This document shows positions 1-64,000 of a stretch of 64,000 nucleotides of DNA, piece by piece (position 1 is the first letter of the stretch; each line of letters begins with the position of its first letter). The notes beneath the pieces are model-generated. The model did not search any database. It was not told where the DNA came from and saw nothing but the letters and a program-made list of their open reading frames with translations. Origin of the DNA: Desertivirga arenae (GTDB taxonomy: Bacteria > Bacteroidota > Bacteroidia > Sphingobacteriales > Sphingobacteriaceae); the NCBI RefSeq assembly GCF_017355785.1, contig NZ_JAFEWE010000011.1, forward strand, positions 124,001 to 188,000. Reading direction: 5' to 3'. Both the position numbers and the translations under genes were made by a program.

Positions 1-1071
1 TAAAGCAGCCCTTTTTCGCATGTTCCTTTCGTACATTGACAAAGCTTCTTGTGAAGAGCCAAAATTGTTTCCCACCAAAGCTTCACTCAATTCTAATGCA
101 TCTAACATGGCCATATTAACCCCTTCTCCGGCAAAAGGTGGCATAACATGAGCAGCATCTCCAAGCATAGTCAGGTTTGGAAGAGTATCCCAGGTTTGGT
201 CTGAAGGCATGCAATAAATCGGCCGTGGGATGAAAGGCATCTCAGCACTTCGGAACAATTCATACCAATTTTCACCCCAACCTGGAAATTCTTTTATAAA
301 CCAATATAGCACCGCTTCTCTGTTTGAAAAGTTTAGTCCACTAGTTTCCGCCCAGCCCTCTTCTGCTTTGAAACTGACATAAAAACCAATTTCTCCATTA
401 GCTTTCTGTCCCATCAGAATATCCTTACTATTTCCAAAAGCCATGATCTTTCCCCCGTTAAGTAAGTTCGAAATTTGGGGCGCCGATTGTATTGCATTAT
501 AAATATTTCCTTCCAGCATTGTTATTCCTGAATAAACAGGACGGATGTCTGTGATAAAAGGACGGATCCTAGAGTTGGCTCCATCTGCTCCTATTACCAT
601 ATCAGCATAAACAGACGCCTTATTTTTGAAGTGAAGCAGCCAGCCCTCTCCCTGATTCTCCATTGTTAAAAAATGGCTGTTCCATTCCAGGGTTTCGGGC
701 TTTAAAGAATCCAATAGTAATTTCCTTAAGACTCCCCTGTCTATTTCCGGGCGGAAATGTTCATCTCCAAAGTTTTCTTCGGACTTAATTCCATGGTCGC
801 TGAAAAGCACTTCTCCTCTTTCATTCAGGATCTTCTTCCGTTCGGCTCCAGGCATATAATTGTCCTTAAACTCCTGAAGCAGGCCAGCTTCATTCAACGC
901 TTTTAATCCCGATTCTTCATGGAGATCTAAGGGTGAACCTTGCACCCGTGCATTTCTATCCAAATCACGTTCATATACCTTTACATCTGCGCCTTTTTGT
1001 TGAAGAAGACGTGCTAAGGTAAGGCCTCCAGGTCCGCCTCCAACGATCGCAATTTTCTTATTTTTAATCAT
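1..1071 (-). CDS. TetX-like FAD-dependent monooxygenase (3' end outside window)
   Basis: Class A flavin monooxygenase that would hydroxylate a small aromatic or polyketide-like substrate using FAD and NAD(P)H in the cytoplasm. I translated it from ATG at 1069-1071; 357 codons are open to the window edge. The N-terminus carries a Rossmann FAD motif (IAIVGGGPGGLTLARLL), then VYERD, and later the second FAD motif GDAAHVMPPFAGEGVN, which together are characteristic of the Tet(X) group. The tetracycline-contacting His-x-Gly stretch that I recall from Tet(X) (LHFGISFK) reads IGFYVSFK here, so tetracycline inactivation is doubtful. It starts 25 bp after the AraC gene on the same strand, so the two are probably co-transcribed. 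Confidence 0.85.
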   Translation of the reverse strand, partial: MIKNKKIAIVGGGPGGLTLARLLQQKGADVKVYERDLDRNARVQGSPLDLHEESGLKALNEAGLLQEFKDNYMPGAERKKILNERGEVLFSDHGIKSEENFGDEHFRPEIDRGVLRKLLLDSLKPETLEWNSHFLTMENQGEGWLLHFKNKASVYADMVIGADGANSRIRPFITDIRPVYSGITMLEGNIYNAIQSAPQISNLLNGGKIMAFGNSKDILMGQKANGEIGFYVSFKAEEGWAETSGLNFSNREAVLYWFIKEFPGWGENWYELFRSAEMPFIPRPIYCMPSDQTWDTLPNLTMLGDAAHVMPPFAGEGVNMAMLDALELSEALVGNNFGSSQEALSMYERNMRKRAAL

Positions 1072-1096
1072 ACTCTTGTGTTTTTAGAACACAAAA

Positions 1097-1852
1097 CTAT
1101 TTAGCCGCGAGCGTTGAAAATTGTATAAATCGGTCGTTTAGATTTTTTTTAAGCTCCTTTGGAGAAACACCAGACAACTTTTTCACTTCCTTGATGAAAT
1201 GGGACTGATCGGCGAAATTATTTTCGGGGAATAGTTTTCCTTCTTTAATGTGTTGAAAGGAAGCCCGAAAACGAAGAATATTACAGTATGCTTTTAAGGA
1301 AAGACCAAATTGTTCGTTGAAATAGCGGTTGATCTGCCGGCTGCTCCAGGAAACTTTTTCTGAAAGCTCCTTGACTGTGATTGTTCCGTTTGACGAATAA
1401 ATGAGATCAAATAACCTTTGCTTTCTCTGATCAATTTCATTTGGGAGCAGCGTCAGGACCTTTTCTTTTGCCTTTTTTGTGAAAAGCTGAAAATCTTCCA
1501 GATCGCCCGGAGCGAATTCCCAGAAACCATTTGGCAACACTAAAGCACTATCCAGAAAATCAGAGACCGGATTTGCGAGGATGTATTCAATAGCCAGTAG
1601 TTTAAAACTTATAGCAAACATTCGTGTTCCGGCTCTCAGTATTGCCTGATCTGCACGAGTTTCAACACCGGAAAGGATGGCACGAAAAGGATGGGATGCT
1701 GACTGAAAAAAGGTTAGATCAATGCGTCCATCAGGCAAGATAAAAACTTCCTTATCTCTTTTTGAACGATTCTCCAGCATCCAAAAACTTTCGATGAAGT
1801 CATCCAAAAACTCTCCTGGCTTAGTTGATTTAAAATACAAATTATCCTCCAT
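1097..1852 (-). CDS. AraC family transcriptional regulator
   Basis: DNA-binding regulator of 251 residues. The N-terminal ~150 residues resemble the DUF6597-type sensor domain seen in Bacteroidota AraC proteins. The C-terminal ~90 residues hold the double helix-turn-helix, with the recognisable runs VKELSEKVSWSSRQINRYF and FADQSHFIKEVKKLSGVSPKEL. A purine-rich AGAAGGA element precedes the ATG. It lies directly upstream of the flavin monooxygenase on the same strand, so it probably controls that gene, perhaps in response to its substrate. The effector cannot be told from sequence. Confidence 0.88.
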   Translation of the reverse strand: MEDNLYFKSTKPGEFLDDFIESFWMLENRSKRDKEVFILPDGRIDLTFFQSASHPFRAILSGVETRADQAILRAGTRMFAISFKLLAIEYILANPVSDFLDSALVLPNGFWEFAPGDLEDFQLFTKKAKEKVLTLLPNEIDQRKQRLFDLIYSSNGTITVKELSEKVSWSSRQINRYFNEQFGLSLKAYCNILRFRASFQHIKEGKLFPENNFADQSHFIKEVKKLSGVSPKELKKNLNDRFIQFSTLAAK

Positions 1853-1942
1853 ATCTTTTCGATATTATCCTTCTTGAAGATCTAATGTTAAGGTAGGTAT
1901 TCCGGTTTAATGTTTTCGAATCCCTGGATTAAGAAAATCGAT

Positions 1943-1950
1943 TACTTTTG
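1943..1950 (+). promoter_or_regulatory. Bacteroidota -7 promoter element (TACTTTTG)
   Basis: TACTTTTG matches the TAnnTTTG consensus read by the Bacteroidota primary sigma factor. Transcription would begin near 1956, downstream of the GTG at 1953, which favours the ATG at 1986 as the real start of the MocR gene. No clear -33 TTTG box was seen. Confidence 0.45.
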
Positions 1951-1951
1951 A

Positions 1952-1967
1952 AGTGCTTTTCGGCACT
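1952..1967. promoter_or_regulatory. Small inverted repeat at the MocR transcription start
   Basis: AGTGC (1952-1956) and GCACT (1963-1967) form an inverted repeat with a 6-base centre. It overlaps the predicted transcription start of the following regulator gene. This is where an autoregulatory operator would be expected, but the arms are only five bases long. Confidence 0.3.
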
Positions 1968-1985
1968 AAAACAACTAGTCCTGCT

Positions 1986-3398
1986 ATGCTTAGACCCTGG
2001 GATCTTCAGATAACCATCAATGTAAACTGTGAACGACCTGTTTATATTCAAGTTGCTGATGCGATTATTAATGCAATTAAAACAGGTAAACTTAACAGAG
2101 GTGACGCATTGCCTGGTAGCCGACAATTAGCAGCAAAACTAGACCTTAACCGGAACACTATTGTAGAAGCATTGGATGTACTGCTAGCGGAAGGTTGGCT
2201 TATTTCTAAGGAAAGGAAAGGGACTTTTATTGCTGAAGATCTTCCTCTGATCCCTGACAGAAAACGTGACCTACCTTCCCGGGTTCAGCAGGAAAATTTT
2301 CCAATTTCAGAAGTTATTTTCGATGATGGCTTGCCCGATAGTCGTTTAGCACCAATAAGTGAACTTGCAGCAGCCTATCGCCAAATCTTCAATCGTAAGG
2401 GAAGATGGCAGCTTATGGGATATGGTGACGCTGCCGGAGATCTGGATTTTCGAAATGCAATTATTCAAATGCTGAATTTCAAGCGCGGAATGCAACTATC
2501 TGCTGATGAAATCTTCATAACAAGAGGGAGCCAAATGGCCACTTACTTGTCGGCGCATTGCCTGGTGTGTAAGGGCGACTACGTGGTGGTAGAGAACCCA
2601 GGCTACAAACCTGCTTGGTTAGCTTTTAAAAATGCGGGTGCCGAACTTTTACCTGTTGGAGTAGACAGTGAGGGGCTAATTATTGACGAACTTGAAGAAC
2701 TTCTTAAAAAACACTCTACCATTAAAGCTATTTACATCACTCCGCACCATCAGTTTCCAACAACAGTTACACTTAGTCTGACACGTAGACTTGCGCTCGT
2801 AAATTTATCTAACAACTATGGCTTTACCATTATTGAAGACGATTATGATAATGAATTTCATTTTGGCCAGCAACCATTATTGCCAGTGAGTAGCCTGGGG
2901 AACCTGGAGAACTTTATTTACATCGGTACGATGAGCAAAATTGTTGCACCAGCCTTAAGGATAGGTTATTTGGCAGCATCGAAAAAGGTAATTGCACAAG
3001 TGAGCGAGCTCCGCAAGATCATAGATGTTCAGGGAGATAATATGATGGCGCAGGCTGTACTACAGTTAATTAATGAGGGACATATTAAACGTCATCTTCG
3101 GAAGGCAACATTATTATATAAAAACAAGCGGGACTTTTTTGAAAAGGTTATTAACCAGCATTTGCCAGATAAGGTCAGTTTTCGAAAACCAGAGGGTGGA
3201 CTAGCTTTTTGGCTGACCTTAAAGGAGCCAACAAGCCCAGATCAGCTGGTTGCTAAACTACTTAACATTGGCGTTGAGATCATTTCGCCCAGGGATTTCA
3301 GTTTCGCTGAGCCTGTTAATGGCCTTCGCCTGGGTTATGCTTCTTTAGACGAACGTCAGCTGGAATCTGGCATAAAGAAGCTCGCTTCTTTATTGTAG
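1986..3398 (+). CDS. MocR-type regulator: GntR helix-turn-helix plus aminotransferase domain
   Basis: PLP-dependent regulator of the GntR/MocR (PdxR-like) subfamily, about 470 residues from the ATG at 1986. The winged helix is at the N-terminus (VYIQVADAIINAIKTGKL, then PGSRQLAAKLDLNRNTIVEAL). The remainder is a fold-type I aminotransferase domain with IIEDDYDNEF and the PLP-binding lysine region MSKIVAPALRIGYL. A GTG at 1953 would add 11 residues, but the -7 element at 1943-1950 places the transcript start after it, and MLRPW is a usual beginning for Bacteroidota members. Such proteins often control vitamin B6 or amino-acid genes; no target is adjacent except the thioredoxin. Confidence 0.88.
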   Translation: MLRPWDLQITINVNCERPVYIQVADAIINAIKTGKLNRGDALPGSRQLAAKLDLNRNTIVEALDVLLAEGWLISKERKGTFIAEDLPLIPDRKRDLPSRVQQENFPISEVIFDDGLPDSRLAPISELAAAYRQIFNRKGRWQLMGYGDAAGDLDFRNAIIQMLNFKRGMQLSADEIFITRGSQMATYLSAHCLVCKGDYVVVENPGYKPAWLAFKNAGAELLPVGVDSEGLIIDELEELLKKHSTIKAIYITPHHQFPTTVTLSLTRRLALVNLSNNYGFTIIEDDYDNEFHFGQQPLLPVSSLGNLENFIYIGTMSKIVAPALRIGYLAASKKVIAQVSELRKIIDVQGDNMMAQAVLQLINEGHIKRHLRKATLLYKNKRDFFEKVINQHLPDKVSFRKPEGGLAFWLTLKEPTSPDQLVAKLLNIGVEIISPRDFSFAEPVNGLRLGYASLDERQLESGIKKLASLL

Positions 3399-3430
3399 CA
3401 GAAACTTAAGTTTTTAGCGCTACAACCTTA

Positions 3431-3466
3431 AATTGTTGCTCAGCTAAGAATAGCTGAGCAACAATT
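3431..3466. terminator. Strong hairpin between convergent genes
   Basis: A perfect 16-bp stem (AATTGTTGCTCAGCTA and its complement) closed by an AGAA tetraloop begins immediately after the thioredoxin stop codon and follows the MocR stop by 32 bases. It probably stops transcription from both sides, although neither strand has a clean U-run after the stem. Confidence 0.6.
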
Positions 3467-3467
3467 C

Positions 3468-3701
3468 TTAGCCTTTTACATCTTCTAAAGACGCTCCGAA
3501 ATTGATATGCAGTACATTTCCATTTGGAGTTACCAATGCTGGGACTGATTTTATTCCTGCTTTTTCTGCTTCAGCTATTCGGCTACGTTCCTCGCCGATG
3601 TTAACTACCTCTACTTTGTCTTCTCCTATTACGTTGATAATATCTTGTTCAGCACTAACACATACCGGACAACCTGCGTGGTAAAAAATTGACTTTGCCA
3701 T
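3468..3701 (-). CDS. Small thioredoxin/glutaredoxin-fold protein, CPVC motif
   Basis: A 77-residue cytoplasmic thiol-disulfide protein. The redox motif CPVC is at residues 11-14, and the cis-proline segment SVPALV precedes the glycine-containing turn of the thioredoxin fold. There is no signal peptide. Its length fits glutaredoxin-like mini-thioredoxins rather than full thioredoxin (about 105 residues). A -7 element (TATGTTTG on the minus strand) lies about 40 bases upstream, so it is probably transcribed alone. The partner protein is unknown. Confidence 0.75.
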   Translation of the reverse strand: MAKSIFYHAGCPVCVSAEQDIINVIGEDKVEVVNIGEERSRIAEAEKAGIKSVPALVTPNGNVLHINFGASLEDVKG

Positions 3702-3731
3702 TGTTTTGATAATTAATGTTTGATTAAAATT

Positions 3732-3899
3732 ATGTTAGACAAACATACTCCGGCAACTTCAGATCATTCTGGTCCAGTTTTCTGGTTTATAAGGGCAAAC
3801 TGGCTTGATAGCATTTATTCTCCTCAAAACATGAAGCGCGATCTGGAAGAAGTAGGTATAGAATATTCGAGGTATAAGATGTACTTTTATGAACTATAG
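3732..3899 (+). CDS. Hypothetical small protein, 55 residues
   Basis: ATG at 3732, stop TAG at 3897-3899. The product begins MLDKHTPATSD and ends YKMYFYEL; it is rich in aromatic residues, with no signal peptide or metal motif. I do not recognise it. It fills the gap between the divergent thioredoxin gene and the DUF4350 gene and ends 11 bases before the latter, so it could be the first cistron of that unit. A start inside the thioredoxin promoter region argues for caution. Confidence 0.35.
   Translation: MLDKHTPATSDHSGPVFWFIRANWLDSIYSPQNMKRDLEEVGIEYSRYKMYFYEL
3740..3747 (-). promoter_or_regulatory. -7 element for the thioredoxin gene
   Basis: On the minus strand TATGTTTG matches TAnnTTTG. 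It would start a transcript near 3733 with a leader of about 30 bases before the ATG at 3701. Confidence 0.4.
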
Positions 3900-3910
3900 C
3901 TTATTATCTA

Positions 3911-4684
3911 ATGAAACCATTATTAACCGTCTTTCTATCCTTGCTTGCGTGTGCTGCTATAGCACAGAAACGAGTTGTACTTGATCAATACTATAACAAT
4001 GAGGTTGAGGCGAAAACAGGAAAGGCTTTCCATTACATTTGGGAAGATCAGGAAATGACGGGGTTTTCTCAGTTGGGTGGGCTGTTTGAGGCAGAAGGCG
4101 CTAAGCTTGCAACATTAAGGGAAAAACCCAGTAAAAATAATTTAAGCGGAACAGCTGTATATATTATTGCTGACCCTGACACTAAAGACGAAAGCCGCAA
4201 TCCTAACTTTTTAGATGAAGAGGCCGCTAAGGCGGTTTTTAAATGGGTAAAAAGAGGTGGCATCCTTCTGCTTATGACTAATGATTCTCAGAATGCAGAC
4301 CTTGACCACACTAATATTTTAGGCCGGAAGTTTGGGATGAGCTTTGAAAAGGAAATTGTTCATGCTGAGCTGTCTGAACCGGGAAAGCCCAGGAATTTCA
4401 ACAGTTGTGCGTCAACCAACCTTCCCACACATCCACTTTTTGATGGAGTATCAAAGATCTTCATTAAGGGGGTTGCTCCTATTGCCCTTAGTTCCCCTGC
4501 GAAGGTAGTCTTAGCTGAAAACGGCAAAACATTAATAGCCCAGGCAAAATGTGGAAAAGGATTCGTATTAGCTGTGGGAGACCCATGGCTGTACAACGAG
4601 TACATTGATAATAAGATGTTACCTGCAGAGTTCGAAAATTTTAAAGCGGCCAAAAATTTGGTTAAACTTTTATTGAATCCCTAG
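3911..4684 (+). CDS. Secreted DUF4350-like protein
   Basis: 257 residues beginning with a cleavable signal peptide (MKPLLTVFLSLLACAAIAQ). The mature part has the alternating beta/alpha pattern of DUF4350 domains (VYIIADPDTKDE, GGILLLMTND, VLAVGDPWLYNEY), related to class I glutamine-amidotransferase-like folds. DUF4350 domains are often attached to the C-terminus of Bacteroidota GH88/GH105 unsaturated-uronyl hydrolases; here the domain is free-standing, and no catalytic partner is adjacent. A glycan-binding or accessory role in the periplasm is an inference. Confidence 0.6.
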   Translation: MKPLLTVFLSLLACAAIAQKRVVLDQYYNNEVEAKTGKAFHYIWEDQEMTGFSQLGGLFEAEGAKLATLREKPSKNNLSGTAVYIIADPDTKDESRNPNFLDEEAAKAVFKWVKRGGILLLMTNDSQNADLDHTNILGRKFGMSFEKEIVHAELSEPGKPRNFNSCASTNLPTHPLFDGVSKIFIKGVAPIALSSPAKVVLAENGKTLIAQAKCGKGFVLAVGDPWLYNEYIDNKMLPAEFENFKAAKNLVKLLLNP

Positions 4685-4722
4685 AGTCGCTAAGTGGCAA
4701 ACTTAATGGAAACAGCAAAGTA

Positions 4723-4748
4723 ATAAGCTAAGAGTGCTGGTAGCTTAT
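4723..4748. terminator. Weak hairpin between convergent genes
   Basis: ATAAGCTA (4723-4730) and TAGCTTAT (4741-4748) form an 8-bp stem with a 10-base loop between the DUF4350 gene and the converging receiver-domain gene. There is no U-run, so termination here is only suggested. Confidence 0.3.
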
Positions 4749-4751
4749 AGA

Positions 4752-5126
4752 TCAGTAACCTTCCGGAAATGTTTTATTCAAAAGCTTCTCGATCTCTTCA
4801 ATGCCTAAAGGCTTCTCCAGATAACCGTCTGCCTTACTTTTTTCTGCAATTTCTGCTAGATTGTGGGCACCTGAAATTAATACAATAGGAACACGCCTCA
4901 GTTGGTTGATGGATTTGATGATTGTACAAAGAAAGCTACCCTTAATTCCTACTAACCATTCATCAAGAATTATAAGGTCGGGAAAAATATTTATGATATG
5001 CTGTATGGTATTTGCCGACCATTCAGAAAAGGGATAAACCTCTGTGCCGAAGTACTCAAAGGACATTTTCAACGCTTCCAAAACGGACTCGTCATCGTCA
5101 ATCAATAAAATTTTTTTACGTTGCAT
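4752..5126 (-). CDS. Stand-alone response-regulator receiver domain
   Basis: CheY-like protein of 124 residues with no output domain. Numbered from the upstream TTG at 5135, the acidic pocket is Asp13-Asp14 (IDDDE), the phosphoacceptor is Asp58 (LIILDEW), the switch serine is Ser88 (LISGAH) and the conserved lysine is Lys108 (EKPL). I prefer the ATG at 5126 because GGGAGGA sits right before it. It should be phosphorylated by a histidine kinase encoded elsewhere and may act by protein-protein contact. No kinase gene is nearby. Confidence 0.85.
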   Translation of the reverse strand: MQRKKILLIDDDESVLEALKMSFEYFGTEVYPFSEWSANTIQHIINIFPDLIILDEWLVGIKGSFLCTIIKSINQLRRVPIVLISGAHNLAEIAEKSKADGYLEKPLGIEEIEKLLNKTFPEGY

Positions 5127-5241
5127 TCCTCCCAAACTTTATTCAATACTTATGAGCCGCGTAATTAGATGAAGAGAGATTAAAACAAGGTTTTAAAGGA
5201 AAGGTTTTAAAAATATTATAAATACCCTACAGTTAGACTAA

Positions 5242-5267
5242 CAAAAAAGGCCCCCGAGAGGGAGCCT
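5242..5267 (-). terminator. Rho-independent terminator of the amino-sugar PUL
   Basis: On the minus strand an AGGCTCCC/GGGGGCCT stem is followed by TTTTTT. It lies 30 bases after the nagB stop and closes the long minus-strand operon. Confidence 0.8.
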
Positions 5268-5296
5268 AAACTATAAACAATCAAAATGAAAAAATC

Positions 5297-7216
5297 CTAG
5301 AACCTCCAGCGGACGAAAGCTTCGATAGCTTCGTATTCTGCTAAGCCCAGATCGTTGTAGGCTTTTGCAGTTTCGCTCGTCCGGTCTTCTGCCCTTACCC
5401 AGAATTCGCGGGAATCGTCGCCAGGGAATACCGGCTTGTCTTTCTGCGATTGATGTTTGAAAATAGCAAGACGCTTTCTTTCTACCTCCTGCGGTGATAA
5501 TGGAACGGCCATCTCAATTTCGTGAATCTCGAATTCATGCCATGCTCCCCTGTATAACCACAACCAGCAATCTTTCACCCAGTCCTCAGTTTCTTTTAAA
5601 CGCTGCAGCGCTTTCAATACAATATCAAAGCATATTTTATGTGTTCCGTGTGGGTCTGCAAAATCCCCCGCGGCAAATACTTGCTGAGGTTTTACCTGCT
5701 GCAGAAGCTGCATAGTAAGCTCTATATCCCTTTCGTAATCCACTTTTTTGTTAACCTTGGCCACTTCATAGAATGGCAGGCTCATAAAATGGATACGTTC
5801 GTCGGGCAGTCCGGCAAAGCGCGCACCTGCAATAGCCTCTCCTTTACGGATAAGTCCCTTTACCGTTTGAATCTCTGTTGTATCCGACTGATTAGGTAGC
5901 TTTTCATTTAAGAAAGAACGCATTTGGGTATAAAGGCTTTCCAGAGCAGAACAATCGTTACCCTGAGATTTGCCAAAGTCAATGGCAAATTCAACGAATC
6001 GAAGTGCATCATCATCCCAAACAGCAGTATTACCTGATGTTTGATAGGCAACGTGAACTTCATGCCCCTGATCTGCGAGACGGATAAAAGTACCTCCCAT
6101 TGATATTACATCATCATCAGGATGTGGGGAAAAGATCAGCGAGCGCTTTTTAGCTGGCAATGCCCGCTCTGGTCGCTGACTATCGTCGGCACCAGGTTTC
6201 CCTCCTGGCCATCCTGTTATCGTATGTTGGATCTTATTAAAGATCTCGATATTAATGTTATAGACCGGTCCTTTTTCAGTTGCCAGCTGAGCCATTCCAT
6301 GGCTATTATAATCTTCTTCAGTAAGTTTCAGGATAGGTTTCTTTAGAGTACGGGCCAGCCATATCACTGCTTTTTTAATTAAAGCACCATCCCAAACGCA
6401 ATCCTTTACGAGCCATGGCGTATCGTTCCGGGTAAGTAAAGATGCTGCCGGAGCATCAAGAACGAATTCCACATTATCTGAAAGTTGAAGATAGGTAGCC
6501 GGAACATCTGAAGAAACCTCGCCCTCTACGGCTTTCTTAATGATCTCAGCCTTTTTACCACTCCAGGCCATCAGGATAATTTCCCTGGCTTTAAAGATTG
6601 TCCCAATCCCCATAGTGATGGCTTTGGTAGGTACATTTTGCTTCCCACCAAAGTCTCTGGAAGCATCGCGACGGGTAAGGTCGTCTAAGGTAACCAAGCG
6701 TGTGCCTGAGTTAGGGGCAGACCCTGGCTCATTAAAACCTATATGCCCTGTTCGTCCAATACCCAGCACCTGAAGATCCAGGCCTCCCAGATCGCTGATC
6801 TTTTTCTCATATTCCAGGCAAAATCCAGCGATCCTTTCTAGAGGCAGCGTTCCATCCGGAATATGTACGTTGTCAGGATCAATATCAATATGATCGAATA
6901 AATTCTCCTTCATGAACGTAACATAGCTTTGAGCCGAAGTTGGTTGCATAGGATAATATTCATCCAGGTTGAAGGTGATCACGTTACGAAAACTCAAGCC
7001 TTCATGCTTATGCAGGCGTATCAGTTCTGCATATACCTGTACCGGACTTGCCCCTGTTGCCAGACCTAAAACTGTTTTTTCAGCTGCTGCATTCTTCTTA
7101 GTGATAAGGTCTGCAATACGTTTAGCGATGGCTTTAGAAGCCGAAGCCTGATCTTGATATATGGATACAGGTAATTTTTCGAACCGGGTTTCTTCAAGTA
7201 AATTTAGTCTCGACAT
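5297..7216 (-). CDS. nagB: Glucosamine-6-phosphate deaminase with C-terminal PIG-L deacetylase domain
   Basis: 639 residues, about 2.5 times a classical NagB. Residues ~20-270 are the deaminase/isomerase domain that converts glucosamine-6-phosphate to fructose-6-phosphate and ammonia: LATGASP phosphate loop, catalytic Asp85 in LDEYYP, His158 and Glu163 in GHIGFNE. The position of E. coli Asp141 is Thr156 (GRTGH). Residues ~358-639 are a PIG-L/LmbE-type domain with the metal motif SPHPDDD (365-369 for HPDDD), of a family that removes N-acetyl groups from amino sugars. This fusion is typical of Bacteroidota NagB. It is the last gene of the PUL and feeds its sugar into glycolysis. Confidence 0.93.
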   Translation of the reverse strand: MSRLNLLEETRFEKLPVSIYQDQASASKAIAKRIADLITKKNAAAEKTVLGLATGASPVQVYAELIRLHKHEGLSFRNVITFNLDEYYPMQPTSAQSYVTFMKENLFDHIDIDPDNVHIPDGTLPLERIAGFCLEYEKKISDLGGLDLQVLGIGRTGHIGFNEPGSAPNSGTRLVTLDDLTRRDASRDFGGKQNVPTKAITMGIGTIFKAREIILMAWSGKKAEIIKKAVEGEVSSDVPATYLQLSDNVEFVLDAPAASLLTRNDTPWLVKDCVWDGALIKKAVIWLARTLKKPILKLTEEDYNSHGMAQLATEKGPVYNINIEIFNKIQHTITGWPGGKPGADDSQRPERALPAKKRSLIFSPHPDDDVISMGGTFIRLADQGHEVHVAYQTSGNTAVWDDDALRFVEFAIDFGKSQGNDCSALESLYTQMRSFLNEKLPNQSDTTEIQTVKGLIRKGEAIAGARFAGLPDERIHFMSLPFYEVAKVNKKVDYERDIELTMQLLQQVKPQQVFAAGDFADPHGTHKICFDIVLKALQRLKETEDWVKDCWLWLYRGAWHEFEIHEIEMAVPLSPQEVERKRLAIFKHQSQKDKPVFPGDDSREFWVRAEDRTSETAKAYNDLGLAEYEAIEAFVRWRF

Positions 7217-7244
7217 TTGTATGCGTTATTTTTTAGAATAGAGT

Positions 7245-8447
7245 TTAAACTGAAGTAATAACTTCTTTTTTATTGGCTGTTAACACATCCTTCTCCAGCG
7301 TTCTCCAAACTTGCATTAAGCCTCTTGGTATATGGAAGCAGCCTTTCCACTTGCCGCCCTTTAAAGGCAGGAGAACCTCTCCCCTTCTATTCAGATAGCC
7401 GAACCATTCGCCGTACTGTTCATCCCGGAAATGGTTCCAGGTGTATTGATGCAATTTCTCGAACCATTGTTTTGCCTGCTCATTTCCCGTAAGCTGATAC
7501 GCTTTTGCCATGCATACCAGGGCCTCTACATGTACCCACCATAGTTTCTGATCCCACTCCAGCTGTTGCGGAGGATAGCCCTTAATATCCTTAAAGTAAA
7601 GGATACCTCCAAATTCCTCATCCCATCCATACTCTATCGCCCTCAGAGCAATTTCAATCGTCTTATCTACAAGCTTCTGGTCTTTTAATCTTACTCCAAG
7701 ATCCATGATGAACCACATAGCCTCTATAACATGCCCCGGGTTCAATAAGCGTCCTTCAAAGCAGTCGGCGAAGCTTCCGTCCGTATACACGTTCTCGAGA
7801 ATAAGGCCACTTTCCTCCTGGTAGAATATATTCATCACCTCATTAATGACGTCATGAATTAGATTGTTCACCAGTTCAGGATCCAGCAGGTGCTCTAGTT
7901 CCAGTGACAAATTGCTTAAGATCATGGGTAGCGAGAAGTTCTTGAGGTCGCGCGTTCCGGGATAGATCTTACTATAGATGCCCTTGGTATTATTCCTTCG
8001 TTTTAAGATATTTTCGAAGGTACTTTTCGCTATATCCGCATACTCATCTTTGCCGTTTGCTTTATAGAGAGCAGCAAAGCCCATAGTAGCGAAGCAGTCT
8101 GAAAAGATATTATACGGCTGCACGAGCGGCTGCCCATGCTGATCCAAAGAGAAGTACCAGTTTCCTTCAGAATCACGGCCATGTTTTTTAAGAAATCTGG
8201 CTCCATGCTCGGCCATGTCAAGCCACTCCTGCCTTGTTTCAACTGTGTTGAACAAGGTAGAAAACATCCAAACCTGCCTTCCCTGCAGCCAGATAAATTT
8301 ATCTTTATCGAACACCTTACCAAATTGATCCAGACAAGTGAAGTATCCCCCTGCATCCTTATCCATTGAGTGGTCCATCCAAAAAGGAATAATATTCTGC
8401 AGTAATTCCTCTTTATACATTTTGCTGTAATTCTTCATCTTATCCAT
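7245..8447 (-). CDS. AGE-family N-acylglucosamine 2-epimerase
   Basis: 400-residue (alpha/alpha)6-barrel protein of the renin-binding-protein/AGE family, which interconverts N-acetylmannosamine and N-acetylglucosamine or related sugars at C2. Family hallmarks seen: WLQGRQVWMFS near residue 55, NPGHVIEAMWFIMDLG near 230, and QKLWWVHVEALVCMAKAY near 300. The length matches the family (about 390-400). Its start overlaps the stop of the DUF4434 gene by 8 bp, indicating translational coupling. Next to a GlcN6P deaminase it most likely channels ManNAc released from sialic acid; a cellobiose-epimerase-type activity is the alternative. Confidence 0.85.
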   Translation of the reverse strand: MDKMKNYSKMYKEELLQNIIPFWMDHSMDKDAGGYFTCLDQFGKVFDKDKFIWLQGRQVWMFSTLFNTVETRQEWLDMAEHGARFLKKHGRDSEGNWYFSLDQHGQPLVQPYNIFSDCFATMGFAALYKANGKDEYADIAKSTFENILKRRNNTKGIYSKIYPGTRDLKNFSLPMILSNLSLELEHLLDPELVNNLIHDVINEVMNIFYQEESGLILENVYTDGSFADCFEGRLLNPGHVIEAMWFIMDLGVRLKDQKLVDKTIEIALRAIEYGWDEEFGGILYFKDIKGYPPQQLEWDQKLWWVHVEALVCMAKAYQLTGNEQAKQWFEKLHQYTWNHFRDEQYGEWFGYLNRRGEVLLPLKGGKWKGCFHIPRGLMQVWRTLEKDVLTANKKEVITSV

Positions 8448-9381
8448 GTGCCAATTGTTCTAGGTATTCTTTGTATCTGTTATATAAATGTCCCGCCTGC
8501 AGGTAAGCAGACTGAGGACTCATAAAATGTGAAAATTCAAATGTGATTGCTTTTTCATATCCTGCTTTCCGGGCAGCTTCAAGTTTTAATCTCAGTTTTT
8601 CGAACTTGATAGGCAGGAATTTGATAGGCATGTCGCGGTCGAAGGACTCTGCATTGGTCCAGCATTGAAGTCCGTATTTGTCGGCCATACTTTTATTGAC
8701 AGCGAAAAAGTCCTCCAACTCATGGTAATCGATATGTCCATCCTGAAAGGCAACGGCATCGACTGCTCCCTGCACACCATCAAATATTTCGCTCCATTCT
8801 TTTTCATGCTCAGAAAGGGAAACCGCATCTTCTTTGGTTAGGCTTCCTGAGGCTGCCATTACTGCTTTTTTACCATCTATCCATGGGGAAATAAAAGTGG
8901 GTAGCCCCTTACTCACATCCTTGCATTGAAGGCCTAGCGTTCGAAATGCTTCAGTTGCCCCTTTGGTCCGGCGACTGATCTCCATACTCAGGTACCAGCC
9001 TCCGAAACTTTTGTAGTGACCGTATTTCTGCCATACCTCATCTATTACAAACCGGTTTGAATCTATTTCGGGAGAAAGATTACCGGTGTCCCAGTATAGG
9101 CCGCTGTCATAGAGGCCAAAGTAAAACTTCATTCCGTACTTGTCGGCCAGCTGCAGGTACATCTCGACCAGGTCTACCGGCGGCTGGTAACAACCAAACT
9201 CCTTCTGCAGATATGGAGACGGATAAGTAATGAAGCGGCGATAACCACTGCGAATTAGGATCACAGTATCTATCCCGATGGCTTTCATATAGGAAAAATC
9301 GCGATCCCATTCTTCCCTTCCCCAGTTCTGGTGCGGAATATCATGAGAGATCTCATCTAAAAAGGTACCTGTAATCTTCAT
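8440..9381 (-). CDS. DUF4434 TIM-barrel protein, putative glycosidase
   Basis: 313 residues resembling the DUF4434 family, predicted glycoside-hydrolase-like TIM barrels found in Bacteroidota PULs. Visible strands and acidic candidates: MKITGTFLDEISHDIPHQNW at the start, FYFGLYDSGLYWDTG, GGWYLSMEISRRTKG (Glu on a strand end) and CWTNAESFDRD. There is no signal peptide, so it would act in the cytoplasm on imported sugar. It lies between the SGNH hydrolase and the epimerase with 2-bp and overlapping junctions. The exact reaction is unknown. Confidence 0.7.
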   Translation of the reverse strand: MKITGTFLDEISHDIPHQNWGREEWDRDFSYMKAIGIDTVILIRSGYRRFITYPSPYLQKEFGCYQPPVDLVEMYLQLADKYGMKFYFGLYDSGLYWDTGNLSPEIDSNRFVIDEVWQKYGHYKSFGGWYLSMEISRRTKGATEAFRTLGLQCKDVSKGLPTFISPWIDGKKAVMAASGSLTKEDAVSLSEHEKEWSEIFDGVQGAVDAVAFQDGHIDYHELEDFFAVNKSMADKYGLQCWTNAESFDRDMPIKFLPIKFEKLRLKLEAARKAGYEKAITFEFSHFMSPQSAYLQAGHLYNRYKEYLEQLAHG

Positions 9382-9383
9382 TC

Positions 9384-10121
9384 TTATAAATATTTCTGTG
9401 ACTTTAAATAATTCGCCCAGGTTATATAGACCTCGGGTTTTAAATGGATCCCATCGCGGCTAAGTTCCTCCCTGAGTTGACCGTCTGCCGCAGCTACCAG
9501 AGGGTGGAGGTTTATCCAGATTAGATGCTCAGCTGCCGCCAGCTCCTTGGTTCTTTTATTCAGCTCGGTAACAAGAGGGCTGATATTTTTAAGATAAGAC
9601 GCAGTTGTCATGCTTTCGCGTACAGGAAGTATACTCTGTATATACAACGTTGTTTTAGGAGACTCCCTTTTAACCCTGGTTATAATTCTCTTGTAGTTAT
9701 TCACGATCACATCGATGGGAAGCCTTCTGGAGAGATCATTTATTCCGATTAGAAGAAAAATCTTCCGGGGTTTTGTAGCGAGGACCTCGTCTAAGCGGGC
9801 AAGCACACCGAAGGTATTATCCCCACCTATACCGCGATTAATGATATTATGATTGTCAAACACTTCCTGCCATTCGCCATGTTCAGTAATGCTGTTTCCC
9901 AGAAAAACTATGGGATGCTTGAAGTGGTGTGACTTTCTGAAGAACTCGGTCCTTTGCTGGTAATGCGCGTGGTTATAATTACTATCAATTTTTGCCAGAG
10001 GCTTTGAAACCGGCGTTTGCGCAAATGCATCGTTAGACAGTAATAGCCCTGACAATACCAATAGGCACCATGCTGTAAGGTTTTTGCCGTAGTTATTTTT
10101 ACTTATATGCCTGATCGTCAT
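9384..10121 (-). CDS. Secreted SGNH/GDSL hydrolase (copy 2)
   Basis: 245 residues with an N-terminal hydrophobic segment ending FAQ (exported). SGNH blocks are all present: FLGNSITEHGEW (nucleophile Ser), NRGIGGDNTFG (Gly), LIGINDLSRRLP (Asn) and DGIHLKPEVYITWANYL (Asp/His). Family members of this type remove O-acetyl groups from glycans such as sialic acids. It is a tandem paralogue of the following gene product (10123-10797), separated by one base. Whether the pair have different positional specificities is not visible. Confidence 0.85.
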   Translation of the reverse strand: MTIRHISKNNYGKNLTAWCLLVLSGLLLSNDAFAQTPVSKPLAKIDSNYNHAHYQQRTEFFRKSHHFKHPIVFLGNSITEHGEWQEVFDNHNIINRGIGGDNTFGVLARLDEVLATKPRKIFLLIGINDLSRRLPIDVIVNNYKRIITRVKRESPKTTLYIQSILPVRESMTTASYLKNISPLVTELNKRTKELAAAEHLIWINLHPLVAAADGQLREELSRDGIHLKPEVYITWANYLKSQKYL

Positions 10122-10122
10122 C

Positions 10123-10797
10123 TTACAATAGCTTTAATTTTTTAAGATAATCTGCCCAAAGGATGTAGGCTGCAAACCGGAGGTGGAGCCCATCAGTACT
10201 TAAGTCTTTCCTCAACTGCTTTTTTTCGTCCACAAAAACCGGATGGAGGTCGACATAACTTACCTTGTATTGCTGGCAGATCACTTTCATCCTGTTGTTT
10301 ACCTCGTTCACCTTCTCGTTACTCAGCTTTTCGTAAGACTTGGGCAGCATGGCCATATTAAGCGGTAAGAGGCTCTGCAAATACAGCTTTGTTTTCGGTG
10401 ATTCAGCCTGTACTTTTCTAATCAGCCGCACATAATTGTTAGCAATAACTTCTACAGGCATTCCTCTTTTGAGATCATTGATGCCGATGAGTACGAATAT
10501 TTTGGAAGGCTTAGAGGACAGCACTTCATCCAGTCTTGCCAGCACACCAAAAGTTACATCCCCGCTAATCCCGCGATTAAGTACGTGCTTTTTATGTACT
10601 ACTTCCTGCCACTCGCCCTGTTCTGTTATACTGTTTCCAAGAAATACGATCTCGTTCTTGTGATCTGGAAGTTTCCTGAAAAAATCTGACCGTAGCTGGT
10701 ACCAGGAGTTCTGATAACTACTGTCTATAGTTGTTGTGTCTTGAGCAAAGCCAGCTGCACTACCCAGGATCAATAATGCTGATAGTAAATTTCTCAT
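10123..10797 (-). CDS. Secreted SGNH/GDSL hydrolase (copy 1)
   Basis: I place the start at the ATG of MRNLLSALLILGSAAGFAQ (10797), which gives a clean signal peptide and begins just after the symporter stop; the longer frame would overlap it by 23 bp. Catalytic blocks: FLGNSITEQGEW, NRGISGDVTFG, LIGINDLKRGMP and TDGLHLRFAAYILWADYL. Length about 224 residues. It has the same block order as its neighbour and is clearly a tandem duplicate. Probable role: periplasmic O-deacetylation of the imported oligosaccharide before uptake by the adjacent symporter. Confidence 0.85.
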   Translation of the reverse strand: MRNLLSALLILGSAAGFAQDTTTIDSSYQNSWYQLRSDFFRKLPDHKNEIVFLGNSITEQGEWQEVVHKKHVLNRGISGDVTFGVLARLDEVLSSKPSKIFVLIGINDLKRGMPVEVIANNYVRLIRKVQAESPKTKLYLQSLLPLNMAMLPKSYEKLSNEKVNEVNNRMKVICQQYKVSYVDLHPVFVDEKKQLRKDLSTDGLHLRFAAYILWADYLKKLKLL

Positions 10798-10798
10798 A

Positions 10799-12646
10799 TT
10801 AACGACTAGCAAATTCAACATCTGCTTCTTTTAATTTATCCCACCAGAACTTCTTCAACCAAATACTTGTAAGGATAAGGACACCGCTCCAGATCACCAT
10901 TTGCGTATTCTCCCTGATCATAAAATAGATGGGTATAACCACTTGCGACATCTGCCAGATGATGCCCACTATGATATTGCTCATGTCCTTTTGAAAATCC
11001 TTATTGGGTTTGAACCCTGGATCTTCGCGCATTACTTCTTCCTTGATCGGTCCCCAAAAGCCCCATGGACGGGTCTTTCTGTAAAACTCCTTCACATCCT
11101 CCCTATTTGGCAAAGGCTCGAGATAGGTCCCGACAATGCAGCCCAGGGCCGAAACGAGGAGAATTACTGGAAACACGTAGATATCTACAATATCCGGGAA
11201 AGCGAAGAGCTTGATGGTAGAGGCGATAAGTCCGAACAACATTCCCCAGAAATAACCCATTCCGGTAAAGCGCCACCACACCCACTTCAACACATTTGCA
11301 GCTACATATCCCCCGTAAAGGGCAGAGGTAAGCCATAAAGTTAATTTGGTAAGCGAAGAGGCATTAAACCCAAAGATTATTCCTACTACCACAAGCAGCA
11401 CCGAAGAGATAACACTCAGGCGTATGTATTTGGCATCTGACGCGTTAGGATTTATGTATTTTTTATAGATATCATTTACGATATATGCCGGAGCTGCATT
11501 GACAAAGGCAGAGAAAGTGCCCATGAAAGCTGAAAGAAACCCTGCGAGAACGAGGCCCTTTAATCCAGTTGGTACAAACTGATTGATTGAAAGTGGCAAT
11601 ACTTTCTCGAAATCAATATTGCTTCCCATCTTACCCATCTCAGGACCGAGATAAACTAATCCCAGAACGGCAAAGGAGGCCACCATCAGGTAACGCGGAA
11701 TATACATTACAAAAATTGTCGAGAAACTCATCTTTGCTGCTTCGGAGGGAGTACGGGCAGAAAGCACACGTTGCATATCGTAACTTGGTACAGGGCCGGC
11801 AATTGAAGCAAAGATTCCTTTAAAGAGCATCATCATAAACAGAGCCCCGAATATGCCAAAGCCATCAGCCGCAATCTTATCGTTAACATTAGGTAAGGCT
11901 GTGGTGCTCCAGTCGAGATCCAGTTTCCACCCGAAGGAAAGGTCAGACCAGCCGGCAGGAATCGCGGCGTGGATCTGCTCCGCGGTAACAGAAGTATAAG
12001 CAATGTAACCTATAGCGAAGCAGGAAAGTGTCATAATGATGAACTGAAGTATTTCTGTGGCTACGACACTGTACATTCCCCCTTTAACTGTGTAAAGGGT
12101 CGTTAAAAGACAAACAATTAAGGAATAACTTCTTTCAGATGATAAATGAAAAGAACCTATGTTCGTACTTAAATCCCAGGGAAGGATCGAAGTACAGTAC
12201 TTACCGATCCCTTCGAAGAAATAGGCGATAAATCCCACCACACTTATGACCGCAAAGATCACGATGATGATATGAGAAAGCTTTGCTCCTTTACCATCTC
12301 CAAAACGGAAGGTGATCCATTGGGCACCTGTCATCACTCCGGATCGCCGCATCCATATTGCCAGGTAAACGAAAATAAAAACCTGGTTCCAGACCGGCCA
12401 TAACCAGGGGATCCACGCGCTTTTTAACCCATAAATAAAGAGGATACTTACAGTCCACATAGTGCCGGAGGTATCGAACATACCGCTGGCATTACTTAGG
12501 CCCAGGTAATACCACTTCATTGTGTTCCCTCCAAGGAAATACGAATTCAGGTCCTTCGACGCTTTTTTCGAGATGTAGAAACCCAATAGGAGGATCCCTA
12601 CGATGTAGGTCATAATGATAGTGATATCAATAAAACTTAATGACAT
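10799..12646 (-). CDS. Sodium:solute symporter (SSS family)
   Basis: 615-residue inner-membrane transporter with about 13-14 hydrophobic helices, beginning FIDITIIMTYIVGILLLGFYISK, with YFLGGNTMKWYYLGLSNASGMFDTSG, the region that forms the sodium and substrate site in SSS proteins. The C-terminal ~60 residues add two further helices. In this PUL it is the likely inner-membrane importer of the freed monosaccharide, analogous to sialic-acid-type SSS carriers. No other importer is present in the operon. Substrate assignment is inferred from the neighbouring epimerase and deaminase. Confidence 0.88.
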   Translation of the reverse strand: MSLSFIDITIIMTYIVGILLLGFYISKKASKDLNSYFLGGNTMKWYYLGLSNASGMFDTSGTMWTVSILFIYGLKSAWIPWLWPVWNQVFIFVYLAIWMRRSGVMTGAQWITFRFGDGKGAKLSHIIIVIFAVISVVGFIAYFFEGIGKYCTSILPWDLSTNIGSFHLSSERSYSLIVCLLTTLYTVKGGMYSVVATEILQFIIMTLSCFAIGYIAYTSVTAEQIHAAIPAGWSDLSFGWKLDLDWSTTALPNVNDKIAADGFGIFGALFMMMLFKGIFASIAGPVPSYDMQRVLSARTPSEAAKMSFSTIFVMYIPRYLMVASFAVLGLVYLGPEMGKMGSNIDFEKVLPLSINQFVPTGLKGLVLAGFLSAFMGTFSAFVNAAPAYIVNDIYKKYINPNASDAKYIRLSVISSVLLVVVGIIFGFNASSLTKLTLWLTSALYGGYVAANVLKWVWWRFTGMGYFWGMLFGLIASTIKLFAFPDIVDIYVFPVILLVSALGCIVGTYLEPLPNREDVKEFYRKTRPWGFWGPIKEEVMREDPGFKPNKDFQKDMSNIIVGIIWQMSQVVIPIYFMIRENTQMVIWSGVLILTSIWLKKFWWDKLKEADVEFASR

Positions 12647-12697
12647 GTGTTAATGATTAATGTGTTAAAAAGCGTAGTGCGAATATTGAAGGAGATA

Positions 12698-14533
12698 CTA
12701 GCGAATAATCGCTCCAGTAAAATTGACCTTTAAACTAAATGGATTAAGATACCTGTCAAGAAGAACAGCAGTTTGCCTTCGGTTTAGTGCAGAGTCTCCC
12801 CGGAGAGAACTTCCGGTTTCAGATATTATCTTATCTAACTGAACTTGCTTATTAATCAGAGAGATCTGCTCTGCAAGGAAATTTAGTGTAAGTGGCTGTC
12901 CCGATGCTTGCACCTGATTCAACTCCGGATAATACGTTTTAAGCCCGGTGACCAACTCGTGCTCACTGATCTCTCTGTCGGGGTAGAACCATGTTTGATT
13001 TGCCCATTTATACGCCAGCCCTGTACCTTTCAAAATACCAGTAGTTCCAATCCTTTGTATAGCCTGAAAATCCTTATCCTCAGGTTTAACATCTATAAAA
13101 GGCATCAGATAGCCCTTTGAATTTAGCAAAGCCTGTTGAACATGACGGATATGTACCTGTGCCGGCTGAACATTATCCTTAATTGCTGTTGCTGCCAATG
13201 CTCCCGCTGCCTGCCCAATTGTTAGTACTACCGGTTGAAGACGAGTTGCACCATTCACAATATTGCTTACACTAATGCTCTTTTCGGCAACGATCAAACC
13301 CTCGGTACTTTCAGGGATCAATGAACCTAAAGGAACATTGTAAGAAGGCACTTTTATCTTGACAAAATCAATTTTTGGTGCAGAAGGATTCTTCAAATGA
13401 TGATGATCGATGGTATAGTCGCCTACTGCAATCCCTGTACGATAAAGAGCTTCCTTTTGATCGTAGGGCTTCGCAACATGATTCAATGTGAGCGTTACCA
13501 GACCTTTCACCCTTCTTGACTCGCGATGATACGGGATCATCGGAAGCTTGTCCTTAGTTGGGTATTCATCAGCGATGCCGAGCTGTTTATATCCCAGCTC
13601 TGTTTGCAGGTAATAAAGGAATCTAAGTGTGTGCAGCTTGGCTTCCTTCAGCGCAACTGCTCTTTCTGCAGGAGATTTCTCAATAATATTAAGATAAATA
13701 TCATTACCGAACTTTGGCCAGTTGATCATGTACTTGTCATTGGGCAAGCGTCCATACTGCATCATTTGGTAGCAGTTATTGTCTGCAGAACCAAATGCAG
13801 CCGGATCAGACACATCGCAACTACCTTTAAAGTCGTTTGCGTTATAACCGGCCGGCTTAGCAATGGTCTTGTCAGCTCCTTTTCCATAATCCTTAAGTGT
13901 TACCACATAAGTCATATCCTGGATAATATTGTTTGCTTTTTCGGGCGCGAACTCCTCACCTGTATCAGAGCGGCTGTCCATTCCTATCCGGTAAGGGGCC
14001 CCTGCTGCAGCCATCACATCTCCTAGTTCGGTGGCATCAATGAGGATCTTTGCCTGGATCGTTTTCTTTTTCCCATTCGAGATCACGGTCAGTTTCCAGT
14101 GTCCATCACTCCTTTTTACCTCCTTCCAGGTAGTATTGTACCAGATACTAAGATTTGGATTTCGAGCAAGCTCCTGGAGAATCTTGTTTCCTGTTGCAGG
14201 CTCGAACAGGGTATTGCTTACCCATCCTGTTTCCACAGCTTTGGGGCCTCCATAGTATTCATAAAGTTTTTGACGGAACTCGCCCCACAAGCCCGCTGGA
14301 AGATTATGATTACCATCAATCGCGGAGACCCCAGCTGAAGTTAACATGCCACCTAACCACTGAGTTTCTTCTATGATCAGCGTTTTAACCCCCATTCGCG
14401 CTGATTGAATTCCTGCTGTTGTTCCGCTAGCCCCTCCACCCACAATCAGCACATCAGTGGTAAGAGTTTGTGCAGCAGCAGTAAGGGAGCAAAGGAAAAA
14501 AAGGAGGGCAATCAGAGGAGTTAAAAGACGCAT
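12698..14533 (-). CDS. Secreted FAD-dependent oxidoreductase
   Basis: 611 residues with a signal peptide (MRLLTPLIALLFFLCSLTAAAQ) followed at once by a Rossmann FAD motif (DVLIVGGGASGTTAGIQSARMG), then WLGGMLTSAGVSAIDGNH and IDATELGDVMAAAGA. This is the FAD_oxidored (PF12831) family, frequent in Bacteroidota PULs but with no firmly known reaction. An exported flavoprotein implies loading with FAD before or after export. The C-terminal ~110 residues form a separate helical region. Placed between the SusD/DUF5017 surface proteins and the symporter, it presumably oxidises a sugar or aglycone in the periplasm. Confidence 0.8.
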   Translation of the reverse strand: MRLLTPLIALLFFLCSLTAAAQTLTTDVLIVGGGASGTTAGIQSARMGVKTLIIEETQWLGGMLTSAGVSAIDGNHNLPAGLWGEFRQKLYEYYGGPKAVETGWVSNTLFEPATGNKILQELARNPNLSIWYNTTWKEVKRSDGHWKLTVISNGKKKTIQAKILIDATELGDVMAAAGAPYRIGMDSRSDTGEEFAPEKANNIIQDMTYVVTLKDYGKGADKTIAKPAGYNANDFKGSCDVSDPAAFGSADNNCYQMMQYGRLPNDKYMINWPKFGNDIYLNIIEKSPAERAVALKEAKLHTLRFLYYLQTELGYKQLGIADEYPTKDKLPMIPYHRESRRVKGLVTLTLNHVAKPYDQKEALYRTGIAVGDYTIDHHHLKNPSAPKIDFVKIKVPSYNVPLGSLIPESTEGLIVAEKSISVSNIVNGATRLQPVVLTIGQAAGALAATAIKDNVQPAQVHIRHVQQALLNSKGYLMPFIDVKPEDKDFQAIQRIGTTGILKGTGLAYKWANQTWFYPDREISEHELVTGLKTYYPELNQVQASGQPLTLNFLAEQISLINKQVQLDKIISETGSSLRGDSALNRRQTAVLLDRYLNPFSLKVNFTGAIIR

Positions 14534-14583
14534 ATGAGATTTATTTCTACTAAATAACGATATTATTACTAAAGATACAATAA

Positions 14584-14605
14584 CTTATTTAATTTTTTTA
14601 AAAAG
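14584..14605. promoter_or_regulatory. Putative ROK operator, degenerate copy
   Basis: CTTATTTA-N6-TTAAAAAG, with extended arms (AATAACTT at 14579 and AAGTTATT ending at 14610). It overlaps the DUF5017 stop codon and lies about 50 bases upstream of the FAD oxidoreductase start. The right half matches the perfect copies at 20612 and 24373; the left half has two mismatches. It may allow internal control of the operon. Confidence 0.4.
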
Positions 14606-15514
14606 TTATTTTATTGTAAGACGTATCGTTTTAACCTTCGTTTCCTGTCCCCGATTATTAGCATTGTTAGCCACAAATGTGACGTCGTATTGTCCTGGGG
14701 AAGGGAATTTATATTTGAAGGACCGCATAGGCTTATCCAGAAATGTTTTAATTGCTGTACCCAGGTCTGGATTTACAGTAGTTGGATAGAGCGCCTTAGA
14801 TATAGCCCAGTCTTCCGCCCGTGTAATGGTCCCACTTGCAGGAGCATAGAAAAGTACCGGTGCAGCAGTCTGAATGGTCCATTTGGTAGCGTGGGCACAA
14901 TCAACATTCAACCAGCCTGCCGTGCTGATAGTAGCCGCTGAAAGGACCGTATTATCAGGCAAAGTATTCGTTAAATTAAAGGCATAGATACGCCAGGTGC
15001 GTTGAGATGCCGGACTTATAGGCTGACCAATATATCTATAAGCAAAATACATTGGTTTTCCCTGTACAGCCAGATCAGAGACGTCAACTTTGCTGCTAAC
15101 TACCCGTGCCCCCGAGGCTCCCGCAGCAGCCGAAGACAAAGTAAACCGGCTGGTGATGTCTGTCCAGGTAGCGGCTTTTACATTTGTGGAATCATACGTG
15201 TTATTAAAGTCGGTAGATACCAAAACGCTTAAGTTATTTGCCTGCGAACCGAATAATACCTGTGTTTCCATGTTCAACTCCAGCTTTCCTACGGCTTCTA
15301 TGCGGTTCTTAAATTCGTACATCTTACCCCTTTCGCCAGAATAGAAGGTAACAATATCTGCATCTCCCTGGAAATTGAAAGTAACCGAGTCCTGAGTAGT
15401 GTATTCCGTTCCATTGACTGACACATCAAAATCAGGAACACTCACCTCTTCTTTTGTGCATGCAACTACCGATGCTACTGCAAGCATGCCTATTATCTTT
15501 TTAAACTTGTTCAT
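14606..15514 (-). CDS. DUF5017 surface lipoprotein of the PUL
   Basis: 302 residues with a lipoprotein signal (VASVVAC at the N-terminus, acceptor Cys about residue 19). The body matches the DUF5017 pattern: PDFDVSVNGTEYTTQDSVTFNFQGDADIVTFYSGE near the start and a PKD-like C-terminal strand set (GQYDVTFVANNANNRGQ). DUF5017 proteins are encoded next to SusD and are thought to be outer-membrane glycan-binding proteins. It lies 16 bp after susD, in the same operon. Confidence 0.78.
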   Translation of the reverse strand: MNKFKKIIGMLAVASVVACTKEEVSVPDFDVSVNGTEYTTQDSVTFNFQGDADIVTFYSGERGKMYEFKNRIEAVGKLELNMETQVLFGSQANNLSVLVSTDFNNTYDSTNVKAATWTDITSRFTLSSAAAGASGARVVSSKVDVSDLAVQGKPMYFAYRYIGQPISPASQRTWRIYAFNLTNTLPDNTVLSAATISTAGWLNVDCAHATKWTIQTAAPVLFYAPASGTITRAEDWAISKALYPTTVNPDLGTAIKTFLDKPMRSFKYKFPSPGQYDVTFVANNANNRGQETKVKTIRLTIK

Positions 15515-15530
15515 AAAGTTGCATTTGAAA

Positions 15531-17321
15531 TTACCATCCTGGATTTTGGATCAAACTCTGATTAAGAGAAATTTCTTTTGAGGGAATTGCCAGAAGCGTG
15601 TCGCGATTAGAGATATTTTGCCCTGAGCGAGCCGCATAAACGTAATTGGCAGGAGCAGTTGTGGCAATTTCGTTCGCAAGGTTCTTCATAACCGGAACCC
15701 ATAGCCCCCATCTTACCAGGTCAAATCTTCTTAATCCCTCGAAACCTAGCTCCCGCGATCTTTCAGCACGAATTACCTCCCGGAACGCATCTCGGTTTGC
15801 TGTCATTTCTGGAGTAAGCAGGCCATCAACAGTGTAAATTTCAGCTGTCGCAGTTGCTCCGCTTCCCGGATTACCCGGCCCGGGATCAAAAGTGATAGTT
15901 GGAATAGTATTATAACCTAAGCCGATTTCATTTAAAGTTACAGAGGTAACTCTTCCGCCGGATACTGTTGCTGTGGCTGTTGCCCCAGAGCCTGGGCCAC
16001 CGATGACCACTGTAGGAGCGGTAGCATATCCACTGCCTCCATTAGTTAAAGTAATTGTTTTAAGGGGCCGGGCATACGCGCGTCTCCGGACAGTATTTAC
16101 AGCCGCAATACCATCCACCGTAGGACCATTGATTTCATTATCAGCTTCTGCAAACATTAGCAGAACGTCTGAATAACGGAGCAGGGGAAAGTTGATAGCA
16201 GTGGTATTTACGAACTTTGGATTAGCAGCTTCATATTCCCTTCTCCACTTTGCAGCGTATTTTGCATAGTTAGAGAAAGTTGTTGAATGATAAACTTTGC
16301 TGGATGTGGTGCCATCGTAGGAATAATTGCTGATAGACCATGCACGACGAATGTCTCCTTCTTCAAAGAGCTTGTAATACCTGTCAGTAGGACGCTGAAT
16401 TCCATAACTATATCCAATAGTTTGATTGGTGGTACCAATTCCGTTTATTCCTCCAACTGACCCACCTTCATCCTGTGTTCCGTTTTTCAGGCCGAATTCC
16501 ACCTCCCAGATCACCTCCTTTTTATCGTATTGATCCGCCGCCATTTTTTTAAACACATCTTTGTAATCGGGATTCAGTGTGTGTCCATTAGCTGCCTCCA
16601 TTACTTTAGCAGCCCATTTTCTCGCTTCGGCATAACGACTTACATCTCTTAAAGGAGCTCCAGCCATTTTCAAGTTCACCCTGGCAAGGATTCCCCACAC
16701 GGCCGACTTGCTTACTCTTCCGGTGTAGTTATACTTATCAATACCATTGACAGAATCAGCAGCAGTCTCCATATCCTTTACAATTTGCTCATAAATGGTT
16801 TTATATGGAGTTTTAGCGATGTTCACATCATTCGGATCTTTGGCTGCCGTTAAACGCATAGGAACACTGCCCCAATTTTGAACGAGCACGAAATAATAAT
16901 ATGCCCTTAAAAATAGCGCTTCACCTTTGGCTACCCTACGCTTTTCTGCTGTCAAATTAGAGTTATCAATGTTATCCAGAAGCATATTAGCTCTGTTAAT
17001 CCCATCATACAAGGTGTTCCAGGTCGCTGTCAATTTAATATCACCGGGGTCGTAATTAAATAAAGCCACGTCTTGGGTCCAGCTCGATGAAGCTGGGAAG
17101 CTTTCATCACTAACATCCATCTCAAAGTACAGGTACCTGCCGTATGTGGATGACTTACCTAATACATCGTAAACTCCAGTTAGTGCAGTATTAATATCTT
17201 CTTCTGTTTTGTAATAATTAGAGGGAGAAAGCGAGTCGGGGGTTACATCCAGAAAGTTTTTACATGAAGCAAAGAGCAAGCTTCCCGCAATCAGGCTGTA
17301 TATAAATCTTTTCATAATCAT
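15531..17321 (-). CDS. SusD/RagB outer-membrane glycan-binding lipoprotein with repeat insertion
   Basis: 596 residues. Lipoprotein signal LLFASC (Cys20), then the RagB/SusD fold: [16 protein letters not shown], tetratricopeptide-like helices ([19 protein letters not shown]) and the C-terminal domain ([40 protein letters not shown]). It forms the lid on the SusC pore and binds the oligosaccharide. Unusual: residues ~421-498 are an insertion of two similar units, each with a GY-x-x-x-PT segment and a GSGATATA segment, placed between the two conserved halves of the C-terminal domain. It follows susC by 10 bp. Confidence 0.93.
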
Positions 17322-17331
17322 GTTCTTAATC

Positions 17332-20300
17332 TTAAAATTTAGCGTTCAATCCCAGGGTTAGAGTTCTTGCACGAGGATATGCTGAATAATCAAATCCCGG
17401 AGTAAGAGCACTGTTGCGCACAGAAACCTCAGGGTCGTATCCAGAATAATTTGTCCAGGTATACAGATTTTGTGCAGTAAGAGTAAGCCCAAGGCTGTTT
17501 ACTTTAATTGCTTTACTAAGTCTTTGAGGCAATGTATAACCCAGAGCTACGGTTTTTAATCTAAGAAAAGAGCCGTCTTCTATAACTCTTGTTGAATAAG
17601 CTTTCATTGTAGATCCCTTTACAGCTGGGATATCCGAATCAGGATTTTCTGGCGACCAACGGTTGGCATAAGTTGCATATTGGTTAGTATTGTATTTATA
17701 CCCGGATTCTAACATCAGACGATTGGCATTTAACACATCATTTCCGTAAGACCATTGGAAGAATACGTTTAAGCTGAAACCCTTATAGCTGAAATTATTA
17801 GTGAATCCTCCGGTATGTTTTGGATAAGGCTGACCGATAATAACCTTATCTTTTTCATCAATAACAAGGTCACCATTAATATCCCGGTATTTGATATCTC
17901 CAGGCTGAACCGCTGTTCTTGCCTCACCATTGGCCGTAATATCGTTCTTCAATGTATACGTATTTCCCGTTTTAACGAAATCTTCATACTTGTAAGTGCC
18001 ATCCCAGATATAACCGTAGAATTGAGATATGGGTTGGTCAAGCATTGCTACGTATGGAAAAATATTCACCCAGTCATCCCCCCAGTATTGGGATGTGAGC
18101 ATATAGTTTTGATTCTCAGTGAGGCCTAAAACTTTATTACGATTGAAGGAAATATTGAACTGCGAATTCCAGTTAAAGTTCTTATTCTTAACAGGATTTG
18201 CCGAAAGCGTTAACTCTAAACCCTCATTTCTTACTTTTCCAATATTCTTAGTTGCCTTACTATATCCAATAGATGCAGGCAAATCTGCATTTAGAAGAAG
18301 GTCGGAGGTGTTCTTTCTATAAATATCGGCAGTTAAGGAGATCCGGTCCTGTAAAAACCCCAGGTCAAGCCCTATATCTGTCTGGGTTGTGGTTTCCCAC
18401 TTCAGATCGCTATTACCAAGACTTGCAGGTACACTTCCATAAGTAACGGTATTGTTGAACATATAGCCACTGGTGGTGGTTAAAGCTAGTAGCGGGAATG
18501 CTGCATAGTTTCCCACACCGTTGTTTCCTGTGCGTCCCCACGAAGTTCTAAGCTTGCCATTGGAAAAAACAGGGCTATTCTTTAAAAATTTCTCTCTCCC
18601 AAAAACCCAGGCAAAGGAACCCGATGGGAAATAACCCCAGCGGTTATTTGGGAAGCGGGATGAACCATCTACACGATAACTTGCCGTGAAGAGATACTTG
18701 GAATCAATATTATAGTTTAACCTTGCAAAGCCTGATGCCAGATAATTCTCGGAGGCAGCAGAAGCGATATTATTAAAGGTACCTTCATCTAGTCCATTAA
18801 GTCCCAGTCCTTCATTTGGTAAAAGAACAGAGGTACCGCCAAAAGTGGAATTCTTGTTACCCTCAAATGAAAAGCCTCCGACAGCTGTTAAAAGATCTTT
18901 TTTGTTGATACGCTTATTATAGGTTAGAGTATTGGTGTTTTGCCATGAATTGCTATTTAAAAAAGTCCTTGAACCGTTTACTTTAAAATTTGTCTGTGGA
19001 TTACCAAACCTTGACATAGAGCCATTAAATACATCATACCTCCGGACGCCGTTGCTATATCCTCCCATTACTTTGAACTTCAACTCCTTACTTAAAGTAA
19101 ATTCGGCGTAGCCATTCGTATTAAAGCTGTTGCTGTAGTTTTCTCTCAACTCGTTTTGAGTAGTGAGTACAGGATTAAACCGAAAGTCATTTGTAGTAGC
19201 AACCTCTGGATCTACGGGCATTTCAAGTAATTGATCAATCGTTACATTTCCGTTTGTTGTGATCGGACGATAGGCCCAAACGTTAAACAGCAGGTTAATT
19301 TCATTATTATAAGATCCCGTAGAAGAAGGAGAACCATAATTTTTGAGGTAGGAATAATTTGCATTAAACCCCACTTTAAGGATTTTGGAGACCTCCTGGT
19401 CTAGCGCGGCCCTGCCCTGGGTCCTGTTAAAACCGGAATTAAGAATTATACCATCCTGTGAAAGTGTAGAGAGGGAGGCAGAATATTTAGTTTTTTCATT
19501 TCCGCCAGTTAAAGAAAGATAGTAGTTCTGCATGGCTGCATCCTTCTTTGTCACCTGATCCTCCCAATTTATACCCTTTACATTGCGATACTTTTCCAGG
19601 TTCAACACGTACTGATTAGTACCGGGATCCAATTCACCATAGAAAAGGCGTGTATTAACAGGATCCATTTCATTCTGCATTTTAACAAATTCGAAGGGAC
19701 TTAATACTTCCATTCGCTTCTTGTTATTCTGAATGCCATAATAGCTATCAAAAGTAATAACAGGCCTTCCTGCTTTACCTCTTTTGGTAGTAACCATCAC
19801 CACGCCATTAGCACCCCTTGCACCCCAAATCGCCGTAGCTGAAGCATCTTTCAGAATATCGATTGATTCGATATCATTTAAATCAATCGTATTTAATGGA
19901 TTAACTGCCGAATTTGCAACGTCCTCCATCGGAAAACCATCAATTACAAATAAAGGGTAGTTATTTTGTGTAATAGAATTATAGCCGCGCACTACAATAT
20001 CCACTGGTGCCCCTGGTTGGCCTTCGCTCGAAGTAACCCGGACACCGGCCACCCTTCCTGCCAAAGCTTCGTCTAATGATTTAACCGGGCTTTTTTGCAT
20101 ATCCTCAATAGGAACACTTCCAACAGAACCTGTAAGATCTGCACGGCGGGCGGTACCGAAACCCACAACCACCACTTCATTTAACTTAGATGCACTTTCG
20201 GCCAGAGAGACATTCGCAACGGCTTTATCACCTACGGCTATTTCTTTTGTAGTAAAACCGATATAAGAAAAAACCACTACAGGATTAGCCGAACTTAGGT

Positions 20301-20514
20301 TTAATCTATATCTACCATAAACATCTGTACTGACCCCTCTGGCCTCTCCCTTCACCTTAACCGAAACACCAATTAAAGCTTCCCCTTTGGAGTCAGTAAC
20401 AGTCCCTGTAACGATCCTTGCCTGAGCCCAGGCCCCGTTGTACTGACAAAGCATGAGAACAACTGCCAGGAGAACGTGCAACAGCTGATCTTTTTTTGTA
20501 ATTAGTTTTCGCAT
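17332..20514 (-). CDS. SusC/RagA TonB-dependent outer-membrane transporter
   Basis: 1060 residues: signal peptide, carboxypeptidase-regulatory-like domain ([22 protein letters not shown]), TonB box region ([11 protein letters not shown]), plug domain ([43 protein letters not shown]) and a 22-strand barrel ending LTLGLNAKF. It imports oligosaccharide across the outer membrane with its SusD partner. It is the first gene of the PUL operon. Upstream lie a -7 element at 20590-20597, a palindrome in the leader and a probable ROK operator at 20612. Confidence 0.95.
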
Positions 20515-20554
20515 AACATACGATTAAGATTAATGAGTACTTTTTATTGGATTA

Positions 20555-20577
20555 TTGAAAAAGGATTCCTTTTTCAA
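20555..20577. repeat. 23-bp palindrome in the susC leader
   Basis: Arms of 11 bases (TTGAAAAAGGA and its complement) around one central base. It lies between the predicted transcription start (about 20583) and the susC ATG, so the mRNA leader could fold into a hairpin close to its 5' end. It could be a second operator or an mRNA-stabilising stem. Confidence 0.6.
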
Positions 20578-20589
20578 ATGCGCGCATAA

Positions 20590-20597
20590 CAAACATA
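20590..20597 (-). promoter_or_regulatory. -7 element of the PUL susC promoter
   Basis: TATGTTTG on the minus strand matches TAnnTTTG. Transcription would begin near 20583. The operator-like palindrome at 20612-20633 covers the region where the -33 contacts would be made, which is a layout suited to repression. Confidence 0.5.
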
Positions 20598-20611
20598 GAA
20601 AAAGAAATGAA

Positions 20612-20633
20612 CTTTTTAAAAAAAATTAAAAAG
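20612..20633. promoter_or_regulatory. Putative ROK operator (perfect copy)
   Basis: CTTTTTAA-N6-TTAAAAAG with perfect 8-bp arms, located 15 bases upstream of the susC -7 element. The same palindrome recurs at 24373 and, with G/C swapped outer bases, at 26021; imperfect copies occur at 14584 and 20951. AT-rich palindromes of about this size are typical of NagC/Mlc-type ROK repressors. Confidence 0.6.
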
Positions 20634-20950
20634 ATTTGGTCACCAAAGGCTTATTTTCTTGATCTTTTTTACAATAAAGCCGAAAATACCAGGCAACTCT
20701 CTATTAAAAACACCGAATTTTTAAATATTAATAAAAATATGAGCATCTAAACGGCACATTATTAAATAAACAGCTCCATAAGTACCAAAATCAACAAGAC
20801 AAGTGTAGCCCGTCCTGCTTAAATCAAAACAACTTCGACATTAACAGCACCGTCATGGCCATTAATTGACTAAAAAACAATAAAAATGCGGGTTCTCGCG
20901 GTCTATAATTCAATGCAATTTAATAAAATATCTTTAATATAAACAATATG
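20634..20950. other. AT-rich divergent intergenic region between susC and the ROK gene
   Basis: Together with the elements on either side this region separates the two divergent genes. I see no open frame with coding character and no RNA gene in it. It is A+T-rich, with several short A/T runs, and should hold the ROK promoter, which I could not place with confidence. Confidence 0.5.
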
Positions 20951-20971
20951 TTTTTTAAATATTTTAAAAAG
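20951..20971. promoter_or_regulatory. Putative ROK operator, near copy upstream of the regulator gene
   Basis: TTTTTTAAA (20951-20959) and TTTAAAAAG (20963-20971) around a 3-base centre, 77 bases before the ROK start codon. One arm base differs and the total is one base shorter than the other copies. The position suggests autoregulation. Confidence 0.45.
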
Positions 20972-21047
20972 TATAAGATTTATACAAGCGGAACAGCAGA
21001 AAAATAGGATTTATACTTATTATTGTATTAGAACTTGCTTGACACGG

Positions 21048-22259
21048 ATGACCTTTTTTGAGGAATTAAACAACGACAATATTACGGGGGTAGCTTATAA
21101 GAATATTAATATTAAGAAAGCCCTTCTTGCTTATTTTGCGAATTCCGGAAACTCTACGATTGCCGATCTCTGCAAGGAACTGGCTCTTAGTGCTCCCAAA
21201 GTGAACAATCTACTTAACGAGTTAATTGCCGACGGATTAGTTAAAGATTATGGAAAGGTAGATTCTACCGGAGGAAGAAGACCGAACCTGTATGGATTAT
21301 TACCAGAATCAGCTTTTTTTATAGGGGTTGATGTAAAGCAAAGTCACATCAATATCGGCATTTCTGACCTTCAGAAGAACATGGTAAAGCTGGTGGAACA
21401 CCTCCCGTACCGCCTAAGCAACAACCAGGAATCCCTCGACGAATTATGTAAGCTTATTTCTACTTTTATAGAAGAGTTTAATGCTCCAAAAGACAAGATA
21501 TTAGGTATAGGTATTAATCTCTCCGGACGAATCAATTATGCCACAGGATATAGCTATAGTTTTTTCCATTTTCACGAAGAACCTTTATCAAAAATTATAG
21601 AATCACAGCTTGGAATAAAAGTATTTCTTGAAAACGATTCAAGAGCAATGGCTTATGGAGAATTTTCCTCAGGAGTGGTTAAAGACGAAAAAAACGTATT
21701 ATTCCTTAACCTGGATTATGGTTTGGGAATGGGTATCATGCTTAATAGTCAGCTTTATTATGGCAAGTCGGGTTTTGCTGGTGAATTTGGACATATGCCT
21801 CTGTTTAAAAATGAAATTATTTGCCACTGCGGAAAAAAGGGATGCCTGGAGACGGAAGCATCAGGATGGGCTCTAAAAAGAATGTTTAAAGACAAGATTA
21901 CGACAGGCTCGTCAAGCATTTTAGATCTGAAGGCTGAGAATATTGAGCTAGAGGATATTTTAGAAGCAGCCCAAAATGATGACACACTTGCTATTGAACT
22001 GATAGCACAAGTGGGAGAAAACCTGGGCCGTGGGATTGCACTACTGATCAACATCTTCAATCCGGAACTTGTAATCTTAGGGGGAAGCCTCGCAGAAACA
22101 GGTGAATTTATACGGCTCCCCATAAAAAGTGCTATTAACAAGTACTCCCTTAGTCTTGTAAATGCAGACACGCAGCTCAAAATTTCCACCTTAAAAGAGA
22201 AAGCTGGGGTAACAGGTGCATGCCTCCTGGTCAGGAACAGACTATTATCGCTTAGTTAG
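21048..22259 (+). CDS. ROK-family transcriptional regulator (NagC/Mlc-like)
   Basis: About 403 residues from the ATG at 21048 (a TTG at 21039 adds three). The N-terminus is a winged helix (NSTIADLCKELALSAPKVNNLLNELIADGLV, then TGGRRPNLYGL). The ROK sugar-binding domain follows: IGVDVKQSHINIGI, GIGINLSGRIN, FLENDSRAMAYGE, GLGMGIMLN, AGEFGHMPL, and the zinc site CHCGKKGCLE. It is divergent from the amino-sugar PUL and is probably its repressor, released by an amino sugar or its phosphate. Its stop overlaps the converging esterase gene by 15 bp. Confidence 0.92.
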   Translation: MTFFEELNNDNITGVAYKNINIKKALLAYFANSGNSTIADLCKELALSAPKVNNLLNELIADGLVKDYGKVDSTGGRRPNLYGLLPESAFFIGVDVKQSHINIGISDLQKNMVKLVEHLPYRLSNNQESLDELCKLISTFIEEFNAPKDKILGIGINLSGRINYATGYSYSFFHFHEEPLSKIIESQLGIKVFLENDSRAMAYGEFSSGVVKDEKNVLFLNLDYGLGMGIMLNSQLYYGKSGFAGEFGHMPLFKNEIICHCGKKGCLETEASGWALKRMFKDKITTGSSSILDLKAENIELEDILEAAQNDDTLAIELIAQVGENLGRGIALLINIFNPELVILGGSLAETGEFIRLPIKSAINKYSLSLVNADTQLKISTLKEKAGVTGACLLVRNRLLSLS

Positions 22260-23054
22260 ACCGGTAACCGCAAGGCGATTGAAGAATTCAAAATGAGCCA
22301 AAATAGAGTGCGACCAATATGAGCCGGTATGAGCTCCGGGCTGGGCAAGATAAGTAGCCTTTATTTTAAGCTCATCACACTTTTCGCGAAACTTACGACT
22401 GGTGATGTAGAGATAATCCTCTGTACCCGAATCAAAGATTATCTGTTTACCCAGTCCGGCAATTTTCGGCAAGAGATTCACCACCGAGCAACTGTCAAAA
22501 GCCTTATTATCATCTGAATACTGACCCAATATTGCAGCAAGGGTCGTTTTCTTAAAACCTGAGTATCTAAGGTTTAAAACCCCGGAGGTACTACCTGCAC
22601 TCATAAAAATCTGAGGGTGGCGCAAAAACAGCCACATAGCACCGTGACCACCCATACTTGCACCGGTAATAAATTGCCTTTGCGGATCTATTAAGTAACG
22701 CTTCTGAATATAAGGTAAGAACTCCGCTATGAAAAAAGACTCGTATTGCAGACTATCTTTATTTAGCGAATTCATATACCAGCTTTTCTTCAAGCCATCA
22801 GGACAAACAATAATGAAACTATACTTATTGCTCAAGGCCTGAAGATCTACAAGCTTGCTCCAGGACTTATAGTTAGCCGAATGACCATGCAGTAGATAGA
22901 CAACGGGATATGACCTATCTTTTTTGTAATTCTCTGGTTTGTATACCAGGATCGAATCCTGAGTTCGAAGATACTTTGAGTCCAGCACGAGCTTATCCTG
23001 CGCAAATATCGATATCGGAAAACACAGGAATAATAATAAAAACAGCGGTTTCAT
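22245..23054 (-). CDS. Secreted alpha/beta-hydrolase, esterase D-like
   Basis: 269 residues with signal peptide MKPLFLLLFLCFPISIFAQ. This is the putative-esterase (PF00756) family: VVYLLHGHSANYKSWSK oxyanion region, nucleophile elbow GASMGGHGAMW (Ser), acid in FDSGTEDYLY, and His in PGAHTGSYW. Relatives include feruloyl/acetyl esterases of PULs and S-formylglutathione hydrolase; the signal peptide favours glycan deacylation in the periplasm. It lies 52 bp downstream of the unknown secreted protein on the same strand. Confidence 0.85.
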   Translation of the reverse strand: MKPLFLLLFLCFPISIFAQDKLVLDSKYLRTQDSILVYKPENYKKDRSYPVVYLLHGHSANYKSWSKLVDLQALSNKYSFIIVCPDGLKKSWYMNSLNKDSLQYESFFIAEFLPYIQKRYLIDPQRQFITGASMGGHGAMWLFLRHPQIFMSAGSTSGVLNLRYSGFKKTTLAAILGQYSDDNKAFDSCSVVNLLPKIAGLGKQIIFDSGTEDYLYITSRKFREKCDELKIKATYLAQPGAHTGSYWSHSILAHFEFFNRLAVTGLTKR

Positions 23055-23106
23055 TTTCCCTGAAAAAAGGTTAATATTTTCTTAACAACGCCAACAATAA
23101 CATTAA

Positions 23107-24306
23107 TTATTTCAAATCCACGGGAATAAAGATCAAAGGTGTTGGCAAGCAAGAGGCTCCCGGGGGAGAATACGTCAGGTTGATGGTTTGCTCTTCACCA
23201 TTAGGCGCAGGAGGAAATACCTGAATTACTATTGCCTCTGGAGCTCCACGAGTGGTGAGCTTATCGGAAGGCAGCTTTACAATCCCCTTCTCAAACTTAC
23301 CCTTATCCACCAGCATAGTCATGGCCATTCCATTACACCATTTATTATCAGCCGAACGCGAGTTCCAGCTTACCAAAGCCAAACCTTTGCCATCAGAACT
23401 TTTCCACTTCATATTAATATTATACATTACTCCGTAATTTCCAGCAAGCTTTGCCTGTTGGCCACGACTACTTTCCTTGCCTAAAACCCATGGATCTATT
23501 TTACCGTCAGCCAACATGATCTGAGCTACACCATTTTTTGTGTCGACCACTCCATCCGTTATTATGTCATAATTACTAACACCAAATACTCCACGCCCTG
23601 CTCCGCTATGCCCTTTTGGAGGAAGAATATTCTTAATCCGCTTTAGCGCCTCAGAACCTTTCTCTTTGGGAGAGGTTTGAATAATACTTATCTCTGCCGG
23701 CTGATCAATCACGAACTCATAAAAGCCGTGGACCAATTCATCATACTTTACTACATTCTTCTCCAGCTGCTCGTCAACAGGGATGGCTTCTCCCGGCTTT
23801 ATTGTCCTTACCCTTTCTTCTCCATTTGAAGCGAAATAATCTGCAAGACCCTGTTTACCGATTTGAAAATAATTTGAACTTGGCTTCTGCGAAGAGTACT
23901 TGAGCATTCGCATGTTGAGTTTTGAAGATCCCAGATTTTTTATTACCGCAGTAATCTTCCTTTCAATTTTTTGAGGATCTTTTACTCCGTTTACGTTATA
24001 TACATATAAACGCACAGCACCTGGCTGAACTTTTTCCTGCAATGATATCCCTTCAGGCTCCCTTATATACTCAGGATCATCGGATATTATATATTGAGGA
24101 CCAGGCAAAACAACTTTTTGATAATTTATCAGAGGAAACTTTTCAGTAAGAAAACCATCAAGAGATATAATGCTTCCCTGCTTAGCATTCATGATTTTCT
24201 GGTTCTGTTCTGCGGTGATCGTCTGCGAATAACCAAAAGCAGATACCAGTAAAGAAAAAGCAAGAACAGACCCTTTAGCAAGCGTTGAAATTGAAGTAGA
24301 GATCAT
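23107..24306 (-). CDS. Secreted protein of unknown function
   Basis: 399 residues from the ATG at 24306, where a good signal peptide begins (MISTSISTLAKGSVLAFSLLVSAFGYSQ). The frame is open further upstream, but that part reads through the operator-like palindrome at 24373 and is unlikely to be translated. The mature protein has a charged N-terminal half (GISLQEKVQPGAVRLYVYNV, RTIKPGEAIPVDEQ) and a beta-rich C-terminal half (GNYGVMYNINMKWKSSDGKG, LVSWNSRSADNKWCNGMAMT). I do not recognise a family or catalytic motif. It sits between the GH20 and esterase genes, so a glycan-related role is likely. Confidence 0.7.
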   Translation of the reverse strand: MISTSISTLAKGSVLAFSLLVSAFGYSQTITAEQNQKIMNAKQGSIISLDGFLTEKFPLINYQKVVLPGPQYIISDDPEYIREPEGISLQEKVQPGAVRLYVYNVNGVKDPQKIERKITAVIKNLGSSKLNMRMLKYSSQKPSSNYFQIGKQGLADYFASNGEERVRTIKPGEAIPVDEQLEKNVVKYDELVHGFYEFVIDQPAEISIIQTSPKEKGSEALKRIKNILPPKGHSGAGRGVFGVSNYDIITDGVVDTKNGVAQIMLADGKIDPWVLGKESSRGQQAKLAGNYGVMYNINMKWKSSDGKGLALVSWNSRSADNKWCNGMAMTMLVDKGKFEKGIVKLPSDKLTTRGAPEAIVIQVFPPAPNGEEQTINLTYSPPGASCLPTPLIFIPVDLK

Positions 24307-24372
24307 AATGAATGTGTGTTTGTATACCAGCTTGATGGTAAATATAAGAATAAAATTAACAAGACATATATA

Positions 24373-24394
24373 CTTTTTAAATATTTTTAAAAAG
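24373..24394. promoter_or_regulatory. Putative ROK operator (perfect copy)
   Basis: CTTTTTAA-N6-TTAAAAAG, perfect 8-bp arms (9 bp if the inner A/T pair is counted), 67 bases upstream of the unknown secreted protein. A -7-like TATATTTA on the minus strand at 24339-24346 lies between the two. Confidence 0.6.
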
Positions 24395-24404
24395 AAAAAG
24401 AGGA

Positions 24405-25976
24405 CTACTCTTTCAGATATTTTATGCCGGCATTTTTCCAATGCAGATAGAACCAGGAAAGCCTATCCCGAAATCCTTCATATGTTTTGTTTTCTTTCTG
24501 TGTCCATCCAACTTCTGCATAAGCTGCAAGTTTGGGAAACACCCTGCCATGCAGATCATTCACCAGGGGGATCCATTCGCTCCACATATGACAGGCAGAA
24601 CCTAGAAACTTCTGCCTCTCTTCCAAAGGCAATCCTTGGGGGACGGGTTCAAAGCCATAAGCATCCTTCAGCTTAACTTTTTCAATGTCCATATAAGTTT
24701 TATAGTTGATGGAATTCACTATTTCATATCCGTTTTGGGCGGCCTTCTTCATCAGCTTTACATCCCCTTTCCAAAAATCGATAATAGTATTTGGAGCGAG
24801 ATTACCACTGACTTTTAAATCGCCATTTGCTATCTCGTCGTGGATCTTATCCCCGAGGATCTCATTCCAGCCCATCATTCTTCTTCCCTTTGATTCGAGA
24901 TAACGCGAAACCGTATTCATATACCAAAGTTGCAGGTCGGCAGAAGAAGATAATCCCTTTTCCTTAATAAACGCTTGCACCTCATCCGACTGGTCCCAGT
25001 GTTTGTATAGCACTTCATCACCGCCTACATGGATCACCTGTGAAGGAAATAGTTGAATAACCTCATCCAACACATCCTCTACGAAGCCTCTTACACGTGG
25101 ATCGGAGACTTTCAGCACATTTGGTTGGTTGGCAAACGAAAAAGGTACGGTGATTGGAACCGAAGCGCTTCCCAACCAGGGATATGCAGCTATTGCGGCG
25201 CTGGTATGTCCTGGTATATCAATTTCGGGGATTACAGTAATATGCCTTTCCGCGGCATACCGGATAATCTCTGCTACATCCTTCTGACTATAGAAACCAC
25301 TATGAGGTTTTCCGTCATAGAAACCTCTGATGCCATTTACTTTGATCTCAGAGGAATCTCTCTTACCTCCAACTTTGGTAAGTAGAGGATACTTTTTGAT
25401 TTCTAATCGCCAGCCTGTATTATCGGTTAAGTGCCAATGAAAAATGTTCATTTTCAAAAGCGCCATCTCGTCTAATAACTGCTTGACTACCTGCTTCCCT
25501 TTAAAATACCTTGCCTCGTCAAACATGAACTCTCGCCATGCAAAGCGAGGGTGATCAACAATAGAAAGGTAGGGAATTGTAATTCTTCCCTGTGGTTCTA
25601 GCCTTATGATCTGCTTTAATGTTTGAATGCCATAAAAAACTCCTGCAGCACCTCCTCCTTTGATAGTAACCCCTTTTGAGTCTACCGTTATACTATATCC
25701 CTCCTTATTTCTTCTGGCTATTATAGGATCAATTGAAAGACGAACAGGAAATTTCCTACTGTACTTGTTCTTTTTTAATGAATTAAAGCAGGTTTTAACT
25801 AGTTGCCGCTCCCTTACTAAACTCCCTGAAGCATGAACCTCTGGCCGGAAATTAAGTGTAAGATCCCCGTTTAAAGAAACGACCTTAACTGGTGCAGGAA
25901 TAAGCCCGGGGGCTTGGGCATACGAATTCCAAATAGAAAAAATTAGAAAACCAAGTAGTGTACTTTTAAAAACCAT
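24405..25976 (-). CDS. GH20 beta-N-acetylhexosaminidase
   Basis: 523 residues from the ATG at 25976, which begins a signal peptide (MVFKSTLLGFLIFSIWNSYAQ); the longer frame starts at a TTG inside a palindrome. GH20 features: N-terminal GH20b domain, then the barrel with FMFDEARYF, FHWHLTDNTGWRLEIKKYP, VIPEIDIPGHTSAAIAAYP and the catalytic Asp320-Glu321 pair in HVGGDEV. It removes terminal GlcNAc or GalNAc by substrate-assisted catalysis, probably in the periplasm. Its product matches the NagB/AGE pathway of the neighbouring PUL, and an operator-like palindrome lies 35 bases upstream. Confidence 0.95.
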   Translation of the reverse strand: MVFKSTLLGFLIFSIWNSYAQAPGLIPAPVKVVSLNGDLTLNFRPEVHASGSLVRERQLVKTCFNSLKKNKYSRKFPVRLSIDPIIARRNKEGYSITVDSKGVTIKGGGAAGVFYGIQTLKQIIRLEPQGRITIPYLSIVDHPRFAWREFMFDEARYFKGKQVVKQLLDEMALLKMNIFHWHLTDNTGWRLEIKKYPLLTKVGGKRDSSEIKVNGIRGFYDGKPHSGFYSQKDVAEIIRYAAERHITVIPEIDIPGHTSAAIAAYPWLGSASVPITVPFSFANQPNVLKVSDPRVRGFVEDVLDEVIQLFPSQVIHVGGDEVLYKHWDQSDEVQAFIKEKGLSSSADLQLWYMNTVSRYLESKGRRMMGWNEILGDKIHDEIANGDLKVSGNLAPNTIIDFWKGDVKLMKKAAQNGYEIVNSINYKTYMDIEKVKLKDAYGFEPVPQGLPLEERQKFLGSACHMWSEWIPLVNDLHGRVFPKLAAYAEVGWTQKENKTYEGFRDRLSWFYLHWKNAGIKYLKE

Positions 25977-26010
25977 TGCCGAGAGTTGATCATTATACGA
26001 TTTCAATAAA

Positions 26011-26052
26011 AGTAACAATAGTTTTTAAAAATTATTAAAAACTATTGTTACT
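26011..26052. promoter_or_regulatory. 42-bp palindrome upstream of GH20, contains the putative ROK operator
   Basis: Perfect 18-base arms (AGTAACAATAGTTTTTAA and its complement) around a 6-base centre. The core GTTTTTAA-N6-TTAAAAAC at 26021-26042 has the spacing of the other operator copies with the outer C/G pair inverted. There is no GC-rich stem or U-run, so this is not a typical terminator. It lies between the GH43 stop and the GH20 start. Confidence 0.6.
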
Positions 26053-26084
26053 AATACAACTACAACTCTTCCGCGAATAAAGTA

Positions 26085-27125
26085 TTATGGTCTATTTTTC
26101 TTAAGTGCCATGTCATTATCGTCAAGGTCCTGTCCAAAATCAGGCATCCCGTCTTTTGTCCATCTTAACACTCTTGCACGGGTATGCCGGTTAGGATCGT
26201 AAAGCGACTCACCCTTTATCTCTTTATAGTCTCGGGCGTGATAGATCATGATGTCTGTCTTACCATCTTCTGATACTGTAAAACTATTGTGTCCGGGACC
26301 AAAGCGTTTAAATTTCTCGTTAGTAAAGAATACAGGCTCTGGTAGTTTGTGCCAGGATTTCGGATCAAGAAGATCAGCGGATTCATCTGCCCACAGAAGT
26401 CCAAGGCAGTAATTAGCGTCAGTAGCACTTGCAGAAAAGGTCATGAACACTTTTCCATTCCGGACAATGACAGCAGGCCCTTCATTCACACGGTACTTTT
26501 TCGTCTCCCATGCATATTCAGGTTCTGATATTACCACCTGCTTATCATCCAGGGTGGTAGGACTTGTCATTTTGGCTATATATAAACCAGTGTTACTTAC
26601 TGTGGTTGAGGCCCTGTCGACCCATACCATGTATCTCTGACCTTTGTGCACGAAGGTGGTTTCATCCAGAGTGAATTCATTCCTTTTACTTACTATCTGC
26701 CCTTCTTCCTTCCACTCGCCTTTGAGAGGATCTTTTGAGGAATTAGACAAAGCGTATTTCCTGATCTCCCACTTATTTTCTGCAGAACCAGCAGCAAAAT
26801 ATATGTACCATTTCCCTTCAATAAAATGAAGCTCGGGTGCCCAAATGTGGTTACCCATTATGCCCTTATCATGCTTACGCCATACAACTACGGCCGGCGC
26901 ATTCTTGATACCGTTAATGGTCTTTGATGCTCTCAATTCTATCCTGTCATATTCGGGAACAGTGGCTATGAAGTAATATATCCCTTCTGATTTAGTAACA
27001 AAAGGATCTGCACGCTGCAGGGCTATCGGGTTGTCAAACTGGTTCTTCTTCAGTTTTTGCCCCTTCGCCGTCAATAAATTTAGCGCAAAGATTACTATAA
27101 AAGTGACTCCTAAAAATTTAAACAT
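26085..27125 (-). CDS. GH43 glycosidase (arabinofuranosidase/xylosidase-like)
   Basis: 346 residues with a signal peptide (FLGVTFIVIFALNLLTAKGQ). Five-bladed propeller family GH43: Asp40 in RADPFV (base), Asp154 in FTLDETTF (pKa modulator) and Glu215 in VNEGPAV (acid), plus WAPELHFIEGKWYIYFA and GPGHNSFTV. The family cleaves alpha-L-arabinofuranosides, xylosides or galactosides; the subfamily cannot be fixed from what I see, although the NEGP signature resembles exo-arabinofuranosidases. It is the most upstream gene of the minus-strand group 22.2-27.1 kb. Confidence 0.88.
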   Translation of the reverse strand: MFKFLGVTFIVIFALNLLTAKGQKLKKNQFDNPIALQRADPFVTKSEGIYYFIATVPEYDRIELRASKTINGIKNAPAVVVWRKHDKGIMGNHIWAPELHFIEGKWYIYFAAGSAENKWEIRKYALSNSSKDPLKGEWKEEGQIVSKRNEFTLDETTFVHKGQRYMVWVDRASTTVSNTGLYIAKMTSPTTLDDKQVVISEPEYAWETKKYRVNEGPAVIVRNGKVFMTFSASATDANYCLGLLWADESADLLDPKSWHKLPEPVFFTNEKFKRFGPGHNSFTVSEDGKTDIMIYHARDYKEIKGESLYDPNRHTRARVLRWTKDGMPDFGQDLDDNDMALKKNRP

Positions 27126-27268
27126 AGCTATTTCTTTAAAGCTTGGTTAGTAGAAACGATGTTACGAATATAAGACTAAGTTTTTTACTGATGCTTATTG
27201 CATCGCATGTTGCAGAAGCTGATTGATGTGAGAATAATTAGACTCTGATGAAATTAGGTGCAGCTTTG

Positions 27269-27304
27269 AAAAAAGCGATCCTCCTGGGAGGAGGATAGCT
27301 TTTT
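27269..27304. terminator. Terminator at the end of the mannan operon
   Basis: Stem of AAAAAGC and ATCCTCCT paired with AGGAGGAT and GCTTTTT, loop GGG, one bulged base on each side. It ends in a U-run on either strand. It follows the GH76 remnant on the minus strand by about 35 bases. Confidence 0.75.
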
Positions 27305-27338
27305 ATATAACCAATTTAGAGAAGGACAAGTTTTATAC

Positions 27339-27840
27339 CTATTGCTTTTGCCCGATAAAACTAAGACGTGCATACAGTTCCGCGATACAGGCCTCGTCCA
27401 ATAGCCATTTTGGCTTCCTGAGTTCCTCCTTGGCAGGTAGCCAACTGTGGGTAATAAAGCCGTACTTATCCTTTGAGTTATCCCAGGCATAGTTCAAGTC
27501 TTTCTCAATCGCTTTGATGTATTTATCGTTACCATCTATTCTGTACAGCGCCTCATATCCCCTAAAAAGGACCGTTACAAACCAGGGAAGGTCAATGTGA
27601 AGATTAAGGGTTTGATTTTTATTGACAGCTGAATAATATCTAGTAATTAGGTGTATCACCACCTCCGGAAGGAAAGTTTTCAGCAAATAAATTATGAGCA
27701 GGCACCCTGTAATGGTGCCATACTTTTCTATACATCTCTTCTGCCCGCCTTAGATATTCCTGTCTTCTGATTTTAGCTGGCTGCGCAAAAACAGGCGCAG
27801 AAAGCAAGTTCAGAGAAAGGAGGATTGCTGAAATTTTCAT
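27339..27840 (-). pseudogene. GH76 alpha-1,6-mannanase-like gene, internally deleted and frameshifted
   Basis: The 5' part (27640-27840) encodes a signal peptide (MKISAILLSLNLLSAPVFAQ) and YLRRAEEMYRKVWHHYRVP...FAENFP, then hits a stop after PNY. The 3' part, in another frame (27339 to about 27660), reads LHIDLPWFVTVLFRGYEALYRIDGN...YAWDNSKDKYGF...KPKWLLDEACIAELYARL, the conserved end of Bacteroidota GH76 proteins. A complete member has about 370-400 residues; about 230 central residues, including the catalytic Asp-Asp pair, are absent. The remnant is 26 bp downstream of the GH92 gene in the same operon. Confidence 0.75.
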
Positions 27841-27866
27841 AATGGATAATCAGATAACGCTATCAG

Positions 27867-30236
27867 CTATTGAGTTGATGGAGGTGATAAGAGGCCCCAA
27901 CTGGTATTTGGCTGAGCCCCCATGACAAGCTCCAATTTGCCACCCTTCATTAATTCATCTCTAAAAAGCCAGCAAGACTCTAAGGACTTACCATTAAATC
28001 GTGCTGACTGTACATAAACATTCTCAGCTGAATTATTCTGCGTTTCAATAACCAGATTTCTGCCATTTCCCAGTTTTACAGTAGTACGTTTGAAGATGGG
28101 ACTTCCGATCTGAATACTCGGCCTTAGATCAGAAAACCCTTTTACATCGAATAAGCCTAATGCAGATAAAACATACCAGGAGCCCAACTGTCCCTGATCC
28201 TCATCCTGTCCATAACCATATCCATGAATACTTTCTGTGCCATAGAACTCATCATTTATGGCTCGTGTGAATTTCTGAGTTAACCAAGGTTTGTTTGAGA
28301 AATTGAACAGCCAGCTGATATGTAAGTTAGGTTGGTTCCCATGATTATAAAGTGAATTAACTCCGGCAAACGCATCAATTGTTTTTCCGCCACCAAAACC
28401 GTTCTTTTGAGCATTGTTGAAAATACTCTCTAAACGGTTATTAAACTCCTCTTTACCTACTGCATCAATCAAGGCCCGGGGATTTTGAGGAACAAAGAAC
28501 GTATATTGAATCGCATTTCCCTCCTGAAAACCTCTCCAAGCCTGGTTCGGGTCAAAGTTGGATATAAAGTTTCCTTTTAGATCCTTTGGGTGAATAACCT
28601 TGGATTGCGGGTTAAATAAATTCCTCCATCCGTCAGAGTATTTGATAAGCTTCTGATAATCTCCTTCCTTACCCATTGCCTTTGCCATCTGAGCAGCAGC
28701 AAAAGCGCTATAAGAATACTCCATAGTATGAGAAGCAGAAAAAGTTGAACCCGTAGAATCTGTAATAAATTGATTGTCGGTTCCTCCAATAAAGGGACTA
28801 TAAGCCCGCTCAACAAAGGCTTTCACATCCATTTTCCCTGCACCTGCTTTCCTGTTCATCCAGCCCATTTCATTCTCATAAACTGCCTTATAAGCAAGAT
28901 CTGTATCGTAGTTCCTAATTCCGGCATTATAAGCAGCAGCAATTGCAAGTCCGACCATATTTGTGCCTACCCCTGAAGCAAAACTGCTATTAGCGATACC
29001 ATCACCAAACCAACCTCTTTCTTTATACACTTGAAGTTGAGTATGTACAAAATTACTGTAATGCTGAGGATAAGAAAGCGCCCACAACTGAGTTAAATTC
29101 CAGTACCCACCCCAAATAGCATCGGTATTTAAAAAATCAAAGCTAAATTTACCTTTACTATCCTTAGGAAGCTGTCCTATTGTACCATCGTGCCTCGGAA
29201 AAGATCCATTAACGTCACTTGCAACCCCACGGCCAAGCAAAGCATGAAATAAACCAGTATAAAACTTAGTCTTGTTTGCGGTGCTCTCATCCTCTACATA
29301 GAGTTTACTAAGCTCATTTTGCCAGGTATATTGTGCTAATTTTTTCGCTTTATCAAAAGTTAAATTTTCAGCTTCTTCATACATGTTCAACTTAGCATTC
29401 TCAATAGAAGTGTAGGATAATCCTACCTTAAGCTCTATTGATTCCTTATCCTGGGTTTGATACTCCAAATATAAGCCTGCACCTTTTCCAAAGGCAGAAT
29501 TGGAACCTTGCTGAATGCCTGCAGCAGTAAATGCCCCAACTTTTGCCGGCTTTTTGCTGATTTGCCCGTAGATATACATGGATACCCTACCTTCCGGATC
29601 GTACTGAACAAAGTATTTTGGATATGTTTTTACAAATCCCTCGAAATGCACATCATCGATCATTCGGATAGAAGCATCACTTACCGGTCCGCTTTCTCCC
29701 TGTACGTTCCCAATGTCCAGTATTATACGGGATTGCTGATTTTGCGAAAAGGTATAGCGATGAAACCCAACATGTTTTGTAGCAGTTAATTCAGCCAAAA
29801 TGTTGTAATCGTCAAGCTTCACCCTGTAGTAACCCGGTTCTGCAAGTTCATTTTTACGGTCAAAGTTGGAACGGTAACCAGACCCTGGTTTGTTCAGATC
29901 TCCAGGTCTAACTTTTAATTCACCTGCTGTTGGCATAAAACTTACTCCACCTACCTGCCACTCGTGGAAATGGACAAATCCCTCAATAGAATTGTGCCTG
30001 GTATCATAACCTACAGCTTCCCAACCCTGGTTATTTCCATAACTTCCGTTAGTAGATGGGGCCAGTTTTGCCATTCCATACGGGGTTGCGGCAGGTGTAT
30101 AAAAAAACCATCTGCTATGAGCTGTACCAATATTAGGATTTACGTACTTAAGAACGCTTTCACGTTTTACACCGCAAGAGGCTAAACTTATAGCAGTCAG
30201 AAGCATGGCTGCCTTAATATGTTTTTTTATTTTCAT
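27867..30236 (-). CDS. GH92 alpha-mannosidase lipoprotein
   Basis: 789 residues with lipoprotein signal (AISLASC). GH92 enzymes are calcium-dependent exo-alpha-mannosidases. Seen: VNPNIGTAHSRWFFYTPAATPYGMAKLAPST at the N-terminal beta-sandwich, then in the (alpha/alpha)6 domain WGGYWNLTQLWALSYP, IGGTDNQF, the acid region EGNAIQYTFFVP, NQPNLHISWLFN, and the base region GQDEDQGQLGSWYVLSALGLFDV. All family landmarks are present, so this copy looks functional. Probably tethered at the outer membrane, it trims mannose for the MFS porter and isomerase upstream in the operon. Confidence 0.93.
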   Translation of the reverse strand: MKIKKHIKAAMLLTAISLASCGVKRESVLKYVNPNIGTAHSRWFFYTPAATPYGMAKLAPSTNGSYGNNQGWEAVGYDTRHNSIEGFVHFHEWQVGGVSFMPTAGELKVRPGDLNKPGSGYRSNFDRKNELAEPGYYRVKLDDYNILAELTATKHVGFHRYTFSQNQQSRIILDIGNVQGESGPVSDASIRMIDDVHFEGFVKTYPKYFVQYDPEGRVSMYIYGQISKKPAKVGAFTAAGIQQGSNSAFGKGAGLYLEYQTQDKESIELKVGLSYTSIENAKLNMYEEAENLTFDKAKKLAQYTWQNELSKLYVEDESTANKTKFYTGLFHALLGRGVASDVNGSFPRHDGTIGQLPKDSKGKFSFDFLNTDAIWGGYWNLTQLWALSYPQHYSNFVHTQLQVYKERGWFGDGIANSSFASGVGTNMVGLAIAAAYNAGIRNYDTDLAYKAVYENEMGWMNRKAGAGKMDVKAFVERAYSPFIGGTDNQFITDSTGSTFSASHTMEYSYSAFAAAQMAKAMGKEGDYQKLIKYSDGWRNLFNPQSKVIHPKDLKGNFISNFDPNQAWRGFQEGNAIQYTFFVPQNPRALIDAVGKEEFNNRLESIFNNAQKNGFGGGKTIDAFAGVNSLYNHGNQPNLHISWLFNFSNKPWLTQKFTRAINDEFYGTESIHGYGYGQDEDQGQLGSWYVLSALGLFDVKGFSDLRPSIQIGSPIFKRTTVKLGNGRNLVIETQNNSAENVYVQSARFNGKSLESCWLFRDELMKGGKLELVMGAQPNTSWGLLSPPSTQ

Positions 30237-30241
30237 TTGAA

Positions 30242-30610
30242 CTATTTAGTTGTGCTGTATTTCGAATATAAAGCCTGAACTCTTTGCATCCAGGCCTGGT
30301 CGACCCCTTCAATTTCTGCAGAGCGATCAGAGCCATCCATCCTGGCAAAAAAATGATAAGCCTTTGTTGTCGGATTCCTGTTTGAAACATTTAAACCGTC
30401 AATATTTTGCCTGGCATATTCAAGCCAGGTTTTATTATTGTCAGCTTCATACAGACGTATCATTGCTTGTGAGCCCCATGCACACCAGGCCGGATTTACC
30501 CTGTTATCCGTAGTATTAAAAATATACTTTTTACGTGAAGCATTCCATAATACCGTATTCATTGCTGCACCCAAGGCCTGAGCCCTACTAAGGTACGTTG
30601 GATCATTCAT
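30242..30610 (-). pseudogene. 3' fragment of a secreted glycosidase-like gene
   Basis: 122 codons (MNDPTYLSRAQALG... to QAWMQRVQALYSKYS) with no signal peptide, ending six bases before the GH92 start. A stop codon lies eight codons upstream in frame, and just 44 bases separate it from the transporter gene. Helical repeats such as WCAWGSQAMIRLYEADNNKTWLEYARQNI suggest the C-terminal half of an (alpha/alpha)-toroid glycosidase, but I cannot name the family. It could be translated as a small protein; a truncated gene is more likely. Confidence 0.55.
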
Positions 30611-30654
30611 GACCTGGTAAATTTTTGTATTTCATATAATTGGTTTAATTAGTT

Positions 30655-32055
30655 CTATTTATTGAGACGCTCGTTATAGGATTGGTTCCAGTAATTTTCA
30701 ATGTATTCAAGCGATTTCCCCTTGGTTTCGGGAATTAGCTTCCAGGTGAGCCATAGAGCGGGGGAGCAGCACAGGGCGAAGAGCCAAAAGGTCCAGGATG
30801 CACCTACACCTTCAAGCATTACTGGAGTTAACTGTCCAACAATGAAGTTGCCGATCCATAAGGACAGGGTTGCAAGAGCCATTGATTTACCACGAATGGC
30901 GTTCGGGAATATTTCTCCGATCACCACCCAGCATACCGGGCCAAAAGAAAAGGCAAAACATGCAATAAAAGCAAGAATGAAAATCAATATCCACGGGCCA
31001 GATATAATATTTAAGGCGAATAGTCCTCCTATTAGAATTAAAGAGAGTACGGCTCCTGCTATCCCAACATATAGAAGCGGCCTGCGGCCCCACTTATCTA
31101 CAGTAAATATTGCAACGAAGGTGAATACAACATTCACCAGACCGATTGTTACCTGTCCGCCCAGAGCACTATTCAATGTAAATCCTGCTTCTTCAAGAAT
31201 TCTTGGACCATAGTAAATAACTGCATTGATACCACAAATTTGGGATAGAAATGGCAACAGAAGACCGATCCAGAGCGCCTTTCTATAAACCGGTTTGAAT
31301 AATTCACTTAAAGATTCATTTCTATCTTCATCTTGAGATAAATCAAACTCAAGAACCTCTGCTTCGGCAATTTGCTTTCCATTAACTCTGATTAAGATGT
31401 CAGCGGCTTCCTGCCTTTGTCCCTTCAACAACAGCCACCTGGGAGATTCTGGCACCAGGAAGATACAGAGAAGAAACACAGCAGCCGGGACAGCCCCTAG
31501 TCCAAGCATTGCCCGCCACACTTCAGTTGAGAAAATTCTGTTAAATGCAGCATTTGGAAGATTTGAAGAGGCATGTTCGACAAGGTATGCGTTTGAAAAA
31601 TAAGCGATCACTATACCAATGGTTAAGGCAAGCTGGTATAATGTAACCCTCATACCTCTGTACTTTGGTGGAGCAAATTCTGAAATATAAAGTGGAGAAA
31701 CCATAGAAGCGACTCCTATGCCTACCCCTCCTACCAACCGGAAGATGATAAGCGTACTGAAAGAGCCAGTAAGCATACAGCCAATAGAAGAGGCCAGAAA
31801 CAGGATTGCTGAAATTAAAAGGACAGGTTTCCTGCCATACTTGTCGCTAAGTCTTCCAGATAACATTACCCCTGCAATACAACCCAGCAATGCGCAACTA
31901 ACAAACCAACCCTCGCTTACCGCATTCAGGTTAAAGTCGTTTTTTACAAGAGTTACAGTACCCGAAATAACAGCTGTATCAAAGCCAAACAGAAAACCTC
32001 CAAGCGCAGCTACCGCACATATGAGATATAGGTAGGCATTACTTTTCTTTTCCAT
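30655..32055 (-). CDS. MFS sugar porter
   Basis: 466 residues, 12 membrane helices, sugar-porter subfamily (XylE/GLUT-like). Signatures: GFLFGFDTAVISG in helix 1, RLSDKYGRKPVLL between helices 2 and 3, VPESPRWLLLKGQ after helix 6, DKWGRRPLLYVG and the C-terminal PETKGKSLEYIE. Proton-coupled uptake of a hexose across the inner membrane; in this operon mannose is the obvious candidate. It follows the isomerase-like gene by 29 bp and precedes the glycosidase fragment. Confidence 0.92.
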   Translation of the reverse strand: MEKKSNAYLYLICAVAALGGFLFGFDTAVISGTVTLVKNDFNLNAVSEGWFVSCALLGCIAGVMLSGRLSDKYGRKPVLLISAILFLASSIGCMLTGSFSTLIIFRLVGGVGIGVASMVSPLYISEFAPPKYRGMRVTLYQLALTIGIVIAYFSNAYLVEHASSNLPNAAFNRIFSTEVWRAMLGLGAVPAAVFLLCIFLVPESPRWLLLKGQRQEAADILIRVNGKQIAEAEVLEFDLSQDEDRNESLSELFKPVYRKALWIGLLLPFLSQICGINAVIYYGPRILEEAGFTLNSALGGQVTIGLVNVVFTFVAIFTVDKWGRRPLLYVGIAGAVLSLILIGGLFALNIISGPWILIFILAFIACFAFSFGPVCWVVIGEIFPNAIRGKSMALATLSLWIGNFIVGQLTPVMLEGVGASWTFWLFALCCSPALWLTWKLIPETKGKSLEYIENYWNQSYNERLNK

Positions 32056-32084
32056 AACGTTTTTTTGGTTCGTGGTTAGAATAT

Positions 32085-33902
32085 TTATTTCAAAAAGGCT
32101 TTAATAACTTTTGCCTTTCCTTCTCCAAGATTAATGAGCTCATAGTTTGATGCAGTAGCTGGAATAACAAAGGTTTCAGCGTAAGCAAATACCTGACTGC
32201 AGCCATCTGGTGTTTTCAGCAATACTGAAGAGCCTTCTACTAACATCATTACATGGCAGCAATTATCAGTGCTTACAGCAACACTTTTAGTAAACTCTAG
32301 CCTGTGTACATCATAAAAGTGGTCTTTATGGGTTGGCAAATGGATTATCTGCCAATCTGGTCCTTGTTCCAGAACATATTGATGAGAAATCAATTCTCGT
32401 TCAACCCGATCTCCTTTCCTTTCAAAATCAAGATTATTGAAAGCATGTTCAATATTTATAGGCCTAGGTTTACCTTCCAAATCCAGTCGTAGCCAATCAT
32501 ACATTTTAAATGTAAAAATGTAAGGGGTGGCACTGATCTCCAGAACAAGATTATCCTTGCCGGAACTATGAATGGTGCCATTAGGAATTAGAAACAGATC
32601 GTGCTTTTTGGCAGTATGGCACTGTACAAAGTCTTCAATATCTATTTCTTTGCCTTCGGTTTGGCTCACCTCCAGGCTGGACCTGAATTTAACCTCATCA
32701 ATATTTTCCTGGAATCCCAGGTAGACCTTAGCATCTTCCCTGCAGTCTAAAATATAATAGGTCTCGTCCTGCGTAATATTTTCGCCAAAAACCTCCTGTA
32801 TGTACTTCAACCGCGGGTGTACCTGTATGGAAAGATTTCCGCCATCAAAGGTGTCTAGAAAGTCGAAACGGATAGGAAACTCATGTCCAAACACTCCAGC
32901 ATGCTTCCCTAATACTTGCTGATAGTTATTAAACATTAGGAAGTCGAAAGAGACCTCAAGAAGATAACCGTCACTTTCAAATACCAACCCATTTTCAGGA
33001 ACTATCAATTCAAAGGACCAGGCATAGTTAACCACATCTTTATTAAGGTGCTTAATATGATCTTTAATCCATTGGCCTCCCCAGGCCCCAGGCTCGAACC
33101 AGGGCCTTACCCGAATAACTGTATGGCTTATTTTAGCAAGGCCTTCGAATAGCGCCTCTCTAAACATCCAATTAATATCATTTCCCCATTGACTGTCTGC
33201 TATAACTTCAATTCTTTCAAGAATGGCCTTTTTGTGATCGTTCAACAGTACCCAATCCACAAAATAAAAGCGCTTATACATTGATGCAGGTTCCGAAGGA
33301 GCATTGCAACCTAAATTGGTTATCGAACCTGCCCGCATTCGGAATTGCAATTCGTTCTTGGGAAGATCAAAATAAACTACAGGAACGTTCCAGTTTACCA
33401 AAGCAGCCCCGCAGCCGATAAGGATATTTATATTACAATCAAGCTTCGGCTTTACCTCAAACAACTCTTGATTATACAAGCTATCCAGGCTTAAGGTACA
33501 TTTGGTTCCCCAAACAGAATCATCTGATCCAAGAAATGGCTCAACCATTCGCTCGATTTCCTCTGAGGACTTGAAATAATCAGATGTTTTTAAAATGTTA
33601 GTTGTTAAGCCGGTATCTGTAAAGTACTCTGTTAATCCACTTACTACATCGTCCCAAAAAACACCTGCAAACCCGTCAATGATCACTGAGCCTTGCTCCA
33701 TAATATATTTGGCCAAGCCTTCATAGCCATTAAAAATCTTGTTATCTCCTAGTGGACAAAAGGGGTAAATGTTATACTCTTCTTTTTCCGTAAGATGCCC
33801 TTCTAATTTAACAGGCATCAGATATTGGGAAGATTTCCTGCGGATAAGTTCTCCTGGCGCTGCCTCTACTATTAATTTTTCTAGTTGATTATAATTAGTC
33901 AT
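32085..33902 (-). CDS. Class I mannose-6-phosphate isomerase-like protein with N-terminal extension
   Basis: 605 residues, far longer than ordinary ManA of 300-400. The C-terminal ~345 residues are a type I phosphomannose isomerase cupin: RVRPWFEPGAWGGQWIK, zinc ligands Gln360 and His362 (LSIQVHP), Glu380 (DETYYIL) and His445 (PNGTIHSSG). It should convert mannose-6-phosphate to fructose-6-phosphate, or isomerise a related sugar. The first ~250 residues (VIIDGFAGVFWDDV, LIGCGAALVNWNVPVVYFDLP) are an unidentified domain. First gene of the operon, divergent from GntR; its promoter region holds the palindromes at 33914 and 34001. Confidence 0.82.
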   Translation of the reverse strand: MTNYNQLEKLIVEAAPGELIRRKSSQYLMPVKLEGHLTEKEEYNIYPFCPLGDNKIFNGYEGLAKYIMEQGSVIIDGFAGVFWDDVVSGLTEYFTDTGLTTNILKTSDYFKSSEEIERMVEPFLGSDDSVWGTKCTLSLDSLYNQELFEVKPKLDCNINILIGCGAALVNWNVPVVYFDLPKNELQFRMRAGSITNLGCNAPSEPASMYKRFYFVDWVLLNDHKKAILERIEVIADSQWGNDINWMFREALFEGLAKISHTVIRVRPWFEPGAWGGQWIKDHIKHLNKDVVNYAWSFELIVPENGLVFESDGYLLEVSFDFLMFNNYQQVLGKHAGVFGHEFPIRFDFLDTFDGGNLSIQVHPRLKYIQEVFGENITQDETYYILDCREDAKVYLGFQENIDEVKFRSSLEVSQTEGKEIDIEDFVQCHTAKKHDLFLIPNGTIHSSGKDNLVLEISATPYIFTFKMYDWLRLDLEGKPRPINIEHAFNNLDFERKGDRVERELISHQYVLEQGPDWQIIHLPTHKDHFYDVHRLEFTKSVAVSTDNCCHVMMLVEGSSVLLKTPDGCSQVFAYAETFVIPATASNYELINLGEGKAKVIKAFLK

Positions 33903-33913
33903 TTGTAGTATTG

Positions 33914-33923
33914 TATGTACATA
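33914..33923. promoter_or_regulatory. Candidate GntR operator 1
   Basis: TATGTACATA is a perfect 10-bp palindrome located 12 bases upstream of the isomerase-like start codon. The TATGTACA core recurs in the second site at 34006. Confidence 0.45.
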
Positions 33924-34000
33924 TATTCAATTTCAGCAAACAAGACGCCGTTGATATAACCAAACCTTAGCATAAATAAAGAGAAAAAGGCGTTTTGATA

Positions 34001-34030
34001 ATCAATATGTACAAACATATTAATATTGAT
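34001..34030. promoter_or_regulatory. Candidate GntR operator 2, nested palindrome
   Basis: ATATGT-ACAA-ACATAT (34005-34020) lies within an outer pair ATCAATAT (34001-34008) and ATATTGAT (34023-34030). It sits midway in the divergent gap between the mannose operon and the GntR gene, sharing TATGTACA with the site at 33914. Confidence 0.5.
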
Positions 34031-34123
34031 TGTAAAAGTAAAACACAATTGATAACTTTTTTTCAATCGGTTTTTGTCGCACAAATTGATTTCGGAGAAA
34101 AATATTTCTAGTATTGCAGTTTT

Positions 34124-34855
34124 ATGAAGAACTCCATTGATCACAAAAGCCCTGTTCCCCTACATATCCAGGCAGAAACTGCATTAAGAGAGTTAATAGC
34201 TTCTGAAGAATACAGAAATGGCAAGACGTTGCCGAACGAGGTAGAAATGGCCAAAATGATGGCAATTTCCCGAACTACTTTGCGACAAGCAATAAATAAG
34301 CTTGTATTTGAAGGTCTGTTAGTCAGGAAGAAGCGTAAAGGAACCACGGTTGCAGACAATGCGGTTAGTTCAAGATCCAACAACTGGCTCAGTTTCTCCC
34401 AGGAAATGAAGCTTCGAGGCATAACTATTAAGAATTTTGAATTTCATGTTACCTGGGTATTTCCTGATGATGCCCTTGCAAATTTTTTCGACATAAGTAA
34501 GGATCGCCAGGTGTTAAAGATGGAGCGGGTTAGAGGAAGACCGGAGGAACCTTTTGTCTATTTCGCTTCATACTTCCATCCGCGTATCGGGTTAACTGGG
34601 GACGAAGATTTTAAAAGGCCGCTTTACGAGCTACTTGAACAGGATTACTCTGTAATTGCAACCCTATCTAAAGAAGAAATCAGTGCAAAAGGAGCCGATC
34701 CGTTTATTGCGGAAAAACTGCGGATTGCAGCTGATAGTCCTGTGTTATTAAGAAAGAGGTTCGTTTTCGATCAGGGAGACCGTCCTATTGAATACAATTT
34801 AGGTTATTACAAAGCTGGCAGCTTTGTTTATACTGTCGAAAGCAGAAGAGAATAG
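34124..34855 (+). CDS. GntR family regulator with UTRA domain (HutC subfamily)
   Basis: 243 residues. N-terminal winged helix (VPLHIQAETALRELIASEEYRNGKTLPNEVEMAKMMAISRTTLRQAINKLVFEGLLVRKKRKGTTV), then a UTRA ligand-binding domain (FYFASYFHPRIG-like PFVYFASYFHPRIGL, LLEQDYSVIATLSKEEISAKGAD, VLLRKRFVFDQGDRPIEYNLGYYKAGSF). It is divergent from the mannose/mannan operon and probably represses it until a sugar phosphate binds. A bidirectional terminator follows. Confidence 0.9.
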   Translation: MKNSIDHKSPVPLHIQAETALRELIASEEYRNGKTLPNEVEMAKMMAISRTTLRQAINKLVFEGLLVRKKRKGTTVADNAVSSRSNNWLSFSQEMKLRGITIKNFEFHVTWVFPDDALANFFDISKDRQVLKMERVRGRPEEPFVYFASYFHPRIGLTGDEDFKRPLYELLEQDYSVIATLSKEEISAKGADPFIAEKLRIAADSPVLLRKRFVFDQGDRPIEYNLGYYKAGSFVYTVESRRE

Positions 34856-34879
34856 AATTATTGATAAAGTCTACATAAA

Positions 34880-34906
34880 AAAAGAGGCTTACTAAGCCTC
34901 TTTTTT
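34880..34906. terminator. Bidirectional terminator
   Basis: AAAGAGGCTT-ACT-AAGCCTCTTTTTT: 8-9-bp stem with a U-run on the plus strand and an A/T-rich flank on the other. It separates the converging GntR and subtilase genes. Confidence 0.85.
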
Positions 34907-34940
34907 ATGATATTTTAAATAACCAGGAACTAGAAATAAC

Positions 34941-36581
34941 CTAATTATACTTAATGGTTTTTGAACCTTCCGCGCCAATAGTAGCAGTTTTCTTTGCTGC
35001 TAATTCAGCAGCTAATTCCAAAGCTTTATAAGTATTAACGATACCACCTGTGCGGCAAAGATCGGTAAAAGGAACCTGCACCTTTTGACCTTCTCGTTCC
35101 AGCATAACCGGATGATCCACCTTTACTACTGAACGCACAATTATATCCTTTACCTGCACAGCAGAAAATTGGGGATAATAAGAACGGATCAAAGCAGCAA
35201 GGCCTGCGACCACTGGCGCAGCCATACTGGTACCATCCAATTTTCTATAACCAGAACCCGGAACCGTAGAATTTATTTGGACTCCTGGGGCAAATACATC
35301 TACTGTAGTTTTGCCATAGTTTGAAAAAGGAGCTTTTAGATTAAGGTCATTGGTAAAACTTGAAGCACCTACTTCCAGCCATGCTCCGGCTTCACCTTTA
35401 TTTAAATAGGCTCTTGTTGGAAAATTCGGGCGTTCGTCAAGATTTTTATTATCATTCCCGGCGGCATGTACCAATAGAACATCTTTTTTCATGGCATACT
35501 GAACCGCCTGATCCACTACTGTTTTATCACTGGAGTAAGCTTTTCCGAAACTCATGTTGATCACCTTAGCTCCCCGATCTACAGCATAACGTATTGCGTT
35601 AGCAACATCCTTATCGCGTTCATCTCCATCTGGTACGGCCCGTACCGAAAGTATTAAGGCTTGTTCACATACACCAAGAACACCTTTGCTATTAGTCCTC
35701 TCAGCCGCAATAATTCCCGCGACATGGGTACCGTGCATTGCGTCTGGGCCCATCACATCCGGATTTCCGTAATATTTCTCCGAACTCTTTTCATAGTTGT
35801 CGCCTACAATGGCACGCGGATCATAATCGATATTCAACTGGTAATCCAGCTGGGTTTTAAAATGATCAAGCGCCTTGCCCAACTCCTGCTCGCGGAAAGC
35901 AGCCACCGAAGGAGCGCTTTGTAGGGCCATAGATAATATTCTCAGAACGTTGGCTTCTCGGTTATTAGCCGGACGATAAGCAGCTAATTCTTCAGCTGTT
36001 GGATTCTCTTTACCTATCCCTTTCAAAACCTCATCAAGCACCGCAGCAAAACCCTGCACTCCTGCGTACCCTTGCTTTGCCTTCTCTAACTCGGCTGCAA
36101 GTTCCTTCTCTCTCAACTGATGCGCTTTAAAATCAGTTAAAGCCTGACCTTTTAGAGTTGTACTATCTTTACCTGCAAATCGCTTACGATCTCTTCTCAC
36201 CAGCCTTACCAGCTCAAGATTATCCTTATCCACATTTCCTTTGGCAGAACCTATAAAGCTCCAACCGAGGTGGTCGTCCGTATAGCCGTTCTTATCCTCG
36301 TCCTTTTGGTTAGAGGGCTTTTCAATGGAGGATTTCAGCAGCACCGTACGAAGATCCTCATGAAGAGTATCTACACCGGAATCAATCACTCCTACGATCA
36401 CTTTCTTTGCAGGCTTACTTTTTAGCAACTCAACATAAGCCTTTTCGGTACTGATACCAAATACAGAGTCGCGTTGCAGATCCATATTATGCCAGTTATC
36501 CTTCTGCGCAGATACCACAAATGGCAGCATCCATAATGCTCCGCTGAGCATCATCTTATTTATCTTAAACTTCATTTTCAT
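34941..36581 (-). CDS. Secreted S8 (subtilisin-like) serine peptidase
   Basis: 546 residues with a signal peptide (IDs 1-25, ending VVSAQ). Catalytic triad: Asp67 (GVIDSGVD), His283 (MHGTHVAGI) and Ser452 (DGTSMAAPVVAG); the oxyanion Asn376 is in HAAGND. About 215 residues separate Asp and His, against about 30 in subtilisin; the insert is charged and helix-rich, with an EEL/EKA-type stretch. There is no C-terminal secretion domain. Likely a periplasmic or surface protease. Transcribed alone and terminated at 34880-34906. Confidence 0.92.
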   Translation of the reverse strand: MKMKFKINKMMLSGALWMLPFVVSAQKDNWHNMDLQRDSVFGISTEKAYVELLKSKPAKKVIVGVIDSGVDTLHEDLRTVLLKSSIEKPSNQKDEDKNGYTDDHLGWSFIGSAKGNVDKDNLELVRLVRRDRKRFAGKDSTTLKGQALTDFKAHQLREKELAAELEKAKQGYAGVQGFAAVLDEVLKGIGKENPTAEELAAYRPANNREANVLRILSMALQSAPSVAAFREQELGKALDHFKTQLDYQLNIDYDPRAIVGDNYEKSSEKYYGNPDVMGPDAMHGTHVAGIIAAERTNSKGVLGVCEQALILSVRAVPDGDERDKDVANAIRYAVDRGAKVINMSFGKAYSSDKTVVDQAVQYAMKKDVLLVHAAGNDNKNLDERPNFPTRAYLNKGEAGAWLEVGASSFTNDLNLKAPFSNYGKTTVDVFAPGVQINSTVPGSGYRKLDGTSMAAPVVAGLAALIRSYYPQFSAVQVKDIIVRSVVKVDHPVMLEREGQKVQVPFTDLCRTGGIVNTYKALELAAELAAKKTATIGAEGSKTIKYN

Positions 36582-36892
36582 CCTATTTCTATCTGAAAAC
36601 CCCTTCCTATAAGGGTTTCATTACCACTAATTGCTGCCCCCTTTCGTGCACATGCAATATATGCGAATCTCAAAATCTTTTCCAGCAAAGATGGAGCTTA
36701 TTCACACTATTAACGAAAGGGGGACACTAAAATACAACAGAAAGGCCTATTAATACTATGGCAAATGAAAAATCAACACGAGAGAAAGACATTTAACGAC
36801 TCCAAATGCATGCAAGATAATGTGAGAAAGGATTTGAGGTTCAAAGAACAAATTTCTGGATTTGGTACGCCATGAACCGGAAGGCCTGCCTA
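36582..36892. other. Region upstream of the S8 peptidase, with a long-range inverted repeat
   Basis: No gene seen. A perfect 11-bp inverted repeat, CCCCCTTTCGT at 36637-36647 and ACGAAAGGGGG at 36713-36723, brackets 65 bases. A smaller stem (AACCC/GGGTT near 36600-36617) lies just before the start codon. Confidence 0.6.
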
Positions 36893-36928
36893 TAAAAAAA
36901 GAAAGGCCGCATCATGGGGACGCAGGCC
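36893..36928 (-). terminator. Terminator of the double susCD operon
   Basis: On the minus strand GGCC-T-GCGTC, loop CCCAT, GATGC-GGCC, then TTTCTTTTTTT. It lies about 165 bases after the stop of the last susD gene. Confidence 0.8.
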
Positions 36929-37093
36929 AACTAACCAATTATGATCCTAAAACGCTGACATTACCAACTTATTATCGGGATTATAATTTTTTTTATTTTT
37001 TTTAGCAGCTGATTGCCTGACATCTCCTCTCCTGTAAATTGAACTATTGGAAGGGATCTGCCGGTAAACAAAAGGAGCTGATAACTTTAAAAT

Positions 37094-38746
37094 TTAATAA
37101 TCCTCGTTTTGCCCCAGATTCTTCGTCTTATTAACTTCGTCCTGAGGAATTGGGAATAAATAATTTTTGGAACTGAATACTCTATTTTCAATAAGGAATG
37201 GTGTATATGAAAGTGTAGTTCCCGATTTTAGAATACGCATTCCATAAATAGGAGCATTAAAATAAGTCTCCCCTTCTTTCCAGCGTCGTACATCATAAAA
37301 CCGCTGCTCTTCAAAACAAAGCTCCACCCTCCGTTCATTCTTAATCTTAGCCCGCATCTGCTCCTGAGTAAGATTTGTCGGCAGCTTTGGCATTCCGACC
37401 CTTTGACGAACAGCATCTACCGCATTATAGACTTCTGTATTTGGGCCATCAGACTCATTTATTGCCTCGGCATAAGCCAGGAGGATATCAGCATACCGAA
37501 ATAATACCCAGGGGCGACGTCTGCTTGTTGCATTATTAATATTATAGGTAGCACTAGTGCTTAAAAATTTCCGCATGTAATAGCCGGACTTAGTTCTATT
37601 AACATTGCTTAATACATTATCCAAACCATTATCGAATGTTTCAACTGCCCGGGTAAGTGAGCCTGTTCTAAAGGTTGAGCCATTGTAAACAATAAATTGT
37701 GCCAGGCGAGGATCCCTATTTGTATAAGGTTTTTGAGGATCGTATCCTGAGGTTGGATCAGAGATGGGTTTGCCGTTTGTCATTTCGAAAGCATCTACCA
37801 GGTTTTGCGTTGGGTTTGTTCTACCTAAACCTCCGGTAAAACCTATCGGTGCGTTGTTCGCTTCAATGGTATTAATACTGCCTGCAGGTGTTGCAAAAAT
37901 CACTTCCTTGTTGTAGGAGGTTGCAGTATTTGTATAATCCCACAAATTTTGAAAATCGGCATTTGACAATAATCCGTGTTTATTCTGGTCAATCAGGACC
38001 TTAGCTGCTTTAGCTACTTCACGCCAACGATTTTTGTCATTAGCAGGATTGTAGAGAGGACTTGCATAAAATAATAAAACCTTTGTTTTTAAAGCCATGC
38101 CTGAAGCTTTGGTTGCCCTTCCATAATTAGCAGCGTCCCAATCTTTAGTCCACCCTGCGTCGATCTGATTAATTGCAGAATCACAATCTGCAACTATTGA
38201 TTGAACTACTTCTTCAACTGAATTTCTTGGTAGATCCAAATCTTCAGTTACCTTAAATGATCTGTTAGCTAATACTATTTTTCCATATCTTTTAAATAGC
38301 TCGAAATGCATCATAGCACGCAGGAAAAAAGCTTCCCCTCTTAATTTAGGTAAGTCAGACCGGGGAGTGATTACACTAGTGGGTGATTTCTCTAAAAATA
38401 CATTAACCACTCTAAGACCATTATATAGATTAGTATATTGGCTATCGAAGGTGCGTTGCGGCCCCCAGGTACCATTATTAATCGTATTGATACTACTATT
38501 TAAGTTCGAATTAACCGCCTCATCGCTTGCACTAGCTAACAGGGCTCCATTACCATCAACATTATACCTGTTGATCAAATAGTTATAACCATTATTGAGG
38601 AACTCGCGAACTCTCCGGTCTGTAACCCAGACGGATTCCTCTGTAATTGGTCCCTGAGAGTAGTCTGGTTTAAAAAAATCATCTTTACAGGAACACAGAA
38701 GCGTAAGCAGAATTAGTGCTCCATAGGTTTTTTTTATGATCGTCAT
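37094..38746 (-). CDS. SusD/RagB lipoprotein (second pair)
   Basis: 550 residues with lipoprotein signal LLTLLCSC. SusD landmarks: LPKLRGEAFFLRAMMHFELFKRYG in the helical core, DPTSGYDPQKPYTNRDPRLAQFIVYNG, WVLFRYADILLAYAEAINESDGPN, and INERRVELCFEEQRFYDVRRWK-like C-terminal domain (IKNERRVELCFEEQRFYDVRRW). It follows its SusC by 11 bp and is the last gene of the four-gene operon. The glycan it binds is not evident. Confidence 0.94.
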   Translation of the reverse strand: MTIIKKTYGALILLTLLCSCKDDFFKPDYSQGPITEESVWVTDRRVREFLNNGYNYLINRYNVDGNGALLASASDEAVNSNLNSSINTINNGTWGPQRTFDSQYTNLYNGLRVVNVFLEKSPTSVITPRSDLPKLRGEAFFLRAMMHFELFKRYGKIVLANRSFKVTEDLDLPRNSVEEVVQSIVADCDSAINQIDAGWTKDWDAANYGRATKASGMALKTKVLLFYASPLYNPANDKNRWREVAKAAKVLIDQNKHGLLSNADFQNLWDYTNTATSYNKEVIFATPAGSINTIEANNAPIGFTGGLGRTNPTQNLVDAFEMTNGKPISDPTSGYDPQKPYTNRDPRLAQFIVYNGSTFRTGSLTRAVETFDNGLDNVLSNVNRTKSGYYMRKFLSTSATYNINNATSRRRPWVLFRYADILLAYAEAINESDGPNTEVYNAVDAVRQRVGMPKLPTNLTQEQMRAKIKNERRVELCFEEQRFYDVRRWKEGETYFNAPIYGMRILKSGTTLSYTPFLIENRVFSSKNYLFPIPQDEVNKTKNLGQNEDY

Positions 38747-38757
38747 AATAGTTTCTT

Positions 38758-41700
38758 TTATAATTTCACATTAAGGCCTAAAGCATATGTCTTTACATAG
38801 GGGTAATTTGAGCCTACACCTGCTGTGGAGGTTTCAGGGTCAATATCGAGGCCTTTTAATTCAGAAAAAGTAAACAGATTGTACCCCCCGACATAAAGGC
38901 GGGCAGCTTTAACAGGAATTTTCCTTAGAACTTTGGCAGGAAGGCTAATGCCTAATTCTACGGTTCTTAATTTTAGGTAATCTCCAGAACGCAACCAAAA
39001 ATCGGAGTTGGCTCTATTATTTGCATTATCTGAAAGAGCTATCCTTGGATATTGAGCTTCAGATGCAGTCTCGGCGGTCCAACTATATCTTGACAACTGA
39101 TTTAATCCATTGGGACCCGAAAATACTATAGGTTTGATATCTATTGTCCTACCTTCAATACCCTGGAACTGAGTGTTTAGATCAAAGATTTTATAATTCA
39201 AGTTGAATCCAAAACCATAATAGACCTTCGGAATATCGGTAAAGTTAGTTGCTACCGCATCTCTGCTATCGATCGTATTATCTCCATTAACATCGCGGTA
39301 CTTGATATCGCCTGGCACCACCAATCCAGAAAGAGCTTGCTTAGGACTGGCATCTATTTCTGCCTGATTTTGGAATAAGCCTTCAGCTATATAAAATTGC
39401 TTGGTCCCCGAGGAACCAACATTACCAATGTTATACCCAATTGGCGACTGATAATCAATAATTCCGGCAGGAAGGTCTCTAAAAACTACCTTATTGTTAG
39501 CATAAGTGAAATTACCATTGAAGGATAATTGCAGATCATTAAAAGCTTTCATGTACTTCAATCCGGCATCAAATCCTTCAGTTCTTGCCTTACCAGAATT
39601 TACAGAGCTGACGGTTATTCCAAGGATACCTGGAAGATTTGAATCCCCTAAAATGTCCCTTCTCTTTTCATTGAAGTAATCGAAAGACAAAGACAAAGAA
39701 TTTCTGAAAAAGCGAGTATCTGCCCCGATGTTGAGACGATCAATTTTTTCCCAGGTAGTTTCAGGATTCCCCGTGGGGCCAATTTCATAGGCTGTAGTTG
39801 TTGATGAAAAAGACGATCCAAGGATCGGTCCTGAGCCCCTCGTATATAAGGCTCGATAGGGTAGTCTGACAAGGTTTCCATTAGCATCGTAAGTAGGTGC
39901 GACATTGCCACTTCTGCCATATGATGCTCTTATTTTAAGATAATCAATTGCTTTAATGCCCCTTAAAAACTGTTCGTCAGACACTACCCAACCTGTCGAG
40001 GCTGCAGGAAAAAAGCCAAAACGAGAGTTTGGAGCAAAATTCTCTGATCCTGAATAACTGGCAGTAAAACCTGCAAAATATCGATCTTTGAAACCATAAT
40101 CAGCTCTCATCACCAGCATTCGTCCCCTGTAATCGATTTGATCTACCACATGGCTGATATACTGCTGACCTCTGACTGCGGCTGTTACCTTATGTTTACC
40201 GCCAAAAGTCCTGTCGTAATCCAGCCCCGCCCAGAATTCATTGTTCTTTGTATTGTTCCCGAAGCCGGCAAATCTGTAAGCAAGGATTGCAGACGTACGG
40301 AGGGTATTCCCTTGCGGATCTACCACTACATAATTCTCTGTCAAGCCGTTGGTATAATTCCCATAACCATCGTAAGAAAAAAGGGCGTTTACCGAAAGAC
40401 CGTTTGTTATAAAATCGAGGCGTTGTTTAGCAGACAACGTTGCAAGCAGAACGTTTGTGCTTGTGCTGGTATAACCCGTGCCTCTTAGTTGACCAAGGGG
40501 ATTATTTTGATACATTTGGTTTCCGCCATAACTACCGTCCGCATTTAAAATTGGAAACGCATTAGGAGGTAAATTGAACAAATTATTAAAAACTGCCGCG
40601 GACCCCTCACCAACGTCGCTCCTCTGCTCCCTCCGTAACCCGGCCAGAAGGCTTATACCTAAACTTTTGGTGACATCATAATCCAGATTCAGCCTGAAAT
40701 TGTATTTCTTGAAGTTCAGGTTAGGGTCATAATTCTCAGTCTCGGTTTCCTTAAACAAACCGTCCTGATTATAGAAGGTAAGAGCACTGAAATATCGTAA
40801 CCTGTCGCCTCCACCTCCGAAAGTTAAAGCATAACGCTGCGTGGGTGCTGAAGAACGGAGAAACCGCCCTACATAATTATTATCAGGATATAAATAAGGG
40901 TCTGTTTGATCACGATATCCGTTCAAAGCAGTTTGGTTATAGGCCTCCACCTGATTAGCATTTCTCAAACCCTGATTATATAGCGAGGCAAAGTCGTAGG
41001 AATTCAAAGGAGTTGCAAGGTTTTTCACTGACTGAAATCCACCCTGAGCATCGAAACTAAGATAACTTCGCCCAGGTTTTCCTCTTTTTGTGCTTACAAG
41101 TATTGCGCCGTTAGAAGCGTAAAGACCATACCAGTTTAATGCAGCAGCATCCTTAAGCACGGATATACTCTCAATTTCACTGATATCCATATCAATAAAG
41201 TCGCGCTCTATTCCATCCACTAAAACAGTAGGCGTGTTTCCAGCAGCATAAGAAGACCGACCTCTAACCATAAAGTTTGCATTGTCACCTCCCGGTTGAT
41301 TGCTGGTCTGATTAACCAAGAGCCCACTTAAACGACCGGCTAGTATAGTAGAAAGATTACTTAGTGGAAGTCTGGGCAAGTCGGAAGCATCCAAGGAACT
41401 CACAGCGTAGTTCAGTTCTCTTTTCCTTCGCGAATCAAAAGGAATCCGCACATATTCCTCGTCAGGGTTTGATTCTGTTTTATCAAGAACTATTTCCGGT
41501 TGAGGGTCAGCAGCTGCGATTTTTTTTGGAGCAAATCCAGAGTGGCTCACTAAAAGGGTATCATTAGCAGTGCAATTGATTATAAATTCACCTTTATGAT
41601 TAGAATAGGCCCCTTTACCTCCAACTACACCAATTCTGGCATTTGAGACCGGATCTCCTGTTTCGCTGGTGATCCTTCCTTTATATCTTATCTTATTTGC

Positions 41701-41778
41701 GGTCTGGCTATAGCCTTGCGTACACCATAAAAGCATGAGCACTACAATAGGTTGCCAGTAACATTTAATATTTTTCAT
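38758..41778 (-). CDS. SusC-type TonB-dependent transporter (second pair)
   Basis: About 1006 residues from the ATG at 41778, where a signal peptide starts (MKNIKCYWQPIVVLMLLWCTQGYSQ); the longer frame to 41868 would overlap the preceding susD. Carboxypeptidase-like domain (YKGRITSETGDPVSNARIGVV), plug (VRGRSSYAAGNTPTVLVDGIE, ISVLKDAAALNWYGLYASNGAI) and barrel ending KTYALGLNVKL. The usual TonB-box sequence NEVVVVGYG is not obvious; the link to the plug reads YVRIPFDSRRKRELNYAVSSL instead. Paired with the following susD. Confidence 0.93.
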   Translation of the reverse strand: MKNIKCYWQPIVVLMLLWCTQGYSQTANKIRYKGRITSETGDPVSNARIGVVGGKGAYSNHKGEFIINCTANDTLLVSHSGFAPKKIAAADPQPEIVLDKTESNPDEEYVRIPFDSRRKRELNYAVSSLDASDLPRLPLSNLSTILAGRLSGLLVNQTSNQPGGDNANFMVRGRSSYAAGNTPTVLVDGIERDFIDMDISEIESISVLKDAAALNWYGLYASNGAILVSTKRGKPGRSYLSFDAQGGFQSVKNLATPLNSYDFASLYNQGLRNANQVEAYNQTALNGYRDQTDPYLYPDNNYVGRFLRSSAPTQRYALTFGGGGDRLRYFSALTFYNQDGLFKETETENYDPNLNFKKYNFRLNLDYDVTKSLGISLLAGLRREQRSDVGEGSAAVFNNLFNLPPNAFPILNADGSYGGNQMYQNNPLGQLRGTGYTSTSTNVLLATLSAKQRLDFITNGLSVNALFSYDGYGNYTNGLTENYVVVDPQGNTLRTSAILAYRFAGFGNNTKNNEFWAGLDYDRTFGGKHKVTAAVRGQQYISHVVDQIDYRGRMLVMRADYGFKDRYFAGFTASYSGSENFAPNSRFGFFPAASTGWVVSDEQFLRGIKAIDYLKIRASYGRSGNVAPTYDANGNLVRLPYRALYTRGSGPILGSSFSSTTTAYEIGPTGNPETTWEKIDRLNIGADTRFFRNSLSLSFDYFNEKRRDILGDSNLPGILGITVSSVNSGKARTEGFDAGLKYMKAFNDLQLSFNGNFTYANNKVVFRDLPAGIIDYQSPIGYNIGNVGSSGTKQFYIAEGLFQNQAEIDASPKQALSGLVVPGDIKYRDVNGDNTIDSRDAVATNFTDIPKVYYGFGFNLNYKIFDLNTQFQGIEGRTIDIKPIVFSGPNGLNQLSRYSWTAETASEAQYPRIALSDNANNRANSDFWLRSGDYLKLRTVELGISLPAKVLRKIPVKAARLYVGGYNLFTFSELKGLDIDPETSTAGVGSNYPYVKTYALGLNVKL

Positions 41779-41861
41779 TCCTTTAAATTCTAGTTGATCT
41801 AAGCTGACCGGTGGACAGGCCATAAGCTTTTCATTTCTTGTATATTCAAATGTGCATGAGT

Positions 41862-43538
41862 TTACCACCCCTCAGTCTGTATCAGCTTGCCGGCGCTCTT
41901 ATTAATTTCAGCTTGTGGAACTGGATAGATATGCATGCGGTCTTCGAAAACCTTATTAAAAGCTGGAAGCTCAAAAACGGAGTAGGTAAATGTTCCGTTA
42001 GCTTTCTTTTCTATCTTCATACCTTTAGTTGGCTGAGCCACTATCTCAGGCCCTTTCTTCCATCTTAAAATATCCCACCAGCGCATATCTTCAAAAGCAA
42101 ATTCTACTGCTCGTTCATTCCTTATCTTATCCCGCATTTGACTTTGGGTAAGATTATCTGGAAGTACCGGCAAACCTGCCCTCACTCTCACCATATCTAC
42201 TTTTTCTTTTACATCATTTCCCACCGGACCTTCTGCTTCATTCAATGCTTCCGCATAATTAAGAAGGACCTCGGCATAACGATAGAATACATAGTTAAGA
42301 AGTGCGCTTGCTGTTGACCCAGAACGTGATGTTTCTGGCCAGAGTCGCTTGATGTAATAGCCGGTTTTTGTAAATGTTAGTGTATTATTAATATCACGTC
42401 CATAAGTGATTGCTCCCTGTGCATTAGGTTCAGATTGCCAGGTTTCTACCGTTCTTCCCTGCCAGGTTTCTCCATTATAAAGAACATTAACTTTTAGTCT
42501 TGGATCTCTGTTAGCGTAAGGATTTTGTGGATTGTATCCGGATGTCGGGTCACTAATTGGCTTCCCGTTCTTCATTTCATATAAATCTACATGGTTCTGA
42601 GTAACAGATAGGTTTGATTGAGCTCCGCCAAAACTTGTTGGAACCAGAAAATCACTAATATACGTTCCGACAAACCCTCTTCCTCCCCTAGGCCATATCC
42701 TTATGTATTCTGGTGATGTTGGAACGGTAAGAACTGTTGCATAATCTGGATGCAAAGAAAATTTATTAAGATCGATAATTTCTTTGGCTGCATTAGCTGC
42801 CAGTTTCCACTTATCCTTGTTATTTGCAGGATTATGCAGGGGACTTGCAGCAAGCATTAACGCTCTTGCTTTCAAGGCCATTGCCGCTGCTCCAGTGGCC
42901 CTGTTAGCCTGAGCAGCTGGATTGGGCCAATCTTCATTGGTTAATGGCAAGACTTTTCTAGCCTCTTCCAGATCAGCAAGTATCCTTGCCAATACTTCGT
43001 CAAAAGAACTGCGAGGCATATCAACTGCAGCTTCAGTAAATTCCTGTGCTTCGGTAAGCAAAGCAACTCCTCCAAAACGTTTTAATAATTCGAAATAGAA
43101 ATAAGCCCTTAGATAAAGTTGCTCGCCTTTAATAAGATCCGGACGATAGTCCGCCGTCCATGGAGTTGAATCCATGTTCGCCAGGGTAGTATTTGCGTTG
43201 CGAATCCCCCGGTACATCTGGCTGTAGATGCTAGCAACATCACTTGCACTTGGATCCAGGAATAACCCTTTATTCATTGCAGCTACCTCCGGTTGAGCCC
43301 CATTTGATATTGCTTCGTCAGTAAACTGCGCTGTCATTCCTTTATATCCACTTAGCCTTCCATAATCATTGATGCTAAATGAATAGGTATTGTCGGCATA
43401 CCTGGAAGCTTGTAAAGGGTCCAGAAACACATCTTTTAAAGTTGTCTGAGTTCCAACATCCCGTTGTAAGAAGTCTTTTTCGCACGAAGAGCAGCTAATA
43501 GCTACCAAACAAAACAGCAGTGCTTTTATAGTTTTCAT
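41862..43538 (-). CDS. SusD/RagB lipoprotein (first pair)
   Basis: 558 residues with lipoprotein signal LVAISCSSC. SusD features: IKGEQLYLRAYFYFELLKRFGG, DPTSGYNPQNPYANRDPRLKVNVLYNG, FYRYAEVLLNYAEALNEAEGPVG and RNERAVEFAFEDMRWWDILRWKKG. It is clearly related to the other susD of the operon (37094-38746), so the two pairs likely arose by duplication. Probable outer-membrane glycan binding together with the SusC upstream, 17 bp away. Confidence 0.94.
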   Translation of the reverse strand: MKTIKALLFCLVAISCSSCEKDFLQRDVGTQTTLKDVFLDPLQASRYADNTYSFSINDYGRLSGYKGMTAQFTDEAISNGAQPEVAAMNKGLFLDPSASDVASIYSQMYRGIRNANTTLANMDSTPWTADYRPDLIKGEQLYLRAYFYFELLKRFGGVALLTEAQEFTEAAVDMPRSSFDEVLARILADLEEARKVLPLTNEDWPNPAAQANRATGAAAMALKARALMLAASPLHNPANNKDKWKLAANAAKEIIDLNKFSLHPDYATVLTVPTSPEYIRIWPRGGRGFVGTYISDFLVPTSFGGAQSNLSVTQNHVDLYEMKNGKPISDPTSGYNPQNPYANRDPRLKVNVLYNGETWQGRTVETWQSEPNAQGAITYGRDINNTLTFTKTGYYIKRLWPETSRSGSTASALLNYVFYRYAEVLLNYAEALNEAEGPVGNDVKEKVDMVRVRAGLPVLPDNLTQSQMRDKIRNERAVEFAFEDMRWWDILRWKKGPEIVAQPTKGMKIEKKANGTFTYSVFELPAFNKVFEDRMHIYPVPQAEINKSAGKLIQTEGW

Positions 43539-43555
43539 GTCTTTACTTATGGATA

Positions 43556-46500
43556 TTAAAAGGTTACATTTAGGCCTAAATTGATGATCTTAGTGGTTGG
43601 AATTACAGTTGTTCCAGAATTGTAAGTACCGCCTACGATATTATTTTCAGGATCAACGCCATAGAAATTGGTCCAGGTAAACAGGTTTTGACCGCTGGCA
43701 ATAAGCATTAAGTTGCTTAAATGAAGCCTGTTCAGCACTTTTTTTGGAAAGGAATAAGCTAATTGAACATTCCTTAGCTTAATATAAGAAGCATCCTGAA
43801 GGAAAAAATCGTTTACATTCTCATTAGGATTTGCAGTTAATCCCGGACGTATTGCCGGCCATGTAGCATTTGTATTATCCGGACGCCACCTTCCTAACAT
43901 AGGTCCATAATATTGGTTGACAGTATTACTATAAAAGACCAAATCTGAGCTCACATTATCAACTGCGTTAAATAATGCAGATATCTGGAAGCCTTTGTAC
44001 CCTAGCTGAATATTAAGTCCGGCGTTATACTCAGGAATATCAGGATGTCCGATTGGCATACGATCAAGATTGGTGATCATGCCATCTCCGTTTATATCCT
44101 CGAACTTCAAATCCCCAGGAATAGATCTTGCACTTGTGAGATTATTAAGAGGACTGTTATCAATATCAGCCTGATCTTTGTAGAAGCCAATGAAATGGTA
44201 GCCATAATAAGTTCCCAGAGGTGTACCTTTAGCTCTAAGATTTGGTAACACCCCAGGCGCCTCATCCAATACTTCCCTTCTGTTGCGGGCAAAACTCATA
44301 TTCGCTGTAATACTATACGTAAAGGCCTTAGATCGATTTTGAAATCCAGCAGATAGTTCGTAGCCATGGTTATAGTTAACCCCGTAATTTGTGTTGGGAA
44401 CTGTTGCACCATAGGTAGCAAAACTTGTAGCGCCCCGCGTAGTTAAAATATTTGATCTTCTATCGTCAAAGAGCTCGGCTGTAAAACTTAATTTATCGCG
44501 AAGGAAAGTAGCATCGAGGGCGATATTCCTTTTTAGGGAAGTCTCAAAACTTACGTAAGGGTTTCCATACTGCGTTTGGGTATAAGTAGTGGCACTGAAA
44601 TTACTATTTGGGTTACCAAAGGGAATATTAGCTCCCGCTCCAAACCTGTCCTGGTAATAAAATCTTCCTGTACCGGGACTAGGTATACCTACTTTACCCA
44701 CAGATCCTCTTAATTTTAACATTGAGATCCAATCGATCTCTTTCATAAAATTCTCATTGGCAATATTATACCCGAGCGATACTGCCGGGAAAAACCCATA
44801 GCGATAACCTTTCGCATAATTCTCTGACCCATTATAAGTAGCACTTGCACCAAACAGATACTTTCCTCCAAAATTATAATCAACCTTAGTGATAATCCCC
44901 TGATTAGCGAAAGGTGCTGATGCATCTAAAGATCCACGTAATTCCCGCTGCCCAATAAAGTTACCTGAGACATTATGCTTACCAAATGTTCTTGCATAGT
45001 TAAGAAAGACCTGAAGGTTTGTCTTATTGTACCCTGTTCTGGTATAAGCTGGGGCACCCAGGAAATCGTTATAGGTAGAAGAAAAAGGACTCAGTTCCCG
45101 AGTAGATTTATCCAGGCTAAAATATCCAACACTTCCCCGCTGGAGCTTTCCGGAAATAAACGTTGCATCGTATCCAAGCTGAGCCTTCAGTGAAAGGCCT
45201 TGAGTGAGAAAATCAAGTTTTTGATTCAACGTAAAAACAGCCTCAGCTACATTATTATCTGTAAATGCATACCCACCATAGGTTAAAAAAGCATAAGGAT
45301 TAAATGAATTGACTCCCCATGCGTAATTGACAATATGATTATAAGTATTATCAAGAGCTTGTATATCGGGGTCTGACGAGTTGGTATACTGAGGGAAAAA
45401 TGGTATCCCCCAGGTTGGGATTTTTAACGATCGTCCTACCAATCCTTCTATTCCATTACCTACTACACCCGCCGGATCATTATACTGACTCATCCCTGCA
45501 GGACTATAGCGATGCTCATTTCTTCCTGCCAGGTTAGCCTCGAAATTAGTGGTAGGTGAAATATCAATCCCTACCCTTGCCCTAAAATTATAACGTGAAT
45601 AACTAGGACTCGTACTATAATCTAAAGGCGTTTTAAATTCTTTAAAATTTCCTTGCTCTGACTGATAGCCGAATGATGTGAAATATCTAACGTTTTTAGT
45701 ACCTCCTGATACTGTTAGATTTTGCTGATTTTGGTACCAGGTATCTTTTACCAGCTCATCATACCAATTTACATTAGGATATAATAAGGGGTCTCCGGTT
45801 CCCGCTTTGAATATCTGCAGGTCTTCATCCGTAAAAGTTCTGGCCTCACCAATATTGTCTTGTCCTTCAGAATAGATCATCGCACTTTCATATGCACCAA
45901 GAATGCCTGGCCTTGATGTAGGACTTACAAATCCAAAATTTGAACTAAAAGTTACTCTGGCTGGCCCTGTTTTACCTCTTTTTGTAGTGATAACTATAAC
46001 CCCATTGGCTCCCTTCAATCCGTATAATGCTGTTGAGGCAGCGTCTTTCAGGATGTTAACACTTTCAATCTCATTGGGATCAATATCTCCAAAGGTTGTT
46101 CTTTCAACTCCATCTACAATAATTAAAGCAGTAGCTGATGAAGAAACTCTTCCTCTGATGTATAGGTTGGCTGAATTGAAGCCTGGACGTCCCTGAGTTT
46201 GTTGTGCTACAAGTCCGGGTACCACCCCAGCTAATGCTTGCGTAACATTTGTTACCGGCGATCGAAGTAATTCTTTACCGGAAATGGTACTGATAGCTGC
46301 AGTTACATCAGCCCTTTTCTGACTGGTATAACCATTGACCACAACTTCTGTCAAGGAATTTGACTGTGGAGCAAGTGTAACGGATATGTTTTCAGAACCT
46401 TTTATTGCAACTTCTCGCTGTTGAAACCCAATGAAAGAGAATATCAGAACCGCACCGGAAGGAGCACTTATTGAAAATGCACCATTCTTGTCTGTTTGAG

Positions 46501-46759
46501 TACCGGTTGAAGCGCCTTTTACCTTAACACTTACTCCCGGCAACGGCTCCCCTGTATTATCTTTAACAATACCTTTTATGATTTCCTGAACACTGGAGCC
46601 GGAAAGATTAGTAGTCGGACTAAAATTTACTGCATTTGAATCAGATGGTAAAAAAACTGCAATTACTGTAAATAGCAAGATAAGAAAGGCCCTGGAGTAC
46701 ATTAATTTACCCGAAGAGTTGCAAAAGACCTTGTTGTGCATAAGGAAAAATACATACAT
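43556..46759 (-). CDS. SusC-type TonB-dependent transporter (first pair)
   Basis: Up to 1067 residues; starts at 46759, 46741 and 46702 are all ATG, and the signal-anchor LILLFTVIAVFLPSDSNA follows all of them. Carboxypeptidase-like domain ([23 protein letters not shown]), TonB-box region (LTEVVVNGYT), plug (IRGRVSSSATALIIVDGVE, VNILKDAASTALYGLKGANGV) and barrel ending IINLGLNVTF. First gene of the operon of two tandem pairs. The leader upstream is not GC-rich, and I found no convincing -7 element. Confidence 0.94.
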   Translation of the reverse strand: MYVFFLMHNKVFCNSSGKLMYSRAFLILLFTVIAVFLPSDSNAVNFSPTTNLSGSSVQEIIKGIVKDNTGEPLPGVSVKVKGASTGTQTDKNGAFSISAPSGAVLIFSFIGFQQREVAIKGSENISVTLAPQSNSLTEVVVNGYTSQKRADVTAAISTISGKELLRSPVTNVTQALAGVVPGLVAQQTQGRPGFNSANLYIRGRVSSSATALIIVDGVERTTFGDIDPNEIESVNILKDAASTALYGLKGANGVIVITTKRGKTGPARVTFSSNFGFVSPTSRPGILGAYESAMIYSEGQDNIGEARTFTDEDLQIFKAGTGDPLLYPNVNWYDELVKDTWYQNQQNLTVSGGTKNVRYFTSFGYQSEQGNFKEFKTPLDYSTSPSYSRYNFRARVGIDISPTTNFEANLAGRNEHRYSPAGMSQYNDPAGVVGNGIEGLVGRSLKIPTWGIPFFPQYTNSSDPDIQALDNTYNHIVNYAWGVNSFNPYAFLTYGGYAFTDNNVAEAVFTLNQKLDFLTQGLSLKAQLGYDATFISGKLQRGSVGYFSLDKSTRELSPFSSTYNDFLGAPAYTRTGYNKTNLQVFLNYARTFGKHNVSGNFIGQRELRGSLDASAPFANQGIITKVDYNFGGKYLFGASATYNGSENYAKGYRYGFFPAVSLGYNIANENFMKEIDWISMLKLRGSVGKVGIPSPGTGRFYYQDRFGAGANIPFGNPNSNFSATTYTQTQYGNPYVSFETSLKRNIALDATFLRDKLSFTAELFDDRRSNILTTRGATSFATYGATVPNTNYGVNYNHGYELSAGFQNRSKAFTYSITANMSFARNRREVLDEAPGVLPNLRAKGTPLGTYYGYHFIGFYKDQADIDNSPLNNLTSARSIPGDLKFEDINGDGMITNLDRMPIGHPDIPEYNAGLNIQLGYKGFQISALFNAVDNVSSDLVFYSNTVNQYYGPMLGRWRPDNTNATWPAIRPGLTANPNENVNDFFLQDASYIKLRNVQLAYSFPKKVLNRLHLSNLMLIASGQNLFTWTNFYGVDPENNIVGGTYNSGTTVIPTTKIINLGLNVTF

Positions 46760-47216
46760 ACTTAATAGTTTAAAATAGATTGGTTACTGCATTTTATAAA
46801 TTACTGCTGTTCGTTTAAGAGCTACTGCTTCTAAAACTCAAGCAATTTTTCAGGAGGATAAACCTCCGGGTAATCACTGGAGGAATATCTGATTTGGATA
46901 AAAACAGCACCATTACTTGCAAGTGCCAAAGTGAGAAGTTTTTAAACATAATGGTTCTAATTGGTTAGGTCAAACTTCATTATTATCGCAGCATTAGAAG
47001 GCATTAAAAATCTGCAAATAAGGGTCTATTTTTAAGCAACCGTTCCCAAAACCGCTTTTGAGGGCATTCAGGAAGGGGAATTGATAGATTCCGCAGTAAA
47101 AAAATCGTTTTTTTGAGAAGCAAGTATTAACCTTTAATTAACGATGGCTTAGTTTTGAAAGATGTATACAGGAAATTATAGAGGATTAAAGGCATTCACA
47201 GGCCGTATAGGATGCA
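46760..47216. other. Intergenic region upstream of the double susCD operon
   Basis: No gene seen. It should contain the susC promoter on the minus strand. A short GGAGG/CCTCC stem lies at 46853-46867. Frames here are short and not coding in character. Confidence 0.45.
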
Positions 47217-47249
47217 ACAAAAAAGGGCGCACTTTTCGGTGCGCCCAAC
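47217..47249 (-). terminator. Terminator of the GH3 gene
   Basis: Perfect 8-bp stem GGGCGCAC/GTGCGCCC with a 6-base loop, followed on the minus strand by TTTTTTG. It lies 22 bases after the GH3 stop. Confidence 0.85.
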
Positions 47250-47271
47250 TTGACAGATCTTTTCAAGTAAT

Positions 47272-49578
47272 TCAGGGTTTAAATTCATTTAGCGGCAGCA
47301 CAGGAGCTATCACCTTATTTACCTTCCCTACAACAACACTGTTCTTCAACACAAAGGATGCAGTGTTTTGAATATCTCTTGACGAGAACCCTATTTTGAC
47401 TTCATATCTTCCTGCATCTGTAACCCAAGCAGATTTATCCGAATAGAAGGATGCCAGATCTTGCCCTCTTACAGTAAATCTCATTTGCTGGGACTGCCCA
47501 GGTGATAACAGAACTGTTTTACCGAAAGCTTTTAATTCCTGCGCTGGTTTGTCAAGACTACTTGTTGGCGCAGCGATATAGATTTGTACCACCTGCTTAC
47601 CTGCTAGTTTCCCGGTGTTTTTAATTCTGCAATTTATCTCAAAAGAGCCGTCGGCCGAGGGTTTACTTATGCTATAACTTGTAACAGCAAAATTGGTGTA
47701 AGATAACCCATAGCCGAACTCATAATTTACGGGCACTTTGAAGGTATCGTGGTAACGATAGCCCACGTAGATACCTTCCTGATAGATCACGCTAAGTGGC
47801 TTTTCAACAGGGGTACCTGGAAAATTTTTGGAAGAGGAAACATCTGAATAATTTAAAGGAAAGGTAGTAGCAAGTTTACCCGAGGGGTTAACATTGCCGC
47901 TTAATACATCTGCAATTGAATTACCAGCTTCTTGTCCTGGTTGCCAGGCGAGAAGGATTGCATCCGCGTTATCTTTCCAGCCCTTCATATCTACAACCCC
48001 AGCAACATTAAGAACAATTATTAGCTTTTTGTTGCGCTTATGGAATGCCTCCGCAACTTTCCTGATCAGCTCAGTTTCTACGGGCAAAAGATGGTAGTTC
48101 TTCTCCAGGTCGCGATCTGAGGTTTCTCCTGAATTCCTGCCGATTGTTAATACCGCAATATCGCAAGTTCGCGCCTTTTCTTCTATAGTACTATCCGGCA
48201 CAACCATCTCCAATGCAGCCTTAGGCCACTTGGCTCCTGCAGCCATTTGAACGGCAGAATCTCTTGTAAAGTAATGCAGATAGTCCTTCTTTAAATCGTT
48301 GTCGACCGTATACCCCGCATTACTGATTCCCTTAATCACTGAGATGACATAGGCTTTATTTACATCTCCGCTTCCCCAACCTCCAGCGATAGTTTTAAAA
48401 GAGGTATTACCAAATACTGCAATACTTTTTGTTTTATTGCTAAAGGGAAGCACTTTGTTTTCGTTTTTAAGAAGCACGATTGCTTCTGCAGCTGCCCGAC
48501 GGACAACATCTGCATGAGTCCTTAGATCGGGCTTATCCGAATAAGCATACTTATTAAAAGTTGGAGATTTAAGAATAATGTTAAGTATACGCTCTACGCT
48601 TTCATCAAGCGATCTTACATCAAGTGTTCCATTGTTAACGGCAGCAACAATCATATCAGATTGCCCCGGTCGGCCAGGCATAATTAAGTCATTCCCGGCC
48701 CTGATCATTGCTGGTCTGTCTCTACCACCGCCCCAGTCAGACATTACAAAACCTTTAAATTTCCATTCGTCTCTTAAAATTGTGGTTAGTAAAGACCGAC
48801 TTTCGGCTGTAAAAACCCCATTAAGCTTGTTGTAGGATGACATAACGGTCCAGGGATCGGACTCTTCTATCGCAATTTTAAAGCCTCTTAAATATATTTC
48901 TCGCAGAGCCCTTTCTGAAATAATTACATCGACCCCATTTCGATTGGCCTCCTGATTATTTCCGGAGAAGTGTTTAACTGAAGTTCCTACACCATTTGAC
49001 TGTATTCCTCTGACTATGGCTCCAGCCATTTTACCTGAAATTAGAGGATCTTCAGAATAGTACTCAAAATTTCTGCCATTAAGAGGGTTACGATGAATGT
49101 TCATCCCGGGCGCTAATAAAATGTCAATTCCGTACTCTTTAACTTCATTCCCGAATGCCCGGCCTACCTCTTCAACCAATTTCGTATCCCAGGTTGATGC
49201 AAGGGAAGTTCCGACAGGAAATGCCGTTGCATAATATGTTCTGCTCCTGTCGGCCTTGCGGATCGGATTAATACGAACACCGGCAGGTCCGTCGCTTACG
49301 ATCAACGCCGGTATTCCTAATCTGGGTATGGCTGCCATAATTCCTGCAGCACCTGGTACTCTTTGTTCGGTGAAACCGATTGTAGTACCATTTTCAGTCG
49401 AAGACGCTTTTTTCAACTCGGTAGCTCCAACTACCAGTTGCGCTTTTTCTTGCAGGGTCATTGCGGCTATCACTTCTTTAACCGTGCTCTTACCTAACTG
49501 GGGAGTATTTACTGCTTGAGCCTGAACAAGGAAAGGAAATAAAATAAGAGCAAAAAATAATTGCAGATATAACTTCAT
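47272..49578 (-). CDS. GH3 beta-glucosidase-type glycosidase
   Basis: 768 residues with signal peptide (MKLYLQLFFALILFPFLVQA). GH3 order: N-terminal barrel with SDGPAGVR (residues 95-102), GRNFEYYSEDP, KHFSGNNQE, and the nucleophile Asp281 in VMSDWGGG; then the sandwich domain (AEAIVLLKNENKVLPF, IGRNSGETSDRD) and a fibronectin-III-like domain at the end (FGYGLSYTNFAV, GKQVVQIYIAAP). It removes terminal beta-linked glucose or xylose in the periplasm. Transcribed alone with its own terminator. Confidence 0.94.
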   Translation of the reverse strand: MKLYLQLFFALILFPFLVQAQAVNTPQLGKSTVKEVIAAMTLQEKAQLVVGATELKKASSTENGTTIGFTEQRVPGAAGIMAAIPRLGIPALIVSDGPAGVRINPIRKADRSRTYYATAFPVGTSLASTWDTKLVEEVGRAFGNEVKEYGIDILLAPGMNIHRNPLNGRNFEYYSEDPLISGKMAGAIVRGIQSNGVGTSVKHFSGNNQEANRNGVDVIISERALREIYLRGFKIAIEESDPWTVMSSYNKLNGVFTAESRSLLTTILRDEWKFKGFVMSDWGGGRDRPAMIRAGNDLIMPGRPGQSDMIVAAVNNGTLDVRSLDESVERILNIILKSPTFNKYAYSDKPDLRTHADVVRRAAAEAIVLLKNENKVLPFSNKTKSIAVFGNTSFKTIAGGWGSGDVNKAYVISVIKGISNAGYTVDNDLKKDYLHYFTRDSAVQMAAGAKWPKAALEMVVPDSTIEEKARTCDIAVLTIGRNSGETSDRDLEKNYHLLPVETELIRKVAEAFHKRNKKLIIVLNVAGVVDMKGWKDNADAILLAWQPGQEAGNSIADVLSGNVNPSGKLATTFPLNYSDVSSSKNFPGTPVEKPLSVIYQEGIYVGYRYHDTFKVPVNYEFGYGLSYTNFAVTSYSISKPSADGSFEINCRIKNTGKLAGKQVVQIYIAAPTSSLDKPAQELKAFGKTVLLSPGQSQQMRFTVRGQDLASFYSDKSAWVTDAGRYEVKIGFSSRDIQNTASFVLKNSVVVGKVNKVIAPVLPLNEFKP

Positions 49579-49862
49579 TCTAGTTTTTATGTTTAATTGG
49601 TATTTTTATAGAAGATCAAAGCCTACGGAACTAATAATTGGATGTGCAATTACAGGAAAAAGTAATTAACAACTGATACCAAAATCGCCATAAAAGGGCT
49701 ACTTTTTCGCACAAAACCTCATATCTACGACATTAGATATGGAAGAACAATCGGGGCACCTACATCTCGTCAAAAAAGAAACCTTTTTTGATAAATTTGC
49801 GCCCCTTATAATGCAGCGATAATTAAGATGTTTGATCTGATCTTTATCTTAACTAATTACTA
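49579..49862. other. Intergenic region between GH3 and the SASA esterase
   Basis: Divergent promoter region. A perfect palindrome TCAAAAAAG-AAAC-CTTTTTTGA lies at 49770-49791, bracketed by GGGGC (49753) and GCCCC (49801), so the plus-strand RNA could form an extended stem. A 27-codon frame (ATG at 49739) overlaps it; I do not call it a gene. Confidence 0.45.
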
Positions 49863-50660
49863 ATGCTAAAAAAGTTTAAAATCTTGCTCCTTCTTATCCT
49901 GATTGCAGTTGGTGGTGAAGTCTTTGCCCAAGAGGAAACTTCTACAATTCGAAACCTTCAATTATATATTCTTGCCGGCCAATCAAATATGGCTGGAAGG
50001 GGGCAATTAACCCAAGAACTAGGGAAGCTTTCGCATTCAAGAGTTTACATGTTGGATAAAGATTATCGCTGGCAGTTAGCGAAAAACCCTGTTCATTTTG
50101 ATAAACCCGGAATAACTGGAGTTGGACCCGGACTATCATTCGGAATTGAAATGGCAAAAGAAGACTCATCTATTAGAATTGGCTTAATTCCTTGTGCCGT
50201 AGGAGGTACTTCAATAGAAAGATGGGGGATCGGAGCTTATGATCCCGTCACTAAAACTCATCCATTCGACGATGCTGTGATAAGGATACAGGAAGCCATG
50301 AAAGTTGGAAAGATCAAAGGTATGCTTTGGCTGCAAGGTGAGTCAAATGCTACTACTGAAGCTTCGAAGAGTTACATGAAAAATCTTGAAGATTTGTTTA
50401 ATAGAATCCGGAAACTAAGCAAAAATAAAGACTTGCCTATTGTTATTGGAGAACTTGGACGATTCAGGGAACCCTTTCAAAAATTCAATCAGGAAGTTCT
50501 GGCTCATGTAGAAAAGGAAATACACAATACCGGACTAATTACATCAGAAGGTTTAACCCACAAGGGGGATTCTACACATTTCGATGGGCAATCAGCATAT
50601 CAACTTGGATTTCGTTTTGCACAGAAAATGAAGGAGTTACAAACTGAGAGGAAAAAATAA
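49863..50660 (+). CDS. SASA-domain carbohydrate acetylesterase (CE6-like)
   Basis: 265 residues with signal peptide (KFKILLLLILIAVGGEVFAQ). SASA/DUF303 family: YILAGQSNMAGRGQL holds the nucleophile Ser, then VGPGLSFGIEMA, IPCAVGGTSIERW, WLQGESNA, and the catalytic Asp/His region STHFDGQSAYQLGFRFA. Such enzymes remove acetyl groups from xylan or sialic acids. It diverges from the GH3 gene and may work on the same glycan in the periplasm. Confidence 0.88.
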   Translation: MLKKFKILLLLILIAVGGEVFAQEETSTIRNLQLYILAGQSNMAGRGQLTQELGKLSHSRVYMLDKDYRWQLAKNPVHFDKPGITGVGPGLSFGIEMAKEDSSIRIGLIPCAVGGTSIERWGIGAYDPVTKTHPFDDAVIRIQEAMKVGKIKGMLWLQGESNATTEASKSYMKNLEDLFNRIRKLSKNKDLPIVIGELGRFREPFQKFNQEVLAHVEKEIHNTGLITSEGLTHKGDSTHFDGQSAYQLGFRFAQKMKELQTERKK

Positions 50661-50722
50661 TCATAGGATTGAAGTTAGTTGCGAGGTAAAAAGCCTTAAA
50701 AACAGCGCAGGAATAATACTCT

Positions 50723-51097
50723 TTAAACAATCCGTCTGACTATCATTTTTTCAATTAGGAGACCAATTAAAATTCCTACTGCATATGCAATTAAATCGCT
50801 CCATAGAAACCCTTGTCCTAAAACCAGCCTTCCCATAGTAGTCTGTCTTACCTGATTGATCCAATCAGCCTGGTATAGCTGACTAAACTCTACCAGGTAA
50901 CAAGCAGATAAACTGATAAAAGCATTTAAGCGAACATCTATATGAACAAATAAAATACGTACTATAAAAAATATCATTGTAGCCCATAAGACATCTCCCA
51001 CAAACGAGGGAATCAAAGGCATGCGCCTGGAGAGGAGCCCTATTAGTATTATTGAAATAACTAAGACAAAATATATAACTCTTAGATTTTTAGTCAT
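50723..51097 (-). CDS. DUF2809 membrane protein
   Basis: 124 residues from the ATG at 51097 (a GTG at 51106 adds three; GGAAG eight bases before the ATG supports the shorter form). Four hydrophobic helices. DUF2809 hallmarks: LLSRRMP, FVGDVLWATMIFF, LVEFSQLYQADWINQVRQTTMGRLVLGQGFLWSDLIAYAVGI. The family has a VanZ-like topology; its function is unknown. Confidence 0.85.
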   Translation of the reverse strand: MTKNLRVIYFVLVISIILIGLLSRRMPLIPSFVGDVLWATMIFFIVRILFVHIDVRLNAFISLSACYLVEFSQLYQADWINQVRQTTMGRLVLGQGFLWSDLIAYAVGILIGLLIEKMIVRRIV

Positions 51098-51109
51098 CTT
51101 TTGCACTTC

Positions 51110-51345
51110 CTACTGAGGTATAAATTGAATATTACTAAAACGTACCTTTCCTTCTCCTGATGCATAAACTCCCGGCAATACTCTCATTTCCATCGCGCAT
51201 GATAGTGGGATCAGGAAAATCTCATAAAGAGAAGTATGGTTATCATCCAATAGTCCTGGGAATTTAACATTTAAATTCCTAATAAATACCTTTTTACTAA
51301 ATTGCCTATCAGACCCTCTTCCGCCTATTTTTTTAAAAGATTAAC
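51110..51345 (-). pseudogene. C-terminal remnant of a secreted protein gene
   Basis: An open frame of about 75 codons with no start, from a stop at about 51347 down to TAG at 51110-51112. The product contains NLNVKFPGLLDDNHTSLYEIFLIP and ends GKVRFSNIQFIPQ, which looks like the last strands of a beta-sandwich domain. Codon use and alternation of hydrophobic residues resemble real protein, but nothing upstream encodes the rest, since the rRNA methyltransferase gene begins there on the other strand. Likely a 3' gene fragment. Confidence 0.4.
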
Positions 51346-51400
51346 TCCTTGGGGTGAAGAATCATTACACTTAATTTTTTCTGGCCTTATCATAAAGCTT

Positions 51401-51408
51401 TACCTTTG
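51401..51408 (+). promoter_or_regulatory. -7 element six bases before a start codon
   Basis: TACCTTTG matches TAnnTTTG exactly and is followed by six bases and then the ATG at 51415. The usual distance from -7 element to transcription start would put +1 at or beside the start codon, which implies a leaderless mRNA. A weak alternative TTG start lies inside the element. Confidence 0.5.
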
Positions 51409-51414
51409 TTTATC

Positions 51415-52776
51415 ATGGGCAACGTACTTCCTTCTTCTTTAATAAGATCATTGAATGAAAAATTTGGGCTGGACCAGGAGCTATTTTTCAGGATTCATGA
51501 AGAAGGCGAATCTGTCACCACTGTCAGATTAAATCCTTTTAAACCTTCTAACGCCTTTTTAAATGCTGAAAGGATAGCTTGGACGGAGTACGGAAGGTAC
51601 TTAAATGCAAGGCCGTCATTTATAGCTGATCCTTTATTTCATGCCGGATGCTATTATGTCCAGGAAGCATCGTCAATGTTCGTAGAGCACATTTTGAGGC
51701 AGACAATTGACCTTAAAGAAGATCTTAGAGTACTTGATCTTTGTGCTGCTCCGGGGGGTAAAAGCACCTTAATTTCATCTGTTATCAGCAGTGATAGTCT
51801 TCTTGTTTCCAATGAAATCATTAAAACAAGAGTACCGGTACTTTCAGATAATATGACTAAATGGGGAGTGTTAAATTCTGTTGTTACCAACAATGATCCT
51901 AAAGACTTCCAAAGACTTGGAGGCTACTTTGATGTTATCGTGGTAGATGCACCTTGCTCGGGATCAGGAATGTGGAGAAAGGATCCTCAGACGGTGAACG
52001 AGTGGTCTGAAAACAACGTTCAACTTTGCAGTCAGCGCCAACAGAGAATACTTGCCGATATTTACCCTGCACTGAAAGAAGGAGGTTTGCTAATTTACTC
52101 AACCTGCTCCTACTCAGAAGAGGAAAATGAAGAAGTTGCAGATTGGTTAACAGGCACCTTCAAAGTTTCATCTATTCAAATCCCGATTGATACTAATTGG
52201 GAGATCAGGGAAAGTATCTCTTCCAAACATAAAAACTACGGTTATAGGTTCTATCCTCACCTTGTTAAGGGGGAAGGTTTCTTTGTAAGTTGCTTTCGGA
52301 AAGATGAAAGTTCATCTCTCGCAAAAAGTGTTAAGGCTCGAGCGGTTAAATTAAATAAAAATGATTTACCCATCGTTCAGAGATGGATTAGTGCTGATTC
52401 ATCCTTGCTACCTATCCCTGTTAGGGAGGGGTACTCTATTATTAATCCTGTTCACGCTGATGATATCCATTTTCTACAATCTTCTTTATACCTGAAGAAA
52501 TCGGGGGTCTTTACAGGAAAGATAGTTGGGAAAGATCTTATACCTGATCATGAACTTGCCCTAAGTATTTATCTCAATAAAAACATACAGAGAGCTGAAC
52601 TGAATTTCGAAGAAGCCATTAATTACCTGAGAAAAGACGATTTGAAGTTAAACAATCTGGATCACGGCTGGACCCTTATGAGCTTTCAAGGATTTGGTTT
52701 GGGCTGGGCAAAGATCCTTTCTAACCGGATCAACAATTACTTACCTAAGGAACTTAGAATATTAAAGGAGATATAA
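51415..52776 (+). CDS. rRNA (cytosine-C5-)-methyltransferase, NOL1/NOP2/Sun family
   Basis: 453 residues from the ATG at 51415. S-adenosylmethionine-binding motif LDLCAAPGGKST (residues 108-118), motif IV DAPCSGSGMWRKD with Cys181, and motif VI STCSYSEEENE with Cys231, the two cysteines of this family. The C-terminal ~150 residues are a PUA-like region as in RsmF. It methylates a cytosine in 16S rRNA; RsmF is the closest known type, but the exact position is unproven. Probably leaderless (see the -7 element). Confidence 0.9.
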   Translation: MGNVLPSSLIRSLNEKFGLDQELFFRIHEEGESVTTVRLNPFKPSNAFLNAERIAWTEYGRYLNARPSFIADPLFHAGCYYVQEASSMFVEHILRQTIDLKEDLRVLDLCAAPGGKSTLISSVISSDSLLVSNEIIKTRVPVLSDNMTKWGVLNSVVTNNDPKDFQRLGGYFDVIVVDAPCSGSGMWRKDPQTVNEWSENNVQLCSQRQQRILADIYPALKEGGLLIYSTCSYSEEENEEVADWLTGTFKVSSIQIPIDTNWEIRESISSKHKNYGYRFYPHLVKGEGFFVSCFRKDESSSLAKSVKARAVKLNKNDLPIVQRWISADSSLLPIPVREGYSIINPVHADDIHFLQSSLYLKKSGVFTGKIVGKDLIPDHELALSIYLNKNIQRAELNFEEAINYLRKDDLKLNNLDHGWTLMSFQGFGLGWAKILSNRINNYLPKELRILKEI

Positions 52777-52935
52777 CCAAAACACCTCTTCACTTCCCTA
52801 AACTTTATCTTAAATTAAATTTCTTTGTAACACTTCAGGAACACAGGCGTCTAACTGAAAGAAAAATTAACGGATATGAAAATATCCTTACTTTAGACAA
52901 ACTAATTACTTACACAAAACTCCAAAACAACCTAA

Positions 52936-55734
52936 ATGAAAGCGCTACTCATGGCAGTGTTTCTAACACTGTTCTCATGCATCATCTACGCCCAAACTTT
53001 ATCAGTAAGAGGCACTATCGGAGATACAACGTCTCTCATCAAATTAAAGAACACCTCAGTGTCTGTTCTTAATGCTAAAGACTCGACCCTGGTTAAGTTT
53101 ACGAGAGCTGCCGGAGATGGAAGCTTTACAATCGGGGGCTTAACAGGCGGAAAATTTATTCTTCTGGCTACTTATCCAGGCTATGCCGATTACGTAGAAC
53201 ATTTTAAACTCGATTCCGTTTCCCAATCCAGAGATTTTGGAAATATTAATATGCTTCTAAAATCTAACCTGCTAAAAGATATTGTGGTAAAAGGAACTGT
53301 AGCTGCTATCAAAATAAAAGGAGATACAACAGAATACAACGCATCAAGTTTTAAAATAGCTCCAAATGCAAAAGTGGAAGACCTACTCAAGCAGCTACCC
53401 GGAATACAGGTAGATAAAGACGGAAAAATCACCGCCCAGGGTCAGACTGTAAATAAAGTATTAGTAGATGGTGAGGAATTTTTCGGTGATGATCCTACTT
53501 TGGTTACTAAGAACCTTCGCAGTGACATGATTGATAAGGTCCAGCTTTACGATAAGAAAAGCGATCAGGCTACCTTTACAGGCATAGACGATGGCATAAA
53601 GGATAAAACCATTAACCTGAAATTAAAAGAGGACAAGAAGAACGGATATTTCGGGAAACTGGATGGAGGTGGTCTTGACGGCAACTACTATGCCGGTCAG
53701 GGTATGTTCAATAAGTTTAAAGGAAAAAAGAAGTTTTCAGCCTATGGAACCGTAGGCAATACAGGGAGGACGGGGCTTAGCTGGTCGGATAATAATAAAT
53801 ATACTGGTGGTAACATGGAGATGACCGAAGACGGGGGAATAATCATGTATTCAAATGATCGGGACGACCTTGACGCCTCGAACTACCGGGGAAGTGGAAT
53901 TCCGGAAATACAGACCGGAGGTGTTCATTTTGATAATAAGTGGAATAAGGATAAAGAGTCAATAAACGCTAACTACAAAAGCGGATATCTGAGTGTAGAT
54001 GGAACAGAAAGTAATTTGTCACAAAACAACCTTAAGGAGAGCTTTATCAATAATACTAACAACTCCATATTCTCCAATTCTACATTTCGACAAAAGCTTG
54101 ATGCTACCTATCAATTAAGGCCCGACTCTACCACAAACTGGAAGTTCTCTATTGATGCATCAATGCGAAATACTAAGAGCAATAGTTTTAATACTGGAAG
54201 CGGTTTAAACTTCAACGATGTATTAATTAATAATAATCGCAGGACGCTGGACAATGATGGCGATCAACAAAGCCTTAACGCTTCGGCCTTTTTTAGTAAA
54301 AGACTAAAGAAACCAGGAAGGACCTTTTCAGTCAATTTCACACAGGGTTTAAGCAAGGGAAACAGTACAGGCAATCTTCTATCAACTAATGTCACGTTTG
54401 ATAGTATTGGTTCAAAAAGAGATTCTTCCGTAATAGATCAGTTGAAAGACAATGATAACAGCATGATCAGAACCAACTCGAACCTTACCTATACAGAGCC
54501 TCTTACAAAAAAATTTTCTCTCATTGTTAATTATGGCTTTGGTATTACCAGTAGCTCTTCTGTCAGGAAGTCTTTCAATTCGGCAGGTGGAAAGTATAAT
54601 CTTTTGGATTCGGTTTATAGTAATGATTTCGACTTAAACCAGATATCTCATCAGGGAGGAGCAGTGTTCAACTATAAAGAGAAAAAAACAAACGTGAGCT
54701 TCGGATCCAGAGCTACTTCAGTAAATTTCCACCAGAAGGACCTATTCAGGAATACACGATACGACCGCCAATTTATAAACTGGTTACCACAAGCAAGCTA
54801 TCAATATAAGTTTTCAAATTATAAATCGTTCCGGATAAATTACAATGGAAGAACGAGTCAGCCTTCAACAGACCAGTTGCAACCGGTCAGGGTGAATACG
54901 GATCCTCTGAATATTACTATTGGTAACCAAAACCTAAAACCCTCTTTCACCAACTCCTTCAACTTCAACTATAACACCTATAAAGTACTGGCCAACCAGG
55001 GCTTCTATATCTATGGTTCGTACTCATTTACAATGAATCCCATTGTAAACTCAACCTTCACAGACTTAAGCACTAACGTGAATACTTATCAGTCTATCAA
55101 CTTGAAGAATCATGATTCCCGAAACTATAATACCTATATGTATTTCAGCCGAAAGATTCAAAAATGGGAGTTGAATGTTGGAGGAAGTCTGGGAACAGAC
55201 GGTAACGTATATTACAGTATAAGCAATGAAAGCCTGAATAAAGCAACATCGAGTAATTATTATGGAGAATTTTCAGTCTCCCAGAATAAGCCAAAGAAAT
55301 ACGACTTCTATATTTCTTTCAACCCCGCCTATAGCCAAAACGAGTCTTCATTACAATTAAATAAAAACAATAATGGATGGGTTTATACATCTAACGGGGG
55401 CTTCAATCTATATCTTCCCGGCAAATTCCAGATTGGTTCTAATGCGAATTATGAATTCAGAGAGAAGACTGCAGCGTTTAATGAAACCTTTGAACGTCTA
55501 TTATTAAATGCTTCTGTCACTAAGAAATTCACTAAGGCGGAAAACCTGTCACTCGTTGTGTCGGGTAATGACCTGTTGAATCAGAACAATGGCTTTAGCC
55601 GAAGGGTAAACAATAACTTCGTAACTCAGCATAGCTACCAAACCATCAAAAGATATTTTCTGGCAACGCTTGTCTGGGAATTTAACAAAATGGGAGGCGG
55701 ACTTAAATCATCAACTTCTAATACTGTAAAATAA
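52936..55734 (+). CDS. Outer-membrane beta-barrel protein with carboxypeptidase-regulatory-like domain
   Basis: 932 residues with signal peptide (MKALLMAVFLTLFSCIIYAQ). An N-terminal CarboxypepD_reg-like domain (~25-110), a plug-like domain (KGDTTEYNASSFKIAPNAKVEDLLKQLPGIQVDKDG, VLVDGEEFFGDDPTLVTKNL) and a large barrel (OMP_b-brl type) ending AEFNKMGGG-like VWEFNKMGGG. It is TonB-receptor-like but without a SusD partner. Its stop overlaps the ATG of the GLPGLI gene by one base (TAATG), so the two are translationally coupled. The substrate is unknown; peptides or metals are possible. Confidence 0.88.
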   Translation: MKALLMAVFLTLFSCIIYAQTLSVRGTIGDTTSLIKLKNTSVSVLNAKDSTLVKFTRAAGDGSFTIGGLTGGKFILLATYPGYADYVEHFKLDSVSQSRDFGNINMLLKSNLLKDIVVKGTVAAIKIKGDTTEYNASSFKIAPNAKVEDLLKQLPGIQVDKDGKITAQGQTVNKVLVDGEEFFGDDPTLVTKNLRSDMIDKVQLYDKKSDQATFTGIDDGIKDKTINLKLKEDKKNGYFGKLDGGGLDGNYYAGQGMFNKFKGKKKFSAYGTVGNTGRTGLSWSDNNKYTGGNMEMTEDGGIIMYSNDRDDLDASNYRGSGIPEIQTGGVHFDNKWNKDKESINANYKSGYLSVDGTESNLSQNNLKESFINNTNNSIFSNSTFRQKLDATYQLRPDSTTNWKFSIDASMRNTKSNSFNTGSGLNFNDVLINNNRRTLDNDGDQQSLNASAFFSKRLKKPGRTFSVNFTQGLSKGNSTGNLLSTNVTFDSIGSKRDSSVIDQLKDNDNSMIRTNSNLTYTEPLTKKFSLIVNYGFGITSSSSVRKSFNSAGGKYNLLDSVYSNDFDLNQISHQGGAVFNYKEKKTNVSFGSRATSVNFHQKDLFRNTRYDRQFINWLPQASYQYKFSNYKSFRINYNGRTSQPSTDQLQPVRVNTDPLNITIGNQNLKPSFTNSFNFNYNTYKVLANQGFYIYGSYSFTMNPIVNSTFTDLSTNVNTYQSINLKNHDSRNYNTYMYFSRKIQKWELNVGGSLGTDGNVYYSISNESLNKATSSNYYGEFSVSQNKPKKYDFYISFNPAYSQNESSLQLNKNNNGWVYTSNGGFNLYLPGKFQIGSNANYEFREKTAAFNETFERLLLNASVTKKFTKAENLSLVVSGNDLLNQNNGFSRRVNNNFVTQHSYQTIKRYFLATLVWEFNKMGGGLKSSTSNTVK

Positions 55735-56513
55735 TGAAACTAAAACATATTCTTATAACAGCACTCGGATTAATTATCACCTTAAAATCAACTGCTCAAT
55801 TCGTTAACTTTCCGACAGAGGGTGTTATACAGTTCGAGAAAAAAGTGAACATGTACGCTATTTTCAAAAGGGCTATTACAAAAGAGAACGAAAACTATAT
55901 GCAAATGGCTTTTGAGCAGTATAAAAAAACGCAACCTCAATTCAAGACTATGAAAAGCACCTTAAGCTTTTCCTCTGGAGCTACTCTATACACGCCTCAA
56001 GCAGATCAGCAATCGAGCGGCCAAAACTTCATGAGTTTTCACCCCGCAGCAACCCAACCTAATACTACCTACATTGATCTTAACAGCAGAACTTTCATCA
56101 CTCAGAAAAATATATTTGAGCAAAATTTCCTTGTTAAAGATTCAGTTAGAAATATCAAATGGAAGATCACAGATGAAACAAGGGAAATAGCGGGCTACCA
56201 GTGCAGAAGGGCTAATGCCATCGTTATGGATTCTATATATGTAGTAGCATTCTACACAGATAAGATCCCAGTTTCGGGAGGTCCTGAATCTTTTACTGGT
56301 TTGCCTGGAATGATACTGGGTGTTGCTTTACCTCATGAAAACATCAATTGGTTTGCAACCTCTGTAACTGAGAAAAGCGGACAAGCAAGCACTATCAAAG
56401 CGCCAACAAAGGGAAAGCTACAGACCAATGCAGAACTTAAGAAAACCGTTGAAGGTTCTATGAAGAACTGGGGAGCCATCGGTAAAGAAGCTTTGAAGCC
56501 AATATTACTTTAG
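55734..56513 (+). CDS. GLPGLI family protein
   Basis: 259 residues with signal peptide (MKLKHILITALGLIITLKSTAQ). The name-giving motif is present as FTGLPGMILGVAL near residue 190, following EIAGYQCRRANAIV and VVAFYTDKIPVSGGPESF. GLPGLI proteins are periplasmic or surface proteins of unknown function found in Bacteroidota next to outer-membrane barrel proteins, as here. It is the second gene of a two-gene unit closed by a strong terminator. Confidence 0.88.
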   Translation: MKLKHILITALGLIITLKSTAQFVNFPTEGVIQFEKKVNMYAIFKRAITKENENYMQMAFEQYKKTQPQFKTMKSTLSFSSGATLYTPQADQQSSGQNFMSFHPAATQPNTTYIDLNSRTFITQKNIFEQNFLVKDSVRNIKWKITDETREIAGYQCRRANAIVMDSIYVVAFYTDKIPVSGGPESFTGLPGMILGVALPHENINWFATSVTEKSGQASTIKAPTKGKLQTNAELKKTVEGSMKNWGAIGKEALKPILL

Positions 56514-56519
56514 CATATG

Positions 56520-56541
56520 CGCCCGGAAACGGGCGTTTTTT
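56520..56541 (+). terminator. Terminator after GLPGLI gene
   Basis: CGCCCG-GAAA-CGGGCG followed by TTTTTT: GC-rich stem, tetraloop and U-run. Confidence 0.92.
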
Positions 56542-56549
56542 CAAAAGCT

Positions 56550-56909
56550 TTATTTCTTGCTGTAACGTATCTCTACTTTCGCTACGCCATCATTAAGCAT
56601 ATCAATTTTACGGGCAGCCTTTCTTGAAAGGTCAATAATTCGACCCGCTACAAAAGGCCCCCTGTCGTTTATCTTAACCTTAACCGACTTCCCGTTCTTT
56701 AAGTTAGTCACCTTTACCTTTGTTCCAAATGGCAGTGTTTTATGGGCTGCTGTTCTCTTTGAACTTCTAAACTTATCTCCACTAGCCGTTCTCCTACCAT
56801 TAAACTTTTTTGCATAATAGGAGGCGTTTCCAGTCTGGGTAATTTTCGGAGTACAGGAACTAAACCCAGTGGAAAGAACAATTAACAGAAATACAATTCG
56901 ATAGGTCAT
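56550..56909 (-). CDS. rlpA: RlpA-like septal ring lipoprotein / lytic transglycosylase
   Basis: 119 residues with lipoprotein signal (LSTGFSSC). A double-psi beta-barrel of the RlpA family fills the rest: NASYYAKKFNGRRTASGDKF, AAHKTLPFGTKVKVTNLKNGKSV (conserved His) and KINDRGPFVAGRIIDLSRKAA (conserved Asp). It cleaves peptidoglycan strands lacking stem peptides during division in relatives that have been tested. There is no SPOR domain, unlike E. coli RlpA, so septum targeting must be by another route. Confidence 0.88.
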   Translation of the reverse strand: MTYRIVFLLIVLSTGFSSCTPKITQTGNASYYAKKFNGRRTASGDKFRSSKRTAAHKTLPFGTKVKVTNLKNGKSVKVKINDRGPFVAGRIIDLSRKAARKIDMLNDGVAKVEIRYSKK

Positions 56910-56952
56910 AACACAAAAACCGGTTCAAAGATACGAGGCAGGGCAAAAATAA

Positions 56953-56977
56953 CAAAAGCCCGACAAGCGGGCTTTTG
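56953..56977. terminator. Bidirectional terminator next to enolase
   Basis: CAAAAGCCCG-ACAAG-CGGGCTTTTG: 10-bp perfect stem with U-rich flanks on both strands. It follows the enolase stop by about 20 bases on the minus strand. Confidence 0.85.
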
Positions 56978-56997
56978 CATGAACTACAAGAGTTTAA

Positions 56998-58299
<1,302 letters not shown>

Positions 58300-58385
58300 T
58301 TAATTTATTGTTTACCTGAAAGGTTCTTTCAAAGCGCTATAGGTTTATAGTTAGTGTAACAGAAACACTAAGTTTGAAAGCATGC

Positions 58386-58393
58386 CAAAAATA
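58386..58393 (-). promoter_or_regulatory. -7 element of the eno promoter
   Basis: TATTTTTG on the minus strand matches TAnnTTTG. It would give an mRNA leader of about 85 bases before the enolase ATG. Confidence 0.45.
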
Positions 58394-58454
58394 GTATTTT
58401 TTATATTGTTCGAAAAATGATTGTGATTACTTTTCTGTTAAATCAGAAAAAAAC

Positions 58455-58486
58455 AAGCCCGTTTATCATTAAATAAACGGGCTTTT
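58455..58486 (-). terminator. Terminator of carA
   Basis: AAGCCCGTTTAT-CATTAA-ATAAACGGGCTT: perfect 12-bp stem with T-rich flanks. It lies 13 bases after the carA stop on the minus strand. Confidence 0.88.
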
Positions 58487-58496
58487 AAAAATTCTT

Positions 58497-59600
58497 TTAT
58501 TTATTCTCGATGTAATCTACAAACTGGTCGAAAAGATAACGTGAATCATGCGGGCCGGGAGATGATTCAGGGTGATATTGTACTGAAAAGGCTTTTTTAC
58601 CTTTTACACGAATACCTTCGATTGAGTTATCATTAAGATTGACGTGTGTTACTTCAATTTTATCTGATTTCTCGATATCTTCGGCAATAACACCAAATCC
58701 ATGATTCTGAGAAGTTACTTCACAATGGTCAAGGATAACATTCTTTACCGGGTGGTTTAATCCTCGGTGGCCGTTAAACATCTTCTTGGTACGAATACCA
58801 TTAGCCTGCGCTAACAACTGATGTCCAAGACAAATTCCAAATAAGGGTTTATCTGCCTCAAGAACCTTCTTAACTGTATCAATGGCATACGGCATAGCAG
58901 ACGGATCACCAGGGCCATTAGAGATAAAATATCCATCAGGAGCCCATTTTTCCATTTCTTCAAAAGATGTTTTTGCAGGGAATACTTTCGCGTAAACATC
59001 GCGGTGATCAAAGTTACGAAGGATGTTCTTCTTAACCCCCAGGTCTAGTACTGCAATTTTGTGAGCAGCATTTTCATTACCATAAAAATAAGGCTCTTTG
59101 GTAGAAACCTGAGATGAAAGTTCTAAACCATCCATTGAAGGCACTTCTGCAAGTTTCTGCTTAAGCTCGTCAAGGTCGAGGATTTCAGATGAAATAATAG
59201 CATTCATTGCTCCCTTGTCACGGATGTGACGAACTAAAGAACGGGTATCTACATCTGAAATGGCAACGATATTCTCTTCCTGAAAATAATCCTGGATAGA
59301 TTTATCAGACATCTTGCGGCTGTAAGTAATATTGAAATTCTTACAAACAAGACCTGAAATCTTAATATCACCAGACTCAACTTCGTCTTCATTAACACCA
59401 TAGTTACCTATATGCGCGTTTGTGGTAACCATTATCTGCCCGAAATAAGACGGGTCGGTAAAAACTTCCTGGTATCCGGTCATGCCGGTGTTGAAACAAA
59501 TCTCACCAGTCGTAGTGCCGATTTTGCCGGCAGCTTTTCCGTGGTAAACAGTTCCATCTTCCAGCAAAAGTACAGCAGGTAATTTGGTGTAATTAGTCAT
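58497..59600 (-). CDS. carA: Carbamoyl-phosphate synthase small (glutaminase) subunit
   Basis: 367 residues. It hydrolyses glutamine and passes ammonia to CarB for carbamoyl phosphate (arginine and pyrimidine synthesis). N-terminal CPSase domain (LLLEDGTVYHGKAAG, CFNTGMTGYQEVFTDPSY, GAMNAIIS) and a class I glutamine amidotransferase domain with nucleophile Cys in FGICLGHQLLA and the His-Glu pair in VQYHPESSPGPHDSRYLF. carB is not in the window. It follows the 72-residue protein gene by 3 bp, so they are co-transcribed. Confidence 0.97.
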   Translation of the reverse strand: MTNYTKLPAVLLLEDGTVYHGKAAGKIGTTTGEICFNTGMTGYQEVFTDPSYFGQIMVTTNAHIGNYGVNEDEVESGDIKISGLVCKNFNITYSRKMSDKSIQDYFQEENIVAISDVDTRSLVRHIRDKGAMNAIISSEILDLDELKQKLAEVPSMDGLELSSQVSTKEPYFYGNENAAHKIAVLDLGVKKNILRNFDHRDVYAKVFPAKTSFEEMEKWAPDGYFISNGPGDPSAMPYAIDTVKKVLEADKPLFGICLGHQLLAQANGIRTKKMFNGHRGLNHPVKNVILDHCEVTSQNHGFGVIAEDIEKSDKIEVTHVNLNDNSIEGIRVKGKKAFSVQYHPESSPGPHDSRYLFDQFVDYIENK

Positions 59601-59603
59601 TTC

Positions 59604-59822
59604 TTAATTGATGTTATTTTTATTGTTAGTATTACTCTGATTATGGTCTCTTAACCATTCTACGGCGAACAAATCACTTCCATCTCCATAAGCTATAAGG
59701 AATTCTGATGCATCACGTTCTGCATCTTCTTGGCTGGAAAATAAATGGAAAAACTTTAAGTCCCCGTAAGAATTTCGGGCTTTAAACGGTAATAGACTGA
59801 AGCAATCGACTTCAAATTTCAC
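59604..59822 (-). CDS. Hypothetical small protein upstream of carA
   Basis: 72 residues from a GTG at 59822 (a TTG at 59831 is the alternative; no ATG exists in the frame before residue 30). The product is acidic, with FSLLPFKARNSYGDLKFFHLFSSQEDAERDASEFLIAYGDGSDLFAVEWL, which alternates like a small alpha/beta domain, and an Asn-rich tail. I do not recognise it. The -7 element at 59829-59836 lies six bases before the GTG, so the operon mRNA may be leaderless. Co-transcribed with carA. Confidence 0.6.
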   Translation of the reverse strand: MKFEVDCFSLLPFKARNSYGDLKFFHLFSSQEDAERDASEFLIAYGDGSDLFAVEWLRDHNQSNTNNKNNIN

Positions 59823-59828
59823 AAGAGA

Positions 59829-59836
59829 CAAAGGTA
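59829..59836 (-). promoter_or_regulatory. -7 element six bases before a GTG start
   Basis: TACCTTTG on the minus strand, then six bases, then GTG. Same element and same spacing as at 51401-51408. It would be the promoter of the small gene plus carA. Confidence 0.45.
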
Positions 59837-59951
59837 TGCTTTTTATCCTTTTTTTAAAACCATTTTTTAAAATTCGAATTCTGCCTTGGTGTACCTTATC
59901 CCGATATGATTTATAATGTGATTCTACCCTTCATCTTTACTTCTGGTTTTC

Positions 59952-59959
59952 TACCTTTG
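59952..59959 (+). promoter_or_regulatory. -7 element of panB
   Basis: TACCTTTG, 18 bases before the panB ATG, matching TAnnTTTG exactly; transcription would start about 12 bases before the ATG. Confidence 0.5.
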
Positions 59960-59977
59960 AACTAAAATTATCTGGCA

Positions 59978-60793
59978 ATGTCAATTAATAAAGAAGTTAG
60001 GCGCATTACTACTAATACAATCCAGGAAATGAAAATGAAAGGCGAGAAGATTGCCATGCTCACTTCCTATGATTACTCAATGGCAAAGATTGTGGACGAG
60101 GCAGGTATTGATGCTATATTGGTTGGGGACTCTGCTTCAAATGTAATGGCTGGCCACGAAACCACTTTACCAATTACTTTAGACCAGATGATCTATCATG
60201 CATCCTCTGTGGTTAGAGCAGCAAGCAGATGTTTGGTAGTGGTAGATCTCCCTTTTGGATCTTACCAGGGAAATTCTAAAGAAGCTTTAAACTCGGCTAT
60301 CCGCATTATGAAGGAATCGGGTGCTCATGCTGTAAAGTTAGAAGGTGGCCAGGAAATAAGGGAATCAATAGACAGGATAATAACTGCTGGTATCCCTGTA
60401 ATGGGTCATTTAGGGCTAACGCCTCAGTCTATCTACAAATTTGGAACTTACACTGTACGGGCTAAGGAAGAGGCTGAAGCCGATAAGCTGAAACAAGATG
60501 TACTTTCATTGCAGGATGCAGGATGCTTTGCCGTTGTTCTTGAAAAGATACCGGCGAAACTCGCAGAGGAAGTAACCGCAAGCGTTAAGATACCGACCAT
60601 TGGTATTGGTGCTGGTCCGCATTGTGACGGCCAGGTTCTGGTTGTACATGATATGCTTGGTCTTACAAAAGGATTTCGGCCAAGATTCTTAAGGCAGTAT
60701 TTGAACCTGTATGAGGAAATTAATGGAGCAGTGAAAGGTTATGTACAGGATGTAAAAAGCACTGATTTCCCTAACGAGAAGGAACAATATTAA
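59978..60793 (+). CDS. panB: 3-methyl-2-oxobutanoate hydroxymethyltransferase
   Basis: 271 residues, the usual PanB length. It makes ketopantoate from alpha-ketoisovalerate and methylene-tetrahydrofolate, the first step of pantothenate and CoA synthesis. Conserved stretches: [48 protein letters not shown] (Mg-binding Asp), [17 protein letters not shown], and [22 protein letters not shown]. The rest of the pan pathway is not in the window. It is preceded by its own -7 element and a short leader. Confidence 0.97.
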
Positions 60794-60961
60794 TGCGCAT
60801 CTTTTTTATAATCGCGCAGAGCTTGACCAATTATCACTTGCTGGTGCAGGTTAAGTAAAGGAAGGCAGATTAATGCTATATAAAGAATACGCTTCACAAA
60901 GAGCTTGAAAACTACCTTCTTCAATTGAAACTCAAGCACCAGCTTTTCCGTAAATTATAAC

Positions 60962-61690
60962 ATGCAAAAAAGCTCTCAGACCGCATTTTCTGAAATTACT
61001 GACAAAGACATCTTATACGAAGACAATCATTTAATAGCTGTTAATAAAAGAGCTGGAGATATTGTGCAGGTAGATGAAACGGGAGATGATCCCCTGGATG
61101 AGAAAGTAAAAAGATACTTAGCAAAAAAATATAATAAACCCAACGGCGCTTTTCTTGGTGTGGTGCACCGGCTTGACCGACCAGTTAGCGGGGTTATTCT
61201 TTTCGCAAAAACAAGCAAAGCTCTTGATCGCATAAATGCGATGTTTAAGGGCCGGGAAATGAAAAAGACGTACTGGGCTGTGGTTCGAAACAGACCGAAT
61301 CCTGAAGAAGGAAACCTTGTTCATTGGTTGGTGAAGAATCCGCAAAAGAATGTCACAAAGGCACATACCAAAGAGGTTAACGGAAGCTTACGTTCTGAGT
61401 TAAACTACAAATTGATCGGTGAATTAAATGGCTATCATCTTATTGAAGTCGATCCAATTACTGGTAGACCTCATCAAATCAGAGTTCAACTCTCAACTTT
61501 AGATTGCCCTATTGTTGGCGACAATAAATATGGCTATCCGAGAGGCAGTTTGAAGAAAAGCATATGCCTTCATGCAAAAAGGCTTCGGTTTATACATCCG
61601 ATTAAAAAAGAACCGATAGACATAGAAGCCGCTCTTCCCAAAGATGGATTTTGGGATAAATTTGAAGTTTTCGCCTATAAAGAGGACTAA
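60962..61690 (+). CDS. RluA-family pseudouridine synthase
   Basis: 242 residues; converts uridine to pseudouridine in rRNA or tRNA. Catalytic Asp72 lies in GVVHRLDRPVSGVILFAKT, and the family C-terminal motif ITGRPHQIRVQLS is present, with SELNYKLIGELNGYHLIEVDP between. There is no S4 RNA-binding domain, so the target site cannot be assigned. It is preceded by a 168-bp gap containing no obvious gene. Confidence 0.93.
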   Translation: MQKSSQTAFSEITDKDILYEDNHLIAVNKRAGDIVQVDETGDDPLDEKVKRYLAKKYNKPNGAFLGVVHRLDRPVSGVILFAKTSKALDRINAMFKGREMKKTYWAVVRNRPNPEEGNLVHWLVKNPQKNVTKAHTKEVNGSLRSELNYKLIGELNGYHLIEVDPITGRPHQIRVQLSTLDCPIVGDNKYGYPRGSLKKSICLHAKRLRFIHPIKKEPIDIEAALPKDGFWDKFEVFAYKED

Positions 61691-61740
61691 AATTTAAACT
61701 AAAAGTGGGCAGGCTAGTTAACATAAACTATCTTGCCTGC

Positions 61741-62352
61741 ATGTTTAGGAGTTTCATAAAATTCTTCTTTAGCAATTACATCTCTTATATCATAAAAAGA
61801 GATTTTCAGTCCTTCCATTTCAATCCCGTTAAAACCGCTCCCGATAAAGCAATTCTCCTGATTGCAAACCATTTTTCATGGTGGGATGGGTTCTTGTTAT
61901 ATGAGCTTAACAGTCGACTTCTGAAGAAAAAGTTCCATGTACTGGTAACTGAAGAAAACTACAAAAAGGTTTTCTTTTTAAAGTACCTCGGCGCTATTTC
62001 TCTAAAGAAGCGATCACGGGAGATGCTTAGCACTCTGAACACATCAGGCAACTTATTGAATGACCCGGACAATCTTATACTTATTTTTCCGCAGGGTAAA
62101 CTAGGGTCAAACCATGTAGACGAAGTGGTGTTTGAGAAAGGGCTAACCAATTTAATAAATGCATCTGATAAAAATTATCAATACCTTTTTTCTGCTATGT
62201 TCGTTGATTATTTTGATAAACGTAAACCCTCCGTTTGGTGTAAGCTAAAGCAAGTACCGGCAAATGAGTTAGAGGGTTTATCAATGATCATGGAATTCTA
62301 TAACAAACATTATCAGGAATCGCGACAGCAGCAAAGTCGCATTACAGTATAA
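61741..62352 (+). CDS. PlsC-type lysophospholipid/carotenoid acyltransferase
   Basis: 203 residues from the ATG at 61741 (a GTG at 61705 would add 12). The acyltransferase motif I is ANHFSWWDGF, with His44 and Asp49 of the HX4D site; motif III reads LIFPQGKLG. Small PlsC homologues next to a GT2 and a CruF gene are known to add a fatty acid to the carotenoid sugar (CruD, CrtO). It ends 3 bp before the GT2 start, so it is part of that operon. General phospholipid synthesis remains an alternative. Confidence 0.8.
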   Translation: MFRSFIKFFFSNYISYIIKRDFQSFHFNPVKTAPDKAILLIANHFSWWDGFLLYELNSRLLKKKFHVLVTEENYKKVFFLKYLGAISLKKRSREMLSTLNTSGNLLNDPDNLILIFPQGKLGSNHVDEVVFEKGLTNLINASDKNYQYLFSAMFVDYFDKRKPSVWCKLKQVPANELEGLSMIMEFYNKHYQESRQQQSRITV

Positions 62353-62355
62353 GCA

Positions 62356-63447
62356 ATGCTAATATTTTATGTAGTATTCTTCTTTCTAATTATCCGCTTT
62401 ACGGTTACGTTATTTAATTTTATTTCGAATCCTAAACTTCCTAAATCCCCAAGAAAGTACAACGAGCTTGTCTCGATCCTTATACCCGCACGAAATGAGG
62501 AAGAAGACATTATAAACTTACTTCAATCGATCCAATTACAGGATTACGAGAATTACGAGGTGATCATTCTTGATGACAATTCTGAGGACGGGACATATAA
62601 CAAATGCGAGGTTTTTTGTGAGAAAAACGAAAAGTTCAGGGTGATCAGAGGCCAGGACCTTCCTGAAGGATGGCTAGGTAAAAATTTCGCCTGCCATCAA
62701 TTGGCAGGTCAGGCGAAAGGGAAATACCTTCTTTTTTTAGACGCAGATGAGATAATTAAAGAAGGTCTTATTAACAATTCAATTCACCGAATGAAGTTAG
62801 GAAGGCTTGCTTTGCTAAGTCTGTTTACTAATCAGCAAATGGTAACTTTGGGTGAATGCATAGTAGTACCACTAATGCATTTCATCTTACTAAACTCCCT
62901 CCCGTTGCGTTTGGTAAAATTATCAAAAAGAACCTCTCTTGCTGCTGCAAGTGGACAATTCATGTTTTTTGATGCAGCAATATATCATAAGCATTCCTGG
63001 CATGCCCAAGTTAAAAGCCATGTGGTAGAGGACGTTGAGATAATAAAGCTTGTAAAGGCCTATCAATACCATACAGAGTCGTTACTGGGGAATGGATATA
63101 TTTATTGCAGGATGTATAAAAGCTATGGGGAAGCCTTAGAAGGTTTTAGCAAGAATCTCCTTGCAGGTTTTAATAATAATATAGCAGGTCTGATCTGTTA
63201 TTTACTATTAGTTATAGTAGGGCCTATCTTTATTCTAATGTACCTGGATATTCAACTATTATTCTTTGCTATGACTTTAATAATTTTAAGCAGAATTATG
63301 ATTTCATTAGCTAGTGGACAGAATGCTTTCTTAAACATCATTCTTCATCCTTTACAGATGATTTCATTTGTAATCATTGCCATCCTATCTATCAAAAAAA
63401 GCCTTTCATCAGAAATAAGCTGGAAGGGAAGAATTATCAAATCATGA
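62356..63447 (+). CDS. GT2 glycosyltransferase, carotenoid-type
   Basis: 363 residues. An N-terminal helix, then the GT2 domain: VSILIPARNEEEDI, VIILDDNSEDGT, LFLDADE (Asp-x-Asp at about 129-131), and the stretch LPEGWLGKNFACHQLAG, which resembles CrtQ/CruC-type carotenoid glucosyltransferases. Several C-terminal membrane helices from about residue 260. It would attach a sugar to a hydroxylated carotenoid at the inner membrane. Its stop overlaps the CruF start by 4 bp (ATGA). Confidence 0.82.
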   Translation: MLIFYVVFFFLIIRFTVTLFNFISNPKLPKSPRKYNELVSILIPARNEEEDIINLLQSIQLQDYENYEVIILDDNSEDGTYNKCEVFCEKNEKFRVIRGQDLPEGWLGKNFACHQLAGQAKGKYLLFLDADEIIKEGLINNSIHRMKLGRLALLSLFTNQQMVTLGECIVVPLMHFILLNSLPLRLVKLSKRTSLAAASGQFMFFDAAIYHKHSWHAQVKSHVVEDVEIIKLVKAYQYHTESLLGNGYIYCRMYKSYGEALEGFSKNLLAGFNNNIAGLICYLLLVIVGPIFILMYLDIQLLFFAMTLIILSRIMISLASGQNAFLNIILHPLQMISFVIIAILSIKKSLSSEISWKGRIIKS

Positions 63448-64000
63448 AGTTTTCGCAGACCCGCATTTGCGGACTACTAGTTGTTCTTTTTTATACTGTC
63501 GGCTTTTTCGGGCTAAACAGTACTATGTCCGTAGAATTGTTCAAAGAGCTTGTTCCATTTCACCTTTTGTTGATGTTTGTACTGATCATTATCAGTCACA
63601 AAAACCAAAACAGGGCATTCTGGACATTCGTGACTGTTACGTATATCGCAGGATTCCTGATTGAACTGGCAGGAGTTAAAACAGGGTATATTTTCGGAGA
63701 TTATAATTACGGTCCTACGCTAGGTTATAAAGTGTATGACATCCCTTTGATTATCGGTGTAAACTGGGTTCTGATGGTATATTCTACAGGAGCTATCCTT
63801 GCAAACCTTAAGATTAAAAACAGGATTATTCTTGCCTTATTTGGCGCAGGGATTCTTACTATTGTCGATCTCCTAATCGAACCTGTAGCAGTAAAATTTG
63901 ATTACTGGAGTTGGGCAAACAATGAAATACCACTGCACAATTCAATTGGCTGGTTCCTTTTTTCATTCCTGATGATGTCTGTCTTTTACATGCTTCAGTT
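63444..64000 (+). CDS. CruF-like carotenoid 1,2-hydratase (3' end outside window)
   Basis: I translated about 185 codons from ATG 63444 to the window edge. It is a polytopic membrane protein of the Caroten_synth (DUF422, CruF) family: FLIELAGVKTGYIFGDYNYGPTLGYKVYDIPLIIGVNW, TIVDLLIEPVAVKFDYWSW, and PLHNSIGWFLFSFLMMS with conserved acidic and aromatic positions. CruF hydrates the psi end of a linear or monocyclic carotenoid, giving the hydroxyl needed for glycosylation. Translationally coupled to the GT2 gene. Confidence 0.85.
   Translation, partial: MKFSQTRICGLLVVLFYTVGFFGLNSTMSVELFKELVPFHLLLMFVLIIISHKNQNRAFWTFVTVTYIAGFLIELAGVKTGYIFGDYNYGPTLGYKVYDIPLIIGVNWVLMVYSTGAILANLKIKNRIILALFGAGILTIVDLLIEPVAVKFDYWSWANNEIPLHNSIGWFLFSFLMMSVFYMLQ

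Follow-up and report, generated by a model that had tools for sequence, protein, structure and literature searches.

A recurrent AT-rich palindrome predicted to be the operator of a NanR-type ROK regulon at an amino-sugar locus of Desertivirga arenae

Within the stretch of 64,000 nucleotides of Desertivirga arenae DNA analysed here (the window), copies of the palindrome CTTTTTAA-N6-TTAAAAAG precede five gene groups of an amino-sugar locus. As judged from sequence, this palindrome is very probably the operator of the NanR-type ROK repressor encoded in the same locus, placing the five groups under a single control. We would class the locus as a NanR-type ROK regulon that was rewired to serve amino sugars.

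Results

Palindrome copies and genes of the locus

The original prediction had located five sites upstream of genes of the PUL, of the GH20 group and of the ROK gene itself. All five positions were borne out, with perfect arms at 20612 and 24373, swapped outer bases at 26021 and near copies at 14584 and 20950 (Table 1), and their distances to the start codons of the five gene groups (FAD-oxidoreductase operon, susC, ROK, secreted protein and GH20) range from 44 to 97 bp. The 20950 copy can also be read as a perfect core if a 5-base spacer is allowed (TTTTTAA-N5-TTAAAAA). That no further copy lies elsewhere in the window nearly held: one additional place with at most two mismatches (15497-15518) overlaps the start of the DUF5017 gene, and two more with three mismatches were found at 20717 and 59839.

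Table 1 Features of the amino-sugar locus, with coordinates in the window.
Feature	Coordinates	Strand	Description
Presumed operon	5297..14533	-	FAD oxidoreductase, SSF transporter, two GDSL esterases, DUF4434, N-acylglucosamine 2-epimerase, glucosamine-6-P deaminase/PIG-L; Pfam
Predicted operator copy	14584..14605	.	2 mismatches to CTTTTTAA-N6-TTAAAAAG; 50 bp upstream of the FAD-oxidoreductase operon
susC, susD, DUF5017 genes	14606..20514	-	Pfam
Predicted operator copy	20612..20633	.	Perfect arms; 97 bp upstream of susC
Predicted operator copy	20950..20971	.	2 mismatches; 76 bp upstream of ROK ATG 21048
ROK-family repressor gene, NanR-type	21048..22259	+	403 aa, winged HTH + ROK domain
Secreted protein and esterase	22245..24306	-	Secreted protein, 399 aa, 23107-24306; esterase 22245-23054
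Predicted operator copy	24373..24394	.	Perfect arms; 66 bp upstream of ATG 24306 (secreted protein/esterase pair)
GH20 beta-N-acetylhexosaminidase	24405..25976	-	Pfam Glyco_hydro_20 4e-95
Operator-like copy	26021..26042	.	GTTTTTAA-N6-TTAAAAAC; 44 bp upstream of GH20 ATG 25976

The genes of the first operon are presumed to be co-transcribed on account of their close spacing. Two of their products passed NCBIfam cut-offs (AcylGsamEpipAGE, 672 bits with a cut-off of 600; nagB, 245 bits with a cut-off of 237), and the N-acylglucosamine 2-epimerase shares 34% identity with NanE of B. fragilis. The structure of the 399-aa secreted protein was predicted confidently (pLDDT 82.7); as no TM score above 0.28 was found among the 50 PDB rows listed in the structure search, we gave this protein no function. 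A nanL orthologue was not found in the window genome, where the best match was partial (29%, residues 8-240); this renders sialic acid improbable as the signal, and we ruled it out as the likeliest substrate. Of the 22 genomes bearing an orthologue of the ROK gene, 7 have a nanL match of at least 40%.

The ROK regulator

The regulator matched the Pfam families ROK (7e-58) and HTH_24/MarR_2, and its best PDB matches were 1z05 and 5f7r, both ROK regulators; Mlc (1z6r) followed lower down. The zinc motif CxCGxxGC is a signature of ROK proteins; the regulator carries CHCGKKGCLE, and the cysteines C259, C261 and C266 are invariant in 23/23 aligned sequences. The original prediction had pointed to NagC/Mlc-type ROK proteins, of which palindromic AT-rich operators are typical. 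The regulator stays far below the cut-offs of the NCBIfam equivalogs NagC (202 bits, cut-off 650) and Mlc (180 bits, cut-off 530) and is nearer to Bacteroides NanR, a likeness that refers to the B. fragilis protein (50% identity). In a tree drawn with midpoint rooting, a 100/100 branch split 34 chosen orthologues, among them L151, from eight ROK paralogues, which form a separate group; the window regulator and B. fragilis NanR lie on the same side of this branch.

We assigned the palindrome to this protein because every other ROK match found in the genome has an open frame of at most 301 aa, too short for an HTH, and because the site recurs before the orthologues of this protein. The proposal that one ROK repressor serves both the PUL and the GH20/esterase genes is supported as a prediction.

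Rarity of the palindrome

The form STTTTTAAN6TTAAAAAS occurs at three places in the 6,187,183-base genome, all three of them in this locus, and its reversed-pattern control at none, which refutes a scatter over random AT-rich sites. When the four intergenic regions were shuffled 2000 times with dinucleotides preserved, the maximum was zero perfect sites (two observed) and one site with at most two mismatches (five observed). For the entire window, eight places with at most three mismatches were counted versus 2.27 expected, a number reached in 0/100 shuffles. Looser searches of the genome lost specificity: up to two mismatches gave 32 places (6 at the locus; control 16), and a W-rich search with two mismatches was near background (18 places, 5 at the locus; control 11).

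The genome scan yielded no convincing candidate for trans members elsewhere in the window's own genome. Among the places rejected, C11:64506 (one mismatch) is internal to an AraC-type gene, C11:42778 (one mismatch) combines a G+C-rich spacer with the lack of a flagged gene start close downstream, and C34:597767, 95 bp upstream of an uncharacterised gene, has two mismatches and a spacer that is not all A/T.

Conservation in relatives

Conservation in orthologous promoters, the second test set by the original prediction, was seen by several approaches. As a raw count without shuffle control, the core was present with at most one mismatch in 16/23 regions upstream of ROK genes (300 bp, spacer 5-7) and with two mismatches in 4/23, while 3/23 had no core better than three mismatches. 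De novo discovery of palindromic motifs in 250-bp ROK-upstream regions gave one common motif type in three clade sets: set A (n=31, mostly Sphingobacteriaceae; likelihood gain 168.8, 20 shuffles with mean 46.7 and maximum 53.4), set B (n=43, mostly Chitinophagaceae/Cytophagales; gain 194.8, shuffles with mean 49.9 and maximum 56.2) and set C (n=23, mostly Bacteroidales; gain 73.4, shuffles with mean 39.7 and maximum 45.5). Many relatives have TTATTAA-type arms, hence the degenerate matrix learned de novo; strict CTTTTTAA was rejected as too narrow for the family, whose form is CTTwwTAA-W6-TTAwwAAG.

When matrices were exchanged between sets, 0/500 permuted palindromic matrices were as good in five of the six pairings and 2/500 for A to C, where the A matrix attained 12 bits in just 1/23 sequences. 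With regard to gene context, a matrix from another clade set found sites before 19/29 ROK genes, 9/11 FAD oxidoreductase genes of set-A loci, 4/7 epimerase and 2/2 susC genes, compared with 15/174 other genes (susC homologues below 35% identity were classed as other, and L103 was excluded). Counts for the small classes were 2/4 for the secreted-protein genes of set-A loci, 0/2 for GDSL1, 1/2 for DUF4434, 0/1 for SSF and 1/1 for the esterase.

At the level of genomes, the same-genus genome G001 carries the identical 22 letters upstream of susC, and a perfect W6 core is present in 11/22 orthologue-bearing genomes versus 14/128 others. The perfect form CTTWWTAAW6TTAWWAAG was found at 12 places in 7/22 ROK-bearing genomes (reversed control: 1) and is missing from the other 15/22. 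In B. fragilis, a perfect 18-bp palindrome of the same type lies within the nanR-nanL gap.

A position test, which asked whether the highest-scoring site in a complete locus falls at most 250 bp before ROK, was weakly to moderately above permuted matrices: 19/38 for A on B (permuted mean 12.2, maximum 21), 18/31 for B on A (10.6, 16), 15/31 for C on A (11.0, 19), 19/38 for C on B (11.4, 19), 9/21 for B on C (5.7, 11) and 7/21 for A on C (6.1, 11). This weakness follows from the ROK-upstream regions being among the most AT-rich parts of the loci.

Of the 80 loci, three with upstream regions of about 115 bases or fewer (L130, L133 and L162) were left out of motif discovery, position and cross-set tests, and loci below 9 kb were excluded from the position test. 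L047 and L062 (which share their contigs with L084 and L131) and L053 (a near copy of L103) stand outside sets A-C, and G086 was not counted, its ROK fragment having only 70 residues. Near-duplicates were removed for the cross-set matrix test only (31, 43 and 23 to 30, 41 and 23 sequences). Clade separation between the sets is imperfect: the Bacteroides-like G122 is in set A, Sinomicrobium L140 is in set C, and set B holds at least one member, L083, which we take to belong to Sphingobacteriaceae.

In the relative G071, three of five copies of CTTWWTAAW6TTAWWAAG lie upstream of nagB/PIG-L, of GH20 and of a NagX-like gene. Copies are also located before an acetate-CoA ligase gene and a sigma/FecR pair, which are not obviously amino-sugar genes, and G073 likewise has copies before genes of no obvious amino-sugar role. 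Since G071 encodes two ROK paralogues of HTH length and lacks a good site upstream of its own ROK orthologue, these trans sites could instead be those of a paralogue.

Discussion

From these observations we infer binding, repression, induction and autoregulation along the following lines. A dimer of the ROK protein would sit on each site and block the nearby promoter. Upstream of susC, the operator would cover the -33 region of a Bacteroidetes-type promoter, as the 20612 site ends 14 bp ahead of the -7-like box TATGTTTG; a scan for sigma-70 promoters was at background (28 matches versus 28.1 expected). Uptake by SusCD, the operon for FAD oxidoreductase, SSF transporter, esterases, DUF4434, epimerase and NagB, the secreted-protein/esterase pair, GH20 and the regulator would thus share one control, with the ROK gene autoregulated via the 20950 site. 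An amino-sugar metabolite would release the repressor; GlcNAc, ManNAc or a phosphate thereof are candidates only.

It is very unlikely that the palindromes are transcription terminators, i.e. AT hairpins between gene groups, instead of operators. In favour of this idea, the 26021 copy sits inside a hairpin (26011-26052) with 18-bp arms and an RNA fold of -20 kcal/mol, which begins 32 bp past the GH43 stop codon and has a short T tail behind it. This copy could be a terminator, or the hairpin may double as the terminator of GH43. The 14584 and 24373 sites, within 10 bp downstream of the preceding stop codons, would also suit termination. However, the hairpins at the other four sites are weak (-4 to -6 kcal/mol), the 20612 and 20950 sites lie between divergent genes, where a terminator would be superfluous, and the copies in relatives are tied to ROK and FAD oxidoreductase promoters.

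Operators of another regulator, be it a global one (Crp, for example) or a local one encoded elsewhere in the genome, are likewise very unlikely, even though ROK is tied to the sites through association and ROK paralogues have similar palindromes. A global factor would be expected to have many sites, whereas the perfect ones are confined to the locus, and the Crp-like motif reported for Bacteroides (wwwTATGTTnTAnAACATAwww; PMC3878776) is different. Moreover, the site is found upstream of ROK in three clade sets and close to nanR in B. fragilis, and the 15 proteins of the window that were scanned (5.3-27 kb) included no second regulator. Chance palindromes with no protein partner are more remote still. 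They would be favoured by the composition of the sites, whose letters are all A/T apart from the outer C/G in intergenic DNA of 72-85% AT, and by the modest outcome of the position test. Yet the shuffles of the same regions gave at most one site, reversed patterns yield zero to one places, and cross-set matrices outdo permuted ones. We therefore regard the palindrome as the predicted operator of the NanR-type ROK repressor.

A wider reading is tentative and rather doubtful: NanR-type ROK repressors may have kept one AT-only code of 22 bp (CTTwwTAA-W6-TTAwwAAG) from Bacteroides to Sphingobacteriaceae, while their regulon shifted from genes for sialic acid lyase to whole amino-sugar PULs that lack nanL. 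Paralogues would be held apart mainly by a one-base difference in spacing (22 versus 21 bp), and the window genome, with its single ROK regulator, would be unconstrained and use both spacings. If the palindrome is indeed the ROK operator, the matrix would allow amino-sugar regulons to be predicted in Bacteroidota genomes, including nagB, GH20 and NagX as possible trans members, and sister ROK repressors would offer a small, testable system for how regulators avoid each other's sites. A literature search of titles and abstracts found no such motif for Sphingobacteriaceae. The local sensors of PULs include sigma/anti-sigma pairs. Many PULs have also been described with HTCS or SusR-like systems as their own local sensors (PMC3878776). 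In the present locus, a PUL, a catabolic operon and GH20/esterase genes seem to be joined into a single switch by a cytoplasmic sugar-sensing repressor, whose operator is recognisable from the sequence. The Bacteroides form of the motif may already be in print as the NanR logo in Figure 4 of PMC3878776.

Comparison with known systems

Similar palindromes are not confined to the orthologue group. Upstream of 48 Bacteroidota ROK paralogues (31-38% identity), the motif ctTTttaAAatatTTtaaAAag was found (likelihood gain 183.5; shuffles with mean 59.0 and maximum 71.0), so the motif alone fails to single out the orthologues. By eye, however, about one third of the best paralogue sites measure 21 bp, one base less (CTTTTT-N9-AAAAAG), and the set-A and set-B matrices attain 12 bits in just 6/48 and 9/48 paralogues.

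More distantly, RokB of Streptomyces coelicolor is a ROK regulator with several sites bearing T-rich or A-rich flanks, including one at its own promoter (PMC4856308). It differs from the system described here in its 28-bp PnovH site, TTTGTTC-N11-GAACAAA, which has G/C inside, in two genomic sites reported without a perfect inverted repeat, and in its proposed link to amino-acid metabolism (PMC4856308). NagC and Mlc of Escherichia coli are likewise ROK repressors, of amino-sugar and glucose genes, and the likeness of their sites is one of description: sites of ROK regulators, including NagC and Mlc, are rich in T on their left side and in A on their right (PMC4856308).

The closest counterpart is NanR. 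In Bacteroides it was predicted to control genes for sialic acid and N-acetylglucosamine (BT0433 of B. thetaiotaomicron; PMC3878776), and deletion of nanR is reported to have led to a constitutive aldolase (PMC3969230). The B. fragilis operon has the order nanR-nanL-nanE-nanT, with a palindrome of similar type next to the orthologous regulator, whereas the sites in the window stand before the SusCD/FAD-oxidoreductase/GH20 set. Control of the sialic acid genes nanL, nanE and nanT is not seen in the window genome, while the sharing of an operator sequence with the mostly Bacteroidales set C is supported by the matrix test.

An amino-sugar locus with five copies of a predicted operator

In one locus, five transcription units each have a copy of an AT-only palindrome 44–97 bp upstream of the start codon. 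This bears out the original observation that the palindrome precedes the amino-sugar PUL, the GH20 group and the ROK gene itself.

Palindrome copies in the window (start positions) and operator-like sites in relatives (L numbers, individual ROK loci)
Feature	Location	Associated gene	Remark
Palindrome copy	14584	FAD-oxidoreductase operon	upstream
Palindrome copy	20612	susC	upstream
Palindrome copy	20950	ROK gene	upstream; spacer of five bases
Palindrome copy	24373	unknown secreted protein and esterase	upstream
Palindrome copy	26021	GH20	upstream
Similar palindrome	L181–L220, L038–L045	ROK paralogues	upstream
Operator-like upstream site	L046:15764-17263	NAGPA-family phosphodiester glycosidase	gene coordinates
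Operator-like upstream site	L084:8776-9783	NAGPA-family phosphodiester glycosidase	gene coordinates
Operator-like upstream site	L087:8813-9823	NAGPA-family phosphodiester glycosidase	gene coordinates
Operator-like upstream site	L129:7204-8226	NAGPA-family phosphodiester glycosidase	gene coordinates
Operator-like upstream site	L100:13470-14708	DUF3370	gene coordinates
Operator-like upstream site	L057:5669-6907	DUF3370	gene coordinates

Gene contents were assigned from Pfam and NCBIfam. The presumed operon headed by the FAD oxidoreductase (14533 down to 5297) also encodes an SSF transporter, an N-acylglucosamine 2-epimerase (672 bits against an NCBIfam cut-off of 600), a glucosamine-6-phosphate deaminase/PIG-L fusion, two GDSL esterases, one matching the solved sialate O-acetylesterase 6njc (1.5e-44), and a DUF4434 protein matching the solved chain 4h41 (2.2e-169). 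The 399-aa secreted protein (23107–24306, minus strand) represents an uncharacterised amino-sugar PUL protein family: sequence searches of Pfam, NCBIfam and PDB gave no hit, and its confident AlphaFold model (pLDDT 82.7) had no meaningful PDB fold match (TM ≤0.28 among the 50 matches listed). It recurs at 55–77% identity in the ROK loci of 12 relatives.

The palindrome is absent, at up to three mismatches, from 26043–59838, which carries the neighbouring GH43 and GH92 genes; the putative regulon therefore seems to stop at GH20. The last copy forms part of a hairpin (26011–26052, between GH43 and GH20) whose arms are perfect over 18 bp and which is terminator-like on the minus strand. Folded as RNA, it reaches -20 kcal/mol, compared with -4 to -6 for the other four copies, so this copy may be a GH43 terminator, an operator or both.

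Rarity of the palindrome

In 2000 dinucleotide shuffles of the four intergenic regions, perfect sites never occurred (observed: 2) and sites with at most two mismatches reached a maximum of one (observed: 5). Across the whole genome (6,187,183 bases), STTTTTAAN6TTAAAAAS (S = C/G) matched three times, always in this locus (reversed-pattern control: 0), as did TTWWTAAW6TTAWWAA (W = A/T; control: 1). In this strict form, the palindrome is not spread genome-wide. With up to two mismatches, specificity is lost (32 places, 6 in the locus; control: 16).

The regulator and conservation of its upstream site

No other ROK match in the genome has an open frame long enough for an HTH: that of the ROK gene spans 438 aa, those of the remaining matches 294–301 aa. 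Orthologues (48–87% identity) are present in 21 of 149 other genomes searched, once in two copies. From public named genomes, the best 80 of 592 relatives were obtained, including one from B. fragilis. There the orthologue is transcribed divergently from genes for a DHDPS-family lyase, an epimerase and an MFS transporter; these genes match the nanR, L, E, T set of PMC13114119 and PMC3969230. In a tree of 42 chosen sequences, a 100/100 branch separates 34 orthologues, the one from B. fragilis among them, from eight paralogues (35–38% identity). The ROK gene of a MAG labelled Sphingomonadales (L115) falls among Chitinophagaceae-type sequences; this is probably a mislabelled or mixed bin.

Among 23 ROK-upstream regions, that of the window and 22 others (spacer 5–7), the core is present with at most one mismatch in 16, supporting the expectation that it is kept in orthologous promoters; four have two mismatches and three nothing better than three. 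Palindromic motif discovery, blind to the original pattern, yielded.TTtTTAAaatattTTAAaAA. in set A (31 mostly sphingobacterial regions; likelihood gain 168.8, maximum of 20 shuffles 53.4), cTtawTAAaatattTTAwtaAg in set B (43 mostly Chitinophagaceae/Cytophagales regions; 194.8, 56.2) and.tTawTAAAttaaTTTAwtAa. in set C (23 mostly Bacteroidales regions; 73.4, 45.5). With near-duplicates removed, matrices trained on one set outscored permuted palindromic matrices on another (0/500 in five pairings, 2/500 for A to C). A weaker result came from locating the single best site of each whole locus: it fell just before ROK in 19/38, 18/31, 15/31, 19/38, 9/21 and 7/21 (permuted means 12.2, 10.6, 11.0, 11.4, 5.7 and 6.1), a count above every permuted value in only one of the six pairings. 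The B. fragilis nanR–nanL gap contains the perfect palindrome TAATAAAATATTTTATTA (L151:9781-9798).

A similar AT-only palindrome was also obtained from the regions upstream of 48 distant ROK paralogues (likelihood gain 183.5, shuffle maximum 71.0), and the palindrome class is therefore family-wide. About a third of the paralogue sites, judged by eye, are one base shorter (21 bp), a spacing difference that may hint at separation of the paralogues. In the window's genome, where the search turned up no further ROK regulator, this breadth of the class creates no ambiguity.

Candidate regulon members in relatives

Scanning 29 set-A loci with the set-B matrix (threshold 14 bits) revealed sites upstream of ROK (19/29), FAD oxidoreductase (9/11), epimerase (4/7), susC (2/2), and the unknown protein (2/4), compared with 15 of 174 other genes. 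Of these 15, the ten that were scanned comprise four MFS transporters, four NAGPA phosphodiester glycosidases and two DUF3370 proteins. The NAGPA sites may point to a GlcNAc phosphodiester as the substrate of part of the regulon. In some relatives, the NAGPA gene and the adjacent ROK promoter have one site in common.

The 22 orthologue-bearing genomes contain 15 perfect cores with an all-A/T spacer, 10 of them inside the window or the 20-kb ROK region retrieved. The stricter CTTWWTAAW6TTAWWAAG has 12 matches, spread over seven of these genomes (control: 1). One relative, G071, has five copies, all on contigs other than that of its ROK orthologue: before nagB/PIG-L (product 76% identical to that of the window), GH20 with a divergent oxidoreductase, a NagX-like protein (163 bits, under the equivalog cut-off of 480), a sigma/FecR pair and an acetate-CoA ligase. 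As G071 also has two HTH-length ROK paralogues and no good site was found upstream of its orthologue, these sites may serve either the orthologue or a paralogue. The single copy in another relative, G027, lies 66 bp upstream of an MFS gene.

Proposed mechanism and relation to known regulons

In the proposed mechanism, each palindrome would hold a ROK dimer that blocks the promoter, and binding of a sugar ligand by the ROK domain would release the repressor. Upstream of susC, the palindrome reaches to -98 and a TATGTTTG box begins at -83; the Bacteroidetes -7 consensus is TAnnTTTG. Given the nature of the operon and that no nanL orthologue was found in this genome, GlcNAc, ManNAc or a phosphate of either would be likelier candidate ligands than sialic acid.

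PMC4856308 states that T-rich/A-rich sites are usual for ROK regulators; PMC3878776 records the 2013 prediction of a NanR regulon in Bacteroides that covers sialic acid and N-acetylglucosamine genes, and PMC12596196 mentions a NanR iModulon in B. thetaiotaomicron. The palindromes are real and well supported, from sequence, as predicted operators of a ROK regulon, and on these grounds the regulon belongs to an already known type of control.
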